From a virus: a stretch of 64,000 bases of DNA. The notes under the pieces were generated by a model, which was given only the letters and a program-made list of their open reading frames with translations, searched no databases and was not told where the DNA came from. Numbering within the stretch: the first letter of the stretch is position 1; each line of letters opens with the position of its first letter. The position numbers were made by a program, and so were the translations under genes. Location of the stretch: positions 1 to 64,000 of the IMG/VR virus record IMGVR_UViG_3300009509_000001, one strand, 5' to 3'. Of this stretch, positions 1-64,000 are shown in pieces.

Positions 1-3000
1 TTTGGATATAAAGTTCCATCAACAGAAATCGTTACAGTATATTCTTCAAATAATGCAGGATCGCACCCATTACAAGCAACAGTCGCTGCCGGTGCCGCGC
101 TGCTTTCCGCGCCCTGCTCCGATGATGGCTCCTGGGCCGCGCTGGATGGCGGCTCCGCGCTGCTTGGTTCGCCGGCGCTGCTTATCGGCCACTGACACGC
201 CGTCGCAAAATCCGTCACTGCAGGCAATGAACTTATATCGTCTCTGCCCAGTACACAGCCGTCGCCTCCGAATGGGTCGGTATCGAACCACTGTGTCCAG
301 TCGTTGACCTCCGGTACCTCCGCTGGCCATTTAAGCGCATAATCGCCTAATATGGTTTCAGGCGTTCCAGGCGGATTTTCGTAGATGTCGGTGACTCCGA
401 GGAACTGGAACGGTGACGTTGTCGTGTCTATCACCTGGTTGGCCGAAAGATTATAACCTTCAAGCGTAGTTATGTCGGCAGGTCCGTCGTAGACGGTGGG
501 CGCCGTACCGTTGGTCACGTAATACAGATAGAACGAATAAGAGTAGCTGGTACCGTCGGCGTAACCGAGACCTGCGTTCAAACCGCCACCGTCAAGCGCT
601 ATATACCACTTGTTGTGCTCGCCCGTAAACCCGGCCTCGTTTCCGAAGTTCTCAACCCCGAATGGAGATGTCTGCCAGTCAATCGCTACACCGTTGGCCT
701 TACGGTCTGGTCCAAAGTCACCATCTTCCCCGATCCATGTCTGAATGCCGTACAGGTTGCCAGGGCCAGTTATCGGTCCGGCACTGCTGATTTCGCCAGG
801 GCTTGAAGGCTCCTGGGCCGCACTCGACGGCTCTTCGGCGCTGCTTGGTTCCTGGGCCGCGCTGGACGGTTCACCGGGGCTGCTGGCTTCACCAGGGCTT
901 GACGGTTCACCGGGGCTGCTGGCTTCACCAGGGCTTGACGGTTCACCGGGGCTGCTCGGAAGATCGCTGGATATTTCGTAGCATGGGCAATTAACCAGCT
1001 CGGAGACGTCTGGGCAATCCAGAACGCCATCGACTTCAAACGGGATAAAGGACTCGTTCGGATAGAACTGGCATATCGGCGGTGTGGATAACGGATCATA
1101 AGTCCATGTTATCGGTGGCGTGTTGGCCGTCCAGTTAGCCGTGATAAGCGCAAGTGTATCACAATTAGGGTTCCAGGAAAATGTGCCCGTACCGCAGTCA
1201 TAGTCTATGTACGGGCCGCCGTAGAAAAACAGACTCGTAATAACGCCCGCGTCGGCCCACTCGGGGAACGTTCCGTTCATGTCGGGTGCCGACGGCGCCG
1301 GACTGCCCTTTTCCGTAACGTAATAGAGCACACCATCATAGCTACCGTTGTAGTTCGTTACCCATGTGTTGTAGTTTGCCTGCGGCATTTCACCGTAGGA
1401 GATATTCAGCTGTTCCAACGTCTGCGTCTCGCCGACGGGGCCGGTCACGGTGAGTTCCATCACCTCGCAGGGATTCTGATTAGGGGCACAAAAGTCGATA
1501 CGATAGACGTCATACTCCTGCGGCCCGCTACTGATCTCCTGGGGGCTCGACGGCTCCTGGGCTGCGCTCGACGGCTCCTGGGCTGCGCTCGACGGCTCAC
1601 CGGGGCTACTGGCTTCGCCGGCATCCGAGGACACTGGGCACGGGCAGTCTACTAGATAAGCCGTGGGCAGCGGCTCGGCCAGGTCTCTGACTATGGCCTC
1701 CCCTTCACACGAGAACTCACCTGCATCACACGGACTCAGGTAGGTTTGCCTTTTCAGGAATGTTCGTATGGGCTGCCCGGACCCACCGGTACCTTCCTCA
1801 CACGACCAGTCGTAGTCGGAGGGGCTTTCGTCGACATCTGTACAATAGTAACTTGTGACCTGAGCGCCCTGGGAAGATTGCCATGTGCCGGCATCGCAAT
1901 CATACACATTACCGAAGTTGATAACGCACCATGTCGGCGCCGCGCTGGACGCCTCTTCCGCGCTGGACGGCTCCTGGGCCGCTGATGACGGCTCTTCCGC
2001 GCTCGACGGCTCCTGGGCCGCTGATGACGGCTCACCGGGACTGCTGGCTTCACCGGGACTTGATTCCTGCTGCTCGCTGCTCGCTGCGGCCTCGCTAGGC
2101 AATTCTGACGAGGGCTCTTCACTTGACGGGCATGGCTCCAATGACCAGTTGGACGGTTCCGGCGAAGGCTCGATCGAAGGAGGCTCCGAAGGAGGCACCT
2201 CAGACGGAGGTTCGACCGATGGCGGTTCTTCAGACGATGGGGCTGCCGATGGCGGCGGCACTTCGGACACGCCTGACGGAGTTTCAGAGACCTCAGAGGC
2301 CGCGGATTCAGCTGACACCTCAGAGGCCGGTGGCGGCTCTTCAGACGGGGGCGGGGGTTCGGCTGACGAGGGGGCTTCCGACGAGGCGCATGGTTCAAGT
2401 GACCAGTTCGACGGCACCTCTGAAGGCACCTCTGACGGCGGTGCTTCCGATGGTGGCGCTACGGATGGGGGTTCCTCGGACACGACGCTCGGTGGCGCTT
2501 CGGACACGGCTGAAGCTGCCTCAGACACAGCCTCGGATGGTGGCGCTTCGGACACGGCTGAAGCTGCCTCAGACACAGCCTCAGACGGCGCAGATGCCTC
2601 TGAAGCGGCCTCTGAAGCCTCGGACGGCGGCGGAACTTCTGAGGGTTCTTCCGACGATCCGGATGGGCATGGTTCAAGTGACCAGTTCGAGGGTTCGGCC
2701 GACGGCACTTCCGATGGAGGGGCCTCTGACGGCGGGGCCTCGGATGGAGGCACTTCAGGCGATGGCTCTGACTGCGGGGCTGCAGATGACGGTGCCTCCG
2801 ATACAACCTCTGACGGAGCCTCCGATACTACTGCCTCGGACACCTCGGATGCGGCCTCGGACACCTCCTCGGACGATGGGGATATGCTTGAAGGGGACTC
2901 GCTTGATAACGACGATGGCGATGACGATGATTCGCTTCCAGGCGATGACGAACTCGACGATTCACTCGAAGTACAGCAGCACTTCGGATTGGCGGCGATC

Positions 3001-3056
3001 AGGTTTCCGAACTTCGCCCGCCGGAGTATCGTTCCATTCCATTTGTAAATCGGCAT
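1..3056 (-). CDS. Large modular Ser/Pro/Glu-rich protein, probable tail fibre or surface adhesin (3' end outside window)
   Basis: The frame opens at an ATG (complement of 3054-3056; N-terminus MPIYKWNGTILRRAKF) and stays open for about 1,018 codons to the left edge, so the C-terminus is missing. A Cys cluster (PKCCC) near residue 25 is followed by Ser/Glu/Pro/Ala linkers that alternate with compact Cys-containing modules (NCPCY, DCPCP, SNWSLEPC, ACNGC). The linkers are built from tandem units such as SSPGEPSSPGEA. No catalytic domain is recognised. It starts 11 bases after the previous gene, which has the same kind of linker, and lies at the end of the fibre block. Role as an elongated fibre or adhesin is inferred from context and composition only. 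Confidence 0.6.
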   Translation of the reverse strand, partial: MPIYKWNGTILRRAKFGNLIAANPKCCCTSSESSSSSSPGSESSSSPSSLSSESPSSISPSSEEVSEAASEVSEAVVSEAPSEVVSEAPSSAAPQSEPSPEVPPSEAPPSEAPPSEVPSAEPSNWSLEPCPSGSSEEPSEVPPPSEASEAASEASAPSEAVSEAASAVSEAPPSEAVSEAASAVSEAPPSVVSEEPPSVAPPSEAPPSEVPSEVPSNWSLEPCASSEAPSSAEPPPPSEEPPPASEVSAESAASEVSETPSGVSEVPPPSAAPSSEEPPSVEPPSEVPPSEPPSIEPSPEPSNWSLEPCPSSEEPSSELPSEAAASSEQQESSPGEASSPGEPSSAAQEPSSAEEPSSAAQEPSSAEEASSAAPTWCVINFGNVYDCDAGTWQSSQGAQVTSYYCTDVDESPSDYDWSCEEGTGGSGQPIRTFLKRQTYLSPCDAGEFSCEGEAIVRDLAEPLPTAYLVDCPCPVSSDAGEASSPGEPSSAAQEPSSAAQEPSSPQEISSGPQEYDVYRIDFCAPNQNPCEVMELTVTGPVGETQTLEQLNISYGEMPQANYNTWVTNYNGSYDGVLYYVTEKGSPAPSAPDMNGTFPEWADAGVITSLFFYGGPYIDYDCGTGTFSWNPNCDTLALITANWTANTPPITWTYDPLSTPPICQFYPNESFIPFEVDGVLDCPDVSELVNCPCYEISSDLPSSPGEPSSPGEASSPGEPSSPGEASSPGEPSSAAQEPSSAEEPSSAAQEPSSPGEISSAGPITGPGNLYGIQTWIGEDGDFGPDRKANGVAIDWQTSPFGVENFGNEAGFTGEHNKWYIALDGGGLNAGLGYADGTSYSYSFYLYYVTNGTAPTVYDGPADITTLEGYNLSANQVIDTTTSPFQFLGVTDIYENPPGTPETILGDYALKWPAEVPEVNDWTQWFDTDPFGGDGCVLGRDDISSLPAVTDFATACQWPISSAGEPSSAEPPSSAAQEPSSEQGAESSAAPAATVACNGCDPALFEEYTVTISVDGTLYP
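865..956. repeat. 36-bp tandem repeat coding for Ser-Pro-Gly-Glu linker
   Basis: Two full 36-bp units (865-900 and 901-936) and a partial third unit follow each other in frame. On the minus strand they encode SSPGEPSSPGEA-type linker units of the large modular protein. Thirty-six bases is twelve codons, so gain or loss of a unit keeps the frame. Confidence 0.85.
2491..2582. repeat. 48-bp tandem repeat in Ser-rich linker
   Basis: A 44-base segment at 2491-2534 recurs identically at 2539-2582, giving a 48-bp period (16 codons). It lies in the N-terminal Ser/Glu/Ala linker of the large modular protein. Wider imperfect copies of a block encoding SNWSLEPC occur near 2130, 2390 and 2670. Confidence 0.85.
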
Positions 3057-3067
3057 CGGTCATTGTC

Positions 3068-3868
3068 CTATTCGCAGTCTGTTGTAGTAAACACCGGCAG
3101 ATCGTCTTGTGTGCCAATACAGTTTACCCATATCTGCGTCTTCTGTTGCCATTGGTTCTCCTGGCTGTCCATGTAGACGTCAGTCACCACCCACAGCATT
3201 TCGCCCGGACATTCGCTTCCGGCACCCTCGGATGGAGCCTGTGACGGAGCCTGGGACTCTTCCGACGGAGCCTGGGACTCTTCGGATTCTTCAGATTGCT
3301 CTTCGCTGGACTGCTCTTCGCTGGACTGCTCTTCGCTGGACTGCTCACTGCTGTACTCGCTGCTGTACTCGCTGCTGTATTCGCTGCTCAAACTTGATGG
3401 TGACCCGTGTTCGCAACAGTTGTATCCGTCGCCAATGGCCAGGAACGGTATGATTATCGGATCCATATAACCGGGGCTGAATACGACCTGCTGAGTCGAT
3501 TCCGCTCCGATCGGAAAGTCCTGAGACCCCTGTTCGTTCGAATTGGGGTTGTACGGGTATATACACGCATAATTCAGATAACTGTCCAGGCCGGAACGCC
3601 GGAACGCATTGTAAAGATCCATAAAGATGCCGGCGTTGAGTGGATCGTAATGCGTATCGCAGGTATCGAGCTCGGCCTGCATCTGCGCGTCGTCCACCAG
3701 TCCCTCGAGATCCTCATACGGCACATCGGTGACCAGCTTGCGGGTTTCTTTCGGGAGGCATTCGAACTTGTTGTTCGTGTCGTCCATATCGTCGATGCAG
3801 GGGCGATCGATCCCTACGCAGGTGTAACCAGAGTAGCCGGCCCGGTCAGGTTTTATTCTGGTAGGCAT
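3068..3868 (-). CDS. Ser/Glu-repeat protein with Cys-containing terminal domains, fibre block
   Basis: This 266-residue protein has an N-terminal half rich in Cys, Asp and Tyr (CVGIDRPCIDD, YNCCEHG). A low-complexity spacer of SSEY, SSEEQ and SQAPSEE units follows at about residues 160-215. The end is a short beta-like domain with two Cys (ECPGEM, WVNCIGT). The start codon overlaps the TGA of the gene before it. The spacer style matches the large protein that follows, so the two probably belong to the same surface structure. I recognise no family and assign no function. Confidence 0.55.
   Translation of the reverse strand: MPTRIKPDRAGYSGYTCVGIDRPCIDDMDDTNNKFECLPKETRKLVTDVPYEDLEGLVDDAQMQAELDTCDTHYDPLNAGIFMDLYNAFRRSGLDSYLNYACIYPYNPNSNEQGSQDFPIGAESTQQVVFSPGYMDPIIIPFLAIGDGYNCCEHGSPSSLSSEYSSEYSSEYSSEQSSEEQSSEEQSSEEQSEESEESQAPSEESQAPSQAPSEGAGSECPGEMLWVVTDVYMDSQENQWQQKTQIWVNCIGTQDDLPVFTTTDCE
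3299..3390. repeat. Tandem 15-bp and 12-bp repeats coding for SSEEQ and SSEY units
   Basis: Three 15-bp units and then three 12-bp units lie in frame in the 266-residue protein. Both unit sizes are multiples of three, so they can expand or contract without a frameshift. Confidence 0.8.
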
Positions 3869-4707
3869 CAGTTGTTCCCCTGGTTTCGTATGATTATGTC
3901 GAGCTTGCCGACCGTCAAGGCGTCCAGGTAGACACTGTCGCCGGGCTCAACCGGAACGACGCCGGCCAGGTTTATCCCGTTGATCGAGCGGGCGCCAGCT
4001 TCGAAGTCTTCGTCGGTGTCGTCCCAGGGGGTCGTCGGTGGCAGGCCGAGGCCGAATCCGGCACCGCCGGTCAGCCGCAGGGTCTGCGTGTCTTCATCGT
4101 AAGTCACCTCACAGTTGTACCCGTCGTTGAGTACGACGGTTCCGCCTTCTGGTACGGTAACGACGAGCCCATCCGGCGGCAGTATCGCACGGTTGTTCGG
4201 ATCGGATTCGCGATATTCGTTGTAAAGGGATATTGCGGTCACTCGGCGTCTGCACGGGACGATGCGCCCCGGCTCAACGACTGCCGTCATCGGATAGGCT
4301 CCTTCTCCTGGTGGAGTCAGTTTACCATGGTCGATGACGATGACGCTACGCCCGTCGTCGCCGAGCACGGTCTGTATGCCGAGCGATGGATCGGGTGTGA
4401 ACACGAAATTGCGGCCAACGGCCACGAGAGCTCCGTCCGGTATGTCGATGCCCGTGTCGATGAGGTCGGCGTCGCTGGCCACGAACACGGCGATCGAGAG
4501 CGTTACCTGACCACTGATGTCCTGGAGGTAAGAATAGGCTTCGGCGCCGCCGCCGACGATGGTGGACGTCGGTATATAGACGATGAGCGCGTCATCGGGC
4601 GACACGTACAGCAGGCAGTCGAGTATGCCGGCCACCTTGTCGGCGTCCAGCGGCGGAACCGGATATACGAACGGATAATCGATCTGCGCTGATTTGAATC
4701 TGTCCAT
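3868..4707 (-). CDS. Fibre-block paralogue of the YP/FPL family
   Basis: The 279-residue protein begins MDRFKSAQIDYPFVYPVPPL and continues into a beta-rich N-terminal domain with the pattern YP...P...D.LLYV. Near the C-terminus is the turn SINGINLAGVV, a form of the ING...PD.xGN motif common in phage fibre and baseplate proteins. It overlaps both neighbours by a few bases (TAATG or TGATG junctions), so translation is probably coupled. Three nearby genes (4707-5396, 6246-7118, 8176-9108) share the same start-domain pattern. Structural role inferred; exact function unknown. Confidence 0.5.
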   Translation of the reverse strand: MDRFKSAQIDYPFVYPVPPLDADKVAGILDCLLYVSPDDALIVYIPTSTIVGGGAEAYSYLQDISGQVTLSIAVFVASDADLIDTGIDIPDGALVAVGRNFVFTPDPSLGIQTVLGDDGRSVIVIDHGKLTPPGEGAYPMTAVVEPGRIVPCRRRVTAISLYNEYRESDPNNRAILPPDGLVVTVPEGGTVVLNDGYNCEVTYDEDTQTLRLTGGAGFGLGLPPTTPWDDTDEDFEAGARSINGINLAGVVPVEPGDSVYLDALTVGKLDIIIRNQGNN

Positions 4708-5396
4708 TAGTTGAAATCCCTACTTTTACCGACTTTGATGCGGCTCGCGTCGGATTCGATGCGCAATGCGCTTTCGTCCGCGTAATTGGAAAACACGTGT
4801 GCCAGAAAATAATAGTGCTCGGCCGGTATGCCGTTTATGGTTCTGAGCGGCGTGCCCAGGTTGCCGTGCTCCCCGTAAAGGTTGACGTTGCCGTTCGGGT
4901 CGATGTGCAACCCGTTCGAGAACACGATCCGGACATGGTTCTGGAACGACGCGTCCTCGTTCCATACATTGAGGACGCCGGAAGGCGTGTAGAACCGGCA
5001 TACGTCACTCGCCAGTTCAGTCTCCTCTTCGCTGAACGTCAGGCGGCCGTTGAACAGGTCTCCCTTCATGTCGTCCATAAGCTGCGCGTCGTATACCAGC
5101 ATCCCGACGGAGCGCCCGAACTCGTCCTTGATTAGGGCGGTCTCGTCGCCCACGCCACATAGCGCCTGCCCGACGACAACGCGCCGGGTGTCGGATATGA
5201 TGACGCGGACGGCATCGCCCGGGGCGTCTTCGATGGTGCTTATGAAGAACGGTGCGCTGAACGTCGTCGGAACGTACAGAGATGCGTCAAGGAACAACGA
5301 GACCGGGAACCGGGTCTGAATGGACTCCGCCGACAGCGGGTACTTCTCCTCGGCCGATGCGTCTCTGAACTGTTCGTTGTACGTGTTGTTCGGCAT
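4707..5396 (-). CDS. Fibre-block paralogue of the YP/FPL family
   Basis: The 229-residue protein starts MPNNTYNEQFRDASAEEKYP, then PVSLFLDASLYVP, matching the shared N-terminal pattern of this block. The C-terminal third carries NGLHIDPNGNVNLYGEHG and TINGIPAEHYYF, typical of structural beta-turn segments in tail proteins. Its start overlaps the stop of the membrane protein before it (TAATG). No enzyme motif is visible. Likely a virion tail accessory protein, by context. Confidence 0.5.
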   Translation of the reverse strand: MPNNTYNEQFRDASAEEKYPLSAESIQTRFPVSLFLDASLYVPTTFSAPFFISTIEDAPGDAVRVIISDTRRVVVGQALCGVGDETALIKDEFGRSVGMLVYDAQLMDDMKGDLFNGRLTFSEEETELASDVCRFYTPSGVLNVWNEDASFQNHVRIVFSNGLHIDPNGNVNLYGEHGNLGTPLRTINGIPAEHYYFLAHVFSNYADESALRIESDASRIKVGKSRDFN

Positions 5397-6235
5397 TAAT
5401 ATAGGCTCTTCAGCTTGTTGTTGATCTTCTTGCGCTTGGCCGTGATGTGCGCTTTAACTCCGTCGCTCTGGCGCGTTCCGGCTATGCCGTGGTGCGTATC
5501 GTCTCCGAATATATCGATAAGGATCGCAGTCACGTCGTCGTATTTGACATACTTCTCGCCGTCCGTCGTTTCGTCCACGGCCTTCAGGTTCTTGATACGC
5601 TTTTTGAGCATCTCGCCAACTTCGACCCCGGCTTCGACGCCCTTGTCGGTCCGCAAGAATACCCATAATATAACACCGATCGCCGACAGAGCGAAGATGC
5701 CGAGTATGAACCATATGATATTGGCAAAAAACCACATGGCCAGACCGCTGCTCATGGTGAGCGAAATGCCCAGAGCGCCGACCTCCCACTGGGTGAAGCC
5801 TGACTTTATGAATATGACGATGCCGACGGCGGTCATAAGTACGCCGATGGTGACGGCGATACGGCACATCCAGGTTATCCAGGCGTTGTCCTCGGCCTCA
5901 AGCTCCTTGATGCGTTCGTTGGCCTTCTCGAGCTGCTTTTCGGCATCCTCCTTGGACTCCGCCTCTTTCGCCAATATGTCTATATTGTTCTTCAGGTCTA
6001 CGTTGGCCTCCTTGATCTTGCCGGCCGACTGCTTGGAGTGATCCTCCTTGGAGCGGCGCTGAATGTTCGTGGCCTCTTTGTCGATGACCGCGGTCGACGA
6101 CTTCTGTTTGTCGGCCGCATCGCTCAGCTGCTCGACCGACGGTCCGCCGATGTCGGCGGTCTGGAAGCAGCTTACCATATAACCGGTCAACAACAGGCTG
6201 ACGGCCACGAGAAGGATCATCGTATTCAATTTCAT
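5396..6235 (-). CDS. Multi-TM coiled-coil membrane protein with lipobox-like N-terminus
   Basis: The 279-residue protein has a hydrophobic N-terminus (MILLVAVSLLLTGYMVSC) that could be a signal anchor or an atypical lipoprotein signal ending in Cys. A charged coiled coil spans about residues 40-115. Two or three more membrane spans lie at about 117-145 and 150-195, followed by a basic, soluble C-terminal domain. It is the only clearly membrane-embedded protein in the fibre block and sits between two YP/FPL paralogues. A lysis function (holin or spanin-like) is possible, as is a membrane-acting virion part. I cannot choose between them from sequence. Confidence 0.5.
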   Translation of the reverse strand: MKLNTMILLVAVSLLLTGYMVSCFQTADIGGPSVEQLSDAADKQKSSTAVIDKEATNIQRRSKEDHSKQSAGKIKEANVDLKNNIDILAKEAESKEDAEKQLEKANERIKELEAEDNAWITWMCRIAVTIGVLMTAVGIVIFIKSGFTQWEVGALGISLTMSSGLAMWFFANIIWFILGIFALSAIGVILWVFLRTDKGVEAGVEVGEMLKKRIKNLKAVDETTDGEKYVKYDDVTAILIDIFGDDTHHGIAGTRQSDGVKAHITAKRKKINNKLKSLY

Positions 6236-6245
6236 AGGTCTCTCC

Positions 6246-7118
6246 TTATGCGCACGGCGGCGCTTTCGGGCCGCACGGGGTTTCTTTTCCTTTGAACCGC
6301 TCGAGGATCTTGTCGAACGGAAGCGGGTATGGTTTGCCCTGGCCGCAATCGCTGAACTTCAGCTGCTCGAGCAGGTTGTCGATCTCACAGCCGGCGATTC
6401 CCTTCGACCAGAGTATGAAGCCCTGAACGTCCGGGTTGTCGCATGGTACGGCGATTATGCCGGCGCTCCCTGTGAGCCCGGCCTCGAGAAGAACGTTGAC
6501 GTCGATGTTTCCGTTCGCATCCGGAAGCGCGTCGCCGAAGACATAGATCGGTGGCAATGGATTCTCCACCAGGCTCCGGGTAAGCGTCGTGTCGTCGATG
6601 AGGCTGTCGTTGCGGAAAAGCACGAGAGCCGCAGCGATGCCGGTAGCCAGGTCTCTGCCCGGGTCGGCCTCGGTCGCGATGAAGCCGTCGCCCACGACCT
6701 GTAGCGATGCCGGCATTTCGTACTGGCGGCCGTTGACCTCAAGCGTGAATCCACCGGACGCCGGCTCGTTGGCTATAAGCGCCCGCGGATCGATCTCGAG
6801 TTCCTTGTCGGCCGCAAGCTCATACTCGCGCTGCACGCCAGGTCCGAAAATGATCCAGCCTTCACCCTCCTGGGCTTCGAACTGGTAGATCGTCCACGGC
6901 TGTGGGTTCTGTACGTAAACGTGCGCCACGGCCGCACTGGACGTCTCTATGGCCACGAACGCGAAATATTCGGTCACGCGCACGGACGTGACCCTGCAGT
7001 CGGCCTGGATAGCCGCGTCGACCGATAGCGCCATGTCGACCAGGAGGTCGCTCGGAACGCTGGGGTCGAGCTCCGCAAGCGGATATGGATTGTCGGTGTT
7101 GTTGAAATAGCCGCTCAT
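6246..7118 (-). CDS. Fibre-block paralogue of the YP/FPL family
   Basis: I place the start at the ATG of 7118 (MSGYFNNTDNPYPLAELDP) because it overlaps the TAA of the previous gene as TAATG; an upstream start would overlap that gene by about 28 bases. The resulting 290-residue protein has the family pattern YPL...P...LVDMALSV, then a beta-rich middle and the turn GDALPDANGNIDVN. The C-terminus is Cys-rich (CDNPD, GCEIDN, CGQGK, CGPKAPPC). Probable tail or baseplate accessory protein; function unknown. Confidence 0.5.
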   Translation of the reverse strand: MSGYFNNTDNPYPLAELDPSVPSDLLVDMALSVDAAIQADCRVTSVRVTEYFAFVAIETSSAAVAHVYVQNPQPWTIYQFEAQEGEGWIIFGPGVQREYELAADKELEIDPRALIANEPASGGFTLEVNGRQYEMPASLQVVGDGFIATEADPGRDLATGIAAALVLFRNDSLIDDTTLTRSLVENPLPPIYVFGDALPDANGNIDVNVLLEAGLTGSAGIIAVPCDNPDVQGFILWSKGIAGCEIDNLLEQLKFSDCGQGKPYPLPFDKILERFKGKETPCGPKAPPCA

Positions 7119-8179
7119 TATACACTCGCGCTCCTGGTTATGCACTGATCGCCAGGCTCATCGCTTCCTAGCGGTCCAAGCGTGAGATGCGTGTTGCACC
7201 ACTCTGATGTGACGGAGAACCCGCATACGGGTTCACTGGTGCGGACCGTGAGCTGGAAGAACGCGTAGTCCCGATAGCTCATTGGCGGATAGGTTATGAC
7301 CACGAGGTTTCCGAACACCTCCATCGTCACCGGAACTCCGATCGAATTCGTCAGACGCACGTCAACGATGCCCGATGCGCCGCACCAGCTTATGTTCAGT
7401 GTCAGCTTTTGAACGATCTCGGTAAGGTCGACGCAAGCCTTCAAATAGTAGCCCGTGTTGATGGCGAAATAGGTGTCGCTGCCTTTGATGACCTTCAGCG
7501 GTATGGTCTGATTGTGGACCAGGTAGTTCCAGTAATGGATGGTCGACTGGTACTGGCGGAACAACGCCAGCTCGCCACTCGGGATGTCCGTCTGGTCGTC
7601 GTACAGGTTTCGAGTGACGTCCCAGACCTGAAACTCCTCGATGCGGGACATGAGTACCTTGATGTCCTCGTAATCCTGGCAGTCGATGCAAGCCTGACAG
7701 ATGTCCAGTATGCGCAATACGCCGGTTTCGTCGAGAAGCGCGCCTTCACCGACGCTCTCGGAGCCGCCGCCGCCCCACCCGCCGGACGGGTATTCGGGTT
7801 CGCCGCTGCCGACGCCGCCGCCCCACACTCCCACCTGGCCGCACGCCGTTCCGTAGAAGTCGAAATTGTTGACGAAGTTGGCCCGCACGCCGTTGATCGC
7901 GCCGATATAGTAGGGCATCCCGCTGAATGTCATCGGCGTTCCGTCGTCGTCGATGAAGGTGCCGCCGTTGATGATGACTTCTAGTTTACGCCGGAACCGT
8001 TCGTCGGCCGTGGCATAGGCGTCGCCCGCATTGAGCGTGATCGAGTTGTCGTCGCGGGAATGTACGAGCTCGAAGCCGCTGCCGGCCAGGAGCTTGATCT
8101 TTCCGGACATGGTGGCCTTCTCGACCCCGTTGCGATCGACCACTTTTATGCTCTGTAATGCGTTTGCGTAAAATGTCAT
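7118..8179 (-). CDS. Tail-fibre-associated protein with Gly-rich hinge and Cys cluster
   Basis: The 353-residue protein begins with a beta-rich segment (SGKIKLLAGSGFELV, DDNSITLNAGD). A Gly/Ser/Pro-rich hinge (VGVWGGGVGSGEPEY) follows near residue 120. Then come a Cys cluster (ILDICQACIDCQDY) with a helix, and a C-terminal beta domain. The Cys-cluster-plus-helix arrangement recurs in the next-upstream paralogue (NPCAQPCCDK). It shares a 4-base overlap with that gene and a TAATG junction with the following one. Structural role inferred from operon position. Confidence 0.5.
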   Translation of the reverse strand: MTFYANALQSIKVVDRNGVEKATMSGKIKLLAGSGFELVHSRDDNSITLNAGDAYATADERFRRKLEVIINGGTFIDDDGTPMTFSGMPYYIGAINGVRANFVNNFDFYGTACGQVGVWGGGVGSGEPEYPSGGWGGGGSESVGEGALLDETGVLRILDICQACIDCQDYEDIKVLMSRIEEFQVWDVTRNLYDDQTDIPSGELALFRQYQSTIHYWNYLVHNQTIPLKVIKGSDTYFAINTGYYLKACVDLTEIVQKLTLNISWCGASGIVDVRLTNSIGVPVTMEVFGNLVVITYPPMSYRDYAFFQLTVRTSEPVCGFSVTSEWCNTHLTLGPLGSDEPGDQCITRSASV

Positions 8180-9108
8180 TGCGACTCGAGCCCCACCATT
8201 CGTGCCTGCATCTGATTCAGGGTCAGACCGATACTCTGGTAGTACGACTCGAGAACTGCATAACGCAGGTTAAGCTGGCTGAGGACGCCGTAGACGTCCG
8301 TGAGCATGGATTTGTCGCAGCATGGCTGAGCGCAGGGATTTGCGATTGAAATACTGTTGGGACCGGTTACGATGTTGGTGCAGTCCTCCCCACCGACTGC
8401 GAAGTTTCCAGCCGCATCGGGCGCCTGGCCGTTGATGCTGACGATCGGCTCGCCGTAGCGGTTTACCAATTCGTCCAGCAAATCGTCGTCGCTGCCGATC
8501 AACACACTGGTGTCGACATCGTTGATGACGGCGTTGACCGTGATCGTGTTGGCGGTCAAATCGATGTCGAAGCTTACGTTGTCACCCTCTTTCAGGATCA
8601 TATTTCCGGTAAGCAGGTTGGAGCCCACCTGGATTGATTGAACACATGCCAGCCCCGCCATGACTCTGGCCGGGAAAATGTAGGCGTCCCCGGGATTGAA
8701 TTCGAAGACCCCGGTGGTTTTCACGATGTAGGCGGCTTCACCGATGACGACGGCGCCGGTCAGCATCTCGAAGTCCTTCTCGACGTCCTGGGTGACGGCG
8801 TTGATGTAATAAACGGAGTTCCTGGCGGCGTCGGCAGGTATGTTCCTGGCCCATCCGACAGTGAGGTCGGCGCCGTCGTCGTACCCAATCTCGATGTCGA
8901 CGAACAACCGCCGTACGACCAGGCTCTTTACGAAGAACTTCGTCGTATCGTATCCCGGCGGAACCGCCAGAATCATGTCTACCATGAAGTTCTGCGGTAT
9001 GCTGTAGCCACCGGTTACGTCTTTTCCGCTCGCCGCGTCAGTCAGCGGAAATTGCCGGTGTGTATTCTCATCGGCCCACTCGTTGAGGGGTGTGTAAGTG
9101 CCTGGCAT
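8176..9108 (-). CDS. Fibre-block paralogue of the YP/FPL family (best-preserved member)
   Basis: The 310-residue protein begins MPGTYTPLNEWADENTHRQF and continues PLTDAASGKDV, then IPQNFMVDMILAVPPGYD. This is the clearest copy of the domain shared by four genes in this block. The middle is beta-rich, and SINGQAPDAAGNFAVGG is a classic phage fibre/baseplate turn motif. The C-terminus has a Cys cluster (CAQPCCDK) and a predicted helix. Likely a baseplate-attached fibre component; the specific ligand is unknown. Confidence 0.5.
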   Translation of the reverse strand: MPGTYTPLNEWADENTHRQFPLTDAASGKDVTGGYSIPQNFMVDMILAVPPGYDTTKFFVKSLVVRRLFVDIEIGYDDGADLTVGWARNIPADAARNSVYYINAVTQDVEKDFEMLTGAVVIGEAAYIVKTTGVFEFNPGDAYIFPARVMAGLACVQSIQVGSNLLTGNMILKEGDNVSFDIDLTANTITVNAVINDVDTSVLIGSDDDLLDELVNRYGEPIVSINGQAPDAAGNFAVGGEDCTNIVTGPNSISIANPCAQPCCDKSMLTDVYGVLSQLNLRYAVLESYYQSIGLTLNQMQARMVGLESQ

Positions 9109-9124
9109 TGGTCAAACCTTTGTG

Positions 9125-10663
9125 TTAAACGGTGTAGAGGATGACGCCGAATCTTGCGATCTTGATGTCCTCCGATGGGGAGTTGAATCCCAATTTCAGG
9201 TAAACAGTGCCCTTCGACGTAATGGCGAACTGGTCGCCGATGTCGGCCTCCACTATAAGCGCGTTGCCGGCGGCGATTTCCGGGGTGGGCAGGGTGAACG
9301 AGGCGTCCCACGCGGACGGCATGGACTGGGCCACGGATGGATAGTCCTTGGCGATGTACGAAACGGCGAGTGCCGGTATGGCTCCGCCGACGCTCAGGCC
9401 GTAGACTTCCGCGATAACCGCGGCTTTCAGTGTGCCGGTGAAATACGGTAGAGAGATCCTGCCGAGCATGAAGGCGTCGCGCCCGGCCGGAAGGCTGAAA
9501 TAAGTGTAGAAGCCGTCGTTGGCTTCGATGGCGTTGTTCAGATTGACGTTCTGCGGTTCCAGGAACGTACCGATGGCTCCGTCGCTGATCGTGACGGTTC
9601 CGCTGCTCTCCTGCTTCTGCAGGTTGCCGGCGACTTCGACGGCAACTACGACCGGGCTGCGCAGAGCCTGGCGGCCGTTGAGAGACATGACGGCAAACCC
9701 CGTAGGCGGCTGGACGTCGTCATAGGTCCACGGTACCATGTTGGCCGTGAGTATGCCCTGGAGGGCGCTGAGAACGATTTCGCTCGGGGTGTCGCTTCGG
9801 GCTCCGCGGAGGACCGGTTCGCCAAAGCTGTACGGAATGGTGATGACGGCCTCGAGAGTCGTGTATGTGACGGCCGGTGACGTAACGTCGTCGCTCCACA
9901 GGTTGTCCACATTGTTGTAGATGCTGAGCGCCGTTTCCAGCAGAAGCACGCCGTCGCCGTAAATGCGGATGATGCCCGGGATGGTGGAAAATATGCGCTG
10001 CATGTCGGGATCGCTGGCAAGGTCGTAGCCCCACAGGGCCGTGAGCGGCTTCTCCATGTCGTCGAACTGAGTGTCGGATTCGGCGAGCCACGCCGCCGCC
10101 AGCGTATAGGACTGGTGGATATGGTTCGGAATGGCCGCCCGCTTGTCGAACATGACCATTACGCCGTTGCCCTGGTACTGGACGACCAGGACGTCGAGCT
10201 CCTGCTCGGACAACGTGAGTTCGCCGTCGTTCGTCATGGACAGACGGTAGGTACCCGGATCGGCACTTACGCCCAGAGCGGCGTCGGCCAGAGCCTGGCT
10301 TTCGAACGTTCCGGTCGTCCACACATAGGCGCTCGTGGCGTTCGGCTTCTCGGTAACGATGCCCAGCACATAGGCGGACTCGTTGAGCCGCAAGCTGCCG
10401 TCGGCCGCGTACGCCGACGCGAACTGGGAGAGTGCTTTCTTGACAGTTCCCGTCGAGGTTTCCAGATAGACCGTGTCACCGACGACCACGGTGGTGTCGA
10501 CGTTGTCGTAGAGTCCTACGAGGTTGCGGCCGGCCGTAATCTGATCCACCTGCTGCTTCAGCCAATCGGTCCTGGCGATCAGGTCAAAAACTGGCTTGTT
10601 CATGGCGGTATGCTCGGTCGAGTTCTCAAACTCGTATGTATCTACGTCTGGAATCCAAACCAT
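9125..10663 (-). CDS. Baseplate or fibre structural protein
   Basis: The 512-residue protein starts at an ATG preceded by AAGGAG. The N-terminus (MVWIPDVDTYEFENSTEH) leads into a helix (FDLIARTDWLKQQVDQI) and then a series of beta segments (VVVGDTVYLET, YVLGIVTEKP). The C-terminal half, ending in KIARFGVILYTV, is a beta-rich domain. It follows the baseplate genes and precedes the fibre paralogues, so it may link the two. No known family is recognised with certainty. Confidence 0.5.
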   Translation of the reverse strand: MVWIPDVDTYEFENSTEHTAMNKPVFDLIARTDWLKQQVDQITAGRNLVGLYDNVDTTVVVGDTVYLETSTGTVKKALSQFASAYAADGSLRLNESAYVLGIVTEKPNATSAYVWTTGTFESQALADAALGVSADPGTYRLSMTNDGELTLSEQELDVLVVQYQGNGVMVMFDKRAAIPNHIHQSYTLAAAWLAESDTQFDDMEKPLTALWGYDLASDPDMQRIFSTIPGIIRIYGDGVLLLETALSIYNNVDNLWSDDVTSPAVTYTTLEAVITIPYSFGEPVLRGARSDTPSEIVLSALQGILTANMVPWTYDDVQPPTGFAVMSLNGRQALRSPVVVAVEVAGNLQKQESSGTVTISDGAIGTFLEPQNVNLNNAIEANDGFYTYFSLPAGRDAFMLGRISLPYFTGTLKAAVIAEVYGLSVGGAIPALAVSYIAKDYPSVAQSMPSAWDASFTLPTPEIAAGNALIVEADIGDQFAITSKGTVYLKLGFNSPSEDIKIARFGVILYTV

Positions 10664-10674
10664 GACTCAACTCC

Positions 10675-11232
10675 TTATGGTGCTTCGAACTTGATGCTTG
10701 CCTTCACACCAAGTTGAATGTTGGCGACCTTCGTGATCGGCGCGAAGGTTCCGGAGTACTTGAGCGCCGCCGCGTTGTACACGATGTCCTGGGAGGCGTC
10801 GTTGATGTCCGGCATGTGTACGAGCGCCACGGTGAAGAACTGGCTGACTCCGTCCTGAACCGCCACGATGCCTTCGGCGACCGGATCGGAAACGCCGACC
10901 ACGCGCGCTTTGTTGCCCGCATACTCGAGCGCCGTGCTCAGATACTCGGGATCGAGCGTCAACGGAACGCGGACGTACCCTTGATCGCCGACATAGCCAG
11001 GATCTTCATAAGCCGCGTAATAGGCACGATCCCGTGTGGGCAGTATGGTCGGCTCGATCGGAGCCGAGTTCTTGAACTCGACGTACATGCCGTTCAGAAA
11101 TTTGTTCGTCGTGGCCATCATGGCCAAAAGGTCGTACCCCGTGTACAACGTCGTATTGAACATCCGCGCCCGCGGCGCGAGAAAACATCCGCCTACCACG
11201 GGAGCGACCGTAAATTCACATGAAGGAAGCAT
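10675..11232 (-). CDS. Probable baseplate or fibre accessory protein
   Basis: I use the ATG at 11232 (MLPSCEFTVAPVVGG), which follows GAGAGGTTGACG; a TTG two codons upstream is less likely. The 185-residue product has mixed alpha/beta composition with no recognised motif. It lies between the baseplate protein ending at 11243 and the 512-residue structural protein, with 10-12 base gaps on both sides, so co-expression with the baseplate is likely. Function not assigned. Confidence 0.45.
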   Translation of the reverse strand: MLPSCEFTVAPVVGGCFLAPRARMFNTTLYTGYDLLAMMATTNKFLNGMYVEFKNSAPIEPTILPTRDRAYYAAYEDPGYVGDQGYVRVPLTLDPEYLSTALEYAGNKARVVGVSDPVAEGIVAVQDGVSQFFTVALVHMPDINDASQDIVYNAAALKYSGTFAPITKVANIQLGVKASIKFEAP

Positions 11233-11242
11233 CGTCAACCTC

Positions 11243-12631
11243 TCAGTATAGTTTTTCGTTACCTATAACATAGTCTGTTATCGTTGTTATGTCCAGCTCA
11301 TCAGCCTCTCCCACGCTCAACGGTTCAGCCTCGTCGGTACTCGCGATCGGCGACGTTTCTTCGTCAGCGAAAGCGAACGCGTTGAGGATGTAGGTTGTGC
11401 TCGCAGGCAACACCGCATCCAGATAACGAAGAAGCTTTATGGCTTCCGGATCGGGCAGTATTGCCAGGTCCGCCGTTATGAATATGACGCTGCTTGCAAG
11501 AAAGTTTGATCTGACGAGTTCGAATGGGTTGACCGTGAACGGTGCGTGCTGGTCGCCGATTATGGCTTCCTGCAGGTCGATCCCTCTGGCTGCCGCCTCG
11601 AGATCGGCCGTGGCCCAAAAGTATTCCACATCACTCGGGTCTCCCCCTATCGGGAATTTGTAATCGGTGACTTCGAGTTCGGCGTTTTCGAAGGAAAGCG
11701 CCTTTCCGCTCGGAGTCTCGATGAATGCATTGCTGAGCACGAGCTGCGGGAAATCTCCTGGGTCGATCTCTTCGCGGCCTCGCATGATATTGAAAGTGTT
11801 GAACAACCGGTCGCCGGTCTGTACCTGGTCACCGACGGCCACTATGGCGTTGCCGATTCCAGGGCATGAATGCAGCGTGTCGCCGACGGCCACCCAGGTG
11901 CGGTCGCCCTCGTCCCAGACTACGGTCACTTCGCCGTCGCCGTTCGCCACGTCGGTGTCGAGCAACGCACCCACGAACAAAGCCGTTCTGTAGGCCGTGC
12001 CACCCTCCTGGAGCAGATCGTAGATGGCGTTTAGTATGCGGCGGTAATACCGCGTTGACGGCGTGAGCATGCGGATCACGCGGCCGTAGTAGTCGGTCAA
12101 ATAGTTCGCGTCGTCCTCGGTGTGGACGAACCAGAGATCCACCAGTTTTATCTGGTTGTCGTTCTCGACCACGAGATGCTGCCGGAACGACTCCTCGAAC
12201 GGGTCGATGTACAGCCTCAGTTCATCGCCGACGATGTCGAAATGCGCGCCGCGGCTAAGGGCCAGATTGGGCTCCACCGGGTTGTCGATTATGGCCAGAC
12301 ATTTGTCGGTCGGTGCAGCCGCCACCCATATGGACGGGTTCGTCGTAAGCTCGTCGAGCTTGTGCCCCTGGTCCATAAGGTACGATCCGAGCGTCACGTA
12401 TTTTCGAGTGAGCTCTAGCTGGCTGAATCCGCCGTACTTCAATGAACGCGTCTTCGATACCGGAACATCAAATCTGTTGAGGAACTCCGGCAACTGCGCG
12501 ACGTCGCCCTGCAGCCGCTCGAACATGAAGTTCGTGGCCGTGAGCAGCGCTTTGTACAGGTCAGGGTCCTTCCAGGTGTTGTTCCAGAAAGATCCGAACA
12601 TTTGTTTCAGATCGTTTCTGCTTGTAATCAT
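11243..12631 (-). CDS. Baseplate wedge-type protein
   Basis: The 462-residue protein starts MITSRNDLKQMFGSFWNNTW, with an N-terminal helical region (YKALLTATNFMFERLQGDVA) typical of baseplate proteins that pair with BaseplateJ-like partners. The remainder is beta-rich. Its ATG overlaps the TGA of the BaseplateJ-like gene, so synthesis of the two is coupled. A wedge role is inferred from position directly after gp6/J and from fold-like composition; I see no diagnostic signature. Confidence 0.5.
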   Translation of the reverse strand: MITSRNDLKQMFGSFWNNTWKDPDLYKALLTATNFMFERLQGDVAQLPEFLNRFDVPVSKTRSLKYGGFSQLELTRKYVTLGSYLMDQGHKLDELTTNPSIWVAAAPTDKCLAIIDNPVEPNLALSRGAHFDIVGDELRLYIDPFEESFRQHLVVENDNQIKLVDLWFVHTEDDANYLTDYYGRVIRMLTPSTRYYRRILNAIYDLLQEGGTAYRTALFVGALLDTDVANGDGEVTVVWDEGDRTWVAVGDTLHSCPGIGNAIVAVGDQVQTGDRLFNTFNIMRGREEIDPGDFPQLVLSNAFIETPSGKALSFENAELEVTDYKFPIGGDPSDVEYFWATADLEAAARGIDLQEAIIGDQHAPFTVNPFELVRSNFLASSVIFITADLAILPDPEAIKLLRYLDAVLPASTTYILNAFAFADEETSPIASTDEAEPLSVGEADELDITTITDYVIGNEKLY

Positions 12632-14223
12632 GCTTTATCCCTCAGGTCTACTTTAATGAAGTCGGCGATACAGTAGAACATCGTGTTGCGCTCCGTGACC
12701 CAGCTGTAATCGGACTCCGGTACGTTTATTCTCCCCGTGATGCTCCGAACGGTCTCCACTGTGCCGTCCGGTTGCTGGAAATCTGCCTGAAGGGTCACCG
12801 GGAACTTCACATTGAGATCCGAGTTGACGCCTTCGACCGCGTTGACGACCAGTGACGCATCCAGGCCGTCTATTCCTATCTCGGTGGCGTTGATTGCGCT
12901 GGCGATCGCCGTCTGCAATGCCGTTACGGTCGTCGCGGTGTCGCCCGACTCGCGCTCGACGGTTACCGTGATGCTCACGGCCGCCGGGTTCGGGGCACGC
13001 ACGAGAACGTCATGAGCCTCGTTGCGGATGTCGCGTCGGTTGATGTATTCCTGAAGCGTCTGCAGGCCGGGAAGTCCACTCACGACGATCTCGAACACAG
13101 CGTCCGTATCGGCAATGTCGTTGAAAGTGAACAGAACCTGAGCGGTCTGGTAAACGCTGTAACGGGCGGTGTCGCCGCTGAATACGTGCGGGCCGCCGTC
13201 CTCTTCGGAATACCCGTAGATGACGGTTGCTTCATGCTCGTCGGTGACGATGCTGCTGGACTCAGGATGCTTGATCGACTCGATCCGGTAAAACCCGAGA
13301 CCCTGCTCGGCCGTGATGAAAAGCTGCCACGGGCTCGTCGAGGTCGCCCGGCTGGCCAGGACCTGGATCGTGCGCTCGATCGGAGCATCGGCGGTGCGGC
13401 ACCATGTGTCCACCCTGCCGCCGGCACTGATGCCGAAGACGTTGTCGCGGTCGCGGATGCACTCGGGATCGTTGATGCCGAAGCTGGCCTGGCTGTAGAT
13501 TGTTACGGCGCCGAAGTCACGGAACAGCGCCTCGAGGTGGGAGTTGCCGCTCGGAACCTTGGCCGTCATTCCGTTCAGGGCCTGGTCGAGAATCTCCTCG
13601 GTCGAATCCGGTTCGCGGCCGCCGGCGATGCTCGTCGCGGTTTCGATCCGGGTAACCTGGCTTGGACGCGTAGCGCTCGTCACCTGGACGCCGCGCGTCA
13701 CCGACTCGCCGGTGTAGTTCACGGTGCGAACAGGAACCAGGAACACGTACTCGTCACCCAGCTGCGTGAGCTGACGGTAAACGGTATCCTCGGTGTCGAC
13801 GTACTCGTCGATGTTCGGGACGCCGACGTAAGTAAGGTCGTTCGTCACCGCGAGGCCGCCCGCACTGTACTGCGATCCGCCGGGCAGATAGATGTTGCCG
13901 GCCTGCTTGGTGTAGACCGCAATGTCGCCAGTCCCGTAAAGGCCCGTATTCTGCGACACTCTGAAATTCGATGCAAGCGACAGGATGAGATCCTGATCGG
14001 GCGACTCGGCGATGCTGGCCAGATAAAGCGACATGTTCTCGCGCAGGGCCTCGATGTCGGCATCGTCGGCGGCGGCGCGGACGGCTGCCGGACGGATGAC
14101 CATCTCATACAGCATGCTGCCGTGATCCCATTCGTAGTCGGGATATTGCGTGCGGTATGCTTCAATAAAGAGCGCTTCGTATTCCTGAAGCACGTCGGTA
14201 TCGAGGCTTGCGAAATCTGTCAT
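12628..14223 (-). CDS. BaseplateJ/gp6-like baseplate wedge protein
   Basis: The 531-residue protein shows the usual order of BaseplateJ proteins. An N-terminal helical region (residues 1-70) leads to a beta domain (QNTGLYGTGDIAVYTKQ, YLPGGSQY). The characteristic segment SIAGGREPDSTEEILDQAL follows at about residue 205, and corresponds to the G.d.EsDe..R..l region of J/gp6 proteins. The C-terminus includes PAAVSITVTVERE, as in the strand-rich J core. Family members form the wedge dimers that encircle the hub and trigger sheath contraction. The gene follows a gp25-like gene, the usual order in contractile systems. RBS AGGAGG. Confidence 0.75.
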   Translation of the reverse strand: MTDFASLDTDVLQEYEALFIEAYRTQYPDYEWDHGSMLYEMVIRPAAVRAAADDADIEALRENMSLYLASIAESPDQDLILSLASNFRVSQNTGLYGTGDIAVYTKQAGNIYLPGGSQYSAGGLAVTNDLTYVGVPNIDEYVDTEDTVYRQLTQLGDEYVFLVPVRTVNYTGESVTRGVQVTSATRPSQVTRIETATSIAGGREPDSTEEILDQALNGMTAKVPSGNSHLEALFRDFGAVTIYSQASFGINDPECIRDRDNVFGISAGGRVDTWCRTADAPIERTIQVLASRATSTSPWQLFITAEQGLGFYRIESIKHPESSSIVTDEHEATVIYGYSEEDGGPHVFSGDTARYSVYQTAQVLFTFNDIADTDAVFEIVVSGLPGLQTLQEYINRRDIRNEAHDVLVRAPNPAAVSITVTVERESGDTATTVTALQTAIASAINATEIGIDGLDASLVVNAVEGVNSDLNVKFPVTLQADFQQPDGTVETVRSITGRINVPESDYSWVTERNTMFYCIADFIKVDLRDKA

Positions 14224-14232
14224 GGTATCCTC

Positions 14233-14637
14233 CTATAATTCGAAACTGGTGTAAAGCGGCTGCCCGGCTCTGGTCACGACTTCGACCTCGACGGTGAGCG
14301 AATCCTCGTTGATCACGATATTCGCGAAATTTATGAACTCGAGAACCTCGTCGTCGGGTATGGAGCGGCCGACCTGGTCGCTCTGAATGATCTCTTTGAT
14401 GTCGGCGGCTGCCAGATTCAGCTCGTTCCTTATGAGCTCTTCACCCTGTGCCAGGTTCGACGATCCGACGTCGCTGGCTATGCCGGTCGATGGGAAGCGG
14501 GCCACGTCGTTGGTGCTGCTGAGCAGCATGGTGACGACCTTCTGGGCCAGCACGGAGCGCCCGGTGCATGTCCCGGTCAGTTTCAACGGCATGACGCGCA
14601 CGCCCTCGCTGGAATCAAGAAAACTGATGTCCTTCAA
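14233..14637 (-). CDS. gp25-like baseplate wedge protein (TTG start)
   Basis: The 134-residue protein matches the size and position of gp25/lysozyme-fold wedge proteins, immediately before the J/gp6 gene. The segment VLAQKVVTMLLSSTNDVARF followed by PSTGI resembles the conserved Q.i...l.T..Ge....P.yG core of that family. The later part, NELNLAAADIKEII, also fits. I chose the TTG at 14637 because AAGGAGGG lies seven bases upstream and no better start exists. The TTG overlaps the upstream TGA. Assignment rests on context plus weak similarity. Confidence 0.5.
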   Translation of the reverse strand: MKDISFLDSSEGVRVMPLKLTGTCTGRSVLAQKVVTMLLSSTNDVARFPSTGIASDVGSSNLAQGEELIRNELNLAAADIKEIIQSDQVGRSIPDDEVLEFINFANIVINEDSLTVEVEVVTRAGQPLYTSFEL

Positions 14638-15014
14638 AGCTCAACCCTCCTTATTCCGGCGAGCAGGAACCCGTCCGTGTCGTTGGGGTCTTTCGCATCG
14701 CCTTCATGCAGCGCCCGCTTCATGTAGAGCAGGTACCCTCGGCACATTTTCATCCGGTCGGCGGTGGCGCTGTAGTTGTCGCGTGCCAGCGACATGAGCA
14801 GATTTCCCTGACGGCTTGCCGCCTGGATCTCCCGCCGGTTGTTGTTGTACGCGGCGTCGGCCATGGCATCGTTGGTCTCGTTGATAACCTTGTCGACCTG
14901 ATCGATGCCGAGGGCGTCCGGCGGCCTGAAGCCGTGATCCGGCTCAGTGCCGGTCATGGACTCGACCCGCTTGTCGAACGTCTGTTTCAGGCTGTCGTAT
15001 ACTGGCTCAAGCAT
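14634..15014 (-). CDS. Small helical protein between sigma factor and baseplate genes
   Basis: The 126-residue protein is mostly helical and charged (LKQTFDKRVESM, NNRREIQAASRQGN, MKMCRGYLLYMKRAL). Its ATG at 15014 lies inside the end of the sigma-factor gene, so the two are translated in a coupled way. It has no recognised domain. It may be a baseplate part, but its coupling to the sigma gene leaves room for a regulatory partner such as an anti-sigma or appropriator protein; that is speculation. Confidence 0.4.
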   Translation of the reverse strand: MLEPVYDSLKQTFDKRVESMTGTEPDHGFRPPDALGIDQVDKVINETNDAMADAAYNNNRREIQAASRQGNLLMSLARDNYSATADRMKMCRGYLLYMKRALHEGDAKDPNDTDGFLLAGIRRVEL

Positions 15015-15771
15015 TCAATTCCTGCCCTTCTTCGATCTTGGCGACGATCTTGTTGATGCGCTTGCTCACGGCCGGCGCGCTTATCTTCAGTCGTTGTGCG
15101 ATCTCGGCCTTCGGTATCTTCTCGACACCGCCGTAACCGGTACTCCACTCGTAAACCTTCTTGTCGATGGGATCGAGCTCTTCGTAAACATAATCCAGCC
15201 ACATGTCCTTGAGCTCACGGCCCTGCGACATCGGATCGCCCTTCTCGCTTTCGGTCGACGATTCCGTACGGCTGTTGCCGTATCTGTTGATGCGGTCGAT
15301 CTGGCGTATGCTGAAACCGCTGAGATCGGCAAGCTCCCGGAGGTTGGGTTCGCGGTCGTACTCCGCTTTGAACTCGTCGGCCTTCCGCTGCAGGTGCTGC
15401 TTCTCGGCGTGGACGTTTTCCGGGATGTGCATGACGCTCATGCGTTCCTGCCGGACCTGGGTAAGCTTGTGCAGACTGTTGCTGATGTGGGTGCGGATTC
15501 CGGCACCCTTCTGAGGGTCGTAGTTCTCGGCGGCCCGCAGCGCTATGAGCTGTGCCTGGGTTCGGTACTCATCCGGGTCCTTGCCGCCGAAGTTCTGCAG
15601 GGCCTTGTCGATCTCCGGCTGAAGCGCATTGAGGAACGGTTCGGCATTCTGCGGCGTCGGGGCACTCCGCCAGGTTTCGTAATAGTTGTCGACGTCGGTC
15701 TTGCTCGCAGGCGTCGGGCCGGCGGCCTTCACGTTGTCATTAGTTGCCCAGGGGCTGTTAGTCTTGTTCAT
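15007..15771 (-). CDS. Sigma-70-family RNA polymerase sigma factor
   Basis: The 254-residue protein carries the three core sigma regions. Region 2 (about 45-120) contains ENYDPQKGAGIRTHISNSL, matching the FDP..G..F.TYA core, and ends in MHIPENV, like the IRIP segment. Region 3 (about 120-165) has YDREPNLRELADLSGFS. Region 4 (about 190-250) has LDPIDKKVYEWS and a helix-turn-helix, KAEIAQRLKISAPAVSKRI. Region 1.1 is absent. The aromatic WW pair used for promoter melting in bacterial housekeeping sigmas is replaced by Asn-Ser, so promoter choice is probably different. It overlaps the hub gene before it (ATG/TGA), inside the baseplate operon. Sigma identity is strong; pairing with the phage polymerase is inferred. 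Confidence 0.85.
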   Translation of the reverse strand: MNKTNSPWATNDNVKAAGPTPASKTDVDNYYETWRSAPTPQNAEPFLNALQPEIDKALQNFGGKDPDEYRTQAQLIALRAAENYDPQKGAGIRTHISNSLHKLTQVRQERMSVMHIPENVHAEKQHLQRKADEFKAEYDREPNLRELADLSGFSIRQIDRINRYGNSRTESSTESEKGDPMSQGRELKDMWLDYVYEELDPIDKKVYEWSTGYGGVEKIPKAEIAQRLKISAPAVSKRINKIVAKIEEGQELNA

Positions 15772-17372
15772 TTATTCGTGGCCTCCTTGACCTTTGTCAG
15801 GTATGCATCCGGGTCGCCGCCAATATCCTTCTGCTCGGATCTGCTCATGACCCTGCCGCTTCGATCGATGATCGCGGCAAGCTTGTCCTTGACCGGGTCC
15901 TTGTCTATCGTATAAAGCGGATGCTTGTCCAGACCATAGGTGTCGTTCGTCGCTTCCGACCGTATGTGGGTGGTCGTAAGCTCGAGCGACGCGCTGCTGC
16001 CGCCGGCCGTGCTCGATGCCTTGAAGACGCCTCCGGCCAAAAAGCCGTAAAGCACCTCGTCGTCACCGGTTCCGACATGCGGCTGCTCTATCTTCATAAG
16101 ATAGCCCAACGCGTCCAAAAACTCAAGGCGATACCACGGCAGCTTGATGGTCAGGCTCACGCCTGAGTTCTTGACTTCGCTGAAGAACGCGCGGGCCAAC
16201 GCTTTGGCGACGGTTTCCGCCACCTCGATGTTCTTCTGCGCCTGGTCCGTCTTCAGCTTGGCCTTCTTGCTGTTCTTCAGAACGTCCGTGGTCGGTTCTT
16301 CGGCCGCGTCGGCGTTGTTCAGTTTATCCAGGAACGGGTTCAGCCAGTCCGGGATCGACACGACCTTGGAAATACCGGCATCCGGCATAGCCGACGTGTC
16401 CGGGTAGGACTGGAACTGCGGAACGCCGGCCGGGCCGTACAGGGTCGGCACGAATATGGCGTCCACTATGTCCTGCTCGGCCGAAAGAGTCTGGTTGTTG
16501 GAAAGAGCTATGATGTCGCCCCGCTTGACGGTGGCCACGGCCTTCTTGGCCCAGGGGAACGCCGGGATCGGGTCCACCTGACCGCCTGTCGTCGGAACCA
16601 TGTTGAAGAACATGGTGCTTTTCAGCATGGCCGAGAGCGCCGTGTACGGGTCGCTCTCGAGGGCATATTTCTTCAACCGCTGCAGAAGGCGGGATTCCGG
16701 GTGACTACGGGAATCCAGATAGATCTCCTTGATGATCTGCGTTTCGCGCCCGCGCTCGTTTATGTGGGTCGTCACCACGTCCGTGCCGAACCGTTTGTTC
16801 GACAGATGCTGGGTGAGTATGCTCAAAGCGTTGACGATGAAGGGGACGACGCCGTTGACGAGCCGTGGATCCTTTTCATACACGCCGATGTTCACGAAAA
16901 AATTGTCGGTGTTTATCCGCTGCAACAGAGCGCTGCGGCCGAAGGCGTCGATGGTGGCTGCCGCCGCCCCGTTGCCTTCATAGGCCGTTCCCCAGTACCG
17001 ATAGCCCTGGACCGTAATCGTGCGGAGCGTGCTCACAGCGCTCAGGCAGTTAACGACCGTGCCCGTATAGGACCCGGACACGTTGTTGGCGGCCGTCCGG
17101 CTGACGGTCGAAACGAACCCGGTAAACACGACGAGACCGTCCGTCGCGCCGTCGATCTTGATCCTGACGACGACCGACGTGAATGCGGAGTCGAATTTCT
17201 TCGGCGAGTTGAAGCGTTTCTTGCCGAATGGGTCGATGCCCTGTGCAAGCACGAGCTCGGCGCTCGAAGGCTGGTTTACGGCCATGCGCACGCGGACGCT
17301 GGTAAGCGGGTACGACGTGCCGCCGATAGTCGCTTCCAGTTCATCTATGCGTACGCTATGCAGTTTAGTCAT
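15768..17372 (-). CDS. Baseplate hub protein (gp27/late-control-D-like)
   Basis: The 534-residue protein starts with a beta-barrel-like segment (IGGTSYPLTSVRVRM, QPSSAELVLAQG) typical of gp27/gpD hub proteins, which form the trimeric ring above the spike. A middle region with helices (LLQRLKKYALESDPYTALSA) and a C-terminal barrel with a basic, charged tail follow. It lies between tube-associated genes and the wedge genes, the usual place of a hub. It overlaps the sigma gene at the 3' end. Assignment from fold-like pattern and order, not from a full signature. Confidence 0.6.
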   Translation of the reverse strand: MTKLHSVRIDELEATIGGTSYPLTSVRVRMAVNQPSSAELVLAQGIDPFGKKRFNSPKKFDSAFTSVVVRIKIDGATDGLVVFTGFVSTVSRTAANNVSGSYTGTVVNCLSAVSTLRTITVQGYRYWGTAYEGNGAAAATIDAFGRSALLQRINTDNFFVNIGVYEKDPRLVNGVVPFIVNALSILTQHLSNKRFGTDVVTTHINERGRETQIIKEIYLDSRSHPESRLLQRLKKYALESDPYTALSAMLKSTMFFNMVPTTGGQVDPIPAFPWAKKAVATVKRGDIIALSNNQTLSAEQDIVDAIFVPTLYGPAGVPQFQSYPDTSAMPDAGISKVVSIPDWLNPFLDKLNNADAAEEPTTDVLKNSKKAKLKTDQAQKNIEVAETVAKALARAFFSEVKNSGVSLTIKLPWYRLEFLDALGYLMKIEQPHVGTGDDEVLYGFLAGGVFKASSTAGGSSASLELTTTHIRSEATNDTYGLDKHPLYTIDKDPVKDKLAAIIDRSGRVMSRSEQKDIGGDPDAYLTKVKEATNK

Positions 17373-18015
17373 TGGCTCGTTCCAGGGCGTTGAGTATGTG
17401 TGCGGCCAGACGTACCGTGACGATCGGCGATTCCTTGTAGGGTTCGAAGGTCGGCGTCCAGTCGGTAAGCCTGAGTGCGGTGACGGCGTTGAGCGTCGCC
17501 AGAATGTCGCGCACGGGCTGCCGTAGAAGATTCACGGTCCCATTGAACGATCCAGCCGGTGTTCCGATGAACCGGAAGCGTACGTTCTTGTACTCGAAAG
17601 TCTGCGTTCCGCCTGCAGGCCAGGCCACTTCGTACCCGGCGAACGTCAGGGTGTCCACCCCGTCGTAGCTGAAGGCTATGGACTGCCGCACCCAGTTGTA
17701 GGCCGGGAGCGTATCAAATACGGAGACGCTGACATTTCCAGGAACTCCTGAAAATATGGTAGTTGGATCGGCCACGGTCTCGGCCGGCCGATCATAGGTG
17801 TTGTTCGGGTCCAGTGCCGCGAGTTCGGTCGGCAGCGCCGCAAGACACAGCTGGCAAAGTTGATCGGCGCAGTACTGGGTATAGGCAGTCTCCCCCACCG
17901 GCGGCATGAGCGCCCGCACGATCCGATCGGGTTCATAGGAACGGTCGGAGTGCCTGTAGTAGAATTCGCCGGGAGTGGAGGCATCGGCAAGAAAGCCGTA
18001 CAGCTGGTTGATCAT
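17365..18015 (-). CDS. Baseplate-associated protein, family not recognised
   Basis: The 216-residue protein (MINQLYGFLADASTPGEFYY) has a Cys-containing helix (YCADQLCQLCLAAL) near residue 50. A beta-rich centre and a C-terminal helix (VTVRLAAHILNALERA) follow. It sits between a tube-like hub connector and the gp27-like hub, overlapping both, which suggests a part of the central hub. No function is assigned beyond this. Confidence 0.45.
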   Translation of the reverse strand: MINQLYGFLADASTPGEFYYRHSDRSYEPDRIVRALMPPVGETAYTQYCADQLCQLCLAALPTELAALDPNNTYDRPAETVADPTTIFSGVPGNVSVSVFDTLPAYNWVRQSIAFSYDGVDTLTFAGYEVAWPAGGTQTFEYKNVRFRFIGTPAGSFNGTVNLLRQPVRDILATLNAVTALRLTDWTPTFEPYKESPIVTVRLAAHILNALERAND

Positions 18016-18479
18016 TTGTACCTCCCGTGGATTATTAGCGTGTATATGAATATGTCCATGTTCGCGCCGTCACTGAGGGTGTACGGCTGCTGCTGGATTC
18101 CCACGAGAACGCCTTCGAACACGTTGTCGTCCCAGCTGATCTTGACTAGGCTGACCTTACCGTCGGTCCGCTTGGCCCCTGCATGGTTCTCCTTGTAAAG
18201 CGTTGCCAGCGACTTGCCACCGCCACCGGCGCACCTGTTTTCAGCCGGGATGCTAAGACCCTTTATCGTCATCGGCAGCATCTTTTGCCCAAAAGGCGTG
18301 ACCAATATCGTATCGTCGAACGTCTTGTCGATCTGCACGTCGGCAGCGCCCGAACCCGCCTGTGACAGCAGGTGGTAGTCATCCGACAGCGGCGCGCCGT
18401 CGACGACGACCGTTATCTTCGGGTTTCGTCCTATATCGCCTGTCGGCTCGGAAACTTTTGTTTTATCAAAGAATTTCAT
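18012..18479 (-). CDS. Tube-initiator/hub connector (CIS-tube or gp53-like)
   Basis: The 155-residue protein ends with the segment VSLVKISWDDNVFEGVLVG, then QQQPYTLSDG. This resembles the W...F.G.l..v...yTlF..dG core of the tube-adaptor (LysM-type, Afp7/gp53-like) proteins of contractile injection systems. The C-terminal LysM part of longer homologues appears missing. It lies directly after the tape measure gene, as expected for a hub connector. Moderate confidence from motif resemblance and order. Confidence 0.5.
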   Translation of the reverse strand: MKFFDKTKVSEPTGDIGRNPKITVVVDGAPLSDDYHLLSQAGSGAADVQIDKTFDDTILVTPFGQKMLPMTIKGLSIPAENRCAGGGGKSLATLYKENHAGAKRTDGKVSLVKISWDDNVFEGVLVGIQQQPYTLSDGANMDIFIYTLIIHGRYK

Positions 18480-21310
18480 GGTTCGCCTCTGTCATTCTTC
18501 ATTTTAGCGAGCGCTTCCACCAGATCGCGCAAAACCGTCACGAGCTGTTCCTGCACTCCGGCCGCCGAGTCCGGCCCGACCTGTAGGACACTGGCGTTCT
18601 CCTTGACCTTTTCCTTGAAGGCATTGAAATCCACATCGCTGCCAATGGTCTCCTGAAGCGCGTCCAACCCAGTATAGATGTCCTCCATCGACTTGTCGGT
18701 TTTCAGGAGGTCCTCAATGGCCTTGCGACCCTTCGACCGTATCCCGCTGCCCTCGAGCGCCGCCATAACCGCCGACTCGCGCAATATGTTTTCACGCTCA
18801 TCCTGCAGATTCTTTGGTTTGCGGTCCAGTCCGAGCAACTGAGCATTGGCCTTAACGTGTTCCCTGTAGGTTTGGAACGCCTCGTTATCTCCAAGATTGT
18901 ACTTAGCCTGAATCTCGTCAAGGCCGGTGTAGACGTCCTGCATGGATTTGGCTTTGTAGAGATTTGACAACTCCTTAGAAATGTCTGAGCCGTCGTACAT
19001 ATCCGGCGTACTCCCGGTCTTCCTTCTGGCTCCGGTAAGGACTGCTCGTCGTAGCAGGGATGCACGCTCCTCCGGTGTCTTCGCATCCTCGATCGCATTT
19101 GCCATGTATGCGTAGGCGCCGGCTTCCTTCACCCGTTTACGCATTTCGTCGGCGTCGATCGTCTCCGGTGCACCGCCACGGCCGATCATGTCGAACCGCG
19201 ATTTGGTGCCGGCGGCCGTCAATATATCCTGCTGCTTCCTGGACATGTCGGAGCCAAGCAGGTAATCAAGCTCGTCGACGGTCTTCTCGTCGTATTCCCC
19301 TCGACCGATCAACTCGCCGAGCTTTTGAATGTTTCCGGCTCCTTCTTTTCCCTGGAACCGTTCATTCTGATCGATCTTGCCGAGATTGTCGGCTATGCGC
19401 AGAAGCTGACGGCGCTGACGATCGCTGGTATTTGCGTCCTTGTCCATCTTCTTCATGAATCGTTGGACGAAGGTACCCCCGATACCGCCCTGCTTGGCCA
19501 TGCCGCCTGCCACGGCCTTCTCATACTCTTCCGGGTTGAGCGCCCCTATGGCCGCGTTTACCAGATCTCCGAACTTGCCCTGCTTCTCGGCGCCGCCCTT
19601 GCGGAAGTATTCGGCAAGCCCGATGAGGCCACCCGGCTTCCTGAATTCGTCCATTCCCTGCTCGAAGTCGGCACGGGCCTCGACGACCTGGCGGATCTCC
19701 TCGGAGCCGCGGTACTGGGCCAGTCTGGCTTCGAACTCGGCTCCGTTCTTGAGACCGAACACGCCGGACGACACGGAGTCGAAGGTTCCGCCGACCAGGC
19801 TGGCCGCATCGGTTTCGCTGACGCCCTTGTCCCGTAGCATCTTTATGACGTCCTTCTGGCCCATGAGCTGCCCGTCTCTGAAGAAATCTTCCACGGCCAC
19901 CTTCTTGTCGGTGAACCGGCGGGTAACGCCCGCAAGGTTCGCGGCCATTATGCGCTGCTCGGCCTCGACGGTCTGCCGTATGCCGAAGCGGGCGACGTTC
20001 GGATCGTCCATCATGGACGTGCGAGCTTCGTCCGAAAGCGACATCATCTGCACATCGCGGGCAGTTCCGCCGGCAGCTGTGGCAAGACCCTGTAGATCCG
20101 TGGCGCCCTGCTCCTGGACGAGCCCGGCAAACCGATTGCGGTTGGCTTCGGTGTCCTCCAACGGCGTGCCTTCCTGACCCTGCCTACGGCGCCAGATCTG
20201 ATAGGCGCCCGCGTAATATTCCGCCCGGCGACTTGTGGCGCCGGCCACGTTGTTACGCAGCGTCGTGGCGCGCACGCGCTCCATGTTGACCCGGCGCATG
20301 TTTATGCCCTGGTCTGAAATGTTGGTCCCGAATCCGAAGGCGGTCTGTTCGGCCGCGGCCGACCCAACACCCTCGTCGAATCCGGCCTGCCCGGCGTACG
20401 CCTGTCCGACCATCATCATCTGGGCCGTGGCCTGCAATGACTGTCCGGTTACCAGGCTCGTCTGCTTGAGGCGCAGTACGCGCTGCTGCAGCTGGCTGCC
20501 GCTCATGGCACCGGCCGTGCCGCCGAAAACCGCATCCAGTTTGTCGAACACTTCCGGAATGCTGCCGCCGAAAAGCTCCTGCATGGAGCCTACGGCCCGG
20601 CTCATTTCCTTAACCTTCTGGTTCGTCTGCTGCGCCCGTTCCGGTCTGAAATCCTGCTGACCAAGCTGCCCACGCCGGGTCATCTCGCTCATGACGTTGG
20701 TGGCCTCGCCCATGTTGAGCCCGCCATACCCGGCTACATTCTGAAAATAGTCGTCCTGGAACTGCTTGTAGTACTGCTCGGCCTGCTTGAAGTTGGTGCG
20801 TTGCCGCTGGTTGAAGTCGCCGAGTTTGGCAGTGCTGGCGCTCGGCGCGTACATATTGCTGCCGAGAAGCGCCTGAGTGAAGTTCTCGTCCGCCTGAGCC
20901 ACGCCATGGCTCATCATCATGAGACTGCTGGTAAGGCCCGCGGGGCTGTAGATGTTGTCGAGCGCGTTCTGGGCACGCTGCTTGGATGTATCCGGGTTGA
21001 ACTCCAGATACGAATACATGCCGGTGAGCGCCTGCTTCTGGTAGTTCTGGGCGGAAGCGTCCGAGTATTTGAACCAGGTGTCGCGGGCCTGCTGATGGTA
21101 GACGTCGGCCATGTTCCGCGGCCGACCCATGAAGCTGCCGGTGCGGTAGGCGTTCTCGTTTCCGCTCAGGGAGTTCCAGAACCACTCGTCGGGACTCCAG
21201 CCGGCCATGCCGAAAAGTTTTCCGGCGCCGGGGACGAAACGATCGGCCATATTGGCGAAGACCTGTGGACCAGTGTCCTCTTCCACATAATCAAGATATG
21301 GTTCTGCCAT
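18476..21310 (-). CDS. Tape measure protein
   Basis: At 944 residues this is the longest gene after the tail chaperone pair, and its ATG overlaps the stop of the chaperone -1 frame, the canonical tape-measure position. It is largely helical with long Gln/Arg/Ala-rich stretches and no obvious transmembrane segment. Near the C-terminus a roughly 45-residue unit occurs twice (KSMQDVYTGLDEIQAKYNLG and KSMEDIYTGLDALQETIG). With the usual 0.15 nm per residue rule, a tail of roughly 140 nm is expected. The protein sets tail length during assembly and is ejected ahead of the DNA. Confidence 0.75.
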   Translation of the reverse strand: MAEPYLDYVEEDTGPQVFANMADRFVPGAGKLFGMAGWSPDEWFWNSLSGNENAYRTGSFMGRPRNMADVYHQQARDTWFKYSDASAQNYQKQALTGMYSYLEFNPDTSKQRAQNALDNIYSPAGLTSSLMMMSHGVAQADENFTQALLGSNMYAPSASTAKLGDFNQRQRTNFKQAEQYYKQFQDDYFQNVAGYGGLNMGEATNVMSEMTRRGQLGQQDFRPERAQQTNQKVKEMSRAVGSMQELFGGSIPEVFDKLDAVFGGTAGAMSGSQLQQRVLRLKQTSLVTGQSLQATAQMMMVGQAYAGQAGFDEGVGSAAAEQTAFGFGTNISDQGINMRRVNMERVRATTLRNNVAGATSRRAEYYAGAYQIWRRRQGQEGTPLEDTEANRNRFAGLVQEQGATDLQGLATAAGGTARDVQMMSLSDEARTSMMDDPNVARFGIRQTVEAEQRIMAANLAGVTRRFTDKKVAVEDFFRDGQLMGQKDVIKMLRDKGVSETDAASLVGGTFDSVSSGVFGLKNGAEFEARLAQYRGSEEIRQVVEARADFEQGMDEFRKPGGLIGLAEYFRKGGAEKQGKFGDLVNAAIGALNPEEYEKAVAGGMAKQGGIGGTFVQRFMKKMDKDANTSDRQRRQLLRIADNLGKIDQNERFQGKEGAGNIQKLGELIGRGEYDEKTVDELDYLLGSDMSRKQQDILTAAGTKSRFDMIGRGGAPETIDADEMRKRVKEAGAYAYMANAIEDAKTPEERASLLRRAVLTGARRKTGSTPDMYDGSDISKELSNLYKAKSMQDVYTGLDEIQAKYNLGDNEAFQTYREHVKANAQLLGLDRKPKNLQDERENILRESAVMAALEGSGIRSKGRKAIEDLLKTDKSMEDIYTGLDALQETIGSDVDFNAFKEKVKENASVLQVGPDSAAGVQEQLVTVLRDLVEALAKMKNDRGEP

Positions 21311-21627
21311 CAGTCTTCAATGCCCTTGATCTTCTTGTATTTCTGCCACGCATCAACGCAGCGCTGTTTCAATGACTTGGGCGTGACGATGTTGGTCAAG
21401 ACCCACGGTAGACGGGTCTTGACGTATTCGGCGGCAAAGAGTTGTTGCTTGCGCGCATACGTCCTGTCGAACTGCAGGAACGTATCAGCCATAAGCTCAC
21501 GCTCTATGTCTTCGAGTATCAGCCGCTCCCGAAGGAGCGACGACACGTCATCTCGGGTCGTAACGCCGTAGTCAAGGGCGCCGGTTCGCGCAGCCCTGAC
21601 GGCTAAAACGGCCCAGCGCCCGTCCAG
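21310..21627 (-). CDS. Tail assembly chaperone T extension (-1 frame, expressed as G-T fusion)
   Basis: This frame is -1 relative to the chaperone G gene and is open from just before the slippery site to a stop overlapping the tape-measure start. Read through the shift it adds 105 residues (first residues LDGRWAVLAVRAARTG, later DTFLQFDRTYARKQQL) to the first 213 residues of G, giving a product of about 318 residues. A separate GTG start at 21546 exists but has no clear ribosome site. G-T proteins of phages such as lambda help load tube subunits onto the tape measure. Confidence 0.7.
   Translation of the reverse strand: MDGRWAVLAVRAARTGALDYGVTTRDDVSSLLRERLILEDIERELMADTFLQFDRTYARKQQLFAAEYVKTRLPWVLTNIVTPKSLKQRCVDAWQKYKKIKGIED
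21576..21621 (-). other. Possible stimulatory RNA stem downstream of the slippery site
   Basis: On the minus strand GGGCGC (21616-21621) can pair with GCGCCC (21576-21581). The 5' arm begins five bases after the slippery heptamer, the usual spacing for frameshift-stimulating structures. The intervening 34 bases include the zero-frame stop and a short GGC/GCC pair. No folding was computed. Confidence 0.4.
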
Positions 21628-22265
21628 AAATTTTCATCGAAGGATTGGGCTAGAAGTGACTGCTCCAGCGTACGGAACAACCCTACGCAGCGGGCCACCA
21701 TACCGACGACGGCTTCGGGCAAACCCGTGAACCGTTTGGCGAATGCCGCTTCCAGCTCCTTACGGTTGCTGGGCTGCATCGGCACGTCGAAATTCTTGGC
21801 CTCGCCGTCGCCCAGCTGCAGCGTTCGCAAGTAGAACAGCGCCCGGTACTTGGAGAGCACCTGGGAGAACTCGACCGGGTCCGTAACGTCCCGAAGACCG
21901 AGAATATGCGTATTCAGCTTGTCGCCTTCGTCACTCGTCAACGCGGTCATCTTCAGAATTATCTGACCACCCATGATCTCGTAAGCCTTGGAGAACGCGC
22001 GCCCGCCCAGGATCGCCCGGGTGTACTCGCGGACGTCGTCTTCATTGGGTTTCGAGGTGTCCGGGGTGTGTCCGCACCGTGCACACGCTTTCGGCTCTTC
22101 CTGCTCCTGGGGCTGCTCCGGCTCTTCCTGCTCCTGGGGCTGCTCCGGCTTGGGGAGCGGGGCATTGGCCTCCGCGTGGGCGATGATTTCCTCCATACGC
22201 TTGCGCTGCTCAGGCGGAATGTTGTCACCGAGCTGAATGACTTCGTTTGTTGCTTCTTCTGCCAT
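21603..22265 (-). CDS. Tail assembly chaperone G (with programmed -1 frameshift near 3' end)
   Basis: The 220-residue protein lies two short steps before the tape measure, the position of lambda G. An N-terminal helix is followed by a Pro/Gln/Glu repeat (EQPQEQEEP twice), a CARCGH pair of cysteines, and a helical core. The core contains ILGLRDVTDPVEFSQVLSKY and KRFTGLPEAVVGMVARCVGL. The codons GAA AAT TTC near the end include the heptamer A_AAT_TTC. Most ribosomes should stop at the TAG at 21603-21605, while a fraction shift to make G-T. Upstream of the ATG is GAAGGTAAGAACC. Confidence 0.7.
   Translation of the reverse strand: MAEEATNEVIQLGDNIPPEQRKRMEEIIAHAEANAPLPKPEQPQEQEEPEQPQEQEEPKACARCGHTPDTSKPNEDDVREYTRAILGGRAFSKAYEIMGGQIILKMTALTSDEGDKLNTHILGLRDVTDPVEFSQVLSKYRALFYLRTLQLGDGEAKNFDVPMQPSNRKELEAAFAKRFTGLPEAVVGMVARCVGLFRTLEQSLLAQSFDENFWTGAGPF
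21627..21633 (-). promoter_or_regulatory. Programmed -1 ribosomal frameshift slippery site A_AAT_TTC
   Basis: The minus-strand heptamer AAATTTC sits in the zero frame as A AAT TTC, a canonical X_XXY_YYZ slippery sequence. The -1 frame has a stop at 21634-21636, just upstream of it, and is then open to the tape-measure start. The site is eight codons before the zero-frame stop. Together these bracket the shift point tightly. Confidence 0.75.
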
Positions 22266-22293
22266 GGTTCTTACCTTCGTTTCGTGTTAATGG

Positions 22294-24873
22294 TTACCTA
22301 TTTACAATATACTCGTCGAACGCCTTCATTCCAACCAGACCGGCATTTAGAGGCGTCTTCTTCGGACCATAGCCGGGATAGGCATAGGTGGCCTCCCCGT
22401 CTTTGTTCGTCACGGCCTTCTGCGTCCATTTCTCGGGCTCTCCCCCATTCATGAGCATTGCCTGCCAGCGCATCGCCTGGAGCTGATACTCGGTCTGCTG
22501 AACCTGCTCCGGCTTGTCGTAGCCGAACCACGCCTTCATGAGCTCGGCGTCCGTGAGATCCGACGGAACCGCCGCCGTGAACGATCTGGCGAGGACGCTT
22601 ATGTTCTTGACGCTGAACCGATCAATCTTTACCTGCGGGGCGCGGGCATTCTTCCATTGAACGCCGCTGGTGTCGCTGCCGTTGCCGAACGCGCCGCTGA
22701 GCGCGATGGCGTTGGTCGCCCTGACGGTTCCTTTGGCGGTGATTCCGCCACTCATGTCGATGCTGCCGTCGATCTGCATTCTGGGGGCCGACGGCGATGA
22801 GATGTTGATGGTGTCGATCCCGCGCTCAGCCAGGAGGGTGCGGGTTATACCGCTTTCCAGCGGAGTACTGAGCTTGAAAATCCCGGTACCGACGTTGAAC
22901 GTGTTACATACGCCGGTCATTATTCCGCCGGCCAGCGCAAACACGGCGCCGTTGCTGCTGAAGGACACGCCGCCCTCGAAATGGCCATATAGCGCGTTGC
23001 CCTGGAGCCCGACGAGGCCGCCGCGGCTGTCGATGATTATGTTGCCGTCCGCCCGGTTGCGGGACAAGCCGGTCTTGCTGCCCTCTTCCGGCGGCGTCAG
23101 GCCCATGTACATGTTGACGCCCATTAGGTTGAGCTGTGCCTTGCTTCTGACGGTTATTCCGCTGTTCTCGGCGGTGCCGCCGGCCGCCCTGGATTCAATA
23201 AGCAGTCTACCGGTCTCGCCGTTGGCCGCCAGTAGGTCGAGGTCGGTCTCGGCCTTTATCCTGATCTTGCCCTCGTTGCTGTTGAGCTGGATCTCTTTGC
23301 CGGCGTTCGTGACCTTTCGTCGCGGCACGAACTCGAAGCAGTCACGACCAGGCCGAAGCTCCAGGTCGACGGCCGGGCTGATGGAGATGCGGCCGCGATA
23401 CATGCGGATCTCGCTACCGTGGCCGTCACTGATGACGATGCTGCCGTCCGGCTGCTGTCTGATGATGGACTCAAGCGCGTAGATCCTGCGCTTCAGGTTG
23501 GTGACCGGATCCGTTTCGTCGACGACCGGTGGCCGATCGTAAAACTGTTTGGAAGGCGACAGTCGGTCCAGGCTGACCGGGGCGTCCTTGACGTTCAGGT
23601 TAGGGTACTTCTCGGCGAGCTGTTCACGGGTCATCACCCGCCAATAGTCCGACCGCGACTTGGCGATGCTGTTTCGGTTATTGGCAGTGTCGGCGTCGAA
23701 CTCCTGACTCTCGAGTACGGCTGAAAATGGCGAGAAATCACCCCCGAGCTGATCGGCGATTGCCCGCTCGTATGCCTCCTGCGGCTCCGGGGTCGAATCG
23801 AACGCGTCGCCGTCATGCGGCCGAGTCTGCTCGGGGACCGGTATGTACAGCGATTTTACGTGATCGATTCCGCCCGAAGCCCGCGTCTCATGCCTGCCAT
23901 CGTACGTGCGGCGGACGCTGACCTTCCCGATCGGGGGAAGCTCGTCGGTCGTGTGCACGCCGGTCTCCTCGGCTGGACGCGCAAGCGCAGTGAGGTCGCC
24001 GTCGGCTATTGGACCGGCCAGTTCCGAGTGCCGGAAGACACCCAGTTGACCATCGCCGCCCGCGTTCTCGATCTGCCCATCGGCATTCTCGATGAACGGC
24101 GCGACATCGCCGACTGCACCCATTCCCTCACGCTCCGTCATCGCAAGACGACGGTAATACATCATGGCTTTTTCATCCGGCTCCCAGCCGCTTTCGACGG
24201 CCAGGCTCCGTACCTCGTGCGTGCGGGCCTGTATCCGCACCTTGTCATGGAAAGCGAATGCCTCGACCATAGCCATCGGGCTGGCGCCGATGGACGTTTT
24301 GGACGCGCACACGCTGAAGAAAGTGTAGAGCGGCGAGTACTTGACGTAGTCGCCGGAAAAGACGTCGTTGGGCATTCCGAAGCTTACGTCTCTGAGCGTG
24401 GCCGTCAGCTTCTTGGTGCTGGCGAACGCTTCGGTCATAAGCTGGTTGAAGAAGTCGAGCTCCTCACCGTGGATGTTGGCTCCCGGGTATCCCTGCGCGG
24501 TGGCCATGAAGTCAGGCGGGGCCGCGCACAGGATATAGCCGAGATCGCTCATTACCCCGGCGGCAAGATTGGGCGTGGTCGAATAACGCTGCCGGGCGTA
24601 CAACACTTCGTCGCCGGCTTCGTAAATGTCACCGCCCCTTGCACCGCTGCGGCCCATGCCGCCCTGCATGCTGCAGCAGAGCGACAGGTCGCCGGTCTTC
24701 TCCCCGTGCTTGGGGAGAACGAGGTAGACGCCAAGTCCCGGATATACCATGAAGACCTCACCCTGAATGAGTTCAAGGTTGAGGCCCTCAACGGACTTGG
24801 CGAGCTCCTGGAAGCCTGCGGGTCCCTGATTAAAGAGCCGCGCAGGGTTCATTCCTGGTGGACCACCTGCCAT
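22294..24873 (-). CDS. Central spike / tail-needle protein with OB-fold and beta-repeat region
   Basis: The 859-residue protein has an OB-fold-like region at about residues 35-130 (GEVFMVYPGLGVYLVLP, GDEVLYARQRY, GVMSDLGYILC), as in gp5/VgrG spikes. A long middle region with coil and charged segments follows. From about residue 470 there are repetitive beta strands (SIVISDGHGSEIRMYRGRI, KIRIKAETDLDLLAANGE) that look like a spike beta-helix. No lysozyme motif is seen. Unusually it lies between the tube and chaperone genes rather than beside the hub. It would form the membrane-piercing tip of the tail. Confidence 0.6.
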   Translation of the reverse strand: MAGGPPGMNPARLFNQGPAGFQELAKSVEGLNLELIQGEVFMVYPGLGVYLVLPKHGEKTGDLSLCCSMQGGMGRSGARGGDIYEAGDEVLYARQRYSTTPNLAAGVMSDLGYILCAAPPDFMATAQGYPGANIHGEELDFFNQLMTEAFASTKKLTATLRDVSFGMPNDVFSGDYVKYSPLYTFFSVCASKTSIGASPMAMVEAFAFHDKVRIQARTHEVRSLAVESGWEPDEKAMMYYRRLAMTEREGMGAVGDVAPFIENADGQIENAGGDGQLGVFRHSELAGPIADGDLTALARPAEETGVHTTDELPPIGKVSVRRTYDGRHETRASGGIDHVKSLYIPVPEQTRPHDGDAFDSTPEPQEAYERAIADQLGGDFSPFSAVLESQEFDADTANNRNSIAKSRSDYWRVMTREQLAEKYPNLNVKDAPVSLDRLSPSKQFYDRPPVVDETDPVTNLKRRIYALESIIRQQPDGSIVISDGHGSEIRMYRGRISISPAVDLELRPGRDCFEFVPRRKVTNAGKEIQLNSNEGKIRIKAETDLDLLAANGETGRLLIESRAAGGTAENSGITVRSKAQLNLMGVNMYMGLTPPEEGSKTGLSRNRADGNIIIDSRGGLVGLQGNALYGHFEGGVSFSSNGAVFALAGGIMTGVCNTFNVGTGIFKLSTPLESGITRTLLAERGIDTINISSPSAPRMQIDGSIDMSGGITAKGTVRATNAIALSGAFGNGSDTSGVQWKNARAPQVKIDRFSVKNISVLARSFTAAVPSDLTDAELMKAWFGYDKPEQVQQTEYQLQAMRWQAMLMNGGEPEKWTQKAVTNKDGEATYAYPGYGPKKTPLNAGLVGMKAFDEYIVNR

Positions 24874-24893
24874 ATTAGATCATCCAGTAAGCT

Positions 24894-25370
24894 TTAGGTC
24901 CCTGGATTGAGCGACAAGCCTGTGATGATCATGCTGATCCCGGTCGTTACGACCGAGAGTTCGCCAATGGTCTGCACGTTGACCTGAAGTTCATTGATGA
25001 TACAACCGGACGCCTCGAAGCTGGTCGGGTTCGTCCCGCCCGCGCATTGCTCGATGCCGCCAGGCTGAACGAGGATGGTGTTTCCTGCGTTCTGGCACAC
25101 ATCTGCGTACCTCTGCAGGAACGCATCCATCGTGGCCTTGGGACCGACGAGTGACGTCAGGTTGATGCTTCCCGTGCCCTGCCCTGCGATGAGGACGGTG
25201 CCCGTCTTGTTCAGCGGACGATACGGAGTGATCTGACGAGCATAGCGCATCTGAAAGCCGATGGCGATCAGATCGTCGCCGCCCTCAATGGTGAGAACGG
25301 CTTCGTTGAGCTGCCACGCATCATAGATAGTCCCGTCATTTCCGAAAATATCTGGGTTGTTGGCTGGCAT
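24894..25370 (-). CDS. Tail tube protein
   Basis: The 158-residue protein follows the sheath gene by 12 bases, the conserved sheath-tube order of contractile tails. Its size and beta-rich pattern (VLTIEGGDDLIAIGFQM, TGTVLIAGQGTGSINLTSL, LSVVTTGISMIITGLSL) fit tube subunits, which stack as hexameric rings inside the sheath. RBS GAGGTAATTGA before the ATG. Assignment from order, size and strand pattern. Confidence 0.75.
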   Translation of the reverse strand: MPANNPDIFGNDGTIYDAWQLNEAVLTIEGGDDLIAIGFQMRYARQITPYRPLNKTGTVLIAGQGTGSINLTSLVGPKATMDAFLQRYADVCQNAGNTILVQPGGIEQCAGGTNPTSFEASGCIINELQVNVQTIGELSVVTTGISMIITGLSLNPGT

Positions 25371-25382
25371 TCAATTACCTCC

Positions 25383-28028
25383 TTAGAAGATACGGAATTT
25401 CAAGTTGAGAATGTTCAACGGCTCCGGCAAGTCGAGATCGACCTCGACCCAGACATTGTCGATGTTGACAGGGTCGATGTAGAGACGTTGTATCGTCATG
25501 TCCTGGATCTGCGGGCCGAGCTGCGGCGGGTAGGTCCTGGACGCGATGACGTTCTTCACGGAGAGTAGCCGTGACCGGATCAGTTCGAGCATCTCCTGGG
25601 ACACGTTACCGCGACCGTAGAGATCCTGGACGTTGTCGCGGAAGTCACGAATGACCTGGTCGGCGTTGGTCGTGACGCTGTTTTCGCGATGGCGAACGTC
25701 ACTCATGTCTGTCGTCAACTGGTGACGCGACAGGACCTGGCCGGATTCGTCCGCGTAGACGATCCAGATACCGCCACCGGCCATCGTGTTGAGCTGGTCG
25801 CCCGTAAGGGTCAACGTGTCTTCAACACTGATGTTCGAGAGCGGGTAGTTGCTCAGCGGCTGATGCGGTGCAACCGCACTGCGGAGGCCGGCGATCATGG
25901 CAGCGAGAATGGAGTTGCTGACTCCCTCGATGCCGCCGAATGTGAGTTTGTCGGACCAGACGACGCAGACACGCCGGTCGGTGTAGTACTGGCCGATTGC
26001 GGCAACCGCTTCGGCGTATTCGTCGCCGGTGCTGGTGCGCCAGACTTCGAACTTCACTTCGGTTCCGATGTTGACGAGCGGGGCTTCCACGACGGTGGCC
26101 TCGGTGTCCGAGATCACTTCGTCAATGACGTAAGAGTCGTAGATGATGCCGCCCTTGTTGTCGGGACGGTAGTTGATGTGCACGGTGTCGCCTGCGCGAA
26201 CGCCTGCGGCCTGCAGCGTGCCGTTGGTGGTCACGAGATCGGTGCCGATCAATGTGGCCAGCAGCGGGGCCTCCAACGCGTCTTCAGTATAGAACGCATT
26301 GTAGACTGGAACGTCGGCGCCGCGTACCATGATGCGGTACAACGACCGATCCTTGGCGCTCGCCTTGTCCACGCTCGCCTTGATGACGTCGGTGATCGCG
26401 GTATCGGTGCTGTACGGAACCAGACTGTAGGGCTCCAGGCGGTAATCCTGAGCACCTGCGGCCGCCGTGTAACCGGCCAGGTCGTCGGACGCCAGCTGGA
26501 TATAGTACACGCGGGTACCGTTCGCGGGCGTGAGCGCCGCCTTGACCATGAGGGACAAGGGGTTGGCTTCCACTGCCGGGCCGAGAGTGTCTTCGACGTC
26601 CAGGACGTCGTCGAGGCTCAACAGCTTGTTGGCGTTGGCGACCAGGAGCTCGCGATAATCCACATAGGCGTCGCCGCCGAGGATGTTGTGAGCCGTGGCC
26701 ACGCCGAGATACAGGCCGGTGTAGGTCGCCGCTGCGGCCAGATCGATCTGGCTTGCGTTGGCGTTCCAGTATTCGACGCCGAGATCGATGGTATCGACCA
26801 GGCTCAACGTGATGTCGAGGACGTCGGTGGTGACTGCGCCGACCAGTTTGTCGCGCATGATGACGGTGCGGATCGCGCCTGCGCCTGCGGCCGTAACGAC
26901 CACCAGGTACTTGTCGCCCGTGACCAGCGTTTCAGCGGCCTCGAACTGCAGAGTTGCGCCCTGCGTTCCGATGGCGTTGAACAAGCCCGATGCAACGATG
27001 GCAGTGACGCTTGCGTCGTAACCGTGGATGGACAGGGCCGAGATCTTGACGACGTCGGTGCCGACGATACCACCCTGCTCGACGGTCACGATGTAGGTCG
27101 TGTCCTTGAGGCCCAGGTAGTTGCCGCCGCCCTCGAGGGTCGGAACGACGTTGTCGGTACTGACGGTCACGGTGACCGTGTCGTTGACGTTGACTGTTTC
27201 GGTCCCGTCGCCGGCTCCGCCGTCACCAAAGGTGATGGTCGCACCCTGATTGCCGATTTCGACAGGGGTGTTGTAGGCCGCGATGGTGATTTCGCCGTTG
27301 TCGTCGCCGTTGGTCGCCTGAACCGTGAAAACAGTTCCGGGGATCTTGTTGCCGGCGCCGGCGGTTTTGACCGTAAGGATGTAAGTTTCTTCGGGATGGC
27401 CATAAGCCAGTCCGGTGAATCCGGTTTCGTCGAGCGCGATGACCAGCGTGCCGGGGACTGACAGGCTGTTGTTGTCGACGTTGTTGGCTGCGACCGATGC
27501 CGCGGCGTTGGCTGCGTCCGGGGTGGCGTTCGCCACAGTCGCCGGATCGACGTCGGCCACGAGGCCGCTGACCACGCTGTCGACGGTGGTAGACCCGAAG
27601 GTCACGCGAATGCGGTCGCCGAGTGCCACGTCACGGGTCCCGAAGCTTGCGCTGCGGGCATAGCCGTTGGCAGTCTTGAGGATGTGGTTCGGGAGACGGA
27701 TCCGGTTGCCGTCGTTTTCCAGCACGCCGTGAGTCGGATCAACGGACCCGTCGACGGCAGTGTTGAAGTATTGCAGCACCGCATCCTTGATCTTCACGAC
27801 GGACGAGCCGACGTCGATCGTGCTTCCGACGACCCTGCCGGGCCATCCGATGAAGGTGTTGCCGAGATCAGCGTCATAGGCGCCGAGCAAAGCCTGTTCC
27901 CCCTCCACGCCGAAACGATGAAGCCCGTAACGGGGAGCGAGAATGCAGGCGTACAGTGGCAGTGCATTGGAATCCGGTGTGGATACCAATTCCTGCTCAA
28001 TGAACAGAGACGGAGGGGTGTAGGTCAT
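25383..28028 (-). CDS. Contractile tail sheath protein with inserted beta domains
   Basis: The 881-residue protein begins MTYTPPSLFIEQELVSTPDS and ends with the conserved sheath C-terminal region: SRHQLTTDMSDVRHRENSVT, then VIRDFRDNVQDLYGRGNVS. The last strand-rich segment (WVEVDLDLPEPLNILNLKF) forms the handshake domain. Two tandem beta domains of about 90 residues, each with a Y-I-hydrophobic-T-V strand, an IG.QGAT turn and a GD or ND..V.V strand, are inserted at about residues 205-390 and enlarge it beyond common sheaths. Sheath subunits contract to drive the tube through the host envelope. RBS ACAGGAGAG. Confidence 0.85.
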   Translation of the reverse strand: MTYTPPSLFIEQELVSTPDSNALPLYACILAPRYGLHRFGVEGEQALLGAYDADLGNTFIGWPGRVVGSTIDVGSSVVKIKDAVLQYFNTAVDGSVDPTHGVLENDGNRIRLPNHILKTANGYARSASFGTRDVALGDRIRVTFGSTTVDSVVSGLVADVDPATVANATPDAANAAASVAANNVDNNSLSVPGTLVIALDETGFTGLAYGHPEETYILTVKTAGAGNKIPGTVFTVQATNGDDNGEITIAAYNTPVEIGNQGATITFGDGGAGDGTETVNVNDTVTVTVSTDNVVPTLEGGGNYLGLKDTTYIVTVEQGGIVGTDVVKISALSIHGYDASVTAIVASGLFNAIGTQGATLQFEAAETLVTGDKYLVVVTAAGAGAIRTVIMRDKLVGAVTTDVLDITLSLVDTIDLGVEYWNANASQIDLAAAATYTGLYLGVATAHNILGGDAYVDYRELLVANANKLLSLDDVLDVEDTLGPAVEANPLSLMVKAALTPANGTRVYYIQLASDDLAGYTAAAGAQDYRLEPYSLVPYSTDTAITDVIKASVDKASAKDRSLYRIMVRGADVPVYNAFYTEDALEAPLLATLIGTDLVTTNGTLQAAGVRAGDTVHINYRPDNKGGIIYDSYVIDEVISDTEATVVEAPLVNIGTEVKFEVWRTSTGDEYAEAVAAIGQYYTDRRVCVVWSDKLTFGGIEGVSNSILAAMIAGLRSAVAPHQPLSNYPLSNISVEDTLTLTGDQLNTMAGGGIWIVYADESGQVLSRHQLTTDMSDVRHRENSVTTNADQVIRDFRDNVQDLYGRGNVSQEMLELIRSRLLSVKNVIASRTYPPQLGPQIQDMTIQRLYIDPVNIDNVWVEVDLDLPEPLNILNLKFRIF

Positions 28029-28054
28029 GCCAGGTCTCTCCTGTTATGTTGTCG

Positions 28055-28750
28055 TTATTGGTGGTTCGAAGTTAAACCTATACTCTTTAATATAGGTGCT
28101 ATTGGTTTCAAAGTCCAACTGTGTCCGGTAGTCCATGCAATCTGCACGCCGCACATGAAATTCTCGTGATCTTCATTCTCCATCGGCTTCACCTCGGTGA
28201 TGGCCGTGACTCTCAGGTTCGCGATGCTGAGATCCTTGGAAATCGCAGGGCCGTATTCCATGATCATGTAGAACACTTCTTCGCTGAGCCGATCAAGCGC
28301 CATGCGGCTCTTGGCCGCCGCGCAGATGATCTGATGGCGGCACTGCAGAAGCTGCAGATAGTCGGTTCCCTCGAGATTTCCGGAGCGCGCCGACAAGTGC
28401 GTGAGCGCCCGGTCGCGGATGGCGATTCGCTGCACCTGGACAGGGCCGCGGCTGACATAGAGCGCCGGCCGCTGCTGCAGATGTGTCGGATCGTAGTCCC
28501 ACGATGGCTCGATGTGGATTTTCGACTGCTCGGTTTCGTCGTCGGTGTCGGGCTTCCACAGAAGGTCGCGCAGCTTCAGGTCGTTGATGTTGTCGGCGAC
28601 GTAGAAATGGGCCTGCAGAAGCTTGAGCAGATACCCCGTCATCTGGCTTGGCCGAACGTGCCGTTTGCACAGAGCCGAAATATCCTTCTCGGCGAGCTGC
28701 ACGGCATCCACGGTGCCCCATGACGGTTCTGGTAAAGGTGTTGTCGGCAT
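28055..28750 (-). CDS. Tail completion/neck-type protein
   Basis: The 231-residue protein precedes the sheath gene, where tail terminator or neck proteins are usually found. It is mixed alpha/beta (VQLAEKDISALCKRHVRP, GYLLKLLQAHFYVADNI), with a C-terminal beta strand (VTAITEVKPMENEDHENFM). No definite family signature is visible. It overlaps the zinc-ribbon connector gene by one base, so the pair is co-translated. Role inferred from gene order. Confidence 0.45.
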   Translation of the reverse strand: MPTTPLPEPSWGTVDAVQLAEKDISALCKRHVRPSQMTGYLLKLLQAHFYVADNINDLKLRDLLWKPDTDDETEQSKIHIEPSWDYDPTHLQQRPALYVSRGPVQVQRIAIRDRALTHLSARSGNLEGTDYLQLLQCRHQIICAAAKSRMALDRLSEEVFYMIMEYGPAISKDLSIANLRVTAITEVKPMENEDHENFMCGVQIAWTTGHSWTLKPIAPILKSIGLTSNHQ

Positions 28751-29607
28751 CAGAAATCCTCCTCGCAGAGATCGTCATACCAGGTATGCTCGGTGCCGGT
28801 CGGAAGAACTTCCGGAATCTCGGTGGCCTTGTCGTGGCCTTCCGGCTCCTTGTAGATCACGTCGGTCATCGGCATGCGGTGCAGCGTGAGCTGGTAGATG
28901 ATGGGCACGCCCTTGATCTCGGTTACGGGCGTAACGCCGCGGACCACCCAGCGGGTGCCGTTCTTGTCGTCGAGCCACAAATCGTTTTCCTTGATGAGCG
29001 TCGGATAGGCCACGCACCGCACCTGCCGTCGCGTGTCGTCGACCAGGGCCATTTCGGTCTTCTGCCTGGTGGCCTGTTTCTGAATCGGATTCACCGTGAG
29101 AACGATCGGCGCATAATAGCCGCCGGTTATTCCGGTTCCGAAACACTCGGGGCACTGGGCGTCCACGGCCTCGTCCGTATCGTGATCGGCGCAGGTGGTG
29201 CATACCGGCCCCCACTCGCGGCGCTTCAGGATGACTCCGGTTAGGCCGAGCCGCTGGTAGCTCAGCAGTTCCTTTCGGGTCAGCTCCTTGGCCAGTATGT
29301 AGTCCTGACGCGACCAGCCGCCGATGGCCCTGACGGGAATCGAGTACTGCCAATCATCGACGCCGCGGTCGTACCGTATGCGGTAAAAGGTGTTCATGTC
29401 CTTGTTCCAGTTCCAGCGAACCGGGTCGACGTAGGTGCATTGGTCAGTCAACGGACCGGCCACGTTTTCCCATTCGCCCCCTGACCGGGCTTTGTCGACG
29501 TAGAAGTCTATGGACAGATCGCTCGTGAAATTGCGGCGCATCTCCCAATGGATGATCTTCTGCATCCTGAGATCGGTCGTCACGTATGTCCATTCGAAGT
29601 CGCTCAT
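28750..29607 (-). CDS. Neck/head-tail connector protein with zinc-ribbon-like Cys motif
   Basis: The 285-residue protein has two CxxC pairs (CTTCADHD and QCPECFGTG) about 15 residues apart near residues 145-165, a probable zinc-binding ribbon. They are flanked by beta-rich regions. The N-terminal half has aromatic and charged strands (MSDFEWTYVTTDLRMQ). Large myophages often encode similar Cys-containing neck proteins, but I cannot name the family. It overlaps the gene before it by four bases. Structural connector role is inferred. Confidence 0.45.
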   Translation of the reverse strand: MSDFEWTYVTTDLRMQKIIHWEMRRNFTSDLSIDFYVDKARSGGEWENVAGPLTDQCTYVDPVRWNWNKDMNTFYRIRYDRGVDDWQYSIPVRAIGGWSRQDYILAKELTRKELLSYQRLGLTGVILKRREWGPVCTTCADHDTDEAVDAQCPECFGTGITGGYYAPIVLTVNPIQKQATRQKTEMALVDDTRRQVRCVAYPTLIKENDLWLDDKNGTRWVVRGVTPVTEIKGVPIIYQLTLHRMPMTDVIYKEPEGHDKATEIPEVLPTGTEHTWYDDLCEEDF

Positions 29608-30488
29608 CTGACGCGGTATCCGTTATAAGCCGGGCTGCCGACATAGCCGTAGCACGCCAGCGAATTGATACGCACTTTTTCCTGCTTCATCCAGGTACGC
29701 CATTCGTCGACGAGATCCTGGCCCAGCTTTCCGTAGGCGTCCCACTTGCGCTTGTCGTTTATGGTAAGGCCGCCCGCACTGTACTGCAGGTCGTCGCGCA
29801 GGTATTTGCGGGCGGCTGTGCGCATCAGGTACCCCAGCGTGGCTTTCCGCCAATGTTCCCGATAGGGGAATGTGGCACCCGTGTATGTCGTGACCGGCGG
29901 CAGCGACTCGTTCCATTCCTCAATGGGCCGCATGATCGCGAACGCGATCTCGGTGTCGCTCCACTCGTAGTCGAGTAAAAGGTTGTTGGCTTCCGGTTCG
30001 GCATCCCGGGCCATGAGCCGGACTTCGGCGATGCTGATCGGCGTGTTGTGCGGGATGTCCTGCGTCAGGCCCTTGCGGACCTCGAGCCACATCCGGTATT
30101 CACCGATGATGTTCGGCGTCGCGTCGTAGAGAATGATCGCCGCATACCACATGCCTGCATAAGGGATGTCCACCGGGTCGAAGTCGATGACGACCGTGCC
30201 GTCCGTCGGGGTGACCGGCGGAGCGAGTGTCTTCTCGATGTAGAGCTGTTGATGGAACAGCATCTCCTTGGCCACGAATTTGATGGAGTCGACGTTCGTG
30301 AGGTCCACTGGCGTATCGTCGGAGATGGACGTCTGGAGCTGCACGGTTATGGTCTTGTCCTGGTCCGTCACGAGCGCGAGTACGGGCATTCCGCCCCCAG
30401 AGTTCCCTCCGCCGCCACCAGGAGTGTCGCCACCGCCGCCACCGCCGCCACCGCCGTTTCCAGCTATGCACAGTTCAGGAATGGGCAT
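29604..30488 (-). CDS. Connector protein with Gly-rich N-terminus and BppU-like beta domain
   Basis: The 294-residue protein starts MPIPELCIAG, followed by about 25 residues of almost pure Gly. A beta-sandwich region (TVQLQTSISDDTPVDLTNVD, FVAKEMLFHQ) resembles the N-terminal domain of baseplate upper proteins. A helical C-terminal half (AEVRLMARDAEPEANN, WRKATLGYLMRTAARKYL) resembles head-tail adaptor proteins. Combining these two parts is unusual. RBS AAGGAG lies just downstream of a strong hairpin. Confidence 0.45.
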   Translation of the reverse strand: MPIPELCIAGNGGGGGGGGGDTPGGGGGNSGGGMPVLALVTDQDKTITVQLQTSISDDTPVDLTNVDSIKFVAKEMLFHQQLYIEKTLAPPVTPTDGTVVIDFDPVDIPYAGMWYAAIILYDATPNIIGEYRMWLEVRKGLTQDIPHNTPISIAEVRLMARDAEPEANNLLLDYEWSDTEIAFAIMRPIEEWNESLPPVTTYTGATFPYREHWRKATLGYLMRTAARKYLRDDLQYSAGGLTINDKRKWDAYGKLGQDLVDEWRTWMKQEKVRINSLACYGYVGSPAYNGYRVR

Positions 30489-30508
30489 TGTATGTCTCCT
30501 TGAGTAAA

Positions 30509-30532
30509 GGCTGCGGGGTTTCCCCCGCAGCC
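30509..30532 (-). terminator. Strong hairpin, probable intrinsic terminator after the patatin gene
   Basis: A perfect 10-bp stem (GGCTGCGGGG with CCCCGCAGCC) closes on a GAAA tetraloop as read on the minus strand, followed by TTTACT. The U-tract is short, so termination may be partial. It lies between the patatin stop and the ribosome site of the connector gene and may separate the lipase cassette from the tail operon or protect an RNA end. Confidence 0.65.
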
Positions 30533-30568
30533 GGCAAGAGGGTGCGTACGAGGAACCCTTCTACCAAT

Positions 30569-31447
30569 TTATTTGAATCTGGCGAACGCCTCATCGAACG
30601 CCTTCGAAAACTTCTCGCTCATCGACTCCACGATCGGAACGAGTTCAGGCTGGTCCATCTTCCACGATGGTTCGAGGGTCACCGGATCGAAAATCTCCAG
30701 ACGGTCGAATCCCATCTGCTTGCCGACGAAGCACGAGCGCATTTCATTGGCCTTGACGGCCAGGTCGATGATCGGCATGATCCATTTGAACTTGGACCAC
30801 TTGCGGACTTTGCGCATATCGTGCGGAATCGTCGGGTACTGGCCCGTGCCGATCACGAAGATCTGCATGTCCCTGTACCTTATGTTGAGCTTGTGCTTGA
30901 CCGCCGCAGCCGTCTCCATGAGCGGAATGTTGGCTACGAGGCCGCCGTCGATGAAGCTCTGGAACGGTGGGAAATAGGTAGGTGCCGCGGCCGTGGCCAT
31001 GCCGATCTCCCAGCAGGGCTTGTCGGCGTCGCCGTCCGGGATCAACGTATCGAAAACCTTCGGCTTGTTGAGCTCGAAATCCATGGCCGGAACCACGATC
31101 GGCCTGTCGAGCTGCCCTGCGGTCGTATTCTCGAACACGGTCTGGAGCGCCTGCTGCAGGCCCTTGCCCTTGTACGACGGTTTGAACGGGTTGATCCGCT
31201 CGAGCCACGTGCGCTTCGGGAACGCCTGGGGCGCCATGATCTTGAAATCGTGCAGCACGTTTTCGCACGTGCGGCCTGATGCGTACATCATGGCCAGGAT
31301 TCCACCGATCGACGTGCCGGCGAAGCAGTCGAACTTGTCGGCGATCGACTTGTCCTTGAAATGTTTCGCCAGAAACGCTGCAGGGACGGCGCCGAAAACG
31401 CCGCCCCCCGCTATGACGAGGATTCTGTAAGGCTGACGCCTGACCAT
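30569..31447 (-). CDS. Patatin-like phospholipase
   Basis: The start at 31447 is set by AGGAGG four bases upstream; the 292-residue product begins MVRRQPYRILVIAGGGVFGA. It shows all patatin landmarks: the Gly-rich oxyanion loop GGGVFG (about 14-19), the nucleophile elbow GTSIGG with Ser46, and the second dyad residue in IDGG (Asp about 167). Family enzymes hydrolyse acyl chains from membrane phospholipids by a Ser-Asp dyad. It lies between virion structural genes and downstream of two small proteins, so it is probably made late. Possible roles are membrane damage at lysis, entry through a host membrane, or lipid remodelling. No signal peptide is seen. Confidence 0.85.
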   Translation of the reverse strand: MVRRQPYRILVIAGGGVFGAVPAAFLAKHFKDKSIADKFDCFAGTSIGGILAMMYASGRTCENVLHDFKIMAPQAFPKRTWLERINPFKPSYKGKGLQQALQTVFENTTAGQLDRPIVVPAMDFELNKPKVFDTLIPDGDADKPCWEIGMATAAAPTYFPPFQSFIDGGLVANIPLMETAAAVKHKLNIRYRDMQIFVIGTGQYPTIPHDMRKVRKWSKFKWIMPIIDLAVKANEMRSCFVGKQMGFDRLEIFDPVTLEPSWKMDQPELVPIVESMSEKFSKAFDEAFARFK

Positions 31448-31455
31448 AATGCCTC

Positions 31456-31854
31456 CTATGCCAAAGAGCACCCTAATTGCGTAGCCATGTCGGCATCCGC
31501 AGCTGGGACCACCTTCAGTTTCTTGAACAGTTTGACGAGCGGCCCGTCCTTCGGAACATCGACTGGTCCGACGGATGCAAGCTTCTCCTCCCCATCGTCA
31601 TTCATGGCGATAAGGTAGGGAACATGCTTGAATTCGGTAGCCGAACGTAGCTCGCGTCGCGGGATGCTCATTGACAGCATGCTGTCGCAGATCACCAGAG
31701 ACGCCGGTTCGGCCGACTCGTACATTTCACAGATTGCTTCTTGAACGGTTTCGACCTTGACAATCAGGCATTCGCGGCTTTTAACCTCGCGGAGCGTTTC
31801 CGCCAGCTTGTCGGTCGTCATCAGTCCCCCTGTCACCCATATGATCTTCGTCAT
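31456..31854 (-). CDS. Small alpha/beta protein, possibly a degenerate receiver-like domain
   Basis: The 132-residue protein alternates strands and helices (MTKIIWVTGGLMTTDKLAET, LIVKVETVQEAICEMY, SLVICDSMLSMSIPRREL, HVPYLIAMNDD, VDVPKDGPLVKLFKKL). This order, with an Asp after the third strand and a Lys near the end, resembles a response-regulator receiver fold. The acidic pocket is incomplete, and similarity is by eye only. It overlaps the previous gene by four bases and ends nine bases before the patatin ATG, suggesting joint expression. Confidence 0.35.
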   Translation of the reverse strand: MTKIIWVTGGLMTTDKLAETLREVKSRECLIVKVETVQEAICEMYESAEPASLVICDSMLSMSIPRRELRSATEFKHVPYLIAMNDDGEEKLASVGPVDVPKDGPLVKLFKKLKVVPAADADMATQLGCSLA

Positions 31855-32393
31855 TGCAGTTTCTCTTTGACCTCCAATTTGAGTCCATCTACTTTGTTCG
31901 TAAGGTACTTGGAGACGCCTTCAGTGTTGTCGAAGGTCTTGACTTGATCGGTAACGTCTTCGCAGAGCTTGTCGAAGGATTTCTTGTTGACCATGTCGCC
32001 AATCGAAACGCCATTGTATTTGAAAACCCCGAGCTTGTCCTTTATCAGCAGGTACTCTGCCTTGATGACGAGCTCGAGGTTCCATTTGCCAGGGGTCATG
32101 ACCGGCTTGCCTTCACGGATGTAGCTGCACAACCAGCAGTTTAGAACATGGCCCATGTTGGTGTACACGGATTCCAGTATCTTGTCCGCCTGCTCGTGGC
32201 TGACGTTCGAGTTGTACCCCTGCGTCAGCGTCTCGAGATGCGTACGTATCACCGTAAGGGTGTCGGCGTTGGCCTTTTTGTCTCTGCTGCGGTACCAGAG
32301 CAGCGCGATCGTCAGTATCATGCTACCGAACGAAAACACGGCTACCACCGCTTCGGATACGGCCTTCAGCATCTCTTTGTCCAGCTTGTCCAT
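31851..32393 (-). CDS. Single-TM membrane protein
   Basis: The 180-residue protein has one N-terminal membrane span (VVAVFSFGSMILTIALLWY, about residues 17-36), then positively charged residues (RSRDKK) and a soluble helical domain. The domain ends with a coiled, Lys-rich tail (YLTNKVDGLKLEVKEKL). Size and topology would fit an inner-membrane spanin or holin partner, but no signature is seen. It shares an overlap with the receiver-like gene and lies upstream of the phospholipase gene. Confidence 0.45.
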   Translation of the reverse strand: MDKLDKEMLKAVSEAVVAVFSFGSMILTIALLWYRSRDKKANADTLTVIRTHLETLTQGYNSNVSHEQADKILESVYTNMGHVLNCWLCSYIREGKPVMTPGKWNLELVIKAEYLLIKDKLGVFKYNGVSIGDMVNKKSFDKLCEDVTDQVKTFDNTEGVSKYLTNKVDGLKLEVKEKLQ

Positions 32394-32401
32394 TTTACCG
32401 G

Positions 32402-32776
32402 TTATTCTCCGTCAAGCAGTTCACAGATTTTGCCAGAAACTCCCGCCTGGGTGTACACGACGCACACGGCGTTCTGGATAAGGGTAGCTTCCTTGGCGGA
32501 CAGCTCGACCGTGCCGTCGGCATCGATGGCATCGATGACCCGGTTGGCAAGCTTATAGCGTTCGCGCACATTCTCCGGCTTCGGGTGTTGCCCGTCGCCC
32601 ACGGCGGCGGCAGGATGCAGCAGGGACGCCGCGATGACGCTGCCGACGGTCATGTCGCGCATCTCCGGAGGTTCCCCGGTTTCTCTGATTTTCTGCAGAT
32701 CCTGACCGGGAACCGCTTCCTGCATGCTCTGACCGCTGATGCGGTTCATGATGACTTCATTGACGTCAATCTTCAT
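32402..32776 (-). CDS. Small phage protein of unknown function
   Basis: The 124-residue protein begins MKIDVNEVIMNRISGQSM. It has a helical C-terminal half (RYKLANRVIDAIDADGTVEL, AKEATLIQNAVCVVYT) ending ISGKICELLDGE-like in composition (AGVSGKICELLDGE). It resembles short phage proteins with a two-helix bundle, but I cannot name a family. It is the first gene after an unusual AT-rich leader and has GAGGAG upstream of the ATG. Confidence 0.45.
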   Translation of the reverse strand: MKIDVNEVIMNRISGQSMQEAVPGQDLQKIRETGEPPEMRDMTVGSVIAASLLHPAAAVGDGQHPKPENVRERYKLANRVIDAIDADGTVELSAKEATLIQNAVCVVYTQAGVSGKICELLDGE

Positions 32777-32855
32777 GTCGTCTCCTCGTCGCTTTGTGTT
32801 AATGGGGGCAACCCGAGCGGCTGCCTTTCATAATAAAATAGCATATATAGCGTAA
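32777..32855 (-). promoter_or_regulatory. AT-rich intergenic leader, candidate promoter and hairpin
   Basis: In this 79-bp gap the minus strand first shows GCTATATATGCTATTTTAT, strikingly AT-rich against its surroundings. An imperfect stem follows (GGCAGCCG with CGGGTTGCC), then TTAACACAAAG and the GAGGAG ribosome site of the next gene. This is the best candidate for an internal promoter ahead of the lipase cassette. No consensus for the phage polymerase is known, so the call is tentative. Confidence 0.35.
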
Positions 32856-33431
32856 TCAGTCAATATCCAGAACGCGGCCCGTATGCAGCGCAAACCTGCG
32901 CCTTCCGGCCGATTCCTTGAGGATCTGACGAAGAGCGGATTCGAATCCGCGCAAACTGGACATGGCCGTGACCATAAGCCTGTACGGCTTTTTCCCGGTT
33001 ATCGGCTCGGCGTCGGAATCCATCGCAGCGCTGTCCCGGTATCCGTCGAACAACGAGTACGCCTCATCGGTCGTGAAGTTCATGACAAGCGTCTTCTGTT
33101 TCCAGGCACCGGCCACCACGCCTTTTGCGGTAGTGACCTGCTTCTTTCGATACGAGTCGGACTTGTCCGCGGCCACGGCGCCGCTCAGCGGGCTGCCGTC
33201 GTACGTAAACATTTCGTATACGATGCGATCAATAAGATCCGAGAACAGGTTGACGTCGCGAAGTTCGATCTCGATCTGAACGGTATCCACATACACGGGG
33301 CTCTCCGGGGTGCACTTGCCGGACAACGTGAGAAGGCCCTTGAGCGGCCCGTCCATGGTGAACGTGGACGGTACCCAGATGGCGGTCGTGGCCCCGGTCG
33401 GAAGCTCTACCCGTCGCTGTATGCAAAGCAT
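32856..33431 (-). CDS. Small structural-block protein, paralogue of the next gene upstream
   Basis: The 191-residue protein is beta-rich with a basic C-terminus (ILKESAGRRRFALHTGRVL). The motif PITGKKPYRLMV recurs as PPVTGKKPIRVSI in the 201-residue gene just before it in transcription order, and both show a similar strand order after the motif. It starts three bases after the stop of that gene. Likely a tail-fibre accessory or chaperone; function unknown. Confidence 0.4.
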   Translation of the reverse strand: MLCIQRRVELPTGATTAIWVPSTFTMDGPLKGLLTLSGKCTPESPVYVDTVQIEIELRDVNLFSDLIDRIVYEMFTYDGSPLSGAVAADKSDSYRKKQVTTAKGVVAGAWKQKTLVMNFTTDEAYSLFDGYRDSAAMDSDAEPITGKKPYRLMVTAMSSLRGFESALRQILKESAGRRRFALHTGRVLDID

Positions 33432-33433
33432 GG

Positions 33434-34039
33434 CTATGCCCCCACTTCTTTGACGATTCCGCCCTCGAGCGCCGTTCCCACCATTATGTCGGCCAGGATG
33501 TCGGCATACAGGTCGGGATATGTCGCGAGCGTATCCATCGGTATCGATACGCGAATCGGCTTCTTCCCGGTAACCGGCGGCTTCCCGTTACAGAACGAGT
33601 CGACGTCCAGATACCCGAACATGTACAGCTCCACGGCATTCTCCTTCAATCTGGCAATCAGTTTGGCACACCGCCAGCAGCTGGCCGCTGCACCGGACTC
33701 GGTCACGACGCTTTTGACGATGAGCCGTCCGTGGACATCGATCGGGCATGGCTCGATGGAGCCGCCGTACCACTTGCTGTCCTCCTGGGTAAGAAGGTAC
33801 GTAGCCAGCTCCGTGAAAACGGATTCATAGCTGGCCAGGATTCTGATGTCCACGATCTGGATGTCCAGCGGCAGCAACGGATCACCGTCGGCCACAAGGG
33901 CGGCCTCGTCGACATATCCAAGCAGCGACACTTCCGCCTGCCCGGATTCCAGGTCTGCATTCAGCAGCGTACCGTCCCAGGCCAGCGCAGGGGCGCCGCA
34001 GGGCGTATCGATGCTCTTCTCAATGTATTTCTCTGCCAT
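33434..34039 (-). CDS. Small structural-block protein with TGKKP motif
   Basis: The 201-residue protein begins MAEKYIEKSIDTPCGAPALA after an AGGAGATAAATT leader. It has a Cys pair in GAAASCWRCAKLIARLKENA and the VTGKKPIRVSIPMD motif shared with the following gene. Strand-rich N- and C-terminal halves suggest a compact virion or chaperone protein. It follows the pectate-lyase-like spike gene by 13 bases. Confidence 0.4.
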   Translation of the reverse strand: MAEKYIEKSIDTPCGAPALAWDGTLLNADLESGQAEVSLLGYVDEAALVADGDPLLPLDIQIVDIRILASYESVFTELATYLLTQEDSKWYGGSIEPCPIDVHGRLIVKSVVTESGAAASCWRCAKLIARLKENAVELYMFGYLDVDSFCNGKPPVTGKKPIRVSIPMDTLATYPDLYADILADIMVGTALEGGIVKEVGA

Positions 34040-34052
34040 AATTTATCTCCTA

Positions 34053-36329
34053 TTAAAGATGTTCGCCGTCACGGAACTGCAGGGCCTTCACCAGGAAGGA
34101 CACGCCGTACGTGTTTCCGGCCGTTCCCCGACTGGCGGCTTCGATGTTCAGCCACAGCAGCTCTGCCGGATCTCCGTCGGCTTCAGCGCCCTTGTGACTG
34201 ATGTCCAGCGTAAACTGATAGGTGACCTGCTGGCCGGCCACACCGCTCTTGCTGACGGTGTGGCTCGTCTCACCGGCCGTGCTCGCAGGATCGGTGGTAG
34301 ATATGGTATCACCATCTTTGCTGGAATTCAACCAGGCGATCATCTGCAGCGTCCCGGTGCCCGAAGGAACCAGGACGACCTCCACCACAAGCGGGGCCGA
34401 CGTATCGATCCAGCGTGCGAGCGGGAACACGGCACCGACATTGTCGTCATCCGTATTGAAATTGTTGTTGATCATGCCGGCCTTGCAGTTGGAGCTGCGC
34501 CACAGATCCTGGTCGCCCATGTTGGCGCCGGCGTCCTGGAAACTGTTCCAGAACACGGGGATACCGGCGTAGGCCCTGGCGTTTCCGGACATCTGCCGGA
34601 ACCCGTCGACATTGATCTTGACATTGTCCGTCTGCAGTCTTATCTGCTCGAAGGTCGGCGCCGTAGTGATCGTGGCCGTGATAATACGGAATCTGACCCA
34701 ATAATAACTGGTGCCCAGCGTCATCGGATCAGTCTTGGTCCAGTCGGCCCGTATGGCCGGGTTGAACATGACGTCGTAAGTTCCTGTGGCCACGGTGAAC
34801 AAAGCGCTGTTCTTGCGGTAGTACTTGCCGGACGCCTGCACGGTCATGATGTTGAACCTGGACCAGACATCTCCCCAGGTTCCGGTAGCGTCATTGGCCA
34901 CCCAGGTATCGGTGATCTCGAACGTATTCGTAGTAACGTTGGTGATCTCGAACGTACCGTTGTAGTTGGTGGTTCCGGAAATCGTGACGACGTCGCCGTT
35001 GGACAATCCGTGTGCAGCGGAAGTAACGGTGACCTGGCCGCCGCCGGCATCGGCGAACGCCGTAATAGAGCCTGTCTGTGCTGTCGGGTATTCAGCAACC
35101 ATATCGCCGGAACCGAGTACGGCCGCCACCGTACTGCTGAACTGGATTCCGAGGAACTTGTGGAATTCGGAAGTGGATATGGGAACCATCGACCCGACGT
35201 AAAGCGCATCGTTGACGTCGAGGCCCATGGTGAACGTACTCGCAGCTGGGCTCTTGGCTTCGGTCGTTCTGTCAGTGTATGTCGTAAGCCCGTCGTCATA
35301 CGTATATACAAGCATGCCGTTGACGTAGCTTGCGCCTGCGCCGAGGGACGCTTTGCGCGGGAACGTCGGATGCCCGACATGCAGCTCCGCGAGTACGGCG
35401 AGCGACTCTGCTTCTGCCGCGGTGCTGAGGAAGTGCGCCTGCATTGTCGCATCCGGGTGCAGACTGAAATAGTTGGCGTCGGAGATACCGAATCCCTTCG
35501 AGATCGTCCCGGCTCCCGCCTGGTAATTCAAAACCGTGTTGTCCAGGAAACTGACGTTGAACCCGGAGAACACACTGCCTGTCCCGGTGATGTCGCAGCC
35601 ATAGTCGTTCTCGTTCATGATCCCTGCGCGGAGGATGAGTTCGCCGCCCGACTCGATGTAGCAACCCTTAGTGGCGTTGCGCACGATGACCTCGTTGGCA
35701 TCGAGTACGCCGGTGGCCGATACGTGCAGTCCGTTGACGACGCTTGCCTGCTCACTGAAGCCACTGAATAGCGTGGCGTGTCCGCCGGAGACGAAAATAA
35801 GGTCCGTCAGTGCCAGATTGCCGCCCGTACGGATGTCGAAGATAGCGGGTGTGCCCGCTTCAACCTTGATGCCGACCGTCATTGCGTCGCCGAACGGCAG
35901 GAATACCGGACGGCGGATCGTCGGACGGGCGCTTGCATGGTTCACCAGGACACAACGGGTGACGTCCAGGAACGTGATGTCGTCCAATACGTAACTGCCG
36001 GCCGCATTGATGTTGAACGCATAGGCTGACGAAAGATGATTCTGGATGGCCACGCCGATAACCTTGGAACCGGAGGACAGGGTGATGGCTTCCTGCGTCG
36101 TGTTTCCGGTGAAGTCCAGGATGGTGTCTCCACCGAGGGCCTGCAGCGTGACGTAGGCAGGGACGTTAAGCACATTGTTGCCGATGCTGTAGACGCCGGC
36201 GTTCAGATACACGACGTACGGCTTGCTGATGGACGAGTCGGTGATGGCATCCAATGCCGCCTTGATGTCGTCGCCTACGCACAGGTTGTATATCTGCTTG
36301 GCAGGATTATGATGGTTGTCGTGGCCCAT
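34053..36329 (-). CDS. Beta-helix tail spike (pectate-lyase-like) with carbohydrate-binding tail modules
   Basis: The 758-residue protein starts MGHDNHHNPAKQIYNLCVGD, then DDIKAALDAITDSS and YVVYLNAGVYSIGNNVLNVP. This is the typical entrance to a right-handed beta-helix spike. Repeated short strands run to about residue 300 (AGSYVLDDITFLDVT, GGNLALTDLIFVSGGH, GGELILRAGIMNEN). A module near residue 440 (VTVTSAAHGLSNGDVVTISG, FEITNVTTNTFEITDTW) matches a small domain frequent in phage tail proteins. The C-terminus is a beta-sandwich. Such spikes bind and often cleave surface polysaccharide; no catalytic residues can be assigned. Confidence 0.6.
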   Translation of the reverse strand: MGHDNHHNPAKQIYNLCVGDDIKAALDAITDSSISKPYVVYLNAGVYSIGNNVLNVPAYVTLQALGGDTILDFTGNTTQEAITLSSGSKVIGVAIQNHLSSAYAFNINAAGSYVLDDITFLDVTRCVLVNHASARPTIRRPVFLPFGDAMTVGIKVEAGTPAIFDIRTGGNLALTDLIFVSGGHATLFSGFSEQASVVNGLHVSATGVLDANEVIVRNATKGCYIESGGELILRAGIMNENDYGCDITGTGSVFSGFNVSFLDNTVLNYQAGAGTISKGFGISDANYFSLHPDATMQAHFLSTAAEAESLAVLAELHVGHPTFPRKASLGAGASYVNGMLVYTYDDGLTTYTDRTTEAKSPAASTFTMGLDVNDALYVGSMVPISTSEFHKFLGIQFSSTVAAVLGSGDMVAEYPTAQTGSITAFADAGGGQVTVTSAAHGLSNGDVVTISGTTNYNGTFEITNVTTNTFEITDTWVANDATGTWGDVWSRFNIMTVQASGKYYRKNSALFTVATGTYDVMFNPAIRADWTKTDPMTLGTSYYWVRFRIITATITTAPTFEQIRLQTDNVKINVDGFRQMSGNARAYAGIPVFWNSFQDAGANMGDQDLWRSSNCKAGMINNNFNTDDDNVGAVFPLARWIDTSAPLVVEVVLVPSGTGTLQMIAWLNSSKDGDTISTTDPASTAGETSHTVSKSGVAGQQVTYQFTLDISHKGAEADGDPAELLWLNIEAASRGTAGNTYGVSFLVKALQFRDGEHL

Positions 36330-36340
36330 AGTTCTCTCCC

Positions 36341-37036
36341 CTATGTTCTAAATGGTGCGTCTTTGTTCTTCGTTCCGCCCACCATTGGCCTGAAGTGAAC
36401 GTCACCAGTTTCGATGAACGGATCGGACGACATCGTGCCGTTGTAGGTCCAGGTGATTTGAATGATGCCGTCCACCTCGATCTCGTCGGTGTCGAGCAAC
36501 CCGCCCGCACCACCAGGGGCACTGAGCTGGATCTCGTTGACGACGTGGCAGAACTGCGGATAGTTGGCGATGGTCAGTCCGTTGACGGCGATCTGCAGAG
36601 CGATCGGTGGGCTGAACTTGGCGAACGGCGCAGCCGTATTGCGTGGTGCGTAGCTGACTGCCAGGTTCATCACGAAGTTGCCGCTGATCGTCTCCGCACC
36701 AAGCAGATCCGTAGCGCTTCCCGCATTGTGCGCCCAGTGCGGATGCACATACAGGTCGCTGCCCAGTACGTACCGGTGTGGGATATGGTAGCGCGTGTCG
36801 ACCTTGTCGTTGGGGCCATACTGGAACCCGCGGACTATCGTACCGCCGTTGTCCTGAAAGTTGGCCACGGCTGGTGCGTTCGCGCCGGCGTAGTCGGGAA
36901 GGACAAGGCCGATGATGTCGTCCCATCCCCAGTCGTTTGCGAGCTCGTCACCGACCTTCATGCCTTCGCTTCCGGAGGGCATGACAATTTCCGCAGGGTA
37001 TATGGTTGCTCCGTTGTGATTTTCATGTCCTGGCAT
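36341..37036 (-). CDS. Tail fibre-associated beta-rich protein
   Basis: The 231-residue protein begins MPGHENHNGATIYPAEIVMP. It has aromatic and His-rich strands (DLYVHPHWAHNAGSATDLLG) and an all-beta body ending in DVHFRPMVGGTKNKDAPF. It lies between the beta-helix spike and the concanavalin-like fibre gene. It may be a small fibre tip or a chaperone. No family assigned. Confidence 0.45.
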   Translation of the reverse strand: MPGHENHNGATIYPAEIVMPSGSEGMKVGDELANDWGWDDIIGLVLPDYAGANAPAVANFQDNGGTIVRGFQYGPNDKVDTRYHIPHRYVLGSDLYVHPHWAHNAGSATDLLGAETISGNFVMNLAVSYAPRNTAAPFAKFSPPIALQIAVNGLTIANYPQFCHVVNEIQLSAPGGAGGLLDTDEIEVDGIIQITWTYNGTMSSDPFIETGDVHFRPMVGGTKNKDAPFRT

Positions 37037-37048
37037 ATAATAATCTCC

Positions 37049-39871
37049 TTAAATCATTGGCGGACGGCGCTTGTATGGATGCGTGTCCGGAAGTTGATGC
37101 GGGAAGCCCCATTTCCAGGCGAGGTAGCCTTCGATCTTGTAGATCGTATCCGAGTCTAGCGGAACAGGTACTATCAGCACCTCGTTAACGTCTCCGAAGC
37201 CTTCGGAATCCGTACCTGCGTTACCGCCGAGTGCGGTTGCTTGATCGTCAGGTGATCCGCTGAATACGAACGATAGTGCGCCGCCGTTCTTTTGATAAGC
37301 ATTGCCACCTGGGACGAAGCCTATTAGTGCCCGCTCTGCTTCAGCCCAGGCAATGCCGGAAGCCCCCGTAAAGCCGGGCGCCATGTGTCCGACATCGTCT
37401 CCGCCCGTGTTCACGACAAACGGCTGATTGCCGGCGCTTGTGTACAGAAGCGTCCTGATCGCCGTATTCGCTCGGGGTGCCCCCACTACGAACATGTAAT
37501 AGGTAGCTCCCAGCGGAGTCGTGAAGTCCATGTTGTCGTCGAGTCCGAACGCTACGGTCTTCCCTGTAATCGTCGGTCGCTGTGCCGGTGTGGCCTGGAC
37601 CAGATGGTTGGCGTTGCCGCTCCTGTCATTCCAGGCGGATACGGCCCCGGCACCTTCATCCGTAATGGTACTGGTATACGCTGCGTCGTACCATGCTGCC
37701 GTGGCAATGTCGTTCGGCGTCCAGAGCTTGGTGCGCTGCGGCTTCTTCGCCTTGTACGGGTGGTCAGCCGGCAGATTGGCGGTCAGGCCCCACTTGTGGG
37801 CCAGGTAGCCTTCGATCTGCTGGCGAGTGGTCTGCGAGGCACCCTCAAGTACGATGATTTCGCCCATCGCGCCGTTCATGCCGACAGTGCTGTCCACGTT
37901 GAGGAGTGCGGAATCGGTTACGTCAGCCGGAACGGCGGTACCGTTGGTAGACCCCGTGGACGTCAATTCAACACCATCCAGGAAAGCCTTTGCCTCGGCA
38001 TACTGATCGCCGGCTGCGCGTGTGAACACCGCTATGTGCGCGGTGGCGTCGCCCGCTATGTCGAACTTTACCATACCGTCGATGTATCGCCAGGATAGTT
38101 GGTCCTGTTCATATGAAATGCCCAGGCTGCCGTTGCCCGCGCCGATCTGCAGGAACCTGCCAAAACCGGTGGCTGGGTCGTCGTCACTTGCGAGTACCGC
38201 TACGACACACAAATCAGGGTCGGCGCCGAGGCCGAGCCTGGACGCGATGTCCATTGACTCGGCAGCCGTATCGTCGAAATCAAGAGCGTTACGTCCGTTG
38301 ATCGTACGTATGCGCGTTGTAGGCCGCTGGCTGGCGACACTCTGTATGGCGTGCCTGGCGTTACCGCTCTTGTCATTCCACTGCTGCACGTCGGTCGACG
38401 CCTGGGAGATTATGAGAACCTCGGAGATGGCCAGGATGTACATCTGTTCGGTGACCGCTGCGCTGTCGGCGCGGCGCCACTGGAAGTCGTCCTCGGCTTC
38501 GCAGATGCCCAAAGACACGGATGCCCCGCCCACTTCCTTGCCGGCGAGAGCGGAGCCGTTCTGGGCGCAGCCCGTCCATACAGGCGTATAGTTGAAGAAC
38601 GGGGCCGTGCCGGGAAGATCCGGAGCCGACGAAACCGCGGCACCGTTCTCGAAGCGATTGATCTTGTTGGGAAGCGCGGGCGGGCTGGTGAACAGCCCTG
38701 CCAGGTTTTCCTTTACCGTTTGAGACGCCATATTGAACAGGGCGCTGTCCGTGGAGACGCCGGGGACCATATCCGTATTAACCTGGGCGGCCACCGTCGG
38801 AGTCGATACGAACGCCTTCCAGGTTATGGCTCCGAGGCCGGCAGCCGCTGCCGCCGCCTGGACGTGATTGTTGTAATCGGCGATGTTACTGGACGTCGCA
38901 TCACGCACGGTGCTGCTGACGAAGGCCATGCGATATTTGTCGCCGATCTTCCAGAGAGCGCCCGTGTTCGGATTGATCCCGCCGTTGGCCGTGAGATCCA
39001 GCAGCCCGGCGTTCACCGGAGTCCGTTCGACGGTATCGGCGTCGGCACCGTCGTACCAGGCGACCATAGCGATGTCGCTCGGGTCCCAGTCTTCCGCGGC
39101 CAGCGACGAGTCGGTGGGTGGGCGGTACTTGAACGGGTGGTCTTCCGGCAAACTGGCTGTCAGTCCCCACTTATGGGCCAGGTGACCTTCCATCTTCTGC
39201 CTATCTTCCGGACTCAAGTGCGGTGTGATGATGAACTCGGCGACTGCACCGTCGAACCTTCCTGCGGAGAAGTCGTTGGTACACAGATTAATGAAATAAA
39301 TACTGGTCGGGGCGTCCGGAATGTCTTTATCACTGATAGTAGGATCTACCGTACCGTCCCTGAATATGGAGATGGCACTCCCGTCGAACGCCCACGCTGC
39401 TATGTGCGGATTCGCATCCCAGGTGAATGTCCCTCCGGCCGACGACGGCACTGCTGCGTCATTGCCATAAAAATACCCGCCGAGACCGCCCAAAGTGGCG
39501 CCCGCTCGCAAACCCTTTCCGGCGGATCTGAACGTGAACAGGTTCTCGTTGTTGCTGAGGTCCGATATGGCCACGGCGTATACGTCGTAATCGGTGTTCC
39601 GAAGCCCTGCTGGGGATACTTTCCTCAGACGTTCTTCAAAGGTATCGTTGAAGTCAATGATGTTCTTGCCATTCAACGTACGCGTGCCGGTAGACGGCTT
39701 GAGGGCCAGCGTGGTCTCAGTCAGGTGGTTTCCTTTACCGCTCTTGTCGCTCCACTGCTCCACCCTACCAGGATTGGTGGTGTGGATAACGGTCGACAAG
39801 TCAGAGGCGTCGTACCACGCTTCGGTAGCGAGCAGCTTCGGTGTCCAGGGTCTCATTCCTATTGCTGGCAT
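37049..39871 (-). CDS. Tail fibre with three concanavalin/LamG-like modules, one split by a domain insertion
   Basis: The 940-residue protein contains three copies of a roughly 230-residue module. Each starts W.P..IA..AWYD, has V.QW.DKSGN..H and ends in a signature such as GYLAHKWGLTANLPADHPYK. The signatures lie near residues 230-250, 710-730 and 920-937. LamG-like modules bind glycans or host surface proteins. The second module is interrupted after WYDGADADTV by about 200 residues (including KYRMAFVSSTVRDATSSNIA and ITWKAFVST) unrelated to the module. The gene lies next to a two-module paralogue. Confidence 0.7.
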   Translation of the reverse strand: MPAIGMRPWTPKLLATEAWYDASDLSTVIHTTNPGRVEQWSDKSGKGNHLTETTLALKPSTGTRTLNGKNIIDFNDTFEERLRKVSPAGLRNTDYDVYAVAISDLSNNENLFTFRSAGKGLRAGATLGGLGGYFYGNDAAVPSSAGGTFTWDANPHIAAWAFDGSAISIFRDGTVDPTISDKDIPDAPTSIYFINLCTNDFSAGRFDGAVAEFIITPHLSPEDRQKMEGHLAHKWGLTASLPEDHPFKYRPPTDSSLAAEDWDPSDIAMVAWYDGADADTVERTPVNAGLLDLTANGGINPNTGALWKIGDKYRMAFVSSTVRDATSSNIADYNNHVQAAAAAAGLGAITWKAFVSTPTVAAQVNTDMVPGVSTDSALFNMASQTVKENLAGLFTSPPALPNKINRFENGAAVSSAPDLPGTAPFFNYTPVWTGCAQNGSALAGKEVGGASVSLGICEAEDDFQWRRADSAAVTEQMYILAISEVLIISQASTDVQQWNDKSGNARHAIQSVASQRPTTRIRTINGRNALDFDDTAAESMDIASRLGLGADPDLCVVAVLASDDDPATGFGRFLQIGAGNGSLGISYEQDQLSWRYIDGMVKFDIAGDATAHIAVFTRAAGDQYAEAKAFLDGVELTSTGSTNGTAVPADVTDSALLNVDSTVGMNGAMGEIIVLEGASQTTRQQIEGYLAHKWGLTANLPADHPYKAKKPQRTKLWTPNDIATAAWYDAAYTSTITDEGAGAVSAWNDRSGNANHLVQATPAQRPTITGKTVAFGLDDNMDFTTPLGATYYMFVVGAPRANTAIRTLLYTSAGNQPFVVNTGGDDVGHMAPGFTGASGIAWAEAERALIGFVPGGNAYQKNGGALSFVFSGSPDDQATALGGNAGTDSEGFGDVNEVLIVPVPLDSDTIYKIEGYLAWKWGFPHQLPDTHPYKRRPPMI

Positions 39872-39881
39872 ATGTCAATCC

Positions 39882-41999
39882 TTAAATGTGCGGAGGGTCG
39901 ATCTTGTACGGGTGGTTGGACGGCAGCTTGGCCTGCAACCCCCATTTATGGGCGAGGTAACCTTCGGCTTTCTGTCTCGTTACAGTGTCAGATACCGGGA
40001 CCATAATGAATTCACCTATAGCTGTCAGGGTGTTTGCATCGGCAAAAGCCCCCAGTTCGATTGTGTCTACGGTGAACGGAGGAGTAACCGTGCCGGTTGT
40101 CCCTGCGGCATTTCCGTTAAGATAGCCTTTAACGTTGGTCTCGTCATAGGAGCACGACACTATCATCGGCGTTGCTTCCAGTGTCGCCGAACCGAAAACC
40201 TGTTGGTTAGTTCCGGCGTCGTTTTCCATCCTGAAATTAATAGCCTTGAGTCCGTTAACCTTGGTGTATGCAAACGCCTGGCCACCGGAATTTGATAACT
40301 GCCAGAAGGCTTCATACGCCAGAAGAGGATTATACCAAGCTCCTACAAAAACTACCTCAAACCCGCCGCTGCTCGAAAACGGTAGAGACCCAACGAGCTT
40401 TCTCGGGAACTCCGAGTAAACAGTATTAAGTCCGTTTATGAACTTACTTCCTATCTGCGGCTGCGACGTAGGAACGGCTTGCGACACATGCCGGGCATTG
40501 CCACTCTTATCGCTCCACTGGCTTACAGATCCGCCAGCTTCGGTAACGGTGCTGGTAGCCGAGGCGTCATACCAGGCTGCCGTGTCGATGTCAGCAGGTG
40601 TCCACAGAACCGTAGGAGCTGCGTCCTTGTACGGGTGATCGTCAGGGAGGTTCGCAGTAAGCCCCCACTTGTGGGCCAGGTAGCCTTCGATCCGCTGGCG
40701 GTCTGCAAGAGTCGGCTCTGTCAGCATGATGATGACTTCACCAAGCTTCCCGTCCAAATTGTCGGCGCCGTTACGCCCTAATCGGCTGATTTCAAAGTCC
40801 ACTGCGCTCCAGGTTCCGGCACTGACGGGAGTTCCGCCGTTCTTGGCAACATACGCTTCGTTGTCAGATCCGACCCAGTACTCCAGAATACCTGGTGTTC
40901 CTGCCGATATACCGCTGCCGGCTGCTCCGGTGAAGTCTATACCTCCAACCTCATCGGCACCTAACCTCATATAAAACTTGTCTTGGAACAGCCCAAGTTG
41001 TGTGTATCGACTTGTAGTGGAGTCGTACACCACTGAGTTAGTCGCATCCGAATCCGTCTCCATAACAATAAAGCAGTACAACGGAGGATTATCGGTAATT
41101 ATAGATGATAATGGCATCTGTGTCTGGGGGCTAAGAGCTTGCCAGTCAAGGGTGTTTAATCCATTTATAGTCCTGGTACCTGTAATGGGCTGGACGGTAG
41201 GCGTTGGTTGGATCAGGTGGTTGGCATTACCGCTCTTGTCGCTCCACTGCTCCACCTGTCCGGGCGTCGTGGTGTCGTCGATCGTTGTTTCGTCGGCTGC
41301 ATCGTACCAGGCGGCCGTAGCAATCTTGTCAGGTGCCCAGTTGACGCGCCTGGCGCCGTTGATCTGCTCGACCTTGACGCTGGTGATGATGGCGGAAGCC
41401 GTCGCGCCGATTATGGCAATGGCCAGATCGTAGCCTTTGCGTCCGATGTCGTTGACCGGGTCGGTAGTGTATTCACCTACAAAGGTATGAACGAGGTCAT
41501 CGCTCGCCACCGATCCGGTAAGGCTTACGAATGCCCTTGCTTTCTGTATGGCACCGACACCTACAAAGTCTGACCGACTACCTAGACCTGTTGCTGGAAA
41601 CCCAGGCTCAAAGGCACACAGCCTGACATCGTAGGCACCACTGGCAGCGCCGTAAAGCTTTCCGCTAAGAAACTTGTCGTAGGCCACTGTGATCGTGAAC
41701 CGGTACGTAACCGTATTGATATTGATCGGCCCTATAACACTCTCAGCTGTGATGGCACCGGTGTTGGTGTAGTTGGGGTCAACGCCCTGTTCATCTGCTG
41801 GTCCTGGACTGACCCAGTCCCCGCTAGAGGCATTATTCAAGCCGATACGATCAGCACCGAAGCCATTACTGGACCTAAGCCAGCCGACCGTCGGAACTCC
41901 CTGTAGATACCCGGGAACGACAGGGCTCTCGAAGCCCTCCTCAAACAGAAGAGCTCCCGGCGCAAGCTGCTTTGCGGTGGCTAATACTAGATTGCTCAT
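39882..41999 (-). CDS. Tail fibre with two concanavalin/LamG-like modules
   Basis: The 705-residue protein has a distinct N-terminal beta domain (about 1-215) with GALLFEEGFESPVVPGYLQG. Two modules of the same type as in the following gene come next. They start WAPDKIATAAWYDAADETTI and WTPADIDTAAWYDASATSTV and end GYLAHKWGLTANLPDDHPYK and GYLAHKWGLQAKLPSNHPYK. The N-terminal part may attach the fibre to the virion. Its ATG overlaps the stop of the 985-residue fibre gene. Receptor binding is inferred from domain type. Confidence 0.7.
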   Translation of the reverse strand: MSNLVLATAKQLAPGALLFEEGFESPVVPGYLQGVPTVGWLRSSNGFGADRIGLNNASSGDWVSPGPADEQGVDPNYTNTGAITAESVIGPININTVTYRFTITVAYDKFLSGKLYGAASGAYDVRLCAFEPGFPATGLGSRSDFVGVGAIQKARAFVSLTGSVASDDLVHTFVGEYTTDPVNDIGRKGYDLAIAIIGATASAIITSVKVEQINGARRVNWAPDKIATAAWYDAADETTIDDTTTPGQVEQWSDKSGNANHLIQPTPTVQPITGTRTINGLNTLDWQALSPQTQMPLSSIITDNPPLYCFIVMETDSDATNSVVYDSTTSRYTQLGLFQDKFYMRLGADEVGGIDFTGAAGSGISAGTPGILEYWVGSDNEAYVAKNGGTPVSAGTWSAVDFEISRLGRNGADNLDGKLGEVIIMLTEPTLADRQRIEGYLAHKWGLTANLPDDHPYKDAAPTVLWTPADIDTAAWYDASATSTVTEAGGSVSQWSDKSGNARHVSQAVPTSQPQIGSKFINGLNTVYSEFPRKLVGSLPFSSSGGFEVVFVGAWYNPLLAYEAFWQLSNSGGQAFAYTKVNGLKAINFRMENDAGTNQQVFGSATLEATPMIVSCSYDETNVKGYLNGNAAGTTGTVTPPFTVDTIELGAFADANTLTAIGEFIMVPVSDTVTRQKAEGYLAHKWGLQAKLPSNHPYKIDPPHI

Positions 42000-44953
42000 A
42001 CGCTAAGGTCTACGCTGTAGGTCTTAACCCCGTCGTAGTAACTCCAGGTTTTGGTGTTCGCGTCCTTGGCCTGCATCCAGACGAAGCCTGCCGGAGGATT
42101 GACTGGTGCCACGGCGTATTCCACGACCGTGAAGCCGCTGCCGCCTGCGGGGGCCGTCGTGGCCTTGATGCCACTTTCCTGCACGTCTCCGTTCAGGTCG
42201 GTGGTCAGGATCTCGTCGCCGCTGTTCAATTTACTGAGGCGCAAGGTTCCCTTGACGTCCACTCGGCTGTCAGCGGCAACGCCGCTTAGCTTGTCGAACT
42301 GCACGATTTTGTCGTCGTCGATCGAGATGTCGGTGGAGAACGCAGGGCCTGCTCCATGGCTGTACCAGTCGAGCGCCACGCTGCTGAGTCTTGCGTAGAC
42401 TTCGCCGGAAGTGCCGAGGCCGCCCCAGTCCTTCGACCAGACTTCAAGAACATCGCCGCGAACGCCGAGGCCAGCCTCTACCGCGCCGTCGACGTTGATC
42501 TCGCCCTGGGCGCCGATGGAACCCGGGGTGTAGATCGCGCCGCCGGTGATGGAGCCGGCGCCAGATAAGATCGGTGTGCCCGTGTTCGCCGTGAACGCCA
42601 TGTTGGTCACGAAGGATACTGAATTACCGTCAATTAGCGGAGTACCGTTGATCGTGACGTCGAACTGATCGTTGGCGCCCGTGACGACTACCGGAGAAGC
42701 CCCGCCCGAAGCCACGTTCATCGTGAGCGTGGCCATATCGAGAGTCAGCGAATCGAGCCCGGCATCGTATACGAAGGCGGACCCTGAGACGTTCTTTCTG
42801 ATGGCGAAGTTCAGGTCGGCGAAGCCGTCGTTGAACGCAACTGCTCCATTGTTTATCGTAAGGGATTCCTTCGCAGCCGCCCCCTGGACGTCTATCACCG
42901 GTTGTGCGCCGTTCCTCGTCTGGAACGCGCCGACCACGGTAAGCGTCTCGGCATCCCAGGTGAAATTGGCGTCGCCTTCGATGATGCCGTCAGCCGTCCA
43001 TACTGCGACCTGGTTATCGACCGGAGCCCCGGTCTTCGTAACGTAGCCGGTGGTTGTCAAATAGTCGATGACTGCGCCGCTGGTGGGCAGTGCCGCGTCT
43101 GTGTCCGTAATGGTGGTCTGAAGAGAGTCTATGTTGACTGCTCCCATGATGAAGCCGTTAAACAACGTGAGCTCCGGCCCGATCAGCATTCCGGTGGTGC
43201 CTACAGTTGGACCACGGGTGATGTCGAATACGGTGGTATAGCCATTTTCAGCATCGTTTACAGTATACAGCCCGAACACGGCTGCATTCGCTCTAAACGC
43301 CCACTTTCCTCTGTCGACTGCGGCATCGGTTTCCACAAGCATCGACACGGGTGACGTCCCGTACGTTCTCGACTTCCCGTACTCGACCGTGAACGCATCA
43401 GCCGGGATGCCACCGCCGGTCGGAGCCGCCTCGAACACCCACCGCATGCCATGGTTGGACGTAGTGTGCGTTTCAGTCGCTTCCGAGTACAGGCTGGCCG
43501 CTTCAGAAAATGCCCAGACGGCCGCACCGGAACCGCGCGTGTAGGTCCGCAGCCGCTGCGTGACGTCGCCTGACTGTGTGAGTCCCACGGAACCGAAATA
43601 GACGTCAAGGTTCAACGGCTGCTGGTCGGTCAGGGCTATGATATTAGCAGGCTGATCCCCACCGTAGGTGTTCAGGCCGATAGACGGGTCCGCCGTCACG
43701 GGCGATACGAGCGTGGACCAGATGCGGCTCGTCGCCGCCGGTTCCTGGATGTCCAGGCCGTTGAGGGCCGTGCGCGTGTTGTTGACACGGAAGCCAAACG
43801 CCGTGTTCGCATTGTCGACGACCATGTAAAGGTCATTCACCCGGACACAGTTCTGGATGTACAGGTCACTCGTGGCGTCGATGTACATGGTGCCATAGCC
43901 CTGGATCATCGGCTGATCCTTGGTTCCAGTACCTGCTATGGCCAACCGGGAACCTGCCTCGAGAACAGTATTGGTGTTGTTGTAGGAAATGTCGATCAAT
44001 GCACCGGCGGCGTTGCTGGAGTTGAAGCGGGCGACCTCGGCGGAGGTGTTATTGACCAAAAGATTGTAATTGCCGATCGCCACATCACTGCCAATCAGCG
44101 TCTTGCTGTTGATCCTGAAGCGCGGATCAATCCCGGGACCAGAAGTTATCAGCAGCAGTTCGTTCTGATCCGGCGCAAGCTGAAACTCCGCGGATACGGG
44201 GGAGCCGCCGCTGGTCGAGGCGTTAATACCAAGCTTGTGCGTAGTCCCATTGGCAGGTATATACCCGGCATATACATCGCCCTTGAAAGTGGACGCCGAC
44301 TCGGCGATGACAGCCGCAAGGTTGGCGCCGTTCGTATACAGTGCGATCTGAGCTGAAGATTTTATGCCGAGACCGGTAGGAAACGAAAGAGCGAATTCAG
44401 GGTTGGTTATAAGCTGAAGCTCGGCCGTGCCGCCTTGGAAGGTGTCGGTCAGCGTCAGCAAAGTCTGCGTAGTTTCGTACGGGAGCGCATCTGAGAGATT
44501 CAGCGTCTTGAACGCGACGGCGCTGTTGGTGCGCAAGTCCTGGTTGATCGTGTCGATGTTGACGAGATTCGGGTGCTGATGCGCTTTGGACCCAAGGGCG
44601 GCGAGCGTATCGTCAACATAGTTTCCAGCGGGCGTAATGCCTATTGTAGTCCCGTAGGGGAGCGCTCCCGTTACGTAGACATTGGGGTCGCCTATCAGGT
44701 CGGCGCTGTAATCGTCGGCCTGCGCCACGATGTTGGGGCCGGGCCGTCCAAATACCGACGTTATGGAGCCGGCGGTACCGGAGTTCTCCCATCCCGGGGT
44801 CGGAATTTCGGACCATGCGTATACAGCTGCCGGGTCACCGTCGATGATGGCCCAGTCACCGGGTTCGCCGGTTGGGTATGCGGTCTGCAATTCGACCAGA
44901 GACGTGTAATATCCAAGAAAATTGGTGCCGCCAACTACATTGATAATAGGCAT
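41996..44953 (-). CDS. Long tail fibre protein
   Basis: The 985-residue protein begins MPIINVVGGTNFLGYYTSLV, with an N-terminal domain around WAIIDGDPAAVYAW. The motif SVFGRPGPNIVAQADDYSAD is common in phage tail fibres at the start of the shaft. The long body is made of short beta repeats with GDV, NG and TLT turns. It ends with a small beta domain (FTVVEYAVAPVNPPAGFVW, then WSYYDGVKTYSVDLS). It is the first fibre gene after the capsid block, with CGGAGGG before the ATG. Confidence 0.7.
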   Translation of the reverse strand: MPIINVVGGTNFLGYYTSLVELQTAYPTGEPGDWAIIDGDPAAVYAWSEIPTPGWENSGTAGSITSVFGRPGPNIVAQADDYSADLIGDPNVYVTGALPYGTTIGITPAGNYVDDTLAALGSKAHQHPNLVNIDTINQDLRTNSAVAFKTLNLSDALPYETTQTLLTLTDTFQGGTAELQLITNPEFALSFPTGLGIKSSAQIALYTNGANLAAVIAESASTFKGDVYAGYIPANGTTHKLGINASTSGGSPVSAEFQLAPDQNELLLITSGPGIDPRFRINSKTLIGSDVAIGNYNLLVNNTSAEVARFNSSNAAGALIDISYNNTNTVLEAGSRLAIAGTGTKDQPMIQGYGTMYIDATSDLYIQNCVRVNDLYMVVDNANTAFGFRVNNTRTALNGLDIQEPAATSRIWSTLVSPVTADPSIGLNTYGGDQPANIIALTDQQPLNLDVYFGSVGLTQSGDVTQRLRTYTRGSGAAVWAFSEAASLYSEATETHTTSNHGMRWVFEAAPTGGGIPADAFTVEYGKSRTYGTSPVSMLVETDAAVDRGKWAFRANAAVFGLYTVNDAENGYTTVFDITRGPTVGTTGMLIGPELTLFNGFIMGAVNIDSLQTTITDTDAALPTSGAVIDYLTTTGYVTKTGAPVDNQVAVWTADGIIEGDANFTWDAETLTVVGAFQTRNGAQPVIDVQGAAAKESLTINNGAVAFNDGFADLNFAIRKNVSGSAFVYDAGLDSLTLDMATLTMNVASGGASPVVVTGANDQFDVTINGTPLIDGNSVSFVTNMAFTANTGTPILSGAGSITGGAIYTPGSIGAQGEINVDGAVEAGLGVRGDVLEVWSKDWGGLGTSGEVYARLSSVALDWYSHGAGPAFSTDISIDDDKIVQFDKLSGVAADSRVDVKGTLRLSKLNSGDEILTTDLNGDVQESGIKATTAPAGGSGFTVVEYAVAPVNPPAGFVWMQAKDANTKTWSYYDGVKTYSVDLSV

Positions 44954-45004
44954 ATGTCAGCCCTCCGGAGCCTAGTTATGTTTCACAAAGGTTCAGAAAA
45001 TTGT

Positions 45005-45331
45005 CTAAGCTGAGCAGGACATTACGCAGATTCGATGCTGCACGCCAGTGTCGGCATGGATGGCCCAGATCTCGGCCTTGGTATAGTTCACCTCGTTGAT
45101 CTCATACGATCCGCCGTCGGGCGACAGATAGATGCCTTTGCCCACTTCGGCCTGGTTGGTCGGACTGTCGGGATCAGGGCTGTTGGTTACCGCCAGATAC
45201 ATGCCCACATTCGATGGGTTCGTAATGGTGATACATCTGCGCGGATACTCAGTCCTCGGATGAATGAGAGTCCCGGTGGACTCCACGTCGAACCCGGTGG
45301 GTATTCCACCATTGTTTACGTTTTCCGGCAT
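45005..45331 (-). CDS. Small beta-sandwich-type virion protein
   Basis: The 108-residue protein (MPENVNNGGIPTGFDVESTG) is strand-rich (RRCITITNPSNVGMYLAV, GIYLSPDGGSYEINEVNY) and has two Cys near the C-terminus. It resembles small decoration or fibre-tip proteins in size and composition. A terminator lies immediately upstream, and its AGGAGC ribosome site follows the U-tract directly. Function unknown. Confidence 0.45.
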   Translation of the reverse strand: MPENVNNGGIPTGFDVESTGTLIHPRTEYPRRCITITNPSNVGMYLAVTNSPDPDSPTNQAEVGKGIYLSPDGGSYEINEVNYTKAEIWAIHADTGVQHRICVMSCSA

Positions 45332-45350
45332 ATGATGCTCCTGCTATTTG

Positions 45351-45381
45351 AAAAAGCGGCCCGACCCCGATGAGCCGGGCC
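45351..45381 (-). terminator. Probable intrinsic terminator
   Basis: On the minus strand GGCCCG (45376-45381) pairs with CGGGCC (45358-45363) around a 12-base loop, and the stem is followed by GCTTTTTC. It lies between the Lys/Ala-tailed gene (stop at 45388) and the 108-residue gene. The next ribosome site follows at once, so read-through is expected for the fibre genes unless they have their own promoter. Confidence 0.65.
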
Positions 45382-45387
45382 TGTTGA

Positions 45388-46128
45388 TTATTTTGTCTCA
45401 GCCTTCTTTGCGGCTGCCTTCTTTTTGCGCGTTTCAGCCGCTTTCTTCGAGGCTGCGCTGCGCTTTGCCGCCGCCGCGGCTTCAGCATCTGCCTCGGCTT
45501 TGGCCTTGTCGGCTTCGATCTCCTGGGCGGTCTTCACCGCCTCTTGCGCCTGTTCCTTCTCGGCGGCCTTAGCGGCCTTTTCGACCGGGTCGCCGATGTT
45601 CTCGGTCAGGGCTTCGTCCATGCTGACGACTTCGGCGTCCTGACCCTGGCGGGTGTCACTGGTGCCCGGTTCCTGCCAGCCCATGGCGTCGCGCATGCTG
45701 ACGGTCTCCTGGCCAGTGGCCTTCTGGACGATGTCCTTGGAGTCCTCTACGGCGTCCTTGCCGTCACCAACCGCGTTGATGATCTTCTCGCGCGATTTCT
45801 TGGGCTCGGCTGCCTTCTCGGCCGCCTTGGCCGCTGCTTCAATCTGCTTCTGCTCGGTCTCGTAAACGATACCGTCGGTGATAGCGGTGACGTGGTCGAC
45901 CTCGACGCCGCCTGCGACGCGGTACTTGAGCTTTACCATCTTGGTCTGCAGCGCCTGCGTGAGCTCGGCTTTCTGCGTTTTCGTGCCGGCCGTGTAAACA
46001 CAGTACGGATAGACGACGGTCTGTCCGGCCTTGATGATCACACCGTTGGATCCGATCCATTTGTACTTCAAATCACGCGCAGTCGGGTTTGTTACGACTG
46101 AGGCGATAGTGGGTTCTGAGTTTCTCAT
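45388..46128 (-). CDS. Virion protein with Lys/Ala-rich C-terminal tail
   Basis: The 246-residue protein has an N-terminal beta domain of about 90 residues (SVVTNPTARDLKYKWIG, VIIKAGQTVVYPYCVYT). A helical middle rich in Ala, Glu and Lys follows. The C-terminus is strongly basic (AAKRSAASKKAAETRKKKAA), like the tails of linker histones. It is flanked by terminators and follows the capsid gene. The basic tail could bind DNA or the acidic scaffold. No family is known to me. Confidence 0.45.
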   Translation of the reverse strand: MRNSEPTIASVVTNPTARDLKYKWIGSNGVIIKAGQTVVYPYCVYTAGTKTQKAELTQALQTKMVKLKYRVAGGVEVDHVTAITDGIVYETEQKQIEAAAKAAEKAAEPKKSREKIINAVGDGKDAVEDSKDIVQKATGQETVSMRDAMGWQEPGTSDTRQGQDAEVVSMDEALTENIGDPVEKAAKAAEKEQAQEAVKTAQEIEADKAKAEADAEAAAAAKRSAASKKAAETRKKKAAAKKAETK

Positions 46129-46159
46129 TTTCTCGTACCTTCTCTTGCTTTGGGATATT

Positions 46160-46196
46160 AAGAAAAAGACTCCCGGACCCGCGGTCCGGGTACGGG
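46160..46196 (-). terminator. Intrinsic terminator after the major capsid gene
   Basis: An 8-bp perfect stem (CCCGGACC with GGTCCGGG, 46172-46190) with a 3-base loop is followed on the minus strand by AGTCTTTTTCTT. Flanking CTCCCG/CGGGAG can extend the pairing. This is the clearest terminator of the window and lies after the capsid gene, which is probably highly expressed. Confidence 0.8.
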
Positions 46197-46243
46197 AGCC
46201 TTACCATTAACACAAAGGTCAATCGGTTGGTCTGCAGCCTAGA

Positions 46244-47212
46244 CTACAGAAGGGCACCGGTCCGCCAGTTGTGTGCACTGCCGGTGAAGCGTGCCAGGCA
46301 CACTGCGGCAATGTTCGCGACGGTGGCACCCACACATTCGTAGGCGTAGAAGCTGAGCATGAAATCCTCGTGCTTGGTGGACATACAGATGTTGTCCAAC
46401 ACGAAGAAGTCGCCCAGATATTTCGGCGCTGCGAACATGTAAAGGTCGTTGTCGGCGACCAGGTCGTTCTTGATGGTGATGTTCCACTTCAGGCCCATGA
46501 TGGTCCGTTCGGTGAAACCGTTGGTGAAGAGATCTTCAGCCAAGTCACCCCCGATGGTATTCCGGTCGAACGCAACAATATCCCAGATGGTATAGTTGTT
46601 GATCAGACCAGCCACCGGGTTCAAACGACGGTTGGTTGCGGCCAAACCACGCATGGCGTTGGCCAGGGTGTCGCGGTCCATGCCACCAGCCTCGATCGTC
46701 TGACAAGCAGCGAGCGTGGGGTTCGGCACGTTCGGCGTACCGGGAACTACGATGGCATCGACGGTCGCCATGAACTTCCGGTCTTCTTCCGCAAGGATGT
46801 CCTTGAGGATGAAGTCGTTGAAGATCTGACGGATGTCCATGTCGTAGGTGAGCAGCTCGTTGACGTCGGCGACGTAACGACGGCTCATGATACGGTCGAA
46901 CATGACGCGGTAGCGCGGGGCGGTAAGGTTGCTGTCCATGGGGCTGGTGCCGAACGGGACGGTGTAAGCGCCCGCAGAGTTCGGTTCCATGTCCTTGACG
47001 ATGACGGGAAGCGGGGTGTCAACCTGCTTGTCGAGATCGCTGGGCATCACGTCCGCAACGTCGTAAAACTTGCGGGCGAAACCTTCTTCACGTTGACGCA
47101 GGCGAAGGTAGTTGTTAACCTTGTCCTCAGCCTGCTTGCGGATGCCGAAGTCCTGGGAGGTAAGACCCTGGACGACGGACTCGTTCATCATTTTGACTTC
47201 AGAGGTGTTCAT
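46244..47212 (-). CDS. Major capsid protein (HK97 fold)
   Basis: The 322-residue protein has an N-terminal helical region with GIRKQAEDKV near residue 25, then the N-arm and E-loop-type strands (PLPVIVKDMEPNSAGAY, FGTSPMDS). A long helical spine follows. The C-terminal A-domain-like strands (YMFAAPKYLGDFFVLDNICM, FMLSFYAYECVGATVANIAA) are typical of phage major capsid proteins. It follows a decoration-type gene and precedes a strong terminator. RBS AAGGAG. Subunits assemble around scaffold and mature after proteolysis; the KQAED site could be the processing point. Confidence 0.8.
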   Translation of the reverse strand: MNTSEVKMMNESVVQGLTSQDFGIRKQAEDKVNNYLRLRQREEGFARKFYDVADVMPSDLDKQVDTPLPVIVKDMEPNSAGAYTVPFGTSPMDSNLTAPRYRVMFDRIMSRRYVADVNELLTYDMDIRQIFNDFILKDILAEEDRKFMATVDAIVVPGTPNVPNPTLAACQTIEAGGMDRDTLANAMRGLAATNRRLNPVAGLINNYTIWDIVAFDRNTIGGDLAEDLFTNGFTERTIMGLKWNITIKNDLVADNDLYMFAAPKYLGDFFVLDNICMSTKHEDFMLSFYAYECVGATVANIAAVCLARFTGSAHNWRTGALL

Positions 47213-47226
47213 CGTTTAGAGTCTCC

Positions 47227-47745
47227 TTAGACGTCGGCGCCGGCGGGAATGTACTCCGTCCAGAAGGACAGAACATTCTTGCCATCGCGGTTAACGCTTA
47301 CACCCTTGGACACGACACCAACAGCGGTGAGGTTTCCGTAGGGGAGCTGTCCGAGCAGGTCCACCAGACCGTCGGCCTTGCCTTGCAGCAGGTCGTTCGG
47401 TGCGTACGCGGACGTACCGGTGTACTCGGTGGTTTCAACTTCGAAGGCACCGGAGCCCACGAGGCCGGACATTACTCCACCGGAGATGTTGCCGACGTCG
47501 GAGTTGGTGTCGAAGTCGTCCTGCGAGTTGATCACGAAGATCGGCATCGGCTTGTTGCCGACTGCACCCACGGGACAGCCCTTCACGAGTTCGCCTTGTG
47601 CATCCAGAGAGCAGCACATGCCTTCCAGAATGTCTTCACCGGCCTTGGGGGGCGCAGCGAAGTCAAGGCGGCGAGTGGGGATAGCGCCCTTGACGCTAAC
47701 GAGGGTATGGTCAAACATTTGACCAGGAGTGAGAGTACCACCCAT
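47227..47745 (-). CDS. Probable head decoration protein
   Basis: The 172-residue protein lies directly before the major capsid gene, the usual place for a decoration or stabilisation protein. It is beta-rich with many Gly and hydrophobic strands (MPIFVINSQDDFDTNSDVG, AFEVETTEYTGTSAY, VGVVSKGVSVNRDGKNVL). Two Cys occur in EGMCCSLDA and one in KGCPVG. RBS AAGGAGG. The decoration role is inferred from order, size and composition. Confidence 0.55.
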   Translation of the reverse strand: MGGTLTPGQMFDHTLVSVKGAIPTRRLDFAAPPKAGEDILEGMCCSLDAQGELVKGCPVGAVGNKPMPIFVINSQDDFDTNSDVGNISGGVMSGLVGSGAFEVETTEYTGTSAYAPNDLLQGKADGLVDLLGQLPYGNLTAVGVVSKGVSVNRDGKNVLSFWTEYIPAGADV

Positions 47746-47768
47746 TTTGTAGCCTCCTTTTCTTGGTT

Positions 47769-48167
47769 TTAGCTAAGAGTTGTATTCCAGCTTTGTTCCC
47801 ATGCTTCGTCCGAAGCTGCCTTATTCTGCCCACCGGCGGCATCAGCCGCCTGTTTGGCGAGCGGAGCGGGCGTGCCAAGCGGACGAGGTGCGGAGTCGCT
47901 TTCGCGCTTCCCAAACTCGTCTGCGAGACGCTGCAGACTCAGCAATGCTTGATCCGGATTTTCCGGATACGACTGCACCAGCGTTTCAGCGGCCTCCTTT
48001 GACAGGAGATTACGAGCAACCAGCTTTTTGGCCGTTTGCTTGAGGACATCCTCACTGAAAGCGGGCTTTGCACTGGCCACTGCGGCCTTCTTGCGAAGGT
48101 CTGCGATGACTTCCTGCGACACTTCAACGTAGTCCACTACGTTTTCGAGCAGTTCCCGCGTGTTCAT
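47769..48167 (-). CDS. Helical head-block protein with K-x-A motifs
   Basis: The 132-residue protein is alpha-helical in its first 95 residues (MNTRELLENVVDYVEVSQEV, LKQTAKKLVARNLLSKEA), then Ala/Asp/Gly-rich. It contains the repeated head-block motif as LRKKAAVAS, LAKQAADA and NKAASDE. It sits between the scaffold-like and decoration genes. It may be a small scaffold or internal head protein that is cleaved during maturation. No family recognised. Confidence 0.45.
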   Translation of the reverse strand: MNTRELLENVVDYVEVSQEVIADLRKKAAVASAKPAFSEDVLKQTAKKLVARNLLSKEAAETLVQSYPENPDQALLSLQRLADEFGKRESDSAPRPLGTPAPLAKQAADAAGGQNKAASDEAWEQSWNTTLS

Positions 48168-48179
48168 GATGATGTCTCC

Positions 48180-49226
48180 TTACTTCGCTTGGATTGACTT
48201 CAGGGCTTCCAGAAGGGCGCCCTTACGGTCGGATGCGGTTTTCTCCAGAGGCGGCTCCTCGACGGGAACTTCCTCTTCGGCCATGGGCTCTTCACCCATA
48301 GCGGCTTCTTCCTGAAGCATCGCTACGATCTCTTCATCAGAAGCACCGGTTTCTGCCTTGATTTCCTCAACGGCGGCTTGCGCCTCCATGAGTTCCTCAG
48401 GCGTCACACCGGCAGCATCCAGTTGTGCTGCCAAGTCATCCAGGGCAGCCGTATCGTCTGGAGACAACTCGGCTTCCGGTTGGGCCTCCTCAGGAAGGAC
48501 AGCCTCCGGACTCTGGACGGCGGCGGCGTCGAGCAATGCGGCGGCTTCTTCCTCGGAAGGAGCCATGCCTGCGTCGACGACCTCGTTTATGTCCTCAGCT
48601 TTCTTCTGCAGGCCCCGTTGGAAACCGGCGTTGAAAGCCAGAAAACTTTCGAGAACTTCGGGATCGATGTCCTCTTCGGCCAATTTGCTGATGCCGGCTG
48701 CGGGCGCCTGGGACGCCTGCTTCTGGATCGGCTCGACCTGTTCAAACTTGTTGGTGGCGATGACTTGCAGAATCGTCGAAGCCAGCCGTTCCGCACGCGC
48801 AACCTTCGCGATCTCACTGGGAGCCGCGTGGGCGGTGGTAACGTCGGTGACGTTCACGTTGTCGCCTTCCATCTTGACGGACTCGTCCGCGTTGAGCTCT
48901 TTCGGGCTCTGCGGGTTGTCCTGCGGATGAGTGACTTCGTCCTCTTCCTTGACCTGGGCGCCGTCGTCGGTGGCCAGCTGAGCGTCACCCTTGGTGGCTC
49001 CCATTTCGCTGTCCTTGAGATCGGCTTCCATTTCCGCACCACGATCCTTTTCGGCAGCCAGCGTGTTGTCGGCGCTGACCTCTTTGATCTCGGTGCCCGT
49101 CTTCTTTGCCTTCAGCTCTTCAGCACCTTCCCCCTGGGGGTTGGTCTGGTCGGCGGCGGTCTTCTGCAGGTTGGCCTGGTCGAAGAAGTCGTCGACGAGT
49201 GAAGTGACCAAATCTTGTTGATTCAT
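48180..49226 (-). CDS. Acidic scaffold-like protein
   Basis: I start at the ATG of 49226 (MNQQDLVTSLVDDFFDQANL), which follows AAAGGA. The 348-residue product is strongly acidic and Ala-rich (EEEAAALLDAAAVQSPEA, EEPMAEEEVPVEEPPLE), with little predicted fold. It sits in the scaffold position between the candidate protease and the capsid gene. Four K-x-A sites (LQKTAADQ, IQKQASQA, LQKKAEDI, LEKTASDR) punctuate it, as expected for a core protein destroyed by the maturation protease. Confidence 0.6.
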   Translation of the reverse strand: MNQQDLVTSLVDDFFDQANLQKTAADQTNPQGEGAEELKAKKTGTEIKEVSADNTLAAEKDRGAEMEADLKDSEMGATKGDAQLATDDGAQVKEEDEVTHPQDNPQSPKELNADESVKMEGDNVNVTDVTTAHAAPSEIAKVARAERLASTILQVIATNKFEQVEPIQKQASQAPAAGISKLAEEDIDPEVLESFLAFNAGFQRGLQKKAEDINEVVDAGMAPSEEEAAALLDAAAVQSPEAVLPEEAQPEAELSPDDTAALDDLAAQLDAAGVTPEELMEAQAAVEEIKAETGASDEEIVAMLQEEAAMGEEPMAEEEVPVEEPPLEKTASDRKGALLEALKSIQAK

Positions 49227-49267
49227 TGTCACGGGTCCTTTTTGGTTTCCGTTTGGATTGCACCTAC

Positions 49268-50710
49268 CTATACTGTAGCACAAAGTTGGACTACAGACAA
49301 ACGCTGCTCGGTGTCGGTGAGACCATCAGCGAAGCTAAGCACGTAATTGGCGTACTCGCGCGCCAGGAGAACGGACGAGTCCGATGCCTCCGACGCCTTC
49401 TTCTGTATGACGACCTTACCGCCCACAGGGGCTCCATTCAGAACGGCCCTGATGACCCGAACCCGTACAGGTTCTTGTTCAATCGAACACTCGGGCTGCA
49501 TGGCCTTCGCGTCCGCCATCAGTGACCCGTCACAGGAACCGGCGGGCTCGTAGCTGCCGTCGTTCAGAACGTCGGAGAGACTGTCGGACTCCAGCAGATT
49601 GCCCAGGATTCCCGGGACGGCCTGCTTTACGTCGGCCATTTCGCCTTCGACGTCGCCGAACTTGTCACCCATGACCAGCTTTAGGAAAAGCTCCACCGGC
49701 AGGATGACCTTGCAGCGTTTGAGCGCGCCCATTACGGCGTGCGGGTCTTCGGCCGACATGCGGCCGATTGCATTGTCGTCGACGCATCCGAAGCCGGATT
49801 CCGGGGCAAACGCCTCGGTACCCATATCCGGGTCGTTCGACAGCAAAACTTCTTTTTCGATCTTGGCCAGCTTCTGGAGCAGGTTGTACCTGCGAGCCAG
49901 GTTACTACCGGCCGGGAAAGCGTTTACGGGCGGAGCCATGCCGTACATTTCGGCCAGGTGGGCTCCGGTGAGAACTCCGGCGGCGGCGACTTTTCGCAGC
50001 CCGAAGCAGATCTTCTCGGCGGGGCGTTCGACGCCGCTGATGTCATGGAAGAACGGGCGCGGCGTAAGCGCGCACACCTGCGTTCCGTCGCTGGCCAGCT
50101 GCATCGCGTACTTGTTGAGGTGGTCGCAATAGTCTTCGATCTTGCGGGCCTCGTTATGGCAGTAGCTGCAGATGTCCTCAGGGCAGTCGCTGCCCATGCT
50201 GAAAAAGATGGCTTCGTCATTGGCGACCTTCTGGAGCTCTTTGCGCCATTGCCGTTCATCGACGCCGATGATGAGCTCACCGCGATCCATCGGCAGGTTG
50301 TACGCCGCTTTGACGATATAGCCGCTGGGTTTTCCGTCTTCATGCTTGTTGATGTGCTGCTTGTAGACGGCGCCGTTGGCCATGAAAGTCTTGTCGTGGT
50401 AGTCGACCAGGCCGCCCTTGAGATGGATGGTGCGGCGTTCCGGGTCCTTCGGGTCCGGGCACGTATGGCTCGCGCTCTTGCGGATGAAGGCGTCACCGTT
50501 GTTGTTCGGCCCGTAGCGATCCCATGCGCCGACACTGATAAGATGGATGTACTGGTGCCCCGGCCGGCGCTCGAATTCCATGTCCTTGTCGAACAGTGCG
50601 GCACGCTTGTGCAGCCAGCCGTTGTCGATCCCGCGGCTGTGCAGCGGTACCAGGCTTGCCGTCGGCATGCCGAAGTCGAACGAATCCGGGAATATCAGCT
50701 TCCTGATCAC
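49268..50710 (-). CDS. Candidate prohead maturation protease
   Basis: The 480-residue protein starts at a GTG (50710) that overlaps the previous TGA and follows GGAGG. Its first 220 residues resemble head maturation proteases. A strand-rich start (GHQYIHLISVGAWDRYGP) leads to a His-containing strand (VYKQHINKHEDGKPSGYIV, about 112-130) and a Ser-containing strand (AIFFSMGSDCPEDIC, about 165-180). A CxxC-plus-CDH cluster follows. The C-terminal half is a Lys- and Glu-rich extension ending with K-x-A motifs (VIQKKASEASD). It precedes scaffold and capsid, the conserved gene order. Catalytic residues are proposed, not proven; a structural protein is the alternative. Confidence 0.5.
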   Translation of the reverse strand: MIRKLIFPDSFDFGMPTASLVPLHSRGIDNGWLHKRAALFDKDMEFERRPGHQYIHLISVGAWDRYGPNNNGDAFIRKSASHTCPDPKDPERRTIHLKGGLVDYHDKTFMANGAVYKQHINKHEDGKPSGYIVKAAYNLPMDRGELIIGVDERQWRKELQKVANDEAIFFSMGSDCPEDICSYCHNEARKIEDYCDHLNKYAMQLASDGTQVCALTPRPFFHDISGVERPAEKICFGLRKVAAAGVLTGAHLAEMYGMAPPVNAFPAGSNLARRYNLLQKLAKIEKEVLLSNDPDMGTEAFAPESGFGCVDDNAIGRMSAEDPHAVMGALKRCKVILPVELFLKLVMGDKFGDVEGEMADVKQAVPGILGNLLESDSLSDVLNDGSYEPAGSCDGSLMADAKAMQPECSIEQEPVRVRVIRAVLNGAPVGGKVVIQKKASEASDSSVLLAREYANYVLSFADGLTDTEQRLSVVQLCATV

Positions 50711-52386
50711 TTGGTGCCTCCGCTTACCATGTAATCGAGGAGATTCTTGTACTCCTCGTCGGTCATGTTTCCGCCTTCACGCAGCTTCTTGATGGCCGTG
50801 ATGGCCTTGCGGCCGACCTTCTTGGTTTTGCTGCGCGCGGCCTTGACGTCCTTCTCGGACTGGGTACGACGCTCGGCGCCCTTTTCCTTGAGATCCATTT
50901 CGCGTTCCTTGACGGAGAGTTCGCGCTCTTTGAGAGCGTCGGACTTGGCGTCGCGGCGCGGGGCCTTCTTTTCACCGCCGCCGGCTTTCGCCGGAGCGCC
51001 CTTAGCCCCTGCGGACCCGTCGAGAATGTCGCCGACGCGCCCGGCATCGAGACCGGCCTTGTACTTGGCGGCCCGGTCCTCAAGCTGCTTGGCAGCCAGA
51101 TCGACGTCGGTTATCCGCCCCTTGGCGATCTCCTTGCCGATGGCCTGGAGTTCCTTGATGGTGGCCGGATCGGAAACGTTGCCCTGGACGAGCTGCTGGC
51201 GTACCAGCGACTTCAGCCACGAGCTGTATTTCGGATCCAACAGGTCGGGCATTGCGCCGACGACGTTGTTGTATGCCTCCATCGTTTCGTCGATGGGATA
51301 ATCTTTGGTAAAATCGTCGGCCGCGACGTCCACGAACGCCTGCGTGGCCCGGATCTGGTTGAGGCGGTTGCGCAGAGTGGCGTCAAACGCCTCCTCTTCG
51401 CCGACCTTCTTTTCCTTGGTCAGCTGCTCGTACATCGGGGTCTTGGCGAAGTTGATGACCGGGTCGAGAAGACGCTGGGCGCTTCCCTTGACCGCCGCCC
51501 CGACTCCGCGTGCGGCACCGCCGACGTTGCCCAGGGACGTCATTCCCCGAACACCTTCGCCTGCCTCTTCCTGAAACTGCTCTGCTACGCCCAGCTCGGG
51601 AAGCGTCAGCGCCACTTTCTTGAGCAGACGGTTGAAATGGTTGTATGACCGGGCCTCGTCGATTGCGATGCTTACGCTGGTATAGGGTTCCTCCAGCGGG
51701 AAGATCGCGGCGGCCGCAGTCTTGTGGAGTTTGAATTCCGTGGACGTGTGCGCTCCGACCAGCTTCATCAGCCGGACGCCGTCGTCGCCGTAACGGTTGA
51801 CGGCTAAGCGTGCGACCTTCATCATCGGCTTGCTGGGCATGCGCCGGATGACGCTGCAGATACGATGGATGGCGTCCTCGCTTGCCTGCTTGTGCATCGA
51901 GATCTTTTCGCGGAATTTGTCGATGCTGCGGCTCAGGTTGTCGGTCGCGGTCATGATTTGTCGGTCCAGGCAACGGACGTCGACCGGCTTCGGCTCGGCA
52001 CCCAGATCGAAGGCGACCTTGCTCAGGCCGTGCACCCTCAACGTGTTCTCCTGGAGAGCCGGTATCGGCAGGTCGAGTGCGGCGGAAGCCGCCTTCTTGT
52101 GGTATCCGTAGATAATGTTGATGACGATGTTGGGATCGATGAGCGGAATGTCTTCGGCGCGGTCTTCACTCGCGCGCTTCTGGAGCGTATGAATGCTCTT
52201 CGACTTGTTGTAGGCTTCGCATGCGCGCCGGACGAGTTCCGGGGTCATGCCGTCGAACTGCGTGAAAGTTTCCGCTGCCACTTTGTTCAGGTCGGCGTCA
52301 GGCGTGAATCTCGTTTTGTCGATTATCTGCTCGATGGCCGACATGACCGACTGTTCAAGGGCTTTGTCAAGTTTCTTGAAACTCAT
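50707..52386 (-). CDS. Large head-block protein with many K-x-A motifs
   Basis: The 559-residue protein is mostly helical and charged. The motif recurs at least five times (LNKVAAET, LQKRASEDR, YHKKAASAA, MHKQASEDA, LHKTAAAA), mainly in the first 240 residues. The C-terminal 120 residues form a Lys/Glu-rich coiled coil (LKERELSVKEREMDLKEKG). It precedes the candidate protease and overlaps it by four bases. An internal head or core protein processed at the motifs is plausible. No known family. Confidence 0.45.
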   Translation of the reverse strand: MSFKKLDKALEQSVMSAIEQIIDKTRFTPDADLNKVAAETFTQFDGMTPELVRRACEAYNKSKSIHTLQKRASEDRAEDIPLIDPNIVINIIYGYHKKAASAALDLPIPALQENTLRVHGLSKVAFDLGAEPKPVDVRCLDRQIMTATDNLSRSIDKFREKISMHKQASEDAIHRICSVIRRMPSKPMMKVARLAVNRYGDDGVRLMKLVGAHTSTEFKLHKTAAAAIFPLEEPYTSVSIAIDEARSYNHFNRLLKKVALTLPELGVAEQFQEEAGEGVRGMTSLGNVGGAARGVGAAVKGSAQRLLDPVINFAKTPMYEQLTKEKKVGEEEAFDATLRNRLNQIRATQAFVDVAADDFTKDYPIDETMEAYNNVVGAMPDLLDPKYSSWLKSLVRQQLVQGNVSDPATIKELQAIGKEIAKGRITDVDLAAKQLEDRAAKYKAGLDAGRVGDILDGSAGAKGAPAKAGGGEKKAPRRDAKSDALKERELSVKEREMDLKEKGAERRTQSEKDVKAARSKTKKVGRKAITAIKKLREGGNMTDEEYKNLLDYMVSGGTK

Positions 52387-52389
52387 GCC

Positions 52390-53220
52390 TTATACCTCAT
52401 CTTGAAATTTGTTAATAGCTATCATTTCATCTTCAAGCGTCATCGACTCGTCCGGACGTCGTATCGCGGACTCCAACGCGTCGAAAACTTCCGCCAGCAT
52501 GGCCCGATCATCATGAGTGTTGTCGTCATCGGGCCTTGTGGACTCCTTGTGCCACAGAGCCGTAAGGCTCGCTGCGGGAGTACCAGCACTATCTATTAAC
52601 TTAGCACCGGTATGGATAGATTTCAAAACTTCCTTGACGTGCGTGCTTATGCCGAGCCCCTGCATCCACTGGGCGAGCTCCGGCTCCAGGTGTTTTCCGT
52701 CTATCGCATACTTCGAAAATTTGTCTATTCCGCCGCCATAGGCGACGACCTTCCACATGTACGCCGTGTCGAACTTGTCCTTTCGAGTGATGCTCCTGTT
52801 CGGCACGAAAATGTTCTTGTGCACCCAGAACGGTTTGTCTCTGTCGGCCGCCACGTCGAAGAACAGGTGCTGGTACAGCTTTACCAGCCGAGGCGTAAGG
52901 AACCTGGACACGTACGCCTGGAAAAACTCGATGTCGGCGTCTTCGGCCAGCAGCCCGGCCTCCATGATGTCCCGGAACCCGCTGACGCTGTTGTCCCGGT
53001 AGATCTCCAGCGCGAGCACGAGCCCACGTATATGCCCGTTGTTGCGGAGCATGTCCTTATCCAGCGACTGGTTGTAGTACCGTACGATCAGCTCCTTCAA
53101 CCGCTTGACGCCGTCATCCGGGCACTGGCCGTAGACCGGGAGATTCGCTTTCTCCCGCTCCACTTCGCGCATGGCGATCTGAAACCGCCAGTCGGGTCTG
53201 TCTGTGAATGGACTATCCAA
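52390..53220 (-). CDS. Head-block protein of unknown function
   Basis: The frame gives 276 residues from a TTG at 53220 that overlaps the previous TAG; an ATG at 53172 (MREVEREKANLPVYG) is an alternative start and neither has a strong ribosome site. The protein is helical and charged, with aromatic segments (EFFQAYVSRFLTPRLVKLYQ, YMWKVVAYGGGIDKFSKYA). It lacks the K-x-A-S motif of its neighbours. It may be a portal-vertex or core component, by location only. Confidence 0.4.
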   Translation of the reverse strand: MDSPFTDRPDWRFQIAMREVEREKANLPVYGQCPDDGVKRLKELIVRYYNQSLDKDMLRNNGHIRGLVLALEIYRDNSVSGFRDIMEAGLLAEDADIEFFQAYVSRFLTPRLVKLYQHLFFDVAADRDKPFWVHKNIFVPNRSITRKDKFDTAYMWKVVAYGGGIDKFSKYAIDGKHLEPELAQWMQGLGISTHVKEVLKSIHTGAKLIDSAGTPAASLTALWHKESTRPDDDNTHDDRAMLAEVFDALESAIRRPDESMTLEDEMIAINKFQDEV

Positions 53221-55408
53221 AGTTTTCCGTCAGCTCGTCTGCGAATAGGTTGGCGTCGCTTCCACTGGTCGACTTGTGCAGGAACAGCGTCAGGTCGCTG
53301 AGATTCTGGAAGTTGTCGCGGAGACTGTCTTCCAGCTCGCTCATCTTTTCCTGACCGTACTGATCCTTGAACTGGTTGTAGTGCCAGTAGAACATGAAGA
53401 GGATGCGGCCGATGCGGTCAAGCGCCAGCAGCAGATCCTGCATATAGTCCTCGACCATCCGGCTTGGGCTGCCGTTGGCGGCCAGCGCCTTCAGGACGCT
53501 GACGTCCATGACGTCCTTGACGCCTTTCTCACTGGCCTTGACGACCTTGTCGACATCGCCCTCGGCCATGGCCGGGTCGAGCGTCTCATTCTCTTCGAAC
53601 GGGGTCACGTCTTCATAGTAGACGCTCTTGACCTTTTCGTCGTCTTCACCGATCTGCGGAGCAGCGTACTTGACCAGGTAGTCGGTGCGGTCGGGCCGTC
53701 CGACGCTGGCCTGTTTGCTCAGCATCTGGCGGGCATCCGGGGCACTGATCTTGTGCTGTTTGATCAGCTTGAGCAGCGCCGCGTTCTTGGTGAGCATGCG
53801 CTCCTTGCCGAACTTGCTGTCCAGCGAGAAGCTCAGCCCATCGGTCTGAATGGTAAGGCCACGCCATCCGGCGGTCTTTATGATCTTGTGCTTGATGGTC
53901 TCGATGTCGCCGAACGCCATATCCATGTCGCAACATCCGCGCAGCGCCACGATCCGTGCGCCTTCGGGGATGTACAGGTGCGTTCCCTTGCGGCATACTT
54001 CACCAGGCTTACCGGTCAACTCGATGATGCCCTTCGTGTCCACCCAGTCATGGGTGTCGGTGTCGCATGGAAGCTTCACCTGGGCGATCTTGTTGCCGAT
54101 GATGGAGGAATCGTTGCCCGTGCGGAATTCCTGGTAATTGCCCTTGCTGTCGATGGCGATGCAGTTCTGCCATTCCCATCTCTTCAGCGTGTCGTCGCTT
54201 TCCGGCGATTCTTCCGCCGGGCCGTCGCTCTCGGCGTCGTCGAACTTGCGGAGCAGGTTCGTCGGCTTGATGCCGATGCCCATAAGGTCGGTCGCTTCCC
54301 GGGCCTCGAGTGTGCGGGCCAGCAAAGGCTGCTCGCACTTGACGGCCACGGAGGGCCGGTCGAGATCGATGACGACGCAGGTGAAAGCCTTGATGTCGAC
54401 GGTGTTGCCGCCGTCCGGGTGCTTCCAGCTACCCTTCTTCTGCGGCTGCACGATGACGTAGCATTTGCGGAAGCTGCCGTCGGCCAACAGGATCTCGTAG
54501 TACCCGTTCTTGACCGGCGTGCTGAGACTGCCGCTGTCCTGCTTGTCGGTGAACACCGTGGACGTGTACTCGCGGTTGTCGACCACGTACAGGCCGTCGC
54601 GAAGCACCACTTCCTTAGCCTTGTCGTCCAGCTTCTGGACGGCTTCGGCGTCATCGATGCTGACGACCTGGAGATCGCTCTGATCGACCGTGTCCTCGAC
54701 CTTCAGCGAGTAACTGCCGTCCTGCACTTCGGTACCGTCGGCGGCAGGGGTCTGATCCTGCACGGCGGCCGCGATCTTGCGAATCGACTCGGGCTCGTAG
54801 TGGGCCAGCACGGCATTCGCGAAATCCGGATTGCCGTTCATGGTGCGCATGAAACTGACGAACGCGTGCTTCCCGAGGCGTGGAATCCACGTGCGCAAGT
54901 CGAATGCATTGTAATCGTAACGATCGTAAACGGTGAGCATGTCTTCGACGTCCACGTCGCGCAGCAGCGAATTGTCACTGGCGCCCTTGAACATGATGCT
55001 GTTGCTCTTGCCGTCGCGGCGGAGGCTGACGCCGTCGGCACGTTTCGGGTTGCTCTTCGGCATGTCGCCGGCGGGTTCGCCGAGCACGGTGGCCCGGTTC
55101 GACTTGATGTAGCTTACCCAGCTGTCCTTGGCCGGTACGAACTGGCTCTTCTCCGGCAGATACATCATATCGTATCCACGGATGCGTCCGTTCAGGAGGA
55201 AGCACGGCACATAGATCCACTGGTCGCCGATCTTGTAGACCATGACGCCCATTCCGCGGGTGCCTTCGTCATCGCGTTCGATCAGCTGGAAACCGACCTT
55301 GTATTCACTGAGAGACGGGAGCCGCTGTGTGATCTCCGCCTCGGCTACGTTCGACAACTTGATTTCGAAGTCATCTGCCGATGCATTCTTTCTGAGTACG
55401 TTTATCAT
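53213..55408 (-). CDS. Large internal head/virion protein with K-x-A motifs
   Basis: The 731-residue protein follows the beta-prime C-terminal gene with one base between them. Its N-terminus already carries the motif (MINVLRKNASADDF), and it recurs as IRKIAAAV, LTKNAALL, LSKQASVG and LVKYAAPQ. A strand-rich domain spans about 40-120 and 280-480; the final 120 residues are helical (MQDLLLALDRIGRILFMFYW). I recognise no fold. Linkage to the polymerase gene and shared motifs suggest a co-packaged protein, perhaps a polymerase partner. Confidence 0.45.
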   Translation of the reverse strand: MINVLRKNASADDFEIKLSNVAEAEITQRLPSLSEYKVGFQLIERDDEGTRGMGVMVYKIGDQWIYVPCFLLNGRIRGYDMMYLPEKSQFVPAKDSWVSYIKSNRATVLGEPAGDMPKSNPKRADGVSLRRDGKSNSIMFKGASDNSLLRDVDVEDMLTVYDRYDYNAFDLRTWIPRLGKHAFVSFMRTMNGNPDFANAVLAHYEPESIRKIAAAVQDQTPAADGTEVQDGSYSLKVEDTVDQSDLQVVSIDDAEAVQKLDDKAKEVVLRDGLYVVDNREYTSTVFTDKQDSGSLSTPVKNGYYEILLADGSFRKCYVIVQPQKKGSWKHPDGGNTVDIKAFTCVVIDLDRPSVAVKCEQPLLARTLEAREATDLMGIGIKPTNLLRKFDDAESDGPAEESPESDDTLKRWEWQNCIAIDSKGNYQEFRTGNDSSIIGNKIAQVKLPCDTDTHDWVDTKGIIELTGKPGEVCRKGTHLYIPEGARIVALRGCCDMDMAFGDIETIKHKIIKTAGWRGLTIQTDGLSFSLDSKFGKERMLTKNAALLKLIKQHKISAPDARQMLSKQASVGRPDRTDYLVKYAAPQIGEDDEKVKSVYYEDVTPFEENETLDPAMAEGDVDKVVKASEKGVKDVMDVSVLKALAANGSPSRMVEDYMQDLLLALDRIGRILFMFYWHYNQFKDQYGQEKMSELEDSLRDNFQNLSDLTLFLHKSTSGSDANLFADELTENFG

Positions 55409-55409
55409 G

Positions 55410-57233
55410 TCAGACCTCGTTTATGTTTACTAGCCTCGGGAAATAGGAAATGCTGTCCTTCTCGCTGACAGCTCCTCTGGTGGCGGCTCTGGTCACCGTT
55501 CGTTTAAGATTTTCACCCGCCAACTGCGTCATGAGATCGGGGTCCGTGCTCATGAAGTCCTGCGCACGGATGATCTCCGGTTCGAAAGGTGGCGGGCTCG
55601 CATGCGTCATAACCTGTTTTACACCGGCTGCCTGAAGCTTTCTGATCACGCGCGGCGTTATGCGCGTTCCAATGGTGTAATGCAGGTATGGCTGTTCTAA
55701 GTATAACTTATTCGCCGTAGTGACCGTTTTCAACCCAGCCCCCTCACGCGGCGTCCAATCGGCGGCCAACGTGTTGTAGTTTATCACGTCGTCCGGAAGG
55801 TGGCCGTTGATTCCCTCCGGGTCGGTGATGCGCACCTTGTTGACGAATTCACGGGCAAGGTACTCGAGATTCCGACGGTCGGTTCCGCTGTTCGAATTCT
55901 TCAGCAGGCTGCGAAGATGATTCAGGAAGTATACCCGGCCTTCGCCGATTCCCTTGTGCTTCACGAGCTCGGCGGCGTTGAGCATGCCGTTGGTCATCAT
56001 GTCGCCGGCCTCCACCGTGTCACCCTGTTTTACCGTGATGTCGTAGCCTTCGGGCACATAGTGCTTCTCACTGCCGACCCACAGAAACGTCCCGCCCTGG
56101 GCGGCCTTGGCGACTCTGGCGACCTTTCCGTCCACCTGGGACAGTACTGCGGCGCCAGGAAATTCCTTGGGCACCTGAAAAAACTTGTTGACGGCCTTGA
56201 AGCCGCTCTCCTGCTTCTGCGTGCTGCCGATCTCCCCGCCGGCATGCTTCGAGCTGATGGCGCTCTGGGTAAGCGGCTCGATGAAACTTCTGGCGCCCGT
56301 AATCCCCACGGTGTCGCCGATGTCCGGCAACGTCCCGGTTTCGCGCACTCCCGCGCACTTGGCGCAGATGCCCTCTTTGGCTTTGCAGTTCAGGGCGCTT
56401 CGGCCCACGATCTTCTTATCCTTGATCAGCGCGGAGTTCTCGTCGTCGATGATCGTCCCTGCCGGAAGACCCGCGATCGGCTTGGCCAGCACGGTTCCGA
56501 TGTTGTCCGGATCGTCGCCGTCCAGCTCGAGGCCCTCGGTCGTTCCGCAATCCTCCGTGGTCACCACGTCGCGATGACTCACGTTGGTGAGTTGCTTTCC
56601 GAAGTAACCGCTGTCGGCCGTCGCGAACTGCACGTCCACGTAACCTTTGCGCCCGCCGTGACTGGCGGCCCAGTAGGACAGTGGGCTCACGCCCTCGGCG
56701 TAGCCCTCTAAGTTTGGATAAGGCACGGGCCTTCCCTTGGAGTCGGCGCTTATGAGGTTGCCGAGCAGCAGCTGACGCAGCTGAAAGGCTTTACCGCGGC
56801 TCCCGCTGTTGATCTGGAGTGCGAACGCGCCATTGCGGTCGCTGACCGCCTTCAACAGGTCGTCGTCGATCGTGGCGCTGAAGTCCTGGACCATTTTGAG
56901 GACGGCCTGCTCCTTCTGCTCTGGGCTCAGCAGCGGGCTGTCATACGTCTGGTCGACCTTTTCCTTCAAGGCGTCGCGCCGTTGTTTGATCTCCGGCGGG
57001 ATCTTGAAGTCTTCAAGGCTAAGCGAGGCTTCGCGACCGTACAGCGACGCCACGTTGATGCCGATCGTGTTCAGCTTCTGGAGCGACTCGACATACTTGT
57101 CGGGGTCTTCCTGGGCCATGCGGGTGAACAGCTTGCCGACGGCACGCTTGTCCAACGCTCCCTGGAAGTCCTTGTAGCCTTCCGGTAGTGCTTCCCTGAC
57201 CTTTTCACGGCCCAATGTGGTTACTGCGCTCAT
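55410..57233 (-). CDS. DNA-directed RNA polymerase beta-prime subunit, C-terminal half
   Basis: The 607-residue protein covers the catalytic C-terminal half of beta-prime. The bridge-helix start is NSGSRGKAFQLRQL (about 140-155). The trigger-loop region is ASHGGRKGYVDVQFATADSG with its His (about 190). The second zinc site has all four Cys (TEDCGTTEG near 227; NCKAKEGICAKC at 280-291). Then follows GDTVGITGARSFIEPLTQSA, equal to the GE.VGiiAAQSIGEPGTQ block. Large lineage-specific insertions of bacterial proteins are missing, so it is shorter. The N-terminal half with the Mg-binding loop is encoded in the beta fusion gene, two genes upstream. Confidence 0.9.
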   Translation of the reverse strand: MSAVTTLGREKVREALPEGYKDFQGALDKRAVGKLFTRMAQEDPDKYVESLQKLNTIGINVASLYGREASLSLEDFKIPPEIKQRRDALKEKVDQTYDSPLLSPEQKEQAVLKMVQDFSATIDDDLLKAVSDRNGAFALQINSGSRGKAFQLRQLLLGNLISADSKGRPVPYPNLEGYAEGVSPLSYWAASHGGRKGYVDVQFATADSGYFGKQLTNVSHRDVVTTEDCGTTEGLELDGDDPDNIGTVLAKPIAGLPAGTIIDDENSALIKDKKIVGRSALNCKAKEGICAKCAGVRETGTLPDIGDTVGITGARSFIEPLTQSAISSKHAGGEIGSTQKQESGFKAVNKFFQVPKEFPGAAVLSQVDGKVARVAKAAQGGTFLWVGSEKHYVPEGYDITVKQGDTVEAGDMMTNGMLNAAELVKHKGIGEGRVYFLNHLRSLLKNSNSGTDRRNLEYLAREFVNKVRITDPEGINGHLPDDVINYNTLAADWTPREGAGLKTVTTANKLYLEQPYLHYTIGTRITPRVIRKLQAAGVKQVMTHASPPPFEPEIIRAQDFMSTDPDLMTQLAGENLKRTVTRAATRGAVSEKDSISYFPRLVNINEV

Positions 57234-57237
57234 TTAT

Positions 57238-57942
57238 CTACTTCAGGGGTTCGGGCACGCCACCTGCCGCCCATGATTTCGCGGATTCATGAAGACCAGC
57301 CGCAGCACCGCCGTAAAGCAACGTTCGAAGAGCCGTTGCGAGGGCGCCTTTGCCGGCGGTTTTCAACTTTGCACGCGTCGGGATGCCCGGCGCACTCTTT
57401 ATCTTTCCTGGGCTGACGTTCATCCCCTTCGGAGCATTTACTCCGATAGACATCTTCTTGGGCTTTCCAGCCTGGGCAGCCTCGAACTTGGCGAGTTCGC
57501 CTGCCTCGAGCTTGTTAAGATCGTACAAAGACTTCAAACCGCTCCCAATGCCAAAGACGGGTGCAGCGACTCCGGTGACCTTGGCTACGTTCCCGGTTGC
57601 GGCATCCGCAGCCGTCTCGAGAATCCCGCGATTGGCGAGTTTCTTCTTTTCGGCGAGAAGCTTGTCGTAATCTTCGTATTCCTTTTCCTTCTTCTTGCCC
57701 TGGGCCGACAGGTACGAGCCGACCCCGGCCCCGGCAGTGGCACCGAGGCCAGCGCCGAGTATGCCGGCACCCGCGCCCTTCAGTCCGAGCCCGTAACGCG
57801 TAAGCAGGTAGCCCATTCCGCCGCCGCCGAGAGTGGTCAATGCCAGAAGCATCGCACGTTGCTTGGATGCATCCTTGCTCGACGGCTTGGCGTCCTTCTT
57901 GTCTTCGTCGCCCGCTGTTTTGTAAAGTAGGTACTGTCGCAC
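57238..57942 (-). CDS. Glycine-zipper membrane-active protein between polymerase genes
   Basis: I choose the GTG at 57942 (MRQYLLYKTAGDEDKKD) because AAGGAGG lies six bases upstream, overlapping the previous stop. The 234-residue protein has a hydrophobic segment (MLLALTTLGGGGMGYLLTRY) followed by a glycine zipper (GAGAGILGAGLGATAGAGVG). A Lys-rich coil and a second hydrophobic stretch (ALATALRTLLYGGAAAGL) follow. Glycine zippers insert in or pack within membranes. A role in ejection of internal proteins is possible. It carries KTAG twice, a relative of the head-block motif. Confidence 0.5.
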   Translation of the reverse strand: MRQYLLYKTAGDEDKKDAKPSSKDASKQRAMLLALTTLGGGGMGYLLTRYGLGLKGAGAGILGAGLGATAGAGVGSYLSAQGKKKEKEYEDYDKLLAEKKKLANRGILETAADAATGNVAKVTGVAAPVFGIGSGLKSLYDLNKLEAGELAKFEAAQAGKPKKMSIGVNAPKGMNVSPGKIKSAPGIPTRAKLKTAGKGALATALRTLLYGGAAAGLHESAKSWAAGGVPEPLK

Positions 57943-57953
57943 TGTCGGCCTCC

Positions 57954-58685
57954 TTATCGAGCCAGCTTGGTTTTGCTCCAATCGATGACGCTGGCCGTTT
58001 TCGGCAAGGTTTCACCTGGAGGGAGCCCGGCATCCATCTCTGAAAATCCAGGAGCTCCTGAAAGTTGGTCTGCAGCGAGGGCCGCTGCCGCATTGTCGAT
58101 TTCGGACGGTTCGGCCTGCGCCGGCGTCGGTTCGGTATCGCCGCCCATGCCGACGTCACCGGCCGGAAGCTGCACGCCCATGGCTGCAGCCAATGCCGAC
58201 AAGCGATCGTCCACGGCCTGCATTTTGGCCATGATGTCCTTGTTCGTGGCGCGGCCGGATTCTTCTTTCTCCTTGCCGCCGCTCACTTCCTGCAAAATCT
58301 GCTGAAGGTCTTCGAGATTGAGCTGAACGGGGGTTCCCGCCGCCGCTTCCATCTCTTCCATTCCGGGCTCCGGGGGCATTCCGCCGCCCATTGCCATTGC
58401 AGCCATCGGATCACCGCCCATAGCTGCCATCGGATCACCGCCCATTGCGACCGGGTCCATCGGCATTCCGCCGCCGCCCATTGCGGCCATCGGATCACCG
58501 CCCATAGCTGCCATCGGATCACCGCCAGGAGGCATGCCACCCATTGCGGCCATCGGGTCCATCGGCGGGGCACCACCACCCATGGCAGCAGCCTGAGCTT
58601 CTTGCGTTACGGGGTTGAAGGCGTTCTTTTTCAGCCCGTTTCTGGCCTCGGCTGCCTGTTTCTTCAATAGGTTAAGGTCAATCAT
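57954..58685 (-). CDS. Met/Gly/Ala repeat protein between polymerase genes
   Basis: The ATG at 58685 (MIDLNLLKKQAAEARNGLKK) follows AGGAGGAATC, which decides the start. The 243-residue protein has an N-terminal helix and then about 75 residues of GGDPMAAM-type repeats. A helical segment (LNLEDLQQILQEVSG, IMAKMQAVDDRLSALAAAMG) follows, then an acidic linker ending LPKTASVIDWSKTKLAR. The final K-x-A-S motif matches the head-block set. No family is known; it may be an internal head protein or core filler. Confidence 0.45.
   Translation of the reverse strand: MIDLNLLKKQAAEARNGLKKNAFNPVTQEAQAAAMGGGAPPMDPMAAMGGMPPGGDPMAAMGGDPMAAMGGGGMPMDPVAMGGDPMAAMGGDPMAAMAMGGGMPPEPGMEEMEAAAGTPVQLNLEDLQQILQEVSGGKEKEESGRATNKDIMAKMQAVDDRLSALAAAMGVQLPAGDVGMGGDTEPTPAQAEPSEIDNAAAALAADQLSGAPGFSEMDAGLPPGETLPKTASVIDWSKTKLAR
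58381..58580. repeat. 24-bp tandem repeats coding for MGGDPMAA units
   Basis: Imperfect 24-bp units (for example cccatagctgccatcggatc plus four bases) repeat in frame with some degenerate copies, encoding Met/Gly/Asp/Pro-rich linker. The 8-codon unit keeps the frame on gain or loss. Confidence 0.75.
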
Positions 58686-58716
58686 GATTCCTCCTGAGTT
58701 TCTATTTAATATAGTC

Positions 58717-61700
58717 TTATGCCTTGCTTTTTTCCAATATGACGATCGGCGTGTCGATGTCGATCTCCCCGGCGTTGAACGCTTCCTGCGCTTCGCGCAT
58801 GGTTCTGAACGTACGCTTGGCCTGGCCCTTGCCCGGCCGCGTGGCCAGATACAGCCCCTGTACGAACTGCTGGCGCGGTACGTAGTGGGCCGTGAAGTCA
58901 CGCGGACTCAGGAGGTTAGCTTCGGGCGTCATCTTGGCCCTGGCCTCCTCGACCGCCTCTTTGCTGACGGGAGCGTAATAGGTCACGCTGTCTCCGTCGA
59001 AATCCATACCGTAAGGTTCGACGATGCTGGGGCTCACCTGCACCGACTTGCCTTTGACGAGCACCGGTTCGAACGCCATGACTCCGTACTTGTGCAGCGT
59101 CGGTGCCCGGTTCACGATGACCGGGCGTTCCTTGACCGCTTCGTACAGGAAGCTCTCGGCCTTCTGATCGCGATCCTTCACGCGCTTGATGGCGTCGGTC
59201 GGCGCATAACCGCTCTTCACCATGTTGCGGACGACGAACGGCTCGAAGACGTCCCAGGCATCCTTGATCGGAATGCCGATCTTGTTAAGGGGCATGGACG
59301 GGTTCGGCGTCACGACGCCGCTTCCGGCCAGGTTCATGGCCGTACCGAGCACGCGGCGGTGATAGCCACCGTACTTGGCGCTCCCCTTTCCGAGTGCCCA
59401 CTTGAGCAGGCCCTGGACGTTCTTTTCCTGGAGCTTGGCGTCGTCGGGATCATACATCCCGGTGAGTGCCTTGTAGGTGTTGTACATCTGTTTGCGGGCG
59501 CCCTTTATACTGCTGTCGGGCAGTCGCTCGCGAGCCGAACGCATGTCGTCGCGGGCGAACACCAGGCTGCGGTACAGCATATTGGCATCGGCCGTGATGT
59601 TCGTGCCGTCGAGCTGCGTAACCGGGCGGAACTTCGGCGGGAGCACCGGGACACGCTCCATCATGAAGTCTTTCGGGTGAACGTCCTGTTCCTCCATGCT
59701 CTTCAGGAACCGGTAACGCTTGAGCGCCTTGTCCTTCTTGCTGGGCGTACTTCCCTTCAGATCCTCCATGGCGCCCTTGACCGCGGCCTTCATGTCGATC
59801 TTGGCCAGCGCCGCCTGTATGGCGGCTCCGCCGGTCTTGTCGCCGATGGCCTCTTCGCCGCTCATGACGGCGTTGAATTTCTTCTGCGTCATTCCGAGTA
59901 CGCTGGCGAGCGCAGGCTCCATGACCGGGTTCGGTAGTGGCTCGTCGAGCTGAATGTAACCCCAGCCGGTGCCGTCGTCTCCGAAAATCTTCGGATCGAA
60001 CAGGCCCCCGTCGATCGGCTTCATGGTCTTCTGGTCGAAGGTGCGGGCGACCCCGAGCTCATGGCCTTTGGCCAGATCCTTGGCCTGGCGGTCAGTCATT
60101 CCGAAAAAGTTGATGCGGTCGGGCTGCTCATCGACGTTGATGCCGGCTCCCTTCAGATGCTCGTAGAACTTCTTGTTGACGATGGGGGTGCTCGGCATCT
60201 TGGGCACGCGGCCCATGCGGAAGTCACGCCAGAACTCGTCGTTGGCCTGGCCGCGGATGAGCTTCGCGTCCTTGAGTACCTTCATGGCTCCGTGGCTCAC
60301 CAGCGCCGACGTGTGAAGTCCCCCGATGAACTTGGAACCATGCTTGCCGCCTCTGAGCGGCGTGTCCTCACCGGAGGACGGGCCGACTCCACGGCCTTTG
60401 CCTTTGTCCTCGGCCATATGCATCAGTCTGTAGTAGAAGGCTTCGCCTGTGAGGACTTCGGGTATCTTGCGGCCGGTCACGGGGTCATATAGATCTTCGT
60501 TGGCGCTCAGGCCGGCCTGCTTCAGTTTTTCCTCGTACTTATCAATCATCTTTTCGTCGAATCCTTCGACGATTTCGGGCTTCCCGGTCTTCCTGGCCAG
60601 CTTTCCGGCAAGCGCTTCGGTGACCTGCATCGGATTGACGCGGCTGATTATGCCGAGCGGGCTCAGCAGCACATCGTATGGGTTGCCGTCCTTGTCCAGC
60701 GGCATCTCGTTGTCGGGAAGAATGTTCACCACGCCCTTGGCTGCATATCGGCTGCTCATTTTGTCGCCGTTGCGCATGGGCACGTTGGCCCTGGTGTAAA
60801 CCGTGGCGTGCTTGTCGCCTTTGTCGGCTTCCACGACCTTGCCTTCGTAATCGTGATCCCAGGTTTCGACCACGGCCGTGCGGGTCTTGCGTCCCAGGCT
60901 GCCGGGCTTGGCCTCGTTGTGCCTGACGGCCACGATCATCGGGTCGCCCTTGCGCAACACGGTGCCGGGCTTCACGATCCCCTGGTCGGTAAGCGTGTCC
61001 ATCTGGTCCTTGGTGAATCGGCCGGAGAACTTGCCGATAAATTCCTTCTTGTCAAAAGCGGTGTTGGTGGAGACGGGTACGCGCTGCTTGTACATCTTCT
61101 CGGCGGCGAGCTTCTTGGCTGCCGATTCGGAGATCGTGATCGCGTCTTCGTATGCGTGACCCTTCCAGTTCATGTAGGCTACGCGCAGATTGCGGCCCTG
61201 GGCTGCGACGCCCTTGTCGTCCGTGTAGTTGGTCGTGGCCAGAACCTGGTTGGGTTTGACCTCGTCGCCGACCTTAACCTGCGGAATGCTGCGCAGGTAC
61301 CCCTTCTGGTTGAACGGGTGATTGTTGTACAGATCGTATGTCTCGGTGCCTTCGGGTCCGCGGATGGTGATGCTGTCGGCGTCCATGGCTGCAACAGTCC
61401 CCTTGATCGTGGACTTCCGCACACCCATCATCTGCCCGATGTCCTCTTCGGCCGTGCTGGTGCCCTGGCGACTGCGTACGAGTGGAGCTTCACGCTGCGC
61501 AAGCGGCATCGCCTGGACGCCGTACTTGCCACCCATCTGCAGGCGGTTGGACATGATCCCGCTCTTCCCGGGGACGCTGTTGGAGCCCTTGCTGAACATG
61601 TTGGAGTCGTCCATGATGTAGTAGTCCACGTCCTGCTTGGGGACGATCTTCACGCCCTTGCTTCCGTGGATGGCCGGAACGAACTTTCCCTTGGCATCGA

Positions 61701-63075
61701 ACTCCTTCTTGGTCGCCACGCGGCTGCGGGCGGCCGTCAGACTGTCGACCCATTCTTCCTTGCCGGTCTTGGCATTGAACATTTTGGTGTAAAGCCGGCC
61801 ATCGTCGCCCTTTCGGACACCGTTGGCCAGGTACAGATCCAAACCGACGCGTAGAGATTCCACGCTGCGGACGGGGTCGACGAAGCCGGCAAAGCTGTCC
61901 TGTACCGCCCGAGTCTCGCTGGGAGCCGTGCGTACACCGCTGATCCCACCTTCGCCAATGCGGCTGATCTTCGTGCTCAGGTCGATGGCTGAAAAGGGAC
62001 TGCTCCCATCGATATAACTCGCATGACGTGACTCGTTGAATATTGCATCGACGTGTTTATTCATGGGAGCAGTCGGTATATCATCGAAATTACCGCGACG
62101 CGATATGCGCCACAGCAGATTCCGCGCTATGCCCCCACCGTCACGCACGATGCGCTCGGCGAAATAATCGGCGGGTCCGTCCACCTTCTGAAATTCAAGG
62201 CTGTCTCGATAATCCTCCCCGGCTTCTCCCCGGCTAAGCTTCAGGACCTTGCCGGCCGATTCCAGAAGAGTCTCGGGCGTGAGCCTCGGGTGTGGGCGTC
62301 CAAGCGTAATCTCGGTGGATACCGGGTCCAGCTCTGTACGCTGGAGCTTCTCGATGAGCTCGTCGTATTGGGCGGACTTGTCCTGCGCCGTTTTCGGTAT
62401 TCCACCCGTAAACCGCTGCGTCGGCTGCTGGATGTCGCTGGCACGTCGGTTGACGTCCAGGAGCTCGGCGCCCCACTGTTGTTTGATCTGATCGTCGGTC
62501 ATCCCCTGCCGTTTCAGGATCGTGTAAAGTTTGTAACCCCTTGTTCCCTGCTTGAGCCGGAATATGCCGGTCTTCGGGTCGAGCTCGATCTTGAACTGGC
62601 CGCCGGTACCCTGCTTCGGGTTTACGTGGGCCTCGAAAAAGCCGTTCTCCTTCTTGCGCGTGTATACGCCCGGCGTCAGTCTGAACATGTAGTTGATCGA
62701 CTGTTCGCTGCCGTTGCGGATGAAGGTTCCCCGTTCCGTCATCCACGGCACGTTCATGAGCACGCGCGGATTGCTCGTGGTGGTTTCCCCGGTCTCCTTG
62801 TTCGTTAGCTTCCAGCGACCGCGCAGCTTGGCGGTCACGCTGCCGTTCTGAAGCACGGCCTGCTTCTCGTCCCGGAGCCTGGGTTTGTATTCGTCGTAAT
62901 CGACACCGTCGACATCGAGCACGAAGCGTTCGTTCTCCAGCGGGAAACGCTGTCTGAACGCGCTTTTCGTGTTGTCGAGGATCCGTTGGCGCACCTGGGC
63001 GTAGTCCGTCGGGCTGTATGGCTTCGACTTTGCACCGACAACCGGATCCAGTAGACGGGTCTGGAAGTCCTGCAT
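58717..63075 (-). CDS. RNA polymerase beta subunit fused to the N-terminal half of beta-prime
   Basis: The 1,452-residue protein first follows beta. MTERGTFIRNGSEQSINYMF (about 110-130) matches the TFI.NG.ErVi.sQL.RSPG block. SSPFSAIDLSTKISRIGEGG (about 357) matches the rifampicin-pocket region. GDKMSSRYAAKG (about 769-780) keeps both catalytic Lys. GPSSGEDTPLRGGKHGSKFI matches the beta C-terminal block. The beta-prime part starts near residue 1000 (GLFDPKIFGDDGTGWGYIQL) and reaches RPVIVNRAPTLHKYGVMAF and the Mg-binding GMDFDGDSVTYY (about 1355). It ends at LLSPRDFTAHYVPRQQFVQG, just before the bridge helix. The first beta-prime zinc ribbon is missing. All active-site residues visible to me are kept, so an active enzyme is expected. 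No alpha or omega gene is seen. Confidence 0.9.
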   Translation of the reverse strand: MQDFQTRLLDPVVGAKSKPYSPTDYAQVRQRILDNTKSAFRQRFPLENERFVLDVDGVDYDEYKPRLRDEKQAVLQNGSVTAKLRGRWKLTNKETGETTTSNPRVLMNVPWMTERGTFIRNGSEQSINYMFRLTPGVYTRKKENGFFEAHVNPKQGTGGQFKIELDPKTGIFRLKQGTRGYKLYTILKRQGMTDDQIKQQWGAELLDVNRRASDIQQPTQRFTGGIPKTAQDKSAQYDELIEKLQRTELDPVSTEITLGRPHPRLTPETLLESAGKVLKLSRGEAGEDYRDSLEFQKVDGPADYFAERIVRDGGGIARNLLWRISRRGNFDDIPTAPMNKHVDAIFNESRHASYIDGSSPFSAIDLSTKISRIGEGGISGVRTAPSETRAVQDSFAGFVDPVRSVESLRVGLDLYLANGVRKGDDGRLYTKMFNAKTGKEEWVDSLTAARSRVATKKEFDAKGKFVPAIHGSKGVKIVPKQDVDYYIMDDSNMFSKGSNSVPGKSGIMSNRLQMGGKYGVQAMPLAQREAPLVRSRQGTSTAEEDIGQMMGVRKSTIKGTVAAMDADSITIRGPEGTETYDLYNNHPFNQKGYLRSIPQVKVGDEVKPNQVLATTNYTDDKGVAAQGRNLRVAYMNWKGHAYEDAITISESAAKKLAAEKMYKQRVPVSTNTAFDKKEFIGKFSGRFTKDQMDTLTDQGIVKPGTVLRKGDPMIVAVRHNEAKPGSLGRKTRTAVVETWDHDYEGKVVEADKGDKHATVYTRANVPMRNGDKMSSRYAAKGVVNILPDNEMPLDKDGNPYDVLLSPLGIISRVNPMQVTEALAGKLARKTGKPEIVEGFDEKMIDKYEEKLKQAGLSANEDLYDPVTGRKIPEVLTGEAFYYRLMHMAEDKGKGRGVGPSSGEDTPLRGGKHGSKFIGGLHTSALVSHGAMKVLKDAKLIRGQANDEFWRDFRMGRVPKMPSTPIVNKKFYEHLKGAGINVDEQPDRINFFGMTDRQAKDLAKGHELGVARTFDQKTMKPIDGGLFDPKIFGDDGTGWGYIQLDEPLPNPVMEPALASVLGMTQKKFNAVMSGEEAIGDKTGGAAIQAALAKIDMKAAVKGAMEDLKGSTPSKKDKALKRYRFLKSMEEQDVHPKDFMMERVPVLPPKFRPVTQLDGTNITADANMLYRSLVFARDDMRSARERLPDSSIKGARKQMYNTYKALTGMYDPDDAKLQEKNVQGLLKWALGKGSAKYGGYHRRVLGTAMNLAGSGVVTPNPSMPLNKIGIPIKDAWDVFEPFVVRNMVKSGYAPTDAIKRVKDRDQKAESFLYEAVKERPVIVNRAPTLHKYGVMAFEPVLVKGKSVQVSPSIVEPYGMDFDGDSVTYYAPVSKEAVEEARAKMTPEANLLSPRDFTAHYVPRQQFVQGLYLATRPGKGQAKRTFRTMREAQEAFNAGEIDIDTPIVILEKSKA

Positions 63076-63076
63076 A

Positions 63077-64000
63077 CTACACCACCGCTACGTTGCGAGC
63101 CAACGTGTCCGTCGGGTCGATGATCTGGTCCTCGAGAGCTCCGGCACTCGCACCCTGGTCGATGAGATTGACGCTGCGTGGCCGGACCTTCTTTTTCTTG
63201 TTTATATGCGCGTCGAGCTTGGCCTTTATGCGCGGGTCGATAGCGCCGATGAGTACCGGCGGACGCTCCTGCAAGGCCATGCGCTCGGCCGCCTTTTCAG
63301 CCGCCTTTATGCGCTGCCGGTTGGGATCGCGCTCGTCGGCCCACTGCTTGGTAAGCACGGCGCCGCCGGCGAAAGCCGTCACGCCCAGCAACGCCAATGC
63401 GGCCTGGAGCGATCCCATGGTAGATGACTGTCCCGGGTCCTTGATGCCGAGGATGAGGCGCTGGGCAAACGTCGGGCGCTGGCGATCTTCGGCTTCCTTC
63501 TCGATCAGGTCCCGGGTGATCCCGGCGGCCTGCTCGGCCCGTTCCTTACCGTAGTCGCGGAGCGACGGGTCCGGGCTGATGACCGGCATTCCGGCCTGTA
63601 CGGACGCTTCGAGCCTGCGGTTGCCCTTCTGGGCCTCCTGCTTGCGCTCGAGCGCGCTGAGAAGATACTTGATCCCGAAGGCGCCGCCGCCGTAGAGCCC
63701 TGCCATGAGCATGGCTTTCGTCAGCATCTTCTGATCGAAGGTCGCATCTTTTCCGGCGGCCCGCATGAAGCCTGGCACCGGAGTGTCTTCGACGCCGAAC
63801 GGAAGAGCGGCCGCCTTCACGTAATCGCCAATTCCGGCCGTTTTGCGAACTGTACTCATAAGCTCGAGATTGACCTTGCCGAGCTTGTTCATATTCTCTT
63901 CAATGCGTTTCTGCCGCTCACGCTTCGCACGTATATCGGCGAGCTTGTTGGCCAGGGTAAAGCCACCGTAGCTGCTGATTGCCATGGCCGCGATCGGAAG
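63077..64000 (-). CDS. Membrane-type internal virion protein (5' end may lie outside window)
   Basis: From the ATG at 63985 the product has 302 residues, but the frame stays open upstream to the edge (hydrophobic residues PIAA before MAISSYGGF), so the true start may be outside. It has a charged coiled coil (ADIRAKRERQKRIEENMNKL), the motif VRKTAGIGDYVKAA and a hydrophobic segment (KAMLMAGLYGGGAFGIKYL). A second hydrophobic segment (AALALLGVTAFAGGAVLTK) and a basic C-terminus with INKKKKVRPRSVN follow. It lies directly before the polymerase gene (one base between stop and ATG). Likely an internal head or ejection protein. Confidence 0.5.
   Translation of the reverse strand, partial: LPIAAMAISSYGGFTLANKLADIRAKRERQKRIEENMNKLGKVNLELMSTVRKTAGIGDYVKAAALPFGVEDTPVPGFMRAAGKDATFDQKMLTKAMLMAGLYGGGAFGIKYLLSALERKQEAQKGNRRLEASVQAGMPVISPDPSLRDYGKERAEQAAGITRDLIEKEAEDRQRPTFAQRLILGIKDPGQSSTMGSLQAALALLGVTAFAGGAVLTKQWADERDPNRQRIKAAEKAAERMALQERPPVLIGAIDPRIKAKLDAHINKKKKVRPRSVNLIDQGASAGALEDQIIDPTDTLARNVAVV

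Follow-up and report, generated by a model that had tools for sequence, protein, structure and literature searches.

Sigma factors are the proteins that tell RNA polymerase where to start. In the DNA analysed here, a stretch of 64,000 nucleotides (the window; positions 1 to 64,000 of IMG/VR virus record IMGVR_UViG_3300009509_000001), a predicted gene for such a factor lies among baseplate genes, and the same virus encodes its own multisubunit RNA polymerase (RNAP). This raises the question of whether the protein is a genuine sigma factor, which polymerase it serves and whether it travels in the virion.

Identification of a sigma-70-family factor

The gene and the regions assigned to its product are as follows:

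15007..15771, minus strand: sigma-70-family factor, 254 aa (PHROG and NCBIfam matches, family profile, AF2 model, Foldseek)
15439..15702, minus strand: sigma region 2, residues 24-111 (AF2 helices; profile alignment to SigA)
15475..15480, minus strand: Asn98-Ser99, replacing the WW melting pair (RpoS alignment)
15271..15438, minus strand: sigma region 3, residues 112-167 (Pfam Sigma70_r3; family members)
15013..15231, minus strand: sigma region 4 with helix-turn-helix (HTH), residues 181-253 (Pfam Sigma70_r4; AF2 helices)

A single-sequence search matched the open reading frame to PHROG 351 'RNA polymerase sigma factor' (2.6e-9), and in NCBIfam it matched SigB/F/G (1.7e-6) and sigma70-ECF (1.5e-5). 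The first viral scan with the window sigma as a single sequence revealed no homologues, and alignments were needed to reach the relatives. The resulting 39-member family profile was colinear with SigA, RpoS and RpoD over regions 2-4, with bacterial SigA as the best match (6e-21). The Pfam search proposed in the preliminary description was successful in part: in the window protein searched alone, Sigma70_r3 (0.0024) and Sigma70_r4 (0.0074) were recovered weakly, both below gathering, and region 2 was not found, while among the 39 family members region 3 was matched in 34 (best 7.8e-11), region 2 in seven and region 4 in three.

In the AF2 model of the protein (mean pLDDT 81.6), each of regions 2, 3 and 4 was resolved as helices, with a flexible linker at residues 168-183. 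The top Foldseek matches of this model were sigma chains in RNAP structures, except for three integrative cross-linking models, the labels of which are hard to interpret. As the domains are not fixed relative to one another, whole-chain TM scores were low, with a maximum of 0.40. From profiles and model together, we conclude that the open reading frame truly encodes a member of the sigma-70 family and that this member possesses regions 2, 3 and 4, the last with its HTH, which bears out what had been claimed for the 254-residue product. It has regions 2-4 in the same order as bacterial SigB/F/G, FliA, RpoS and SigA, and SigB/F/G and SigA/RpoS are among the best family-level matches; it differs from them in that identity is very low and the phage family is devoid of region 1 and of the WW pair.

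The replacement of the WW melting pair by Asn-Ser, noted in the preliminary description, is real, as WW aligns with Asn98-Ser99 in the RpoS alignment. WW was absent in all aligned members, and its loss is, on this alignment, a trait of the whole phage sigma family. Alternative and ECF sigmas are commonly without the pair as well. As proof of a new promoter logic, the change was therefore rejected; the replacement, genuine as it is, does not in itself constitute a novelty.

Genomic context of the sigma gene

The neighbours of the sigma gene, all on the same strand, were assigned as follows:

15768..17372, minus strand: hub-like tail protein, upstream of sigma (iterative HMM link to Arash gp8)
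15768..15771, minus strand: ATGA overlap of the hub-gene stop and the sigma start (sequence)
14634..15014, minus strand: 126-aa small gene directly downstream of sigma (slot conserved in relatives)
14233..14637, minus strand: gp25-like baseplate wedge gene (position and family HMM across relatives)
12628..14223, minus strand: gp6/baseplate J-like wedge gene (Pfam Baseplate_J 0.023 and family comparison)

Besides the ATGA overlap with the hub gene, sigma overlaps the downstream 126-aa gene by 8 bp, and these overlaps with both flanking genes make translational coupling of hub and sigma within the tail-gene run probable. Iterative HMM comparison connected the hub-like protein with gp8 of Salmonella phage Arash, a structural cell wall hydrolase whose gene has the same relative position. 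The slot after sigma is taken by an open reading frame of about 110-145 aa in most relatives; the 126-aa product of the window had no match in Pfam, PHROG or PDB. The gp25- and gp6-like neighbours are very divergent themselves, the gp25-like gene by itself giving no Pfam match. At 28 loci, a count that takes in some identical or nearly identical phages, sigma was found upstream of baseplate genes, within a few genes of a gp25-like gene and usually of a gp6-like gene too. The description of the gene as part of a baseplate operon linked to hub and wedge genes holds.

The RNA polymerase of the window phage

The polymerase genes and their relevant elements are as follows:

58717..63075, minus strand: fusion of RNAP beta and the beta' N-terminal part, 1452 aa (NCBIfam rpoB 9e-70; beta/beta' models)
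55410..57233, minus strand: C-terminal part of RNAP beta', 607 aa (NCBIfam rpoC 8e-63)
58990..59013, minus strand: catalytic motif YGMDFDGD, three Asp kept (alignment)
59464..59586, minus strand: beta' clamp helices, retained; canonical dock of sigma region 2 (Thermus beta' and family alignments)
60871..60918, minus strand: beta flap tip, shortened; canonical dock of sigma region 4 (alignments; low-confidence model)

Compared with PDB, the fusion protein matched both beta (7e-56) and beta' (1e-54). The split of the RNAP into beta-beta'N and beta'C is common to the window phage, Arash and Vibrio phage D69, and the best matches of the window RNAP were those to Arash and Vibrio D69 (2e-59), AR9/PBS1 being far weaker (5e-11) and phiKZ absent among the matches listed. 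The enzyme, with bacterial-like beta/beta' and the catalytic three-Asp motif, can be assigned to the mReC kind on its best matches and shared architecture. In the mReC phages, which are tailed, beta and beta' are likewise bacterial-like and form a branch separate from cellular RNAP (Weinheimer and Aylward 2020, PMC7481178); sigma is not mentioned in that paper. The preliminary description had labelled the polymerase as being of the phiKZ type, which is wrong: such an RNAP would be closest to phiKZ/AR9 and come without a recognisable sigma, whereas the matches and the architecture point to Arash/D69 and a sigma is present. In the record of 194,576 bases, which is possibly incomplete, neither an alpha subunit (RNA_pol_L) nor a second sigma was found.

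Concerning the docking sites, the two clamp helices also appeared in the AF2 model of an RNAP piece, and no helix was predicted for the flap tip; this model was poor (pLDDT 54.5) and was used for flap and clamp-helix hints only. The family alignment shows a shortened flap tip for the window phage and a longer one for the Arash group, and the use of the -35 contact may thus differ between clades.

Several features of the polymerase genes were recorded besides. In contigs L010/L011, the beta of the closest relative has an in-frame insertion of about 360 residues at the GDKM site (CYDEETEVLT ... SGN-S), intein-like in look; the window beta is uninterrupted. In the relatives G010, G016, G018, G019 and G028, beta' lies within a single giant frame of 1985 to 3259 residues, which suggests that beta and beta' are fused in one polypeptide. 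Short K-[TKQ]-A stretches, such as YKTAGDE and EKTASDR, lie close to the ends of many proteins of the capsid/RNAP cluster (window 47769-63985) and may conceivably be a tag for processing or packaging.

Co-inheritance of sigma and polymerase

Co-occurrence was assessed in two directions, by searching relatives from the sigma alignment for beta' and relatives found through beta' for sigma, a few phages being in both sets. Among records of 150 kb or more, each of the 12 positive for sigma also contained beta', and 17 of the 19 positive for RNAP contained sigma; one of the two misses is a record of just 150 kb, and the other, of 309 kb, has a weak beta' match (1e-6). GenBank isolates with a good sigma match were Arash and the Vibrio phages D69, D181 and D148, and the same four gave the best RNAP matches. 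No match to the sigma family at E<=1 was obtained in AR9, phiKZ, T4, Rhizobium phage Y65 or Cobetia phage Carin-5, and Yersinia phage GN1 gave a short match only (0.004). As judged by these searches, sigma and the bacterial-type RNAP are inherited together, sigma being a near-constant companion. Several relatives also gave small matches to beta' close to sigma, and these were discarded; they comprise the cysteine-rich segment only and appear, judged from it, to be zinc-ribbon proteins and not RNAP.

T4 gp55 and SPO1 gp28 redirect the host RNAP core to phage promoters. T4 gp55 and the cyanophage sigmas, which are phage-encoded sigma-70-family factors like that of the window, act on host RNAP. 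The main rival reading is that the window sigma likewise redirects the host core to phage promoters and the phage RNAP works with other factors. This established behaviour of phage sigmas of other lineages speaks in its favour, as does the shortened flap tip of the phage beta, the usual dock of region 4. We nevertheless regard it as improbable, if the strongest competitor, given the strict co-occurrence of sigma with the phage RNAP, the clamp helices kept in the phage core and the absence of the family from T4, a user of host RNAP; at E<=1, no sequence relationship of the window family to T4 gp55 was found.

According to reviews, RNAP-bearing jumbo phages are without recognisable sigma homologues (PMC7598289; PMC13282480), and sigma-bearing jumbo phages rely on host RNAP (2026 review PMC13282480); the earlier remark that a full sigma is unusual beside a phage multisubunit RNAP agrees with both. 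The role proposed for the window sigma resembles that of phiKZ gp68 and AR9 gp226, which act in a sigma-like manner on the phage multisubunit RNAP. These proteins differ in having no recognisable sequence similarity to sigma and a partial sigma-like structure only, and they belong to the non-virion enzyme (PMC9209446); neither the phiKZ nor the AR9 genome has a match to the window family.

Presence of sigma in Arash virions

The preliminary description hinted that the sigma could be packaged, which is supported by the virion proteome of a relative, Arash, and not of the window phage itself. Arash Gp10 (OQ632216.1; PMC10585845) is of the same family, at about 20% identity to the window sigma, and occupies the same slot (sigma, 129-aa gene, gp25, gp6) in a phage with the same RNAP architecture; Arash differs from the window phage by a second sigma, GGTATAAG promoters and the longer flap tip. 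In the published mass spectrometry of Arash virions, beta was the most detected protein with 3516 spectra, beta' had 1210, and Gp10 was represented by 467 spectra and 24 unique peptides at 100% coverage (PMC10585845). One such phage with sigma in the virion is, therefore, already known (Arash, 2023), and the family context was not given in that paper (PMC10585845). Its authors list 116 virion proteins and consider carry-over of abundant proteins possible (PMC10585845); the second Arash sigma, Gp196, is absent from the published list.

Our calculation of spectra per residue gave 2.31 for beta, 2.00 for beta', 2.00 for sigma and 1.51 for the portal, with lower values for gp6 (0.98) and ribonucleotide reductase (0.87). 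In unique peptides per residue, Gp10 ranked highest of the 58 proteins compared (58/116). The near-equal values suggest that sigma, beta and beta' are present in roughly equal numbers per Arash particle, spectral counts being a rough measure, and this argues further against a sigma devoted to the host core. For the window phage, known from sequence alone, packaging is probable by homology and synteny with Arash.

Presence in virions and a fixed place in the baseplate cluster would also be expected of a baseplate or tail component that has retained a sigma fold and has nothing to do with transcription. This we hold to be very improbable: all sigma regions, including the HTH of region 4, are kept in a fast-evolving family, sigma tracks RNAP across records, and the per-residue spectra of the Arash sigma match those of beta/beta' (2.0-2.3) and not that of gp6.

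The helicase gene adjoining beta' in Arash, gp217 (141261-142679), gave 2.43 spectra per residue and 38 unique peptides in virions, and its product may be packaged with the polymerase.

Promoter motifs

In Arash, the motif is built around the core GGTATAAG, with tAAnGTGtAA on its downstream side and a weak AT-rich element on its upstream side, and 37 of its 38 sites are on the non-structural strand. A GGTATAAG-like motif was found in seven relatives, mostly on the non-structural strand; the copies in D69 are mostly GTTATAAG, and the variant in G028 is GGGATAAG. For G[GT]TATAA ahead of predicted genes, the numbers of copies on the opposite versus the sigma strand were 17:0 for Arash, 14:0 for D69, 13:0 for G031, 10:0 for G009, 8:2 for G034 and 6:1 for G016. 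This bias is partly genome layout, since in some of these genomes the majority of upstream regions (in Arash, 89 of 113) are on the opposite strand, and the enrichment in Arash (17 observed versus 1.5 expected) is the firmer point. The last position of the phage motif differs from that of the host TATAAT. It appears probable that the element recognised in the relatives is GGTATAAG, with its variants, before non-structural genes.

The GGTATAAG motif was not found in the window phage or its clade (G003, G008, G029), and the sigma 2.4-3.0 segment is common to this clade and differs from that of the motif-positive clades. This covariation fits sigma as the reader of the motif, but it comes down to roughly one evolutionary change.

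A promoter search of the window genome revealed Shine-Dalgarno words, host-like sites and an CATTAACACAAAG leader, and no convincing phage-specific promoter; an EM motif search was uninformative. The leader element recurs near Shine-Dalgarno sites (window 22291, 32803, 46206 and elsewhere in the record). Seven host-like TTGAC-N16-18-TAnnnT sites were located upstream of genes, versus 0.1 expected, one of them being:

32835..32863, minus strand: candidate host-like promoter TTGACT-N17-TATTTT, TG before the -10 (consensus match only)

This candidate precedes the run of structural genes to which sigma belongs. With these seven sites, host RNAP may transcribe part of the window phage, a point in favour of a host-directed sigma, and host-like promoters were seen in most members of the phage group.

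The same promoters would suit a sigma that serves both cores at different times, for instance in the injected phage holoenzyme early and with the host core later, a further promoter class being left to a second sigma of the Arash gp196 kind. Arash does have an additional sigma gene with a region 2 (gp196, OQ632216 120656-121693), a weak second match occurs in D69 (133370-133729), and both are candidates for such a role. D69 and G031 also have two strand-specific motif classes, the second, on the structural strand, being TAAAATA in D69 (8/10, L173-L182) and CTATACT in G031 (6/6, L202-L211), which are possible late promoters. The single sigma of the window record, possibly incomplete as it is, speaks against this arrangement, to which we attach a small likelihood.

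The sole structural-strand GGTATAAG-type site scored in Arash (L017 11588-11602) is found immediately ahead of the small gene that comes before sigma, and 6/6 close Arash-like phages have kept it. It was discarded as evidence, since it is without the other motif elements and may reflect ordinary conservation.

Proposed mechanism and implications

Our preferred reading, which we consider likely, is that the window sigma confers promoter specificity on the bacterial-type RNAP that the phage itself encodes, and that it is packaged in the virion and injected with the DNA. It is directly supported by the sigma fold and domains, the co-inheritance with RNAP, the conserved slot and the published virion presence in Arash, and we infer from it that sigma would bind the phage core, be packaged in the window phage, be injected and define the promoter that is read. 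Encoded within the baseplate gene run, sigma would be built into virions together with beta and beta', and the holoenzyme, entering with the DNA, could begin to transcribe phage genes without delay. In this complex, the retained clamp helices would receive region 2, which would melt a -10-like element, and region 4 would reach upstream DNA as well as the beta flap with its shortened tip.

A broader proposal, for which we claim a little less than even confidence, is that in mReC phages beta, beta' and a true sigma-70 form one inheritance unit, an injected holoenzyme without alpha or omega, whose sigma is a product of the tail/baseplate gene programme and recognises a -10 element specific to the lineage, which would be GGTATAAG for most members and another sequence for the window clade. 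In the open-access literature, no paper was found describing the lineage-wide pairing of sigma and RNAP, the baseplate slot or the GGTATAAG motif.

In reviews up to 2026, large phages fall into two classes, one with a multisubunit RNAP and no sigma, the other with sigma and no RNAP; the window lineage has both, inherited together. It would represent a natural minimal holoenzyme of the bacterial type, in which no alpha subunit was found and which is amenable to recombinant production, and the strand-specific GGTATAAG motif renders the promoter question directly testable. The lineage also offers a test of a deep common ancestry of phage RNAPs and sigma factors. By analogy with Arash, the phages of this lineage probably inject a ready-made transcription machine and do not only borrow that of the host, a possible route to a phage transcription start that is independent of the host.
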